Source of the DNA: Caryophanales bacterium UBA3668
GTDB lineage: Bacteria; Bacillota_I; Bacilli_A; RFN20; CAG-826
Length of the DNA stretch: 26,106 nucleotides
Assembly (NCBI GenBank): GCA_002373085.1
Contig: DFJP01000102.1
Coordinates: forward strand, 1-26,106
Reading direction: 5' to 3'
The notes beneath the pieces were generated by a model. It saw only the letters and a program-made list of their open reading frames with translations. It was not told the origin of the DNA and did not search any database. The position numbers and the translations under genes are program-made. This document shows positions 1 through 26,106 of this stretch, piece after piece (the first letter of the stretch is position 1; every line of letters begins with the position of its first letter).

Positions 1-425
1 CCAAAGAACTTATATTTAGCAACGACATAGGCTGCAGAAGTTGAAGTGAAGACTGTCACTAATGTACCAACTCCGGCAATAAGAATTGTCATTGCGAGCA
101 TTTCTAAGATTGTTTTGTTTTGGGTTGTTGAATCTTTAAACTTAAAAGCGTTTATAAAGTTATCAAATGTGAAATTCTTTGGCCAACCCATCATGTTAAG
201 ACCAAATTCACTTGTCTCCTTGAAGGAGTTCATTAAAATCCATGCGAACGGGAAGATAAATGATATAACAAAGATTACTAGGATGATAAAGGCAACAACA
301 AATAGTGCCTTTTCTTTGCCTTTTCTTCTAAATAAGACATCATGCTCATGAGTGTATTTAGCTTGTCTAATGTCATCTCTTTTCTTTCTCCAAGCTTTGC
401 GGAGAGTGTAACCAAATGAGGCCAT
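1..425 (-). CDS. MalG-type sugar ABC permease, N-terminal part (runs off left edge)
   Basis: This is the N-terminal 141 residues of an inner-membrane permease of the carbohydrate ABC importer family (MalG/LacG/MsmG type); the rest lies outside the window. A basic, charged leader of about 40 residues precedes a membrane helix at about 41-65 that ends in FPFAWILMNSFK, typical of MalG-like subunits. Then comes a periplasm-facing segment with WPKNFTFDNFINAF, the usual 'P.nfTl.Nf' stretch of this family, and the start of the second helix at about 108-132. The EAA loop is not in view. The ATG lies one base after the stop of the MalF-type gene, and its Shine-Dalgarno GGGGAGG is inside the last codons of that gene, so the two are translationally coupled. 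It should pair with the MalF partner and the binding protein upstream. The substrate cannot be read from sequence. Confidence 0.93.
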   Translation of the reverse strand, partial: MASFGYTLRKAWRKKRDDIRQAKYTHEHDVLFRRKGKEKALFVVAFIILVIFVISFIFPFAWILMNSFKETSEFGLNMMGWPKNFTFDNFINAFKFKDSTTQNKTILEMLAMTILIAGVGTLVTVFTSTSAAYVVAKYKFF

Positions 426-426
426 A

Positions 427-1380
427 TTAGTAACTTACCTCCCCAAAGAATTTGTTTAATAAAGAACGAGTACCAACAATAATTGGGGCTCCGATAAGAG
501 AATAGAATAAGCCTAACGCTGCTGGAGCGTTAAGTGCACGATTGCTCTTTGATTCAAAGAAGATATGAGTGCCAATAGTCCACATTTCTTTTTGGTTTGC
601 ACCTAAATAGAAAGGTTGTAAGAAGACAGTGAAGACTGACATCATACCAAAGACAAATAAAGTCGTAATTGTGGACCATGTTAGAGGAATAACAATTCTA
701 ATGAATTCCTTAAAGGAAGGAACTCCATCCATCTTGCAGCTCTCTAAGATGTCTCTTGGAATTCTAGACATACCAGCGGTTAATAAAATAACGTCATATC
801 CAATACCTGCCCAAACGCAGAAAATCCATGTCATGATTTCCGTACTCTTAGGAGTAACGAATAAGTTCGCGGATTGAATTCCCATTAAATCTAATAATTG
901 TCCAACTGGACCATTATTGCCAACGGTAATAGAGTAGATTGTAGTTAAAATAATTAACGGAATAATTGATGGAAGGAAGAAAATAACTTTAAAGAATCCA
1001 TTTGCAAGAATCTTCTTAAAGATGAAATAGGAGAAGATTAAGGCGATTGGTAAAGTCACAAAACATGAAACGACGAAATAGGCTAAAGAGGATGTTAACA
1101 TCGAACGACGGAAATCAACATCTAGCTTAATTCCTTCAAAGATGAGTTGGAAATTCTCAAAGAAATTTGGACCACTTAGCCAAGAATATGTTCCATTACG
1201 GTTATAAGACTTAAAGGACAAAAGGATTGAGTTAAAATTAACTCCAACCCACATGACTAAAAAGTGAAGAACAGAATAAGAAAGCATCACGATAACAAAG
1301 ATCGTTGATGCTTTGATAAAGCGTCTTCTTCTTGGATTCTTCTTTGAAGAAGTATTGTTAGCTTCTACAATTCGGGTCAT
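427..1380 (-). CDS. MalF-type sugar ABC permease
   Basis: A 317-residue membrane subunit of a carbohydrate ABC importer (MalF/LacF/UgpA type). A basic N-terminus (KKNPRRRRF) precedes the first membrane helix at about 24-46. Further helices follow, and the cytoplasmic EAA coupling loop lies near residues 205-232, with ESCKMDGVPSFKEFIRIVIP carrying the conserved Gly and the I.IP end. That loop docks on the ATPase. The gene is the middle one of a three-gene operon: 20 bases after the binding-protein gene and 1 base before the MalG-type gene. AAAGGA just upstream of the ATG supports the start. No ATPase lies next to it here, so the MsmK/UgpC-like ATPase at the right end of the window, or another one elsewhere, could energise it. 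Confidence 0.95.
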   Translation of the reverse strand: MTRIVEANNTSSKKNPRRRRFIKASTIFVIVMLSYSVLHFLVMWVGVNFNSILLSFKSYNRNGTYSWLSGPNFFENFQLIFEGIKLDVDFRRSMLTSSLAYFVVSCFVTLPIALIFSYFIFKKILANGFFKVIFFLPSIIPLIILTTIYSITVGNNGPVGQLLDLMGIQSANLFVTPKSTEIMTWIFCVWAGIGYDVILLTAGMSRIPRDILESCKMDGVPSFKEFIRIVIPLTWSTITTLFVFGMMSVFTVFLQPFYLGANQKEMWTIGTHIFFESKSNRALNAPAALGLFYSLIGAPIIVGTRSLLNKFFGEVSY

Positions 1381-1400
1381 AAAATCCTTTTAATGCTTAA

Positions 1401-2837
1401 TTAATCAGAGACATTAGCTTTTCTCATCCATGTTGACCAACCGTTAGATGCAGTAGTATAAATTGCATCACAAACAGCGGTTGCTTGATAATCACCATTT
1501 GTTGGATCTGCAAAAGCTTTAGTGTAGTAATATGTGTTTCCAATCCATGGCATAATCGCAGAGCTATTGATATAAGCAACTGGGTTCATACTCACTAAAT
1601 TGAAGTTAGTGCATGTTGTAAGTTTGTTATAAACAGAAGCGATATATGTATCGTTTAATAAGTTACCTAAGTTGACTGTGGAATAATCAAAGGCTAAGAA
1701 AGCGCCTCTAGCTTTATCAACAAATGTCTTACATGCTTCTTCACCTGCTAAATATCTTAAGAAGTCTTTAGCGAGTGCTTTAGATGTTTCTGGAATGTTA
1801 GCTGGGATAATCATAGAATCACCAAAACCAACGTTATAGTTATAATCTTGAGCGGTAGCGCTGATTTTTGGAGTTTTCATCATGGCAATATCAAAATCAA
1901 ATTCAATACCAGAGTTGTGTTGGATTTCATATTTTGCCCATTGAGCATATGGAATCATTGCTGCTTGTCCACTAGCAAACATTGTGTTTGCAGTAACTAA
2001 GAGTTGTGATTGAGCGTTGCTTTCAGAGAAAGATGGATTCATCGCAATGAGTTCATGCCATTTTTCATATGCTTGTTTAAATTCTTTGTGGTTTGTAGCT
2101 GGGTTATAAACTTGATAACCTGTGGAGTATTTGCCATCATCGCCTAAGAAGGCTTTGTATTTATTGATGGCGTTCATTCCACCTAATTGGGCCCACCATT
2201 CAAAAACGATATAGTCCCAGTAGTATTCTCTATCTTTACCACTCCAAGCAATTGGAACGACGAGTTCTAAATCTTCGGTTTTGATTTTTTCGTCAACAAT
2301 TCTTTGGCATAAAGTTTTTAATTCTTCGTAAGTTGTTGGAACAGACCAACCATGTTCACGGAACATATCAACGTTATAAACGAGACCACCAGCACCTTGT
2401 GTGTAACACACTTTGTAATAGTGACCATCTTCTAAGCGAGACACTTCTTCAGCGCCTGCACATAATCTTTGCTTAAATGTTTTACCAGTACCTTCGACTT
2501 GGCTGTTATATAAATCATCAAGTTGTTCTAATTGACCGAGTTCAGCGTATTCTTGCCAAGTAATATCGTGTGACATATAGATATCGCTTTGTGGATTATC
2601 TAACTCAGATGTCATTCTATCTAAGATACTTTGATCAGCGTTCCAGTTAACGTGAACACCAGTTTTTGCTTCGTAATCCTTAGCAACTTGATCAATCCAG
2701 GCAGTACCATAACCACCATCATAAACAGTGACGTAAATTTCGTTATCTGTCCTAACGACATCGCTATGACCACATCCGACTAATGATAAAAGACCGGATA
2801 AAACAGCGATAGGAAGAATAAAAGTTTTCTTATTCAT
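1401..2837 (-). CDS. Sugar ABC transporter solute-binding lipoprotein (family 1)
   Basis: A 478-residue extracellular sugar-binding protein. The signal peptide ends in a lipobox (LVGC, Cys22), so the mature protein is lipid-anchored to the outer face of the membrane. The body has the family-1 (MalE-like) pattern: a first beta strand with VTVYDGG, then 'Y...TGV.VNW' near residues 55-65, 'DIYMSHDITWQEYAELGQLEQLDDLY' near 85-110, and TYEELKTLCQRI near 170. Aromatic residues are abundant (WAQLGG, several YY/WW), as expected for stacking on sugar rings. GAGGAA at a good distance supports the start. It is the first gene of the importer operon, behind a clear promoter and a LacI-type operator, so expression is probably induced by the imported sugar. 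Substrate unknown; beta-gluco-oligosaccharides are a guess from the neighbours. Confidence 0.94.
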   Translation of the reverse strand: MNKKTFILPIAVLSGLLSLVGCGHSDVVRTDNEIYVTVYDGGYGTAWIDQVAKDYEAKTGVHVNWNADQSILDRMTSELDNPQSDIYMSHDITWQEYAELGQLEQLDDLYNSQVEGTGKTFKQRLCAGAEEVSRLEDGHYYKVCYTQGAGGLVYNVDMFREHGWSVPTTYEELKTLCQRIVDEKIKTEDLELVVPIAWSGKDREYYWDYIVFEWWAQLGGMNAINKYKAFLGDDGKYSTGYQVYNPATNHKEFKQAYEKWHELIAMNPSFSESNAQSQLLVTANTMFASGQAAMIPYAQWAKYEIQHNSGIEFDFDIAMMKTPKISATAQDYNYNVGFGDSMIIPANIPETSKALAKDFLRYLAGEEACKTFVDKARGAFLAFDYSTVNLGNLLNDTYIASVYNKLTTCTNFNLVSMNPVAYINSSAIMPWIGNTYYYTKAFADPTNGDYQATAVCDAIYTTASNGWSTWMRKANVSD

Positions 2838-2888
2838 AAAAGTTCCTCATTATGTAAAAAGGTCGAAATCCTATTATATAGAATGTTT

Positions 2889-2904
2889 AGGAAATCGTTT
2901 TCCT
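2889..2904. promoter_or_regulatory. LacI-family operator before the ABC importer operon
   Basis: The plus strand reads AGGAAATCGTTTTCCT, a 16-bp near-perfect palindrome centred on CG, with one mismatched pair. This is the usual shape of a LacI/CcpA-family operator. It starts 7 bases after the -10 of the importer promoter, so bound repressor would cover the transcription start. A copy differing at one position precedes the secreted-protein gene at 5877-5892. The adjacent LacI-family gene is the obvious candidate regulator (inference). Confidence 0.8.
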
Positions 2905-2911
2905 TGATTAT

Positions 2912-2940
2912 ATCTTACAACCATTTTTATATTAGTGCAA
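2912..2940 (-). promoter_or_regulatory. Promoter of the ABC importer operon
   Basis: Reading the minus strand, -35 TTGCAC (2935-2940) and -10 TAAGAT (2912-2917) are separated by exactly 17 bases. The operator at 2889-2904 follows at once. The promoter lies just after the lacI terminator, so the importer operon is a separate transcription unit. A second AT-rich box, TATATAAT, occurs beyond the operator. Confidence 0.7.
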
Positions 2941-2966
2941 CACTTAAATATGCAAAGCATAAAGAA

Positions 2967-2991
2967 AGGTGAGAATAATTTACTCTCACCT
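2967..2991 (-). terminator. Intrinsic terminator after lacI
   Basis: A perfect 8-bp stem, AGGTGAGA with TCTCACCT, closes a 9-base loop. On the minus strand it is followed by a T-rich run (TTCTTTAT). It starts about 9 bases after the lacI stop codon. Confidence 0.8.
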
Positions 2992-2999
2992 AATCATTT

Positions 3000-4007
3000 T
3001 TAATTAATTTTTGCAACTGTGCGACCCTTGAATAGCTCAGCATCGAATTCCACTACTCGCTTCTCTTCACGAGGTTCTTTGATGATTTCGATAAGGGTTC
3101 TTGCTAAGGCTGTTCCTATCGCATCAGTGTCTTGCACCATTGTGGTTAATGGATAATTTAAGTATCTAGAGAAGATTGCTCCATCAAATCCAGCAACAGA
3201 CATATCTTTAGGAACTTTCTTTCCTAATTCTCTTAGTTTGTGGATACCCACTAACGCAGAGACATCATCTGGATAGATAATCGCAGTTGTTTCTGGATAA
3301 TCTCTAACAATCTTTTCAGTAATTTCTTCTGTTTGAGCAATATGACCATAAGGGATGTTAAGAACTGAATGATCGTTTAATTCAATTCCGTGATCCTTCA
3401 TTGATTTTTTAAATCCACGAATACGTTTCTCAGTCATTGAGTTCATATCACCAGAGACAAAGATAATGTTTTTATGTCCTTGTTCGATAATATAGCTAGT
3501 CAAGTCATATAAGGCTCTTCCACCTTTGGTGTAAACAGAGTTAATGTTTTCACCTTCATAGTCAAATCCAATAACTGGAATATGGCTATTAATGACTTCT
3601 TGCATTTGAGCGTCATACATATTACCAAATAGAAGAATGCCTGCGACCATCTTATATTCACAGTCACTAAGGAATGAACGAGGCGCTCCATTGACGTGTT
3701 TATCAATGAACACTAAGTCATATCCATTCATTGTCATCTCTTTTTGGAAACTAGCAAGAATCTTAGAGAAGATTGGTCTAGATAATGGAGATTCTTTATC
3801 ATCAAGGAATCCTAGGATTCCGATGTTACGGTAATCACCACTAGATAATGAAGACGCTGCGAAATTTGGGACATAGCCTGTCTCTTCAATAACCTTTCTC
3901 ACTTTCTTTTTTGTCTCTTCAGGAATCGTTGGATAATTCTTAATTACCTTAGAAACAGTCGAAGGAGAAACGTTGCATATTTGTGCAATTTCTTTAATCG
4001 TAATCAT
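3000..4007 (-). CDS. LacI-family transcriptional repressor
   Basis: A 335-residue sugar-responsive DNA-binding regulator. The N-terminal LacI helix-turn-helix is complete: ITIKEIAQICNVSPSTVSKVIKN at residues 2-24, followed by the hinge region ending in NFAASSLSSG near 47-57, where the family usually has N..AR.L. The periplasmic-binding-protein-like sensor domain runs from 'NIGILG' at about 61 to the end, with typical signposts (GILLFGN, IPVIGFDYEG, RRIRGF-like KRIRGF, VAGFDGA). Two copies of a CG-centred palindrome, in front of the importer operon and of the upstream secreted-protein gene, are the likely operators. No strong ribosome site precedes the ATG (AAAGAAAAA only), and no promoter is evident in the 69-base gap, so it is probably expressed by read-through past the hairpin at 4029-4061. 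That would make it autoregulated. The effector is unknown. Confidence 0.93.
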   Translation of the reverse strand: MITIKEIAQICNVSPSTVSKVIKNYPTIPEETKKKVRKVIEETGYVPNFAASSLSSGDYRNIGILGFLDDKESPLSRPIFSKILASFQKEMTMNGYDLVFIDKHVNGAPRSFLSDCEYKMVAGILLFGNMYDAQMQEVINSHIPVIGFDYEGENINSVYTKGGRALYDLTSYIIEQGHKNIIFVSGDMNSMTEKRIRGFKKSMKDHGIELNDHSVLNIPYGHIAQTEEITEKIVRDYPETTAIIYPDDVSALVGIHKLRELGKKVPKDMSVAGFDGAIFSRYLNYPLTTMVQDTDAIGTALARTLIEIIKEPREEKRVVEFDAELFKGRTVAKIN

Positions 4008-4028
4008 ATTTTTTCTTTATTATTTTAA

Positions 4029-4061
4029 TAAAACACGAGGGCAAATACCACACGTGTTTTA
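4029..4061 (-). terminator. Hairpin between the secreted-protein gene and lacI (partial terminator or attenuator)
   Basis: A 9-bp perfect stem (TAAAACACG with CGTGTTTTA) encloses a 15-base loop. On the minus strand it is followed by ATTAAAATAATAA, which is AT-rich but lacks a solid T run. It lies between the stop of the upstream gene and the lacI start, so it could reduce rather than abolish read-through into lacI (inference). Confidence 0.55.
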
Positions 4062-4076
4062 TAGTTTTAGTTTGAA

Positions 4077-5825
4077 TTAAGCGTTGTATGCGGTTGCTTC
4101 ACCTGCTACGAAAGTGATTGAACCAGTGTATGTAACACCATTAGCATCAGGAATTGTCATTCTGATAACGCTTGTTGTTTCAGCAGCGTTTGCAACTAAA
4201 TAGACTCTACAGACATGTAATGCAGCAATGTCATCAGAGATAACCTCAACACGGATACCGGTCTTATCGCAGGTAACGGTCATATTGGGTTTTTGAGCAC
4301 TGAAAGAACCAAATCCATCATAGCCTAATGCTCCGTAATCAACCCAAGTCCAGACACCAGCGCCATCCCAGTGGTTTCTTTGGTTATTTGTACCTTCTGT
4401 GTACCAAGTGATCAAGTGTTCAACACCTGCGGCACTGACAGCAATTTGTTTTGACATTGTGTATTCGTCATCACCAATAGTCATTGTAACGACGAGGTTA
4501 GCACTACCTTCAGCAACGCCTCTAACTGTTGCAACATTACCGCTGGCGGTAACTGTGAAGACTGCATCGTTTGAAGAAGCAAATGCAAATGTTGCGTTGC
4601 CTTCTAACCAGCTTGCTTTGGAAGCGGTGACTTCTAAATCAGAGCCTACTTCAACTGAGAATGCTGAAGCTGATAAATGAATTTCTGCATCAACTTTGCC
4701 ATTGTCCCAGTGAATAACTGCTCTATAAACTGTATTATTTGCGTTGTCTTTGAAATCATATGTAAGAGAGAATGCACCATTTAATCCATTAGCATTATCC
4801 ATAACTGTGTAAGCACAGAATCTATTTCCACTATAGTCTTGTAAATTATAACGGTTCACAGCATTACCTGTAAGGCCATCTGCAGTAATCTCTAAAGAGA
4901 ATGCACCAATTTGGTTTGCGGTTTTGCTTGTTGAAGTTGTATCAAACCAAACAAAGATACCAGCACCTTCAATTCTACATCCATCGCCTAAGTTAAGTGG
5001 GACGACTGTAGCAGCGGCTGCTGTAACTGTAACTTCGATTGAATCAGTATAGTCTTTTCCGTTAACTGTCATTGTAACTGTAACAGTAGCGGTACCTGCT
5101 GCAACACCAGTAACGGTTGCATTAGCACCATCACCAACAACTGTTAATGTATCAGTGTCATCAGATTCCCAAGCATAGGAAACTGTATCACCAGCATAAA
5201 CATCAGATTTTGTAGTTGTGAGGTTTGCGGTTTCACCAACACCAACTTGAACTTCAGTATTTGTAATCTCAACTTCAGGAGTGACATCTGTACAATCGTA
5301 ATAGAAAGTCATAGATGTAAATGAGAATGAAGATTCGCCACCTTGAACAATTTCCATACCTCTTCTTTCAGCGGCTGGGAAAGATGTAAGGTTGTTATCT
5401 GCTGTAAGTGCGTTTCCGCCATGCTTTAACACCCAATCAGCATTAAATAAGTGATAAACAAGACCTTTAGCACCTGAAGCATCTAAATCTGCAATTGTAA
5501 ATCTTGTATAACCATCGCCACGTCTTCCGCCTTCAGCGTAAGAACCAGATCGACGAGTTGTGTACATACCACCAGTAATGGTAACGACGCCATCTTCGAC
5601 GCTAGCACCTGTATAGTGCCAATTTTCACCATTTTTACCAGTGATATCACCACTAGCTGCGGTAAAATCAGACGCGGTTAAGGTGTATGTTCCGCCAGCT
5701 TGATCACCACGAGCTAAAAATGTTTGTAGACCACCGTTACTTCCAATAACTAGCGAACCAGCTAAAGCGATTGCAGCAAAGGAAAAAATACCAGTTGTCA
5801 ACGAGAGAAGAGTTTTTCTTTTCAT
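4077..5825 (-). CDS. Secreted multidomain Ig-like protein with a duplicated beta-rich module
   Basis: A 582-residue exported protein with no recognisable catalytic motif. A signal peptide covers about residues 1-40. Then come: a jelly-roll-like beta region (about 46-181); a Big_2-type bacterial Ig domain (about 184-268, with the 'G..ATVTGVAAGTATVTVT' signature); a beta-rich module (about 273-384); a second Big_2-type Ig domain (about 385-466, 'NVATVRGVAEGSANLVVT'); and a second copy of the module (about 468-576). Both modules begin with an aromatic GAG(I/V)(F/W) .W segment and share a 'G.FS' strand. There is no C-terminal membrane helix, LPXTG or lipobox, so the protein is probably released or held non-covalently. 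GGAGG sits 6 bases before the ATG. It has its own promoter with a LacI-type operator, so it is probably co-induced with the importer. A glycan-binding role is likely but inferred. Confidence 0.85.
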   Translation of the reverse strand: MKRKTLLSLTTGIFSFAAIALAGSLVIGSNGGLQTFLARGDQAGGTYTLTASDFTAASGDITGKNGENWHYTGASVEDGVVTITGGMYTTRRSGSYAEGGRRGDGYTRFTIADLDASGAKGLVYHLFNADWVLKHGGNALTADNNLTSFPAAERRGMEIVQGGESSFSFTSMTFYYDCTDVTPEVEITNTEVQVGVGETANLTTTKSDVYAGDTVSYAWESDDTDTLTVVGDGANATVTGVAAGTATVTVTMTVNGKDYTDSIEVTVTAAAATVVPLNLGDGCRIEGAGIFVWFDTTSTSKTANQIGAFSLEITADGLTGNAVNRYNLQDYSGNRFCAYTVMDNANGLNGAFSLTYDFKDNANNTVYRAVIHWDNGKVDAEIHLSASAFSVEVGSDLEVTASKASWLEGNATFAFASSNDAVFTVTASGNVATVRGVAEGSANLVVTMTIGDDEYTMSKQIAVSAAGVEHLITWYTEGTNNQRNHWDGAGVWTWVDYGALGYDGFGSFSAQKPNMTVTCDKTGIRVEVISDDIAALHVCRVYLVANAAETTSVIRMTIPDANGVTYTGSITFVAGEATAYNA

Positions 5826-5835
5826 ATTATTCCTC

Positions 5836-5850
5836 CACGATTTCTTCGTG
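5836..5850 (-). promoter_or_regulatory. Small 5' UTR hairpin touching the ribosome site
   Basis: CACGA and TCGTG form a 5-bp stem around AGAAA in the leader of the secreted-protein gene. The stem ends against GGAGG. It could tune ribosome access or protect the mRNA 5' end; it is short and may be chance. Confidence 0.3.
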
Positions 5851-5876
5851 TTAAAATCCTATCTACTTTCGAGAAT

Positions 5877-5892
5877 AGGAAATCGTTTTCTT
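5877..5892. promoter_or_regulatory. LacI-family operator before the secreted Ig-like gene
   Basis: AGGAAATCGTTTTCTT matches the operator at 2889-2904 at 15 of 16 positions, with the same CG centre. It begins 6 bases after the -10 box at 5899-5904, so it overlaps the transcription start, in almost the same geometry as at the importer promoter. Confidence 0.8.
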
Positions 5893-5898
5893 AGTTTT

Positions 5899-5927
5899 AT
5901 TGTAGTAAGTAAAATTTTCTAATTCAA
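5899..5927 (-). promoter_or_regulatory. Promoter of the secreted Ig-like gene (and probably lacI)
   Basis: The minus strand carries -35 TTGAAT (5922-5927) and -10 TACAAT (5899-5904) with a 17-base spacer, followed by the LacI-type operator. It lies just after the GH30 terminator. Confidence 0.75.
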
Positions 5928-5960
5928 CAAACAATTTTTTAGACAAAGTCTATCGAAAAA

Positions 5961-5983
5961 ACACAGCCGTTATATGACTGTGT
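5961..5983 (-). terminator. Intrinsic terminator overlapping the GH30 stop codon
   Basis: On the minus strand, ACACAGTC pairs with GGCTGTGT (8 bp, one G-T wobble) around a 7-base loop, followed by a run of six T. The 5' arm lies inside the last codons of the GH30 gene, and the loop contains its stop codon. Confidence 0.8.
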
Positions 5984-7280
5984 ATATTGTGTGTGGGTAA
6001 ATTTTAATGATTTGATTTTTATCAAGAGGGTTCTCTATTACGTGTGTGTTATCTGAACTATTGTAAACAATAATTGACAAGGTTTTGTCAGGGTTTTCAT
6101 ATGAAACAACTTCTAGGTCACTATTGCTACTAGTTGCATCAATTCTCACCGCTCCAACTTGAATGAATTTAGAGAATTGTCCAATCGCATAATAGCTATA
6201 CATGAATTTCATCTCTCCATTTGGAGAAATCATAATTGGAGCTTCGCAGTAATTACCAACATGGTTAGGACCACCACGATTATCTAAAGAAAGATTCCAA
6301 TCGATATATCCTTCTGTGAAATGATTTAAATCGTTAATGATTTGGTGGATATAAACTTCTGCGTGAGCAAAGTCTCCGATAGAGTCTTGACCATTCTTAT
6401 CAAGTAGTAGCTCAACACATCCTTCACTCATAACTAGGTGGAGAGATGGGTATTTTTCGTGAATATAATCAAGTTGATTAAAATCACTTTTTGAATACCA
6501 GTGGAAACAAACATATTGGACATCACTTACTTTTAAGTCAGTGGTAAATGTTTCATCAATTCTTTGTTTAAGAACATCTCGATTATGATCCCAAATACCC
6601 ACTGATAAATCAGTTAGACCATATTTCTTTTTCGCGGCTAATAGATATTTGCTAACAAATTCACCTTCTTCCACTCCGGTGTAGATACATGAATCCCATG
6701 TTTGAGTGGCTAATGGTTCATTTTGGGTATTGATGACTTTGATGTTAAGTCCTTCTTCTCTTAGTAGAGAAACTGCTTTAATAAGCATTTCAGAATAGAG
6801 TCCATAATATTCGGTTTTTAATTTACCGCCATGATTCATCTCACCATTTGTTTTCATGAATGAAGGTGGAGACCAAGGCGAAGCAAAAACAACAATATCC
6901 TTTTGATATTTAGCGATACGTTTATACATCGCAATTCTATCTTTATCACAATCGATGCTTAATGTATTTAAGTCTTCAGTGTCTAGGTAATGGTAGTTAT
7001 GTGTAGAAAAATCACAAGATCCTAAAGGATATCTTAATAAATTGTAATTAAGACCATTACTAGAAAAATACGCTTGTAGATACTTCTCCTTATCACTTTC
7101 ATTTAAATAATTAAATGAGATACAAGCGGAATCAGTAAGAGCACCGCCAAAACCCATATGTTTTTGATATCTCTTTTTTGGGTTAAGAGAAATAACAACA
7201 TCAGGTAATTCGTTAACCGCGATGCTCTTTAATTCTTCTAGTAGATGGTCCTTGTTCGTGTATATGATCTTTCTTCCCAT
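5970..7280 (-). CDS. GH30-family beta-glycosidase (cytoplasmic)
   Basis: A 436-residue glycoside hydrolase of family 30, a clan GH-A (beta/alpha)8 enzyme. Visible signatures are MGFGGALTDSA (42-52), the strand end 'LLRYPLGSCDFS' (81-92), SPWSPPSFMKTNGEMNHGG (134-152), the acid/base Glu188 in NTQNEP and the probable nucleophile Glu286 in VMSEG. The pattern 'WSPPSFMKTNGEMN.GG' is closest to the GH30_1-like branch (beta-glucosidase/glucosylceramidase, with beta-1,6-glucanases nearby). A C-terminal beta domain completes the fold. There is no signal peptide, so it works inside the cell on imported oligosaccharides. The ATG has no Shine-Dalgarno, and a TATAAAAT box sits only 7 bases upstream, which suggests an almost leaderless mRNA. 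A strong terminator overlaps the 3' end, so it is monocistronic. Beta-glucoside or beta-1,6-gluco-oligosaccharide hydrolysis is likely; the exact linkage is not readable. Confidence 0.93.
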   Translation of the reverse strand: MGRKIIYTNKDHLLEELKSIAVNELPDVVISLNPKKRYQKHMGFGGALTDSACISFNYLNESDKEKYLQAYFSSNGLNYNLLRYPLGSCDFSTHNYHYLDTEDLNTLSIDCDKDRIAMYKRIAKYQKDIVVFASPWSPPSFMKTNGEMNHGGKLKTEYYGLYSEMLIKAVSLLREEGLNIKVINTQNEPLATQTWDSCIYTGVEEGEFVSKYLLAAKKKYGLTDLSVGIWDHNRDVLKQRIDETFTTDLKVSDVQYVCFHWYSKSDFNQLDYIHEKYPSLHLVMSEGCVELLLDKNGQDSIGDFAHAEVYIHQIINDLNHFTEGYIDWNLSLDNRGGPNHVGNYCEAPIMISPNGEMKFMYSYYAIGQFSKFIQVGAVRIDATSSNSDLEVVSYENPDKTLSIIVYNSSDNTHVIENPLDKNQIIKIYPHTIYTVI

Positions 7281-7287
7281 AACTGAT

Positions 7288-7295
7288 ATTTTATA
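7288..7295 (-). promoter_or_regulatory. -10 region of the GH30 gene, close to the start codon
   Basis: TATAAAAT on the minus strand ends 7 bases before the ATG, which would put the transcription start about 3 bases before the start codon. No convincing -35 is seen 17 bases upstream, and there is no Shine-Dalgarno between box and ATG. Confidence 0.45.
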
Positions 7296-7361
7296 GGCTT
7301 TTAAATGAAATGATTATCCATTATTTTTTGAAAGAAATTTTTATCATTTAGATAAAGAAAA

Positions 7362-7379
7362 TCGCCTCAATTTAAGCGA
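7362..7379 (-). terminator. Likely terminator after the Ig-like lipoprotein gene
   Basis: On the minus strand, TCGCTT pairs with AGGCGA (one G-T wobble) around a 6-base loop, followed by TTTTCTTTAT. The stem is short but the T tail is good. Confidence 0.6.
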
Positions 7380-7406
7380 CTTCTTGATGGGTTTTTGCTG
7401 ATTTTA

Positions 7407-8687
7407 CTACTCTTCAGTGTAGGTAATGTAATTAAAGCCATACCCGTCTCCAAAGGCTCTGCAACCATCTATTCTTACGTTCTCTTCACCTGTACGAATG
7501 TAATAACTACTAACTGAATAAGTTCCTTGAACACTGACCACCTGACTCGTGGATATTTTATCAACGTTTTTAGAGCCATATTGTTCAAAGACTACACGTT
7601 CGCCAGTGACAGACTTCTTTATTTCACAAGTTAGTCTAAAGTATACTTCACCAAGATATTTTTCATATTGAGTAGGAAGTTGCACTCTTACAGTAAAAGT
7701 AATAGATAACTGGTTAGGCGCAATGACCCAAGTGACTTCACTAACAGCAAAACTGTCATGTTCAACCCTAGTGTATGTCTCTTCTCTTTCGGTTATGTTT
7801 AAGGTGAAAGGAATAGTAGTTTCATATCCTTTATTTGTCACCGAAAGGACTAATGGATATTCACCAACTTGTAATAAGTCGTAACTACCTTCTTTTACGA
7901 TGATTTGACTAGATATATCACTATCATCATCTCCCGCAAAAGCAGTGATTCCTAATTCTACGAAATCTAAAGATTTATATTTATGGATAGCGACATCTTT
8001 CTTAATCGATTCAGTCACTTCATCTTGATATTTGAAATATGGTTTTTCATTATCAATAACATTAAGTGTAAATTTATCTTTTTTTGATCTTCCATATTCA
8101 TCAACATAGACAACCGCGGTAACTTCAATTTCTCCGCTTGTCTTTGCAGTGAATTTATTATCGTCTAAAACATCTACTGAATTCTCTGTAGAGAAATAGT
8201 ATTTCACCAAAGCGTTAGAAGGGGTAACTGTGTAAGGAAAATCATACACTCTTTTAGTGCGGTATTCGTCTTGGACTTCTGTAACTTCATGTATAGTCGC
8301 TAAAGTCGCTACGGTCACTTCAATTTCATCACTATAATCATGCCACTCCGCTCTTAAGGTCGCAGTGCCATCACTTTTAGCCTTAACATAACCTAATGAA
8401 TCAACAGAAAAAATATCCGTGTTACTACTAGACCAAGTCGCAGTAGAAAAATAAGCGTCTTTCCCTTCTGCATTTTTCCCAACTGCCTTAAATAGATATC
8501 CATGGTCACTAACGAAAAGATAATCGTAGGTGAAATAATCAGATGATCGTTGTCGCTCAATCTTTAAATATCCTTTATCGGTAACCGGAGGAGTTTCTCC
8601 ACCTCCACCACCTGGATTAGGAGTGACACATCCAGTGATAAAGAAAGATAAGATAATAGAAATTGGAATAAAATTTTTATTTTTCAT
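7407..8687 (-). CDS. Ig-like surface lipoprotein, function unknown
   Basis: A 426-residue lipoprotein. The signal peptide ends in ITGC (Cys20), followed by a Pro/Gly linker (PNPGGGGG) that lets the body stand off the membrane. Two Big_2-like Ig units follow: about 40-128, with 'ATWSSSNTDIFSVDSLGYVKAKSDGTATLRAEW', and about 130-212. After these is a DUF5011/cadherin-like unit at about 214-300, with 'LGITAFAGDDDSDISSQI' and 'VGEYPLVLSVTNKG'. The C-terminal 120 residues are beta-rich and unrecognised. I see no catalytic signature. It is divergently transcribed from the CBM9-like gene, and its promoter has an inverted repeat at the -35. No Shine-Dalgarno precedes the ATG and the -10 lies 8 bases from it, again suggesting a leaderless transcript. 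Probable role: holding polysaccharide or displaying a surface domain (inference). Confidence 0.85.
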   Translation of the reverse strand: MKNKNFIPISIILSFFITGCVTPNPGGGGGETPPVTDKGYLKIERQRSSDYFTYDYLFVSDHGYLFKAVGKNAEGKDAYFSTATWSSSNTDIFSVDSLGYVKAKSDGTATLRAEWHDYSDEIEVTVATLATIHEVTEVQDEYRTKRVYDFPYTVTPSNALVKYYFSTENSVDVLDDNKFTAKTSGEIEVTAVVYVDEYGRSKKDKFTLNVIDNEKPYFKYQDEVTESIKKDVAIHKYKSLDFVELGITAFAGDDDSDISSQIIVKEGSYDLLQVGEYPLVLSVTNKGYETTIPFTLNITEREETYTRVEHDSFAVSEVTWVIAPNQLSITFTVRVQLPTQYEKYLGEVYFRLTCEIKKSVTGERVVFEQYGSKNVDKISTSQVVSVQGTYSVSSYYIRTGEENVRIDGCRAFGDGYGFNYITYTEE

Positions 8688-8695
8688 CTACTAAT

Positions 8696-8724
8696 ATTTT
8701 ACATTTGTTTTGATTGCTCGTTAA
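8696..8724 (-). promoter_or_regulatory. Promoter of the Ig-like lipoprotein gene
   Basis: On the minus strand, -35 TTAACG (8719-8724) and -10 TAAAAT (8696-8701) are 17 bases apart. The -10 ends 8 bases before the ATG at 8687, which predicts a transcription start within 1-3 bases of the start codon. Confidence 0.55.
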
Positions 8725-8734
8725 TTATTTAACG
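8719..8734. promoter_or_regulatory. Perfect inverted repeat in a divergent promoter region (candidate operator)
   Basis: CGTTAA-TTAT-TTAACG is a perfect 6-bp inverted repeat with a 4-base spacer. It covers the -35 of the lipoprotein promoter and lies 33 bases upstream of the -35 of the divergent gene. It resembles neither the LacI nor the ROK-associated operators found elsewhere in the window, so a third regulator may act here. Confidence 0.4.
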
Positions 8735-8766
8735 AAATATCACGTTTTTTGGATGAAAAAATCTAC

Positions 8767-8794
8767 TTGTTTTATTTTTACTATTTGCTATGAT
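8767..8794 (+). promoter_or_regulatory. Promoter of the CBM9-like gene, predicting a leaderless mRNA
   Basis: -35 TTGTTT (8767-8772) and -10 TATGAT (8789-8794) have a 16-base spacer. The ATG begins 7 bases after the -10, exactly where transcription should start, and no Shine-Dalgarno is present. Confidence 0.6.
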
Positions 8795-8800
8795 GTAAAT

Positions 8801-9295
8801 ATGAAATATTTACTTAACAACTTCACAGGTGAAATTGCTTCACCAAAAACTTCCTTCAATGTCACTAATAGAGGAACTTCGCTTGTCTTCTCTTTTGTCG
8901 CTGAAGAATCATCTTTGTTTTCATATTCCAAAAAAGATAATGATGACTTATGGAAGGGCTGTGTTGTTGAAGTATTTTTAGACCTTGGCGATAAGGATTT
9001 CTATTATGAATTTGAAGTTGCCCCTAATGGAGCTATCTTTGTCGCTAAAAAATATCCAGATCATTTAGAGTTTATCAAAAGCAATTTCTTCAAATCATCT
9101 GTAACTGTTAATGACAGCATTTACAAAGTAAATATGGAAGTCGATTTATCTAAACTTAAGGTTTCTCATATTGTGAGATATAACGCCTTTAGGATTGAAA
9201 ATGAAACCGCAAAAGAAAAGAGCAACAATCTTGAAGCTCTTTCTCCAACTCTATGCGATACTTTTCACATCAGAGATAAATTTATTAATTTATAA
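8801..9295 (+). CDS. Cytosolic CBM9-like carbohydrate-binding protein
   Basis: A 164-residue protein starting MKYLLNNFTGE. An upstream in-frame ATG at 8714 exists, but the promoter at 8767-8794 lies inside that extension, so the ATG at 8801 is preferred. The centre reads DDLWKGCVVEVFLDLGDKDFYYEFEVAPNG (about residues 49-78), matching the 'LW..D.VEVF.D....Y.EFE.nP.G' core of CBM9-like domains, which usually form part of secreted xylanases or surface glycan-binding proteins. Here the domain makes up the whole protein, and there is no signal peptide, membrane helix or enzyme domain. It therefore appears to be a cytoplasmic sugar-binding protein or an enzyme accessory. The 3' end overlaps the convergent PIG-L gene by 6 bases. 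Its biochemical role is unknown. Confidence 0.8.
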   Translation: MKYLLNNFTGEIASPKTSFNVTNRGTSLVFSFVAEESSLFSYSKKDNDDLWKGCVVEVFLDLGDKDFYYEFEVAPNGAIFVAKKYPDHLEFIKSNFFKSSVTVNDSIYKVNMEVDLSKLKVSHIVRYNAFRIENETAKEKSNNLEALSPTLCDTFHIRDKFINL

Positions 9296-10108
9296 ATTAC
9301 TTTCAATCTCTTTTCTTAAATCATCAACAAATGAAAGTGCAAATTCCTTAACATCAAGTTGAGGATTTTTTAATAATGGTTTCATATCGATAGCATAGCT
9401 AACCATCTTATATGAGTCCACGGAATGGGATTGGAAATATGTCGCATTTTGATAACGTCTTCCAATACTTGCTTTTGTATAGCTCTTGCCACCTGCAATT
9501 TGGCTTTTGAAGACATTAAGGATTTTCTTTTGAAGCTTTTCATTACGAGAAACATCAAATCCAACTTTACGGTCATCGCTAATCCAATCAAGTCCTCTCC
9601 ATACTTCGCAACCATAGAAGAGTTTTGGTTGGTCTTCTTTAGGTAGACTTCTAATTGCTTTAATGACTTTTAGAACTACTCCAACATGGGTTGGGTGTTT
9701 ATCAAGAACTGAATGAGTGTAAATAACTTCTGGTTTTAATTCTTTAATAACCTTGATGATGTCATTAGTCAATCTATCATCGCTTTTATCTTTCACTTCT
9801 TTAGAAGAATAGTTAAGCATATATAAGGAATTGTATTTGCCAATTTCTGCAGCTTCTTCTTGTTCCTTGATTCTTACTTCTTTCATCATTTCATCAGTGT
9901 AGTCTTTATATTCACCGGTTCTAGCAGATCCACCACCATCAGTGCATTCCACTAATGCGAAAGAATATTTCTTGGAATAGTAGCCTTTTAAAATTCCATC
10001 AATCGCCATGATTTCGCAATCATCTTGATGCGCGCAAATACATAGGTATTTAACTTTATTATCTTTTCTATTTGTTGGGTAATAGACAAATCCTTTTTCG
10101 AGTTTCAT
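9290..10108 (-). CDS. PIG-L/LmbE-family zinc deacetylase
   Basis: A deacetylase of the PIG-L/LmbE family, which removes acetyl groups from GlcNAc-type amino sugars. It carries the metal motif AHQDD (family AHPDD; His27, with Asp29/Asp30) and the distal HPTH motif (His138/His141), which supplies the remaining zinc ligand. TDGGGSARTG at about 57-66 is the usual active-site loop. There is no signal peptide, so it acts in the cytoplasm. I chose the ATG at 10108: AAGGTGG lies 8 bases upstream, whereas the in-frame GTG at 10120 falls inside that ribosome site. It has a very good promoter of its own. With GH20 and a NahK-like kinase in the window, an N-acetylhexosamine or chitin-oligosaccharide substrate is reasonable, as for archaeal diacetylchitobiose deacetylases of the same family; other acetylated sugars remain possible. 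It overlaps the convergent CBM9-like gene by 6 bases. Confidence 0.88.
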   Translation of the reverse strand: MKLEKGFVYYPTNRKDNKVKYLCICAHQDDCEIMAIDGILKGYYSKKYSFALVECTDGGGSARTGEYKDYTDEMMKEVRIKEQEEAAEIGKYNSLYMLNYSSKEVKDKSDDRLTNDIIKVIKELKPEVIYTHSVLDKHPTHVGVVLKVIKAIRSLPKEDQPKLFYGCEVWRGLDWISDDRKVGFDVSRNEKLQKKILNVFKSQIAGGKSYTKASIGRRYQNATYFQSHSVDSYKMVSYAIDMKPLLKNPQLDVKEFALSFVDDLRKEIESNL

Positions 10109-10116
10109 GTGTTTAT

Positions 10117-10124
10117 CCACCTTC
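10117..10124 (-). promoter_or_regulatory. Ribosome-binding site that decides the PIG-L start
   Basis: GAAGGTGG on the minus strand lies 8 bases before the ATG at 10108. The upstream in-frame GTG at 10120 is part of this site and so is unlikely to be the start. Confidence 0.7.
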
Positions 10125-10131
10125 GATAAAG

Positions 10132-10160
10132 ATTATAACTATGTTTTTTCATATGTGCAA
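10132..10160 (-). promoter_or_regulatory. Promoter of the PIG-L deacetylase gene
   Basis: -35 TTGCAC (10155-10160) and a perfect -10 TATAAT (10132-10137) are 17 bases apart on the minus strand. The predicted leader is about 17 bases and contains the ribosome site. Confidence 0.8.
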
Positions 10161-10208
10161 TTTTTTCACTAAACAAAATAATATATTGATGATTTGTGAT
10201 TTTTATAT

Positions 10209-10237
10209 TTTAAAAAATGAAAATAATTTATTATAAT
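10209..10237 (+). promoter_or_regulatory. Promoter of the GH94-like gene
   Basis: A perfect -10 TATAAT (10232-10237) lies 17 bases after TTTAAA (10209-10214), a weak -35. Transcription should start near 10244, giving a leader of about 20 bases. The 100 bases between this promoter and the divergent PIG-L promoter are AT-rich and show no other clear signal. Confidence 0.55.
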
Positions 10238-10263
10238 AGTTGTGAAGATTATTTTTTAGGAAT

Positions 10264-12747
10264 GTGAAAAAAGAAATGATTAATGAAATTTTAAAACTCA
10301 TCAAAGAAATAAAATCTGCGAAGTCTTCTAAAAATGAAAGCTCTTCAATCAACGATCAAATATTCTTTTTAAAAAACGATAATATCCTTGCTTTAAGAAA
10401 TCCAATCGGAGATTCTCGTTTTCCTTATACCGTTGATGGCTTAACTTTATGGGCCTATGCATCTGGTAACATTTCTATTAATCAATCTAATTTCTTTATC
10501 ATCCCTCCAACTGTAGAAGGAAAAGAACCATATATCAACTTCTATGGCGGTATTAAAAATAAAAATAACAAATACGATGTATTCTCTTTAACCGGTAATA
10601 GTGACACCGAACTTGGAATGAATGAAGAAACATACACTATCTTCAATCCTTCATATTGCTATTACATTAGAGTGATTAAAGGAATCATCTTTGCAACTAA
10701 ATTAACTGTTACCAAAGAAAAGAAGATTATATGCTCCGTGTACGCTATTAATAAGAGCAGAAAAGAAGTTGATGTTTTTTCTTCACTTTACTTTAATCCA
10801 CTACTCATTCATTCATCCGTAGAAGATGAAGAAACCAAGTGGTTTAGAACAGTTAAAATCGATAAAGAAACTGCATATTTTTCTTCAATTGAAGATCTTT
10901 CTAGAGAAATCCATTTAAATAACTTTGCGATTTTAAAAACTGCCTCTAATGGTGATTCAAAAGATGTCACTACTAGAAGAATGGATTATGTTGGGGATAA
11001 GAATCGTTCTATATCTCAATCAATTAATCTTAGAAATGGATGTTTTGTTAATCACTTACCATCCGCTAGCTTTACCGATATGGCGATTTATGGTGATATC
11101 GTTTCTAAACACCTATTACCAGGAGAATATTTAGAATCTAACTATCAAGTATCTATCTCCTTTAACAAGATGGAAGATAATGAAGAAGAATATAACTTAA
11201 CCACTAATGAGAAGTTATTTAATGAATCATTTAAGAAAAGACAAAACAATCTCAAGATTCACTTCTCTAAATTAAACGACTATAACCTTGATAATGAATT
11301 ATTCAATAACTTCCTTAAAAGTGTTATTGAACAAGTTGATTATGGTTCAAAAACTAAAAACTCATCTTTGATGCTACTTGGAATTAGAGATGTCTATCAA
11401 ATGATGGAAGCATCTTTAATCTGGGATAAAGAAAACGCGAGAAATAAGATTCTTGAATCTTTATCATATCTAGATCCAAGTGGAAGAGCACCTCGCCAAT
11501 ACGCCAAAGAATCCAAAGGAGATTCTCCTTTACTTGATAACCGTGAATTTATTGACCAAGGTCAATGGATTATTTCCACTATCTACAAGTATTTAGCGTT
11601 CACAAACGATTATTCCATCCTCAAAGAAGAATGTGGTTACTGTAAATTAATCGGTAGAAAAGCAGGAGAAAAGCTTGAAGAAAAAGATACAGTCTATGAC
11701 CATCTCATTAAGATTATTAATTTCTTAACAAGTAACATTGATAAATCCACTAATTGCTTAGAAGCAAATTATGGAGATTGGAACGACGCAGTTGATGGAC
11801 TTGGATTAAGCGATAAAGAAGCTTTTGGTAATGGAGTGTCCGTTATGGCAACTTGCCACTTATATCAAAACCTCCATGAAATGGAAGAAATAAGGAAAAT
11901 CCATAAAGACAAAAAAGATCCACATTACTTAAAAGTCGCAGAAGAAGTTGAACAAGGAATTCTTAATAACGCGATTGTCTCTAAAGGAAACGAAAGAAAG
12001 ATAGTTCACGGCTGGGGTGATAATAAATCATTCTATGTTGGAAGCTATGATGATGTAGACCATAAATCTAGATATAGTTCTACTTCCCACTCCTTCTTTG
12101 TTTTAAGTGGTTTATATAATAACCACAAAGATTTCCACAAAGATATTCTTAAAGCTAGAGATGCATTGGATAGTAAATATGGTCTATTAACTTTTGATCA
12201 ATATTTCGATAAGAAAGACGCTTATAAAGTTGGAAGAATTGTCAATCTTCCTAAAGGAACTGCTGAAAATGGAGCCACATATATCCACGCGGGTATGTTC
12301 TACGTAAGAGCGTTATTCCAAATGAATGAAGGCAAATTAGCGTTCGACCAAATCTATAAGCTCATCCCAATCACTCATAAAAACATCACCACTTCCCCAT
12401 TTGTAATGCCAAATTCATATGGAGATAATAAAGAACTCGGAATCGATGGAGAAAGTATGTCTGATTGGTATACAGGCAGTAGTAATACATTACTTAAGGC
12501 TATTATCTTTGATATGCTTGGTATCAAACCTCAAATTGGAGATACATTAGAAATTAATCCAACAAATTATTTCCCAAGTGATGAAGTTGATATTACTCTT
12601 CCAATTAAAGGAAAGACTGTCACTGTTAAATATCAAAACAAACATTCTGGAGAAAGAAAAATTTACGTTAATGATGTCTTACTTGAAGGCCATAACGTAA
12701 ATCTTAAGAAATATAGAAATAAAGTAACAATCAATGTTATTGATTGA
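10264..12747 (+). CDS. Divergent GH94-like disaccharide/oligosaccharide phosphorylase
   Basis: An 827-residue cytoplasmic protein of the GH94-type (alpha/alpha)6 phosphorylase fold; cellobiose and chitobiose phosphorylases are of about this length. The N-terminal third is a beta-sandwich region. In the barrel, GDWND (504-508) matches the GH94 motif that carries the general-acid Asp. GTAENGATYIHAG (665-677) contains the phosphate-contacting His (His675), and DWYTGSS (734-740) carries the Thr-Gly phosphate loop. The C-terminal cap has LGIKPQIGDTLEINP, as in GH94. Phosphorolysis would yield a sugar 1-phosphate, a natural feed for the phosphohexomutase gene nearby. The N-terminal part lacks familiar GH94 stretches, so it may belong to a separate branch or a related family (GH149/GH161 type). 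Start: GTG at 10264, with AGGA very close, or ATG at 10276, with AGGA rather far; undecided. It stops with TGA and overlaps the convergent GH16 gene by 11 bases. Confidence 0.82.
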   Translation: MKKEMINEILKLIKEIKSAKSSKNESSSINDQIFFLKNDNILALRNPIGDSRFPYTVDGLTLWAYASGNISINQSNFFIIPPTVEGKEPYINFYGGIKNKNNKYDVFSLTGNSDTELGMNEETYTIFNPSYCYYIRVIKGIIFATKLTVTKEKKIICSVYAINKSRKEVDVFSSLYFNPLLIHSSVEDEETKWFRTVKIDKETAYFSSIEDLSREIHLNNFAILKTASNGDSKDVTTRRMDYVGDKNRSISQSINLRNGCFVNHLPSASFTDMAIYGDIVSKHLLPGEYLESNYQVSISFNKMEDNEEEYNLTTNEKLFNESFKKRQNNLKIHFSKLNDYNLDNELFNNFLKSVIEQVDYGSKTKNSSLMLLGIRDVYQMMEASLIWDKENARNKILESLSYLDPSGRAPRQYAKESKGDSPLLDNREFIDQGQWIISTIYKYLAFTNDYSILKEECGYCKLIGRKAGEKLEEKDTVYDHLIKIINFLTSNIDKSTNCLEANYGDWNDAVDGLGLSDKEAFGNGVSVMATCHLYQNLHEMEEIRKIHKDKKDPHYLKVAEEVEQGILNNAIVSKGNERKIVHGWGDNKSFYVGSYDDVDHKSRYSSTSHSFFVLSGLYNNHKDFHKDILKARDALDSKYGLLTFDQYFDKKDAYKVGRIVNLPKGTAENGATYIHAGMFYVRALFQMNEGKLAFDQIYKLIPITHKNITTSPFVMPNSYGDNKELGIDGESMSDWYTGSSNTLLKAIIFDMLGIKPQIGDTLEINPTNYFPSDEVDITLPIKGKTVTVKYQNKHSGERKIYVNDVLLEGHNVNLKKYRNKVTINVID

Positions 12748-15079
12748 GTTTCTTCTTATAAATGAATAACGCTGCTACTAAGGTAGAGGCAAAAACAACA
12801 ATAATAGAAATGATGAGCGCAGTCCCATCATTTTTTATTGATGAATTAATAAAGCTAGGCGCATTATTGCCGCCATTACCCCAATAAGATAATAAGTAAG
12901 CATATCCAGTAGCGTAGCTTTGAGTGAAATGCTTCATTTGTTCACTTGCTAGTAAATTAAGTTCTTCACTAGTAAGCTCGGAGTATTGATGCGCTAAATA
13001 GGTTCTAGTGTCCATATCTGCGTTACATAAAGCGGTGTCTAACTTGTCTTTGAAACTTTGATAGTTATTGATAATGACACTATCAAGGAGATATGGATCT
13101 GAATTGCTTCCTTTATTGCCAATAATGGCAAATCTTACTGTCTCACCAGTTAAAGCGCCACTACTAACTCTAAAATAGTATCTAAAAGGCGAAGAACCAC
13201 TAGTTAAGGCTGAACAACTAATAGAAGTGAAAATGCCCCAAGAAGCCCCTTCATTTAATGAATAAAGCAAGGTTATAGTTCTTCCACCTGTTCCGGAATA
13301 AGAATATAAATCAACTTCGATATCTTTGAAGCTATCAATATCAAATTCCATCATCGCACAGGCTAAGTCATCAGTCTCACTATAAGTAGAAGCAAGAGCC
13401 TGTTTAAGTGGATAATACGGACTACCACTTGTTGAAGTCATAACTGCATTAGTTGGCTTCATCGCAATCGTATTAACATCGCTCTTCACATAATATTTGC
13501 AAGAAGAGAATCTCCAATTTTGATTAACGTTATTATTTGGCGCAATAACTCTTTCGGTGTTCACATTATCTGAAGTTTGTCCGTTGTTCTTAGTGAAGAA
13601 AGAATAACCAGTCGCGTTAGGAACTACTTCTTCCTCTTCTTCACTATATTTCAAAGAAATATTATCAACAAAGAATCCAAAATCATTCGATTCAGAATCA
13701 CAATAAATTTTAATTGTCTTTTTACCAGCAGGAATACTTAACTCTTGAGAGAATGTCGTCCATTCATTTCTACTCGCTAAAGTGCCAGTTGCTAAGATTT
13801 CTACTCCATCGGCATACGCTCTAGCAGAACCATATCCACGATAATTAAATGAATACACTAGTTTTTTAATTCCACGAATGTTTGGATTGATATATCTAAG
13901 ATATGAATTGCCTGTGTGATTCTCTCCAGAAATCTTGATTCCATATGACCCATTAGATTCATTAATGTCATAGCTATGAGAAACATTGACATCTCCACTA
14001 GTCTCAAAATGATCTTCTAAGCCGTATTTAAAATCACCATGAGGAACAAATTCTGTTTTTGGAGAAGTCGTTACTGTACGGTAATACTCTTCATATGTTC
14101 CTAACCCTTCAGGAACATTGATGTTAGTTTGATTCTTAAATGGAGTGTACTTGAAATAATCAAGTTCCATAAAGGACTTATCAAAATTAGGAATACCACA
14201 GAAAGAACTTCTTCCAGGAATCCAAACACCTAAAGTCACTCTTCCAACGTTATTGGAAATGTGATTTGGATTAGACCAGCTACCGATAAGGACTTCATCG
14301 ACAAACCATTTCACCATCTTCGTGTTATTTGAGTAATACCACTCTAAACAATAAGTATGAAATTTGTTGTCATTTAAATAGACAGGAGCTGCCACTCTTT
14401 GACTCTTATAAGTATCTTCATTTTTATATGTTGTACAGATAATTTGATTGAAATATAAATCGTCTTGATCTTCACCCTCAACATACGTTGGAAGTTCAAA
14501 ATCCATTTCGTTATAGTTAGTGCCACCACTTTCTCCGTAATTAAATGTCCAGAAAGCAGTACAAACACCTTCCATAGGCGCTACTTTAAATCTTGCTTCA
14601 AATCGACCAGGACCATAGACGTCTCTACTTTTAATACACCCACCGGTTCTAGTGCCATCTCGAGAATACACTCTTCCGCCACCAGTAACGTCATCATGCG
14701 CATATCCGTACCAATCATCTAGATCATAATTAAAATCATTATCTTTATAATAATCACCTAATGCGCGGAATAAGACTGTCTTATCAGTGGAATTGTAATA
14801 AACGTTTTCAGGGACTACTCCACTATTACGTGAAACACCACTATTTCCCCAAGCTTTTTTAGAAATAACCCAATTATCCATTGAGATACCATTAGAAAAA
14901 TCATCATAGAAAACATTATTTGTGTCTAATTCTTCTCCTGGTTCCACTCCAACATTATCCATTTCAGTTGAAGTTGCATTTGCCTCAAAATATGGGGTTT
15001 CTTGACGCGTAATTAATGAAGTAATCGCTCCAATAGCAAGTCCAAGAGCAAGGATAATTAATAGTGTTTTCTTTTTCAT
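12737..15079 (-). CDS. Membrane-anchored GH16 endo-beta-glucanase with binding modules
   Basis: A surface enzyme of about 780 residues. An N-terminal signal/anchor helix lies at about 4-23. The GH16 domain spans about 55-315: FYDDF.NG opening, 'GGCIKSRDVYGPGRFEARFKV' (146-166), and the catalytic motif NEMDFELP with nucleophile Glu191, Asp193 and acid/base Glu195. Because it is E-x-D-x-E, it lacks the beta-bulge residue (E-x-D-x-x-E) common in bacterial laminarinases. Next come a CBM4/9-like jelly roll (about 346-477, ending 'FGFFVDNISLKY'), an acidic linker EEEEE, a second beta-sandwich (about 488-670), a helical juxtamembrane region (about 671-735), and a membrane helix near 752-773 with the tail KKKLNQ. 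It thus acts outside the cell, tethered at the C-terminus. It is cotranscribed with the phosphohexomutase gene (3-base gap) under the ROK-type operator. Beta-1,3(4)-glucan is the likely substrate. Confidence 0.9.
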   Translation of the reverse strand: MKKKTLLIILALGLAIGAITSLITRQETPYFEANATSTEMDNVGVEPGEELDTNNVFYDDFSNGISMDNWVISKKAWGNSGVSRNSGVVPENVYYNSTDKTVLFRALGDYYKDNDFNYDLDDWYGYAHDDVTGGGRVYSRDGTRTGGCIKSRDVYGPGRFEARFKVAPMEGVCTAFWTFNYGESGGTNYNEMDFELPTYVEGEDQDDLYFNQIICTTYKNEDTYKSQRVAAPVYLNDNKFHTYCLEWYYSNNTKMVKWFVDEVLIGSWSNPNHISNNVGRVTLGVWIPGRSSFCGIPNFDKSFMELDYFKYTPFKNQTNINVPEGLGTYEEYYRTVTTSPKTEFVPHGDFKYGLEDHFETSGDVNVSHSYDINESNGSYGIKISGENHTGNSYLRYINPNIRGIKKLVYSFNYRGYGSARAYADGVEILATGTLASRNEWTTFSQELSIPAGKKTIKIYCDSESNDFGFFVDNISLKYSEEEEEVVPNATGYSFFTKNNGQTSDNVNTERVIAPNNNVNQNWRFSSCKYYVKSDVNTIAMKPTNAVMTSTSGSPYYPLKQALASTYSETDDLACAMMEFDIDSFKDIEVDLYSYSGTGGRTITLLYSLNEGASWGIFTSISCSALTSGSSPFRYYFRVSSGALTGETVRFAIIGNKGSNSDPYLLDSVIINNYQSFKDKLDTALCNADMDTRTYLAHQYSELTSEELNLLASEQMKHFTQSYATGYAYLLSYWGNGGNNAPSFINSSIKNDGTALIISIIVVFASTLVAALFIYKKKLNQ

Positions 15080-15082
15080 TTT

Positions 15083-16528
15083 TTATTTCTCACTAACGAT
15101 GTTTTGTACCTTGTCGATATATTGTTTTAATTCTTCAATTAACTTTTTGGCGATATCTGCATCTTTGAATTCAGCGAATAATCTGAACGCTGGTTCGGTG
15201 CCGCTTAATCTAAGTAGTAACCATTGTCTATCATCAAATAGAATCTTTAAGTTTCTACCAAAGATTTTTACATCATTATGTTGAATAGAGAGTTCTGGCA
15301 AGTTGTTAGCCATATATTGGAGAACTTTTTCTGCATCAACATCTAAAGTGATAAAGTCTTCAAAGAAGGAATAGTTATAATCCACGCTTTGTTTAAGTTC
15401 TTTAATAATCTTACTGACTGGTTTATTCATCTTAATAACCATCTCTAAGAATAAGGCTCCTGAGAACGTTGCGTCTTTTCCATAGATATAGCCTCTCATA
15501 GTAAGTCCACCAGAAGATTCTCCACCGAGTAAAGCATTATGTTCATCCATGCCATGGGTGATGTTTTTAAATCCAACATCAACTTCATGACATTTATAAC
15601 CTAATGACTCCGCTACTAAGTCGACTAAAACTGAAGTAGCACAGTTTTTAACGATATCTCCTTTATAGCCTCTTTGAGTAATTAAATACCAATAGATAGC
15701 TGCTAGGATTTCGTTAGCGGAAACATAGTTTCCTTTTTCGTCGATAATACCAAGTCTATCTCCATCACTATCAGTGGCCATACCTAAGTCATATTCTTGG
15801 TTAACTACTGTTTCAGAGAATTCTCCAATTAAAGCTTCTTTAGTAGGATTTGGTAAGTTAAATCCAAAGAAGGCATCATGTTCTTCATTCATAATTGTGA
15901 ATTGATGGATGTGGAGTTTTTCTGCTAAAGGTTTAAGACCAATAACACCAACACCATTCATATTGTTATAAAGAACTCTTAATTTATTTTTAGTCACACC
16001 TGGATCAATAAATGATTTGATGTGAGATAAATAGCTTCCTAAATTATCAAAGTCTTCAAGTAAGTCAGCTTTTCTAGCCACTCTTTCATTCATTACTTTG
16101 ATATCTTTAACTTCGCCTATTTTCTTTTCCACTAATGAGGTAAAGTTAACATCTGCATCATATCCACCAAAGGTGAATACTTTAATGCCATTAAAATAGT
16201 ATGGGTTATGACTTGCTGTCATCATTACACCATAGTAGTTTCTCATATCTCTAGTAGTCGACATAACTGTTGGTGTTGGGACACTATGAGTGATTAAAAA
16301 ACATTTAATCTTGTTGCCATTTAAAACTTCGACAAACCACTTCGCTGCAAAATCACTCATAAAGCGATTATCATATCCGACAATGATTGGTCGATCTTGT
16401 TGATTATTCTCAATAATAATGTTGGCTATTGCTTGAGCGATATATTGGATATTCTCCTTGTTGAAGTCATCTCCAATCACTCCTCTAAAGCCACCTGTGC
16501 CAAATTGAATCTTACTCTTCATATTCAT
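15083..16528 (-). CDS. Alpha-D-phosphohexomutase (phosphoglucomutase/phosphomannomutase)
   Basis: A 481-residue cytoplasmic enzyme that interconverts sugar 1-phosphates and 6-phosphates. All four family loops are present: the N-terminal FGTGGFRG; the phosphoserine loop TASHNP (about residues 103-108); the magnesium loop DSDGDRLG (about 250-257); the sugar-specificity loop GGESSGG (about 330-336); and the phosphate-binding SGTEPAFR near the C-terminus (about 445). GExSGG is nearer to phosphoglucomutases than to GlmM (GEQSGH), so glucose 1-phosphate is the probable substrate. AGGAAAG lies 7 bases before the ATG. It is first in an operon with the GH16 gene, and its promoter carries the TTTTTAG-N7-AAAAAAT operator. 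It would channel phosphorylase product into glycolysis. Confidence 0.92.
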   Translation of the reverse strand: MNMKSKIQFGTGGFRGVIGDDFNKENIQYIAQAIANIIIENNQQDRPIIVGYDNRFMSDFAAKWFVEVLNGNKIKCFLITHSVPTPTVMSTTRDMRNYYGVMMTASHNPYYFNGIKVFTFGGYDADVNFTSLVEKKIGEVKDIKVMNERVARKADLLEDFDNLGSYLSHIKSFIDPGVTKNKLRVLYNNMNGVGVIGLKPLAEKLHIHQFTIMNEEHDAFFGFNLPNPTKEALIGEFSETVVNQEYDLGMATDSDGDRLGIIDEKGNYVSANEILAAIYWYLITQRGYKGDIVKNCATSVLVDLVAESLGYKCHEVDVGFKNITHGMDEHNALLGGESSGGLTMRGYIYGKDATFSGALFLEMVIKMNKPVSKIIKELKQSVDYNYSFFEDFITLDVDAEKVLQYMANNLPELSIQHNDVKIFGRNLKILFDDRQWLLLRLSGTEPAFRLFAEFKDADIAKKLIEELKQYIDKVQNIVSEK

Positions 16529-16547
16529 TTTTTCACTTTCCTAAAAA
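16527..16547. promoter_or_regulatory. ROK-type operator before the phosphohexomutase-GH16 operon
   Basis: On the minus strand this reads TTTTTAG, then GAAAGTG, then AAAAAAT. It matches the site at 19331-19351 at 20 of 21 positions. It covers the ribosome site and touches the start codon, just after the predicted transcription start. Confidence 0.65.
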
Positions 16548-16558
16548 ACTACATTTAT

Positions 16559-16587
16559 ATATTACCATTCAATTAAATAATTGAAAA
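16559..16587 (-). promoter_or_regulatory. Promoter of the phosphohexomutase-GH16 operon
   Basis: On the minus strand an extended -10 (TGG then TAATAT, 16559-16564) lies 17 bases from TTTTCA (16582-16587). The operator follows 11 bases downstream. The boxes are imperfect, and alternatives such as TATAAA at 16554-16559 exist. Confidence 0.5.
16568..16585. repeat. Perfect AT-rich palindrome in the promoter spacer
   Basis: TTCAATTA-AA-TAATTGAA is an 18-bp perfect inverted repeat between the -35 and -10 of the phosphohexomutase promoter. It could be a second regulator site. Being AT-rich, it could also be chance in this background. Confidence 0.35.
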
Positions 16588-16647
16588 TACAAAACGAGAA
16601 TATTTACAAAATAATCAACTAATATGACAAAAAATGACAAAAAGAAA

Positions 16648-16663
16648 AGGGGCCGAAGTCCCT
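16648..16663 (-). terminator. Terminator with UUCG tetraloop after the large lipoprotein gene
   Basis: On the minus strand AGGGAC-TTCG-GCCCCT folds into a stem with one A-C mismatch, closed by a C(UUCG)G tetraloop, followed by TTTCTTTTT. The cUUCGg loop is unusually stable. The hairpin starts about 20 bases after the stop codon. Confidence 0.75.
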
Positions 16664-16684
16664 AATCATATAAATGATTTAAGA

Positions 16685-19309
16685 TTAACGCACTTCAATA
16701 CCATCAAGGATGAATGTGTAATCTGCTGCTAATTGAGCACATGTGGAGAATCTAATAAAATTAACTCCATTAGTAACATTTGCTGCATAGTAATCATATT
16801 CATACATTGTCCAACCATTACCAGCTGGAGTGGCGGTAAAGTGATAGGTTGAACTTTGATCGGTTTCAACAGATGTTTTGGTAGCGCCTTCAGCGACTAA
16901 CGCTCTTTGGAGAGCAGGGTCTCTATCACTTAAATTATCAACATCCATTAGTTGAACATAGATATGAGTTTCTGGTAAGTTCTTCGCAAAGAATTTAACG
17001 TGAACTGTATCTTTCACTAATGGCGCTGGAAGTTGAATGTTGATATATGTATCACCATCAATGCTTAAGTTATAGACATCTAATGCATTTGTGGAATTAC
17101 CATAGGTGTCTGTGGTGTTATCTCTAGTTTTACCACAGTCATATTCACGGCCACTCTTATGTTGACATGTAGTCTTGGCTAAGTCGTGTTCTTCATCAAT
17201 GATAGTTAATGTTTCTTCTGCTTCAGGATCAGTGCCAGTAACATTAATTGTGTATTTTGCTTTCTTAGTAACATCATCTTCTGTATAAGAAATAGTAACT
17301 TGTTTATTTTCTCCAGAGGTTGTCATATCAGGAGCAACAATAGAAATACCACTATCATCATTAGGAATTACTTTATTTGAACCATCTGTGTAATAAGCAG
17401 TAAGTTCTCCATCAAAGACAAATTCATCACCACGCTCAAATTCAGTGGTCATATTAGCAATAGTAATTGATTCGAGAGCGTTAGCTCTTGGGTAGTTATC
17501 TCTTTGGATTAAACGGAAATCATCAAAGACAACACATCCTTCGGTACATTTTGCGCTTAACCAAACATTAAGACCATCGATATCAACAGGATCCATTTCA
17601 GCAGCTTCAAAGAAATCAATTAAATTCATTTCTACTGTCACCCATTCTGTTTGATGTTTAGCGTATTCACTCCATTTAAGGTGTTTACCAGTTGTAGTTG
17701 TTCCAAAGACTGGTTTCATATAAACACCATTATCTTCTCTACCGTTATAGACAACACCTTCTAAAGGAATGAATTTATATGTTACTTTGTAAAATTTAAC
17801 TTCTCTAGCAGGGATAACTGTACCAAAGTCGACACGAACCGAACATTCTCCTAATCTAATACCAATTGATCTAGATGAATATTTTGCATCAAATACTTCG
17901 TTTGTTCTTCTATGGAAGTAAGCGTTATCTTCCGCACTACTAACATGATTAAATCTATCAGAGTATTCTGCTCTTGCTAAAACAGTTTCTGGGGCACCAT
18001 CATCTTCATATGAGAAGTTAATGTATTTAATTGTTACATCGTTATTTCCTTCTCCAATTGGATTAGCAACTAAACGGAAATAGAAATAATCATTTGCTCT
18101 ATTTGTTTCTTGTTTAGCGCGTGTAAGTGTATCAACTAAATAATAATGTTCATTATCATATGAGCCATAGACACAGACATATTTGTCATAGCCTTCAAAG
18201 CCAACGCTTAATTTGTCTTTAATTAATGTTGGGGTAGCAATTTCGATATAACCGCCTTTTTCTAAAGTCGCAAGCGCGTTTTCTGCTAGTTTAGCTTTAT
18301 CAAACTTAACTGCAATACCTCTATAATCGATTTCAGAAGAACCAAATTCACTAGTTAATCCAGTAGTGACATCATCGTTTAAATCGTAAACAAAGTTAAC
18401 AGTTGGTTGAATGTGATAGTTATATTCAACAGTGACTGGTTTATAGTTTTCATCACCTTCAGCGAGGATAACTGCGTAAATATAAGAACCAACTTCTTCA
18501 GGTTTTTCACTACCTAAATCTTCTCTACCAGAGTCGGTTACTATGTAATATTTATAAATTGTGGAGTCCATTGCTCCTTCTGGATTAGTGCCATAATAGA
18601 AGTGATATGATTTACCAACATAGATGTTAAGCCCATCGACCATATCTTTAACTTCGCCACCGTTATAGTCATAAGAAACTCCAATAGTAACTTCTTCTCT
18701 AGTATCAACAGCGATAACGTTAATGATATAAGATGTTCTAGCCCCTTCATAAAGAACATTTACTTCGTAATTCTCATGAGGAACAGTCATATCTGGAACG
18801 TTTTCAATCATGTCTAATGTCATTGGAACGTTTTCTCTTGTGTCATCACTCTTTAAGACAATTAGAGTTCCTCCAGCGACTGTAAATTCATCACCAACCA
18901 TATAACTTTGTTTTGGCATGCTGCCTTCTTTAATTGTGATTGATCTAACAGTAACTGTAGCTTCATTAATCGCAATGTTATAAGAGGTTCTAGCCCCTTC
19001 ATAAAGAACATTAACTGTATAGCTAGAAGCCGCAACAGTCATATCTGGAGCATTTACAATCATTGATAATGTCATATTGACATCTTTAGTGGTTTGATCA
19101 CTGTAACTAACGACTAGGACTCCACCAGCAACTGTAAAAACATCACCAACAGTAAATTCTTTTTGAGGTTCTGCTCCTTCTTTAATTGTGATTGAGGAAA
19201 CAGTAGGAGTAGGAGGAGTAACTTCTCCACCACCTGTGTTGTTGCATGCACCTAATAGCAACAAGAAACATGCTAAAGGAACATAAAAAAGATGTTTCTT
19301 AGAATTCAT
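16685..19309 (-). CDS. Large Ig-like surface lipoprotein, probable polysaccharide-binding protein
   Basis: An 874-residue lipoprotein with a perfect lipobox (LGAC, Cys22) and a Gly/Thr/Pro linker. Two tandem Big_3-like Ig repeats with an 84-residue period follow (about 39-122 and 123-206). Both begin SITIKEG and contain 'VGD.FTVAGG' and VNVLYEGARTSY. A third, more distant copy lies near 640-720 ('LESITIANMTTEFERGDEFVFDGELTAYYTDGS'). Between them are MBG-like and beta-sandwich regions (about 210-600). The C-terminal 140 residues form another beta domain with a CBM-like end ('YTFILDGIEVR'). I see no catalytic residues. Its promoter carries the ROK-type operator, so it should be co-regulated with the GH16 operon, and it may capture the polysaccharide for it (inference). 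AAAGGAAG lies 8 bases before the ATG, and an 8-codon upstream frame ends exactly on the start codon. Confidence 0.85.
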   Translation of the reverse strand: MNSKKHLFYVPLACFLLLLGACNNTGGGEVTPPTPTVSSITIKEGAEPQKEFTVGDVFTVAGGVLVVSYSDQTTKDVNMTLSMIVNAPDMTVAASSYTVNVLYEGARTSYNIAINEATVTVRSITIKEGSMPKQSYMVGDEFTVAGGTLIVLKSDDTRENVPMTLDMIENVPDMTVPHENYEVNVLYEGARTSYIINVIAVDTREEVTIGVSYDYNGGEVKDMVDGLNIYVGKSYHFYYGTNPEGAMDSTIYKYYIVTDSGREDLGSEKPEEVGSYIYAVILAEGDENYKPVTVEYNYHIQPTVNFVYDLNDDVTTGLTSEFGSSEIDYRGIAVKFDKAKLAENALATLEKGGYIEIATPTLIKDKLSVGFEGYDKYVCVYGSYDNEHYYLVDTLTRAKQETNRANDYFYFRLVANPIGEGNNDVTIKYINFSYEDDGAPETVLARAEYSDRFNHVSSAEDNAYFHRRTNEVFDAKYSSRSIGIRLGECSVRVDFGTVIPAREVKFYKVTYKFIPLEGVVYNGREDNGVYMKPVFGTTTTGKHLKWSEYAKHQTEWVTVEMNLIDFFEAAEMDPVDIDGLNVWLSAKCTEGCVVFDDFRLIQRDNYPRANALESITIANMTTEFERGDEFVFDGELTAYYTDGSNKVIPNDDSGISIVAPDMTTSGENKQVTISYTEDDVTKKAKYTINVTGTDPEAEETLTIIDEEHDLAKTTCQHKSGREYDCGKTRDNTTDTYGNSTNALDVYNLSIDGDTYINIQLPAPLVKDTVHVKFFAKNLPETHIYVQLMDVDNLSDRDPALQRALVAEGATKTSVETDQSSTYHFTATPAGNGWTMYEYDYYAANVTNGVNFIRFSTCAQLAADYTFILDGIEVR
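18735..19012 (-). repeat. Pair of 26-bp direct DNA repeats within tandem Ig units
   Basis: The stretches 18735-18760 and 18987-19012 are identical and lie 252 bases (84 codons) apart. Both encode VLYEGAR of successive Ig repeats. The DNA identity exceeds that of the rest of the repeat units, which suggests recent duplication or gene conversion. Confidence 0.75.
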
Positions 19310-19332
19310 AAAGAAATCTTCCTTTCATTCAT
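19306..19332 (-). CDS. Possible 8-codon upstream leader frame (MNERKISL)
   Basis: An ATG at 19332 sits 7 bases after AGGAAAG. It opens a short frame, MNERKISL, whose TGA overlaps the lipoprotein ATG (ATGA). The geometry fits a translationally coupled leader. However, the ribosome-like sequence is also the ROK-type operator, and the main gene has its own AAAGGAAG, so this may be coincidence. Confidence 0.3.
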   Translation of the reverse strand: MNERKISL

Positions 19333-19351
19333 TTTTTAACTTTCCTAAAAA
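19331..19351. promoter_or_regulatory. ROK-type operator before the large lipoprotein gene
   Basis: On the minus strand TTTTTAG, GAAAGTT and AAAAAAT follow in order, with outer arms that form an inverted repeat TTTTTA...TAAAAA. It is identical over all 21 bases to the site at 21842-21862. It starts 9 bases after the -10 box. Confidence 0.7.
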
Positions 19352-19360
19352 TCTACTTTT

Positions 19361-19366
19361 ATTATA
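19361..19366 (-). promoter_or_regulatory. -10 box of the large lipoprotein gene
   Basis: A perfect TATAAT on the minus strand, just after the ROK terminator. The -35 is weak (TTTTAA at 17-base spacing). Confidence 0.55.
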
Positions 19367-19396
19367 ATAAACTGTTTCGCTAATTAAAAGAAAAAC

Positions 19397-19412
19397 CGCC
19401 AAATAATTGGCG
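19397..19412 (-). terminator. Intrinsic terminator after the ROK gene
   Basis: A perfect 6-bp stem, CGCCAA with TTGGCG, around a 4-base loop, followed on the minus strand by GTTTTTCTTTT. It separates the ROK gene from the lipoprotein gene downstream. Confidence 0.85.
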
Positions 19413-19425
19413 ATTTCTCTAATAA

Positions 19426-20535
19426 CTATTTAGATAATGATTTTTTAAGGATGTAATCCACTCCGATAAAGGCGCCTCCAACAATTTGTCCTTTATCTCC
19501 AAGTGGTGAATAAACGATGTTAATCTTTTGAGCAATCTTACTCGCTACTCTTCTAACTTCATTAATGTAATCATCACCGAATTTTGCTACTCTACCCGCT
19601 AAAACAATATTAGAGATATCCGTAACAGCGATTAATGATCTAAGAGCTTTTCCAACTTTATTCGCACTTTCAATTACCATTTGATGGATATCGTTATTGG
19701 TCTTATAAAGTTCAAACAAGTCTTCCATCTTAAGTTTTCTATTAACAACATTACCTGCTTTGTCTAATAAGATTCTTAATGACGCTACATCTTCAAGGTA
19801 TTCAAGCTTTCCATTATTCTCACAAAGTAAGAATCCCATTTCACCAGAATATCCATTGTCGCCTCTAAATAATTCTTTATTAGCAACAAATGATCCACCA
19901 ATACCATAATCAAGTAAGACAACCGCACCATTATTGCAATTTGCTAATGCACCTTTTGACAATTCACCATAGGTGATGAGGTTACCATCGTTAGTGAGAT
20001 AAGTAGGAACATTATGGAATTGTTTTTCAAATGCAGCTTGGACAAAGTGTTTCTCACTACCCTCGGTTTTATCTTTAACTAAACCAGAGATAGAGATAAC
20101 AATATTTTTAAGTTGAGCGTCTGAATGTGAATTGAATAATAATTCATTAGCTTTAAGGATAACTTTTTGAGTAGAGTCTTCATCGATTTCATCAATTGTC
20201 ATTGAATCAGAAATAATACTTTCTTCTTTAATGTTAGTAATCGATATATCAGCGCGATGATGAACCATGTTAATGATTAAGATAAGTCCAAATTTTTCAT
20301 TTAATGTATAGAAAACTTGTTTTCTACCACTACCCTTAACTGACATAGATTTAGCAACATCAATCATTCCTAAATCTAATAAATCTTTAATGATTGAAGA
20401 CATAGTCGCGTTAGATAATTTCAAAGTATCCGCAAGTTGAGTGGCGGATCTTGGTTCTTTTCTAAGCAAGTCAATAACTAACTCAAAGTTAATTTCTCTA
20501 CAGTAAGATTGATTTTTTCCAAGTACTCTTTCCAT
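19426..20535 (-). CDS. ROK-family transcriptional regulator lacking the zinc loop
   Basis: A 369-residue sugar-responsive repressor of the NagC/XylR (ROK) class. A winged helix-turn-helix occupies about 14-80 (INFELVIDLLRKEPRSATQLADTLKLSNATMSSIIKDLLDLGMI). The ROK domain follows, with TNDGN at about 182 and the glycine-rich LLDYGIGGSFV at about 209. The usual ROK zinc site (His in GEIGH plus CxCGxxGC) is absent: here the sequence reads GEMGFLLCENNGKLEYLE, with the His replaced by Phe and only one Cys. This suggests a DNA-binding regulator that has lost zinc binding and sugar-kinase activity. AAGGAG lies about 6-7 bases before the ATG. Its promoter overlaps a copy of the TTTTTAG-N7-AAAAAAT site, and three further copies precede nearby genes, so it probably controls these and itself. 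Effector unknown. Confidence 0.92.
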   Translation of the reverse strand: MERVLGKNQSYCREINFELVIDLLRKEPRSATQLADTLKLSNATMSSIIKDLLDLGMIDVAKSMSVKGSGRKQVFYTLNEKFGLILIINMVHHRADISITNIKEESIISDSMTIDEIDEDSTQKVILKANELLFNSHSDAQLKNIVISISGLVKDKTEGSEKHFVQAAFEKQFHNVPTYLTNDGNLITYGELSKGALANCNNGAVVLLDYGIGGSFVANKELFRGDNGYSGEMGFLLCENNGKLEYLEDVASLRILLDKAGNVVNRKLKMEDLFELYKTNNDIHQMVIESANKVGKALRSLIAVTDISNIVLAGRVAKFGDDYINEVRRVASKIAQKINIVYSPLGDKGQIVGGAFIGVDYILKKSLSK

Positions 20536-20559
20536 ATCAAATCTCCTTAAAACATTTTT

Positions 20560-20588
20560 ATTATAAAATAATAAATCTATTTTTTCAA
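20560..20588 (-). promoter_or_regulatory. Promoter of the ROK gene
   Basis: On the minus strand -35 TTGAAA (20583-20588) and -10 TATAAT (20560-20565) are 17 bases apart. The -35 lies inside the ROK-type operator at 20579-20599. Confidence 0.75.
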
Positions 20589-20599
20589 TAGACTAAAAA
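20579..20599. promoter_or_regulatory. Putative autoregulatory ROK operator
   Basis: Both 7-base arms (TTTTTAG and AAAAAAT on the minus strand) match the other three sites exactly, at the same 7-base spacing. The centre differs (TCTATTG). It overlaps the -35 of the ROK promoter and the T tail of the preceding terminator, so part of the match may reflect that T tract. Confidence 0.5.
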
Positions 20600-20606
20600 A
20601 ATGAAA

Positions 20607-20633
20607 AAGACCGAGGTTGTTACCTACGGTCTT
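20607..20633 (-). terminator. Strong terminator after the surface-protein gene
   Basis: On the minus strand AAGACCG pairs with CGGTCTT, extended by AGG with CCT across a single-base bulge. It is followed by TTTTTCATTTTTTT. It ends the surface-protein transcript before the ROK gene. Confidence 0.85.
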
Positions 20634-20654
20634 ATTTACTTTTAATCTTTGAGA

Positions 20655-21827
20655 TTAGGCGCGTTTCTTTCTAAGAATGAAGTATGCACCAAATCCAATT
20701 ACGACTACTGTTAATGTACTAACAAGTACGACAGCAGATGCACCACTTCTGAAGATACCATTAGCAAGTAATCTTGATGATGGAGCTGTTGGGAGTGAGG
20801 TACCAAATGCATGACTATAGAAGTAATTGAATTGATCGTAATATGTTGCTTCACGGCCATTTGTTAATGTACACGCAACGTTTAATGCATCAGCTTGTTC
20901 AGTGAGCATTTTGCGTGATCCCATTTCTAGGAATGTTCTATAGTTATTGCCTTCTTCAGACATTGCAGAACATACCCAACCAAATCTATCAAGGAAGTCG
21001 ATATATGATTTGATTGATTGTGATCTATTAATCATAATCGCTGTAATGTAGTAATAGAAATTATAAGCAGAGTTATTAGTTCCAATAACGATACCAATAC
21101 GAGCATTTTTGCCTTTTAAGTTAGTGGCGAAGTCGCCGTCAGCTTTTGGAGCGTTACCTTGAACGTTTCCAGCAAATGCTACATGGTTGTTATAGCCTGC
21201 AACACCAGTTCCACCGTGTGTAGAAGCATAATTATAGTTGTTGTATGCTTCCCAAGGATTACCTTCACCATCATCTCTGAGTAAAACTTTCCATGTATCA
21301 GAATCATCAGTTAAATAAACAATTCTTAAGTATGATTTAGCGGCTGCTGAATTTTCTGGTAACTCATTCCAGAAGATAGCGATATCTTGAATGTTTTCAA
21401 TGTATTGATCAGAAACCATTGCAACATTGTATTTATTAGTAGCGATAGTCTTAATATCGTCATAGATTTCTTTAAAGACACCACTTTCAGCGTTATTAAT
21501 ACTTTTTGAAGTAGTTTCTGGCAATTCGCTTGCAGAACCATAACTACCTAATCTAAACGCAGAGTGGTTTGCTTCATATTTACCATAATTACCAGTAAAG
21601 GTAAGAGTTGAAGTTGGATCAAAAGATGGAATTGTGAAGTTTGCGCCCGAAGATGAAACAGGAATGTCATCTTGATTAACGTATCTTGCTAAATAGTGAT
21701 CAACATATGTTTTGGATGGATCAAGTTCCGCTCTTGCTCTAACAGCTTGCTTAGGTGCCATTCCACCAGCGACGACTGCGGCTAACCCTAAAGTCAATGT
21801 TGAAAGAAATAAAATTTTAGATTTCAT
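20655..21827 (-). CDS. Membrane-anchored surface protein, function unknown
   Basis: A 390-residue exported protein. A signal peptide (KSKILFLSTLTLGLAAVVAGG) is followed by an ectodomain rich in Asn, Tyr and Ser (about 35-280), a helical segment (about 285-340) and a C-terminal membrane helix with the tail ILRKKRA. There is no LPXTG. The juxtamembrane part 'FLDRFGWVCSAMSEEGNNYRTFLEMGSRKMLTEQADAL' resembles in pattern the corresponding part of the GH16 enzyme (a Cys, then YR/TR.(F/Y)L, then LT.E...L). I recognise no enzyme motif. I chose the ATG at 21827: GGAGG lies 5 bases upstream, and the in-frame TTG at 21839 overlaps that site. It has its own promoter with the ROK-type operator and a strong terminator, so it forms a single-gene unit. 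It may help bind or display the same polysaccharide that GH16 attacks (inference). Confidence 0.82.
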   Translation of the reverse strand: MKSKILFLSTLTLGLAAVVAGGMAPKQAVRARAELDPSKTYVDHYLARYVNQDDIPVSSSGANFTIPSFDPTSTLTFTGNYGKYEANHSAFRLGSYGSASELPETTSKSINNAESGVFKEIYDDIKTIATNKYNVAMVSDQYIENIQDIAIFWNELPENSAAAKSYLRIVYLTDDSDTWKVLLRDDGEGNPWEAYNNYNYASTHGGTGVAGYNNHVAFAGNVQGNAPKADGDFATNLKGKNARIGIVIGTNNSAYNFYYYITAIMINRSQSIKSYIDFLDRFGWVCSAMSEEGNNYRTFLEMGSRKMLTEQADALNVACTLTNGREATYYDQFNYFYSHAFGTSLPTAPSSRLLANGIFRSGASAVVLVSTLTVVVIGFGAYFILRKKRA

Positions 21828-21841
21828 AAAAACCTCCAATT

Positions 21842-21862
21842 ATTTTTTAACTTTCCTAAAAA
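21842..21862. promoter_or_regulatory. ROK-type operator before the surface-protein gene
   Basis: It is identical over 21 bases to the site at 19331-19351, and the identity continues for two more bases. It starts 8 bases after the -10 of a good promoter, covering the predicted transcription start. Confidence 0.72.
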
Positions 21863-21870
21863 TCAATTTT

Positions 21871-21899
21871 ATTTTAACCCATTATTTTTAATTGTGCAA
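21871..21899 (-). promoter_or_regulatory. Promoter of the surface-protein gene
   Basis: On the minus strand -35 TTGCAC (21894-21899) and -10 TAAAAT (21871-21876) are 17 bases apart, followed by the ROK-type operator. Confidence 0.75.
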
Positions 21900-21903
21900 A
21901 TCA

Positions 21904-21922
21904 AATATTTATTATAAATATT
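21904..21922. repeat. AT-only palindrome over the GH20 stop codon
   Basis: AATATTTA and TAAATATT form a perfect 8-bp inverted repeat around TTA. It has no GC pair and no T run, so it is at best a weak terminator for the GH20 operon. Confidence 0.3.
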
Positions 21923-23753
21923 AGAGTTCACTAGGAGTGACAATCAAATCCCACTTCCAGGCGAATAGGTCTTCATCTTTGATATCCACTGAGAATGGGA
22001 GGATTTCTTCTTCAAGTTCGTCGATCTTCTCAATCTTTTTATTTAGATAATCATCTAATCTTTCAATCGTGGTTTCTAATCTTCCCTTAAGGAATGAGAG
22101 TCTTCCATCCATTACTTCGTAACCGAATCCTCTATTCTCTTTATCCCACCTTGCTTTGAAAGATTTCTTAAATGTATCTAATAACTTTATGATTAATGGA
22201 ATATCTTTATTCTTTAAGGTTTTAAGAGTGTTCATGTCTTTTAAGTGATACGCTTTTCTTAGTCTTACACCTAGATCAACCTTCTCTTTGAGAAGATTAA
22301 TTAAGTCATACATATTCTCATAGATATATGAATAATATTTACTTTCTTCTTTTGCTTTCTTTAGTTTTGGAAGATAAGAAGCATATCGATCTCGATAATC
22401 ATCTTTTACAGTTTTATCAAATAAGCCAAGCATTGGATCTTGATATAAATAGAAACGACCACAATTGGTTTCTTTTGGATAATCAACATCAAATAATTCA
22501 TTCGAAGAGTCTAATAGATACATGTTCTCTAACTTCTCTTCGCATACTGCAAGTAAGAGTGATTTAACTGCCTCTAAATCATTCTTACCTTCATAATCAA
22601 ATACCGAATATAACGCTAAAGTTGGAAGCGCGGTGTAGTTAGAGCATTCTGCCCCACTATCACCCCAGGTCGTCACCATCACATCTTTGACTTTATATTC
22701 AATCATTGACTCTAAAGCAAATGCGCTTCTCGCTAAAGCTAATTTAATGAATGGAGAGAAGGTTGCCCAGTTCCATGCTCCACCTGCAAAATAAGTAGGG
22801 TTATCTAAAGATAAATACTTCTTTACCATATCATCATAGATTTTTTTATTATCGTGATAATAATCCCAATAGATTAAAGTGACATCTTTAGGAATCATCG
22901 CTTTAATTTCTGGAGTTAAGTCTTTATCAGAATAATAATTACCATCAACATTGACTAATCGATAATACATGTCTCCCCAAATGATTGGGTGGAAATCATA
23001 TTTCTTACAAATCTCAATAACTCTTTTTAAGTGGTTATTAAATAATTCAGTTCTATCTTTTGGGAGTCCATGGATATTTTTATATTTTCCGAGTCCAAGT
23101 CCCCAACATTCATCCATTCCTAAGTGGATTAATTTACTATCATAGTCTTCTCTACATGTTTTAATCATTTCTTCGATAAAAACATAAGTCTTTTCTTCTT
23201 CCACCATGACGTTGGTTGGCCCATCTGTAACACTAGAGAAAGCATCCCATCTTAAAGTTCTTCCTAAGTGATCTAATGTTTCAATACATGGAACTAGTTC
23301 CACTCCTAATGAGTTACCATATTCCACTAGTTCTCGAATATCTTCTTTTGTGTATCTACCTCTAAGATAACCAAAATATGGATATTTTTTCATTTCATAT
23401 GTGTCTTCGGTGTATAGCATTAATCTATTCATTCCAAACAAGGCCATTATCATAATGACTTTTTTCACTTGGCTAATCTTAAATGTTGCATTTCTAGAAA
23501 CATCAATCATCCAGCAATTAGATTCAAAATGACGATGATAAGTGACATCATATCTATTTTCGTTTGCTCTTTCTTTAATGATTGTGAGTCCTCTAAATAA
23601 AGAAGATAGTTGTCCATATTTAATGACGACTTCTTTATCATTTCTACTTACTTGGAGCAAAGATTTATCATTATCTTCCAGATAAGTAATGTTAAGAGAG
23701 GAAAAATATTTTTCACCAAGAAACTCTTTTGCGGTTTTAATCATCTCATTCAT
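21921..23753 (-). CDS. GH20 beta-N-acetylhexosaminidase (cytoplasmic)
   Basis: A 610-residue exo-acting hydrolase that removes terminal beta-linked GlcNAc or GalNAc by substrate-assisted catalysis. After an N-terminal alpha/beta domain (about 1-75), the barrel starts at CWMIDVSRNATF (80-91). The catalytic Asp-Glu pair is Asp214-Glu215 in HLGMDECWGLG, and downstream strands include HPIIWGDMYYR and VTTWGDSGAEC. The C-terminal 170 residues are helical. There is no signal peptide, so it acts on imported oligosaccharides. Length and layout resemble intracellular hexosaminidases such as streptococcal GH20C. Its start overlaps the stop of the NahK-like kinase gene (ATGA), so the two are translationally coupled: the enzyme releases HexNAc and the kinase phosphorylates it. 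It is the last gene of an operon with the ABC ATPase. Confidence 0.92.
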   Translation of the reverse strand: MNEMIKTAKEFLGEKYFSSLNITYLEDNDKSLLQVSRNDKEVVIKYGQLSSLFRGLTIIKERANENRYDVTYHRHFESNCWMIDVSRNATFKISQVKKVIMIMALFGMNRLMLYTEDTYEMKKYPYFGYLRGRYTKEDIRELVEYGNSLGVELVPCIETLDHLGRTLRWDAFSSVTDGPTNVMVEEEKTYVFIEEMIKTCREDYDSKLIHLGMDECWGLGLGKYKNIHGLPKDRTELFNNHLKRVIEICKKYDFHPIIWGDMYYRLVNVDGNYYSDKDLTPEIKAMIPKDVTLIYWDYYHDNKKIYDDMVKKYLSLDNPTYFAGGAWNWATFSPFIKLALARSAFALESMIEYKVKDVMVTTWGDSGAECSNYTALPTLALYSVFDYEGKNDLEAVKSLLLAVCEEKLENMYLLDSSNELFDVDYPKETNCGRFYLYQDPMLGLFDKTVKDDYRDRYASYLPKLKKAKEESKYYSYIYENMYDLINLLKEKVDLGVRLRKAYHLKDMNTLKTLKNKDIPLIIKLLDTFKKSFKARWDKENRGFGYEVMDGRLSFLKGRLETTIERLDDYLNKKIEKIDELEEEILPFSVDIKDEDLFAWKWDLIVTPSEL

Positions 23754-24829
23754 TTTTGTAATCCTCCCATAATCTCATCCACTATTCGAGTGAGCTCATT
23801 CATATTGAGAAGTATGCGTTCTGCTAAAGTGATTTGAGTGCGACTTCTAATAAGATTATGTTCATCGTAATCAACCTTAAAATAGACATTGCCTCTAAAG
23901 TAGTCTTCTAAAAATCTCATTCCACATTCAATTGTGAGTAAATAAATAGAATATGGAATAAGTTCTATTTCTCTTTTAGTTAAGTCATCTTTCATCTCTG
24001 AAAGGTAACCCTTCATATATTCTTTAAAGATAACAAAATCAACCTTTAACTTTGTTAAATCTCTGCTATCTTCGTTTTCTCCAGTAAATAAACTTCTAAA
24101 GGCGTCACCAATATCAAACAAGAAAGAGCCAGACATTACAGTATCTAAATCAATAACTGCACTTACTTCATGAGTAATCTTATCAAATAAGACATTATTA
24201 ATCTTTGGATCGTTATGAGTAACGTGAGATTTAATTGTCCCTTCTTTTAAGCCATCCATCACCTTAGAATAAGTGTCTTTATGGTTAATGATATAAGAGG
24301 CTTCTTGCTCCGCTCTTACGCGTTTAGAAAAGCTTGCGCTCTTATAAGCATCTAAGAAGTTTTGAAATCTTTTTGGAGTGTTATGAAAATCTTTAATCGT
24401 ATCGGTTAAAGTTGAAGTATCAACGTCCGCTAATAAATGATGGAAATTACCAAATGCACTACCAAGTTTAAAAGCTAAAGAAGGGCTTTCTTTAATGCTT
24501 TCATAGCAAACCGTGTCCTTGATAAAGCGAAGCATACGGTAAAAGTGACCATTTACTTCAATGTATAGTTTTCCTTCCGCTGTTGGGATGATATCAAGTG
24601 AGTTCTCACCTTTCTCTTTGATGTGCTTAGTAACGATTTCAATATTGTTCATTAATCCCGCGACATCTTTAAACGCGTTTACATTAATTTCTTGAAGAAT
24701 ATATTCGTCTTCACTAGTGACGATGCGATAAGTAGAGTTGATATGGCCATTACCAAAAGGCTCGACAGAAATAACATTTCCTGCAAGCTTAAAGTTTTTT
24801 AATAGAGAGGTGATTCTATTATTCGCCAT
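23750..24829 (-). CDS. NahK-like N-acetylhexosamine 1-kinase (APH-fold phosphotransferase)
   Basis: A 359-residue kinase of the aminoglycoside-phosphotransferase fold. It has the nucleotide-loop FGNGHINSTY (25-34), the catalytic HND (205-207) with Asn211 in THNDPKINNVLFD, and the metal-binding IDLDTVMSGSFLFDIGDAFRS (226-246). The combination 'GNGHIN.TY' plus 'HND.K..NVL.D' plus 'IDLDTVM.G....D.GDA.R' is that of N-acetylhexosamine 1-kinases such as bifidobacterial NahK. The product would be GlcNAc- or GalNAc-1-phosphate. It stops with TGA overlapping the GH20 start, and begins 5 bases after the ATPase gene, with GGAGAAG as its ribosome site. This placement between a hexosaminidase and a sugar ATPase supports an amino-sugar salvage role. 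I leave the symbol blank because the substrate is not proven. Confidence 0.87.
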   Translation of the reverse strand: MANNRITSLLKNFKLAGNVISVEPFGNGHINSTYRIVTSEDEYILQEINVNAFKDVAGLMNNIEIVTKHIKEKGENSLDIIPTAEGKLYIEVNGHFYRMLRFIKDTVCYESIKESPSLAFKLGSAFGNFHHLLADVDTSTLTDTIKDFHNTPKRFQNFLDAYKSASFSKRVRAEQEASYIINHKDTYSKVMDGLKEGTIKSHVTHNDPKINNVLFDKITHEVSAVIDLDTVMSGSFLFDIGDAFRSLFTGENEDSRDLTKLKVDFVIFKEYMKGYLSEMKDDLTKREIELIPYSIYLLTIECGMRFLEDYFRGNVYFKVDYDEHNLIRSRTQITLAERILLNMNELTRIVDEIMGGLQK

Positions 24830-24834
24830 AAATA

Positions 24835-26106
24835 TTATTCTTCTCCAAGGATAGAGTCTTCTTTATCGTTATCGTTTCTAAAAAGGTGAATCTTTTTCTT
24901 ATCAAAGTTAACTTTGACAATGGAGTTACGTTCCATACTTACTCTTCCAGGAACCTTGATAACGATTGAGGATGTAGATTCACGGATATTAAGTTCCTTT
25001 TCTAAATCAAAATCAGAGTAGAGAAGTGTCTCACTTCCAAGTGATTCAGTGATTGAAACCTTAACTTCAAATTCACCTTTATCATCGATATGAATGTCTT
25101 CACTTCTAATACCTAAAATCGCGGAATGTTCGTTTCCATCAAGGTATTCTTCTTCGATCTTTCTCATCTCTTTGAGATTAAGATCTAATTTATTTCCCAT
25201 TGGTAATTCAACATGGAGTTTCTCACCAACTTTTTTAATCATAACTTCATAGAAGTTCATTTGAGGAGTTCCTAAGAATCCGGCAACGAATCTATTCTTT
25301 GGGAAATCATATAATCTACTAGGAGTGTCAATTTGTTGAACGTATCCAGCGCTTAAAACAACAATTCTAGTTCCCATAGTTAAGGCTTCAACTTGGTCAT
25401 GAGTAACATAAATAAATGTTGTATCAAGTTTGTCATAGAGTTTAGTGATTTCCACTCTCATTTGAGCTCTTAATTTCGCATCTAAGTTAGATAATGGTTC
25501 ATCTAATAAGAAGAGTTTAGGAGTTCTAACAATTGCTCTTCCTAAGGCCACTCTTTGACGTTGTCCACCAGACATATTTGCAGGTAAACGTTTAAGCAAT
25601 GGTTCAATATCTAAAATTTGAGCAGCTTCTTTAATACGACGATCAATTTCTTCTTTAGAGAAGTGTTTATCAACATATAAAGTTACTGGGTTAGTTTCAA
25701 AATATTGAATATCGTCATTAATCTTTTCTAGTTGAGCTTCATAAGTAGAAAGGTTTTCACTCTTTCTATTTTCAAGCACTAATTCGTAAGAGATTTTGTC
25801 ATATTGCTTTTTAATAGCTTTATATTCTTTGGAGTTTTCTTCTAAACCAGTCATTGAGTTTTTAATCTCTTCAACTTTAGTTTCTAACTCTTTTCCTTTT
25901 TCGAAAGCTTTTCTTGCTTTAGCAATATCGCCTTCCATCTTTTTGGCGTCTCTTTTTAAACTTGCGATAAGTTTAGTGTCGATACCTTTAATTGGATTAC
26001 CACTTTCGTCTAGTTTTGGGAAAGGAACTTTCATGTTTCTTAAGCCGAACGCCATATTGTCATAAGCAGTCATGTGTGGATATAACGCATAGTTTTGGAA
26101 CACCAT
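24835..26106 (-). CDS. MsmK/UgpC-type sugar ABC ATPase with coiled-coil insertion (N-terminus outside window)
   Basis: 423 residues of the cytoplasmic ATPase of a carbohydrate importer are in view. The right edge cuts off the Walker A part, and the first Met shown is internal. The sequence starts at the Q-loop ([22 protein letters not shown]). It continues with the signature MSGGQRQ (178-184), Walker [18 protein letters not shown]-loop YVTHDQ, and a C-terminal OB/TOBE regulatory domain (about 290-423). Between GLRNMKVP and [15 protein letters not shown], which are adjacent in ordinary family members, sits an extra block of about 120 residues (29-149 here), rich in Lys/Glu heptads. Longer UgpC-like ATPases are known in mycoplasmas. 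It leads the operon with kinase and GH20. Such ATPases often serve several importers, so it may drive the permeases at the left edge too. Confidence 0.94.

Follow-up and report, generated by a model that had tools for sequence, protein, structure and literature searches.

Described systems close to the one treated here include BglR of Thermotoga maritima, a ROK repressor described as responding to cellobiose and glucose (PMC3750489), and a mixed-linkage glucan locus of Blautia producta whose enzyme and importer genes are reported to be induced by barley glucan (PMC10318527). A comparable locus lies in a 26,106-nucleotide stretch of DNA from Caryophanales bacterium UBA3668 (contig DFJP01000102.1), here called the window. 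Because of its enzyme families, this locus and its proposed regulon are likely to serve beta-glucan use. A short palindrome recurs at its promoters (Table 1). On sequence comparison, with a probability of roughly 0.86, these sites are putative operators of the neighbouring ROK repressor, which would control its own gene together with a regulon for beta-glucan uptake and phosphorolysis.

Table 1. Features of the locus, in window coordinates; site centres are relative to predicted promoters.
Feature	Position	Strand	Remarks
PIG-L family deacetylase	9290..10108	-	PF02585
Weak putative operator, PIG-L promoter	10161..10181	.	directly upstream of -35 (TTGCAC-17-TATAAT), centre -45
Putative operator, GH94 gene leader	10253..10273	.	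centre about +19; counterparts in G001 and G002
GH94-superfamily glycoside phosphorylase	10276..12747	+	PF17167 E 1e-28
GH16 glucanase	12737..15079	-	PF00722 E 1e-13; N-terminal signal and C-terminal anchor by eye
Phosphohexomutase (phosphoglucomutase/phosphomannomutase superfamily)	15083..16528	-	PF02878-PF02880
Putative operator, phosphohexomutase-GH16 operon leader / start codon	16527..16547	.	centre +15 or +28, promoter uncertain
Large lipoprotein, 874 aa	16685..19309	-	Big_3-like repeats
Putative operator, large lipoprotein gene leader	19331..19351	.	centre +13
ROK-family transcriptional repressor, 369 aa	19426..20535	-	N-terminal winged helix and ROK sugar-sensing domain; PF00480 E 5e-21
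Putative operator, ROK gene	20579..20599	.	contains predicted -35 (TTGAAA-17-TATAAT); site -46..-26, centre -36
Surface protein, 390 aa from ATG 21827	20655..21827	-	signal peptide and C-terminal membrane anchor by eye; beta-sandwich
Putative operator, surface-protein gene leader	21842..21862	.	centre +12

The sequence-only reading had listed four copies of TTTTTAG-N7-AAAAAAT, two of them identical over 21 bases and a third with one difference. All four, at the phosphohexomutase, lipoprotein, ROK and surface-protein genes, are exact and lie on the minus strand; the sites at 19331 and 21842 are identical, and that at 16527 is one base off both. The asymmetric form of the arms did not hold, and the element is best described as a palindrome, TTTTTA-N7-TAAAAA or, more broadly, TTTTT(A/C)-N7-(T/G)AAAAA. 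Exact copies average 0.003 per order-2 Markov sequence modelled on the window (300 sequences) and 0.007 per Markov sequence modelled on its 1,305 intergenic bases (3,000 sequences, with four copies in none), and all five TTTTT-N9-AAAAA words on the plus strand of the window are intergenic. With two mismatches allowed, eight matches are found against 2.95 +/- 1.76 expected, which by itself is only mildly significant since one of 100 shuffles also reached eight. Two copies had been overlooked: a fifth strong one in the GH94 leader, with one mismatch to the motif, and a weak sixth at the PIG-L promoter (matrix score 14.4).

The ROK protein matches PF00480 with 75.9 bits against a cut-off of 22.9, and its N-terminus gives weak MarR, HTH and HTH_20 matches, every one under its curated cut-off. 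Its nearest solved relatives are Lmo0178 (the closest, E 6e-33) and XylR regulators, both matched over the full length of the profile, HTH included. Many ROK proteins carry a zinc motif, CxCGxxGC, and a GExGH motif, neither of which belongs to the Pfam definition. The window protein has neither; among 37 aligned homologues, CxCGxxGC is found in none and GExGH in six. Identity to the ROK proteins of the two nearest relatives, G001 and G002, is 80% and 62%. By their record names, both are rumen assemblies.

The GH94 protein scores 100.4 bits against PF17167 (cut-off 27), and its top PDB match is a cellobiose phosphorylase (E 3e-15). Cellobiose, diacetylchitobiose and laminaribiose phosphorylases each match it weakly, and GH94 members act on several different sugars; the enzyme is presumably cytoplasmic. 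The GH16 protein has the active-site segment NEMDFEL (ExDxE), and its nearest PDB entry is the beta-glucanase 3axd (E 3e-5). Orthologues in the two relatives share 89% and 82% identity for the phosphohexomutase and 87% and 78% for the PIG-L deacetylase, a probable member of the regulon, while those of the lipoprotein, at the corresponding place, share 45% (G001) and 40% (G002). The surface protein is, tentatively, a probable glycan binder. The locus also carries GH20, PIG-L and APH-type kinase genes, which might indicate amino sugars instead.

Sites recur at all six genes in both G001 and G002, and at the lipoprotein gene all 21 bases are identical in the two. At the PIG-L gene the counterparts score 13.0 in G001 and 15.0 in G002, the latter site having been used for training, in a different register. 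Positions relative to the predicted promoters have turned over. The site of the ROK gene is centred at -36 in G001 and at -47 in G002, a shift between species of 11 bases, about one helical turn. The surface-protein site lies in the leader in G001 and G078 and upstream of the -35 in G002; that of the phosphohexomutase lies in the leader in G001, G205 and G076 and over or upstream of the -35 in G002. Such a shift from leader to -35 region, seen at these two G002 promoters, fits a DNA operator and not a ribosome-binding site. Two further G001 sites, at the SBP gene and the GH16 operon, have ambiguous promoter predictions. In the window, the promoter geometry first proposed holds for the ROK site, which covers the -35, and for the lipoprotein and surface-protein sites, which start 8-9 bases past the -10, but the 11 bases given for the phosphohexomutase are obtained only with the second-ranked promoter.

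Genome-wide, the density of the loose motif in the two relatives is at chance (27 and 31 matches against 24 and 31 in the reversed control) and was rejected as evidence. This is the density check suggested with the original claim, applied to relatives. Regulon sites come out on top when ranked by a matrix whose training sites come, for each relative, from the window plus the other species. In G001 (1.6 Mb), four regulon sites that fit TTTTT-N9-AAAAA hold ranks 1-4 of 40; in G002, the regulon holds ranks 1-3 and 5-7 among 35 of 43 places, where a single site read in two registers accounts for two of the ranks.

A matrix from the sites of the window and both relatives was also applied to untrained loci. 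The top match lies upstream of the GH16/ABC-importer operon in 17 of 18 loci, which belong to a small clade and are not phylogenetically independent (L005 and L006 are near identical, and L055 and L072 come from training genomes). Of the two contigs of one genome, G122, the 18 include L094, which carries the promoter region, and not L057. In L060 the sites are all weak, at ranks 2 and 4, and L007 has one; the top scores of L071, L094 and L096 were equalled by 5, 4 and 1 of 40 shuffles. A paralogous importer locus adjoining a LacI gene (L097) has no site, its best score being -0.2. In these relatives, the predicted regulon also includes the SBP / GH16-permease-ROK importer operon, and in the distant loci, where ROK is inside the operon, there is no strong site immediately before it.

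In the 17 loci whose importer promoter region has two matches, these are 80-109 bases apart in 15, 173 in L071 and 23 in L095. The spacings have no consistent helical phase, and DNA looping is not claimed. By eye, the twin sites fall one at each of two divergent promoters; the sole scored case (G001) has ambiguous promoters. The twin-site pattern occurs in 3 of 15 ROK-positive and 2 of 209 ROK-negative genomes (reversed control, 2 of 224), but carries little weight because it was written after those three loci had been seen.

The palindrome might instead belong to another, perhaps global, regulator of the clade, with the ROK gene a mere neighbour and target. In the window and in both nearest relatives the ROK gene is among the targets, and certain strong copies occur elsewhere (e.g., G105 C1:61069 and G040 C21:2466), as such a regulator would allow. 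However, motif and ROK gene go together. A strict motif, formulated after most sites had been seen, occurs in 10 of 15 ROK-positive and 19 of 205 ROK-negative genomes (Fisher 6.6e-7, for a small clade whose genomes lack phylogenetic independence), against 1 of 15 and 21 of 205 for its reversed control. Counting only places unseen before that scan, the figures are 5 of 15 and 19 of 205 (Fisher 0.014), with the leaders of PGM in G205 and of the surface-protein gene in G078 among the five; 14 of 30 loci in the scan were compared with the regulon proteins. By places, the strict motif is enriched only in ROK-positive genomes (12 against 1 in the control), with ROK-negative ones at control level (24 against 27). 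The importer permease is likewise present in 15 of 15 ROK-positive genomes and 2 of 205 others. The recognition helix is conserved, as is the site: segment 39-52 averages 90% identity to 36 homologues, against 58% for residues 83-369. The sites are T-rich/A-rich inverted repeats near sugar-gene promoters, the kind described for ROK operators, with N7 for XylR (PMC4856308, PMC9104551). Control by another regulator is improbable.

That the repeat is a translation or RNA-leader element, a Shine-Dalgarno AGGAAAG flanked by T and A tracts, is suggested by its core and by the phosphohexomutase site, which extends into the start codon. The lipoprotein and surface-protein genes, however, have their own Shine-Dalgarno sequences further downstream, and the sites of ROK and PIG-L, and in G002 also those of the phosphohexomutase and surface-protein genes, cover or precede a predicted -35, where the GGAAAG core is replaced and the palindrome kept. 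On site position, this very improbable explanation was rejected. Chance occurrence in AT-rich intergenic DNA, or duplication of one promoter, would account for the loose-motif density and for the identical spacers of some sites, but not for the rarity of exact copies in the intergenic model, for the single region that holds the top match in the untrained loci or for orthologous promoters that keep the site despite different flanks and shifted positions. It is strongly disfavoured by this comparative evidence and is the least credible explanation of all.

Under the favoured reading, repression by the neighbouring ROK protein, the protein would bind the AT-rich palindrome as dimers when substrate is absent, its winged helix reading the half-sites and its G-R-K linker the A/T tracts. 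From leader sites, mostly centred at +12 to +19, it would block initiation or early elongation, and from the sites at ROK and PIG-L, centred at -36 or near -46, it would make the -35, or the face upstream of it, inaccessible. Both binding by ROK and the sign of regulation are what we infer. The most likely inducer is a beta-gluco-oligosaccharide or glucose; such a sugar would bind the kinase-like domain and free ROK from DNA. The set derepressed would then comprise the GH16 glucanase, surface protein, lipoprotein, ABC importer (placed beyond the window edge by analogy with relatives), GH94, phosphohexomutase and ROK itself; GH94 would yield sugar-1-phosphate, which the phosphohexomutase would pass to glycolysis. 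An unlikely variant is a dual-mode ROK that represses from leader sites (about +12 to +19) and, from sites centred at -45 to -47, assists or modulates transcription. The 11-base shift at the ROK gene is what contact with RNA polymerase would require, and some genes, such as the deacetylase, would then respond with the opposite sign to the structural genes.

The regulon proposed in the sequence-only reading is thus supported by same-gene conservation, positional turnover, the untrained loci and co-occurrence with ROK, but it was incomplete, having missed GH94 and, probably, PIG-L. Among the matches listed in the open-access literature, it is undescribed. The comparative evidence defines a putative operator and regulon of ROK in uncultured Bacilli of a clade that has received little attention, joins orphan surface proteins to a testable glucan route (surface GH16, importer, GH94 and phosphohexomutase) and supplies a motif with which more genomes of the clade may be annotated.

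By its published description, BglR of T. maritima is likewise a repressor of the ROK family, and the beta-glucoside locus that it controls includes a laminarinase and an ABC importer (PMC3750489). That regulon is one operon with a beta-glucosidase, whereas the one proposed here, in another clade, spans five or more promoters (six if PIG-L is counted) and includes a GH94 enzyme and a phosphohexomutase. XylR of Bacillus and relatives, also a ROK repressor, is described with a palindrome of the same 7-base spacing, GTTT-N7-AAAC (PMC9104551), and its recognition helix is near that of the window protein (ATISSI in the solved XylR, ATMSSI here). However, XylR acts on xylose genes, and its half-site edge is G/C in place of the T5/A5 tracts. 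Lmo0178 of Listeria, the closest solved structure, is a ROK-family regulator of a sugar pathway too, but of alpha-glucan genes according to the same account (PMC9104551). The Blautia producta locus is described as bringing together a cell-anchored GH16, an ABC importer, a GH94 phosphorylase and a regulator, as here, with a GH16_3 motif of EXDXXE (PMC10318527) against ExDxE in the window. The regulon is thus a further well-supported case of an already known type of gene control.

The sequence-only reading had reported four exact copies of TTTTTAG-N7-AAAAAAT and taken them for a ROK regulon linked to beta-glucan use. The four copies are real and lie on the minus strand; the list was incomplete, as a fifth word, of the form TTTTT-N9-AAAAA, had been overlooked. 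An order-2 Markov model predicts 0.003 exact copies per window, and a model of the window's 1,305 intergenic bases (23% GC) predicts 0.007, with at least four copies in none of 3,000 trials. With two mismatches allowed, the motif has 8 matches in the window where 2.95 are expected, so this loose form is unremarkable. None of the five TTTTT-N9-AAAAA words in the window falls within a gene. A weak sixth site adjoins the -35 of a predicted TTGCAC-17-TATAAT promoter of the PIG-L gene; the next entries in the matrix scan of the window are the ROK site in a shifted register (8.7) and a match of 8.2.

Sites and related features of the window
Feature	Position	Strand	Context	Basis
Exact copy	16527	minus		TTTTTAG-N7-AAAAAAT
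Exact copy	19331	minus		TTTTTAG-N7-AAAAAAT
Exact copy	20579	minus		TTTTTAG-N7-AAAAAAT
Exact copy	21842	minus		TTTTTAG-N7-AAAAAAT
Fifth site	10253		leader of GH94 gene	TTTTT-N9-AAAAA word
Weak sixth site	10161-10181		PIG-L promoter	matrix score 14.4
GH16 gene	12737-15079
ROK gene	19426-20535	minus
Surface-protein gene	20655-21827
Second carbohydrate cluster	1-8687

Read from right to left, the window encodes an ABC ATPase, an APH-type kinase, a GH20 hexosaminidase, the surface protein and the ROK regulator, followed by the large lipoprotein, a phosphohexomutase and the GH16 enzyme; beyond these lie GH94, on the opposite strand, and last PIG-L, on the minus strand. No known domain was found in the surface protein. 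Its sequence is similar to the C-terminal region of a GH16-like protein from the relative G002 (L053 8808-11294; 26% over 343 aa), and by eye both end in a hydrophobic segment and a basic tail. The surface-protein model resembles reelin-type beta-sandwiches, and a Reelin-subrepeat match below threshold was obtained for the window GH16; perhaps these proteins have one surface module in common.

The left end of the window holds a separate carbohydrate cluster (LacI regulator, GH30, binding protein and permeases), in which there are no strong ROK sites; of the window's eight best matrix matches, those scoring above 8.2 all lie outside it. Its GH30 is like an endo-beta-1,6-glucanase, with a match below the cut-off, and a similar LacI-GH30-importer cluster is found in genome G158 (L097).

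A reference-genome scan built on 37 aligned ROK sequences yielded eight loci. The two close ones are in G001 (uncultured Erysipelotrichaceae bacterium RUG14536), with a ROK protein 80% identical to that of the window, and G002 (RUG14810), with 62%. Gene order is maintained in both, with an additional GH16-like gene in G002. In both, the surface-protein, ROK, lipoprotein, phosphohexomutase and GH94 genes have sites, those of PIG-L are weaker, and the lipoprotein-gene site is the same at 21 of 21 bases in all three genomes. For the word TTTTT-N9-AAAAA alone, density in these relatives is about chance level (40 places against 54 for the reversed control in G001, 43 against 34 in G002). Under a matrix trained, for each relative, on the window plus the other species, regulon places come out on top. 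The four regulon places that fit the word rank 1-4 of 40 in G001; in G002, ranks 1-3 and 5-7 among 35 places listed of 43 belong to the regulon, and no regulon gene was found by tblastn near rank 4 (C3:18538).

By the top promoter prediction, which supplies the start points, the centres of 8 of 10 leader sites fall at +12 to +19. The other two, at the window phosphohexomutase (+28) and G002 GH94 (+6) genes, move to +15 and +17 by the second choice. Eight upstream sites are predicted at -34 to -36 (three) or -45 to -47 (five); for two further sites of G001, one at the binding-protein operon and one at the GH16 operon, predictions are ambiguous. In G002, the phosphohexomutase and surface-protein sites are not in the leader but cover the predicted -35 or lie upstream of it, and this turnover of position argues for a double-strand DNA operator. 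Both placements would suit repression. In passages of a Caldicellulosiruptor study (PMC8579813), a site located in the 5' UTR or on top of promoter elements is taken to indicate a repressor, the sites of the ROK protein XylR included.

Eighteen importer-operon loci outside training, namely the G001 and G002 importer promoters and sixteen from other genomes, were scanned with a matrix built on 16 sites of the window and these two relatives. The best match lies in front of the GH16-permease operon, mostly in a divergent promoter common to the substrate-binding protein gene, in 17 of 18; at L060 the matches there rank only 2 and 4. Two matches score at least 12 in 14 loci, and L007 has a single one. 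L095 (G170 C169) has two full sites 23 bases apart (1748-1791) before its GH16-importer operon. Shuffles reached the top score at L071 (5/40), L094 (4/40) and L096 (1/40), so the weight there rests on the position of the match. The matrix scan found no site at L097, a paralogous LacI-linked importer locus (best score -0.2). In the importer operons compared, the permease genes are followed by a gene whose product, some 1,000 aa long, begins like a lipoprotein (L055 11239-14430, no Pfam match); in the distant loci this gene directly precedes ROK.

Across the family of G001, the ROK profile matches 15 of 224 genomes, and the importer permease occurs in 17 of 220, including all 15 with ROK. Of the remaining two, G191 has a genome of 0.7 Mb and also a site at its locus, and G158 carries the LacI-linked paralogue. 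The strict motif (0 mismatches) is present in 10/15 ROK+ genomes (12 places) and 19/205 ROK- genomes (24 places), although the pattern was drawn up once many sites were known and 7 of the 12 ROK+ places are not new; the reversed control gives 1/15 and 21/205 (27 places). Counting new places only, the genomes number 5/15 against 19/205 (Fisher 0.014). Regulon promoters account for nine of the 12 ROK+ places, and two of these nine are new (the G205 phosphohexomutase and G078 surface-protein leaders); the other three places lie elsewhere, in G060, G040 and G105. The G060 copy (L118, C45:27346) precedes a gene for a lipoprotein-like protein of 478 aa, a possible additional regulon member. In G076 (ROK-), a strict copy stands in the phosphohexomutase leader beside a truncated lipoprotein gene close to a contig end, so the ROK gene may be absent from the assembly rather than the genome.

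Alignment with XylR and Lmo0178 places the recognition helix at residues 39-52. Mean identity to the window ROK over 36 homologues is 90% there and 58% over residues 83-369, and 81% and 38% in the six most distant. N182, D183, E191 and E232 are invariant in the homologue alignment and presumably act in sugar binding; the alignment has no zinc motif. The linker (G68, G70-R71-K72-Q73-V74) is almost invariant, and passages of PMC9104551 describe a Gly/Arg linker by which ROK proteins read the minor groove.

Conserved sites, untrained loci and co-occurrence with ROK support and extend the reading of the sites as predicted operators of a ROK regulon. The substrate is, in our judgement, probably a beta-glucan: the nearest solved structure to the window GH16 is a beta-glucanase, and its translation contains ExDxE. 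GH20, PIG-L and the APH-type kinase count against beta-glucan as the exclusive substrate. By analogy with BglR (PMC3750489), a beta-gluco-oligosaccharide or glucose would induce the regulon. The combination of GH16, GH94 and importer matches the mixed-linkage glucan locus of Blautia producta, as described in passages of PMC10318527.
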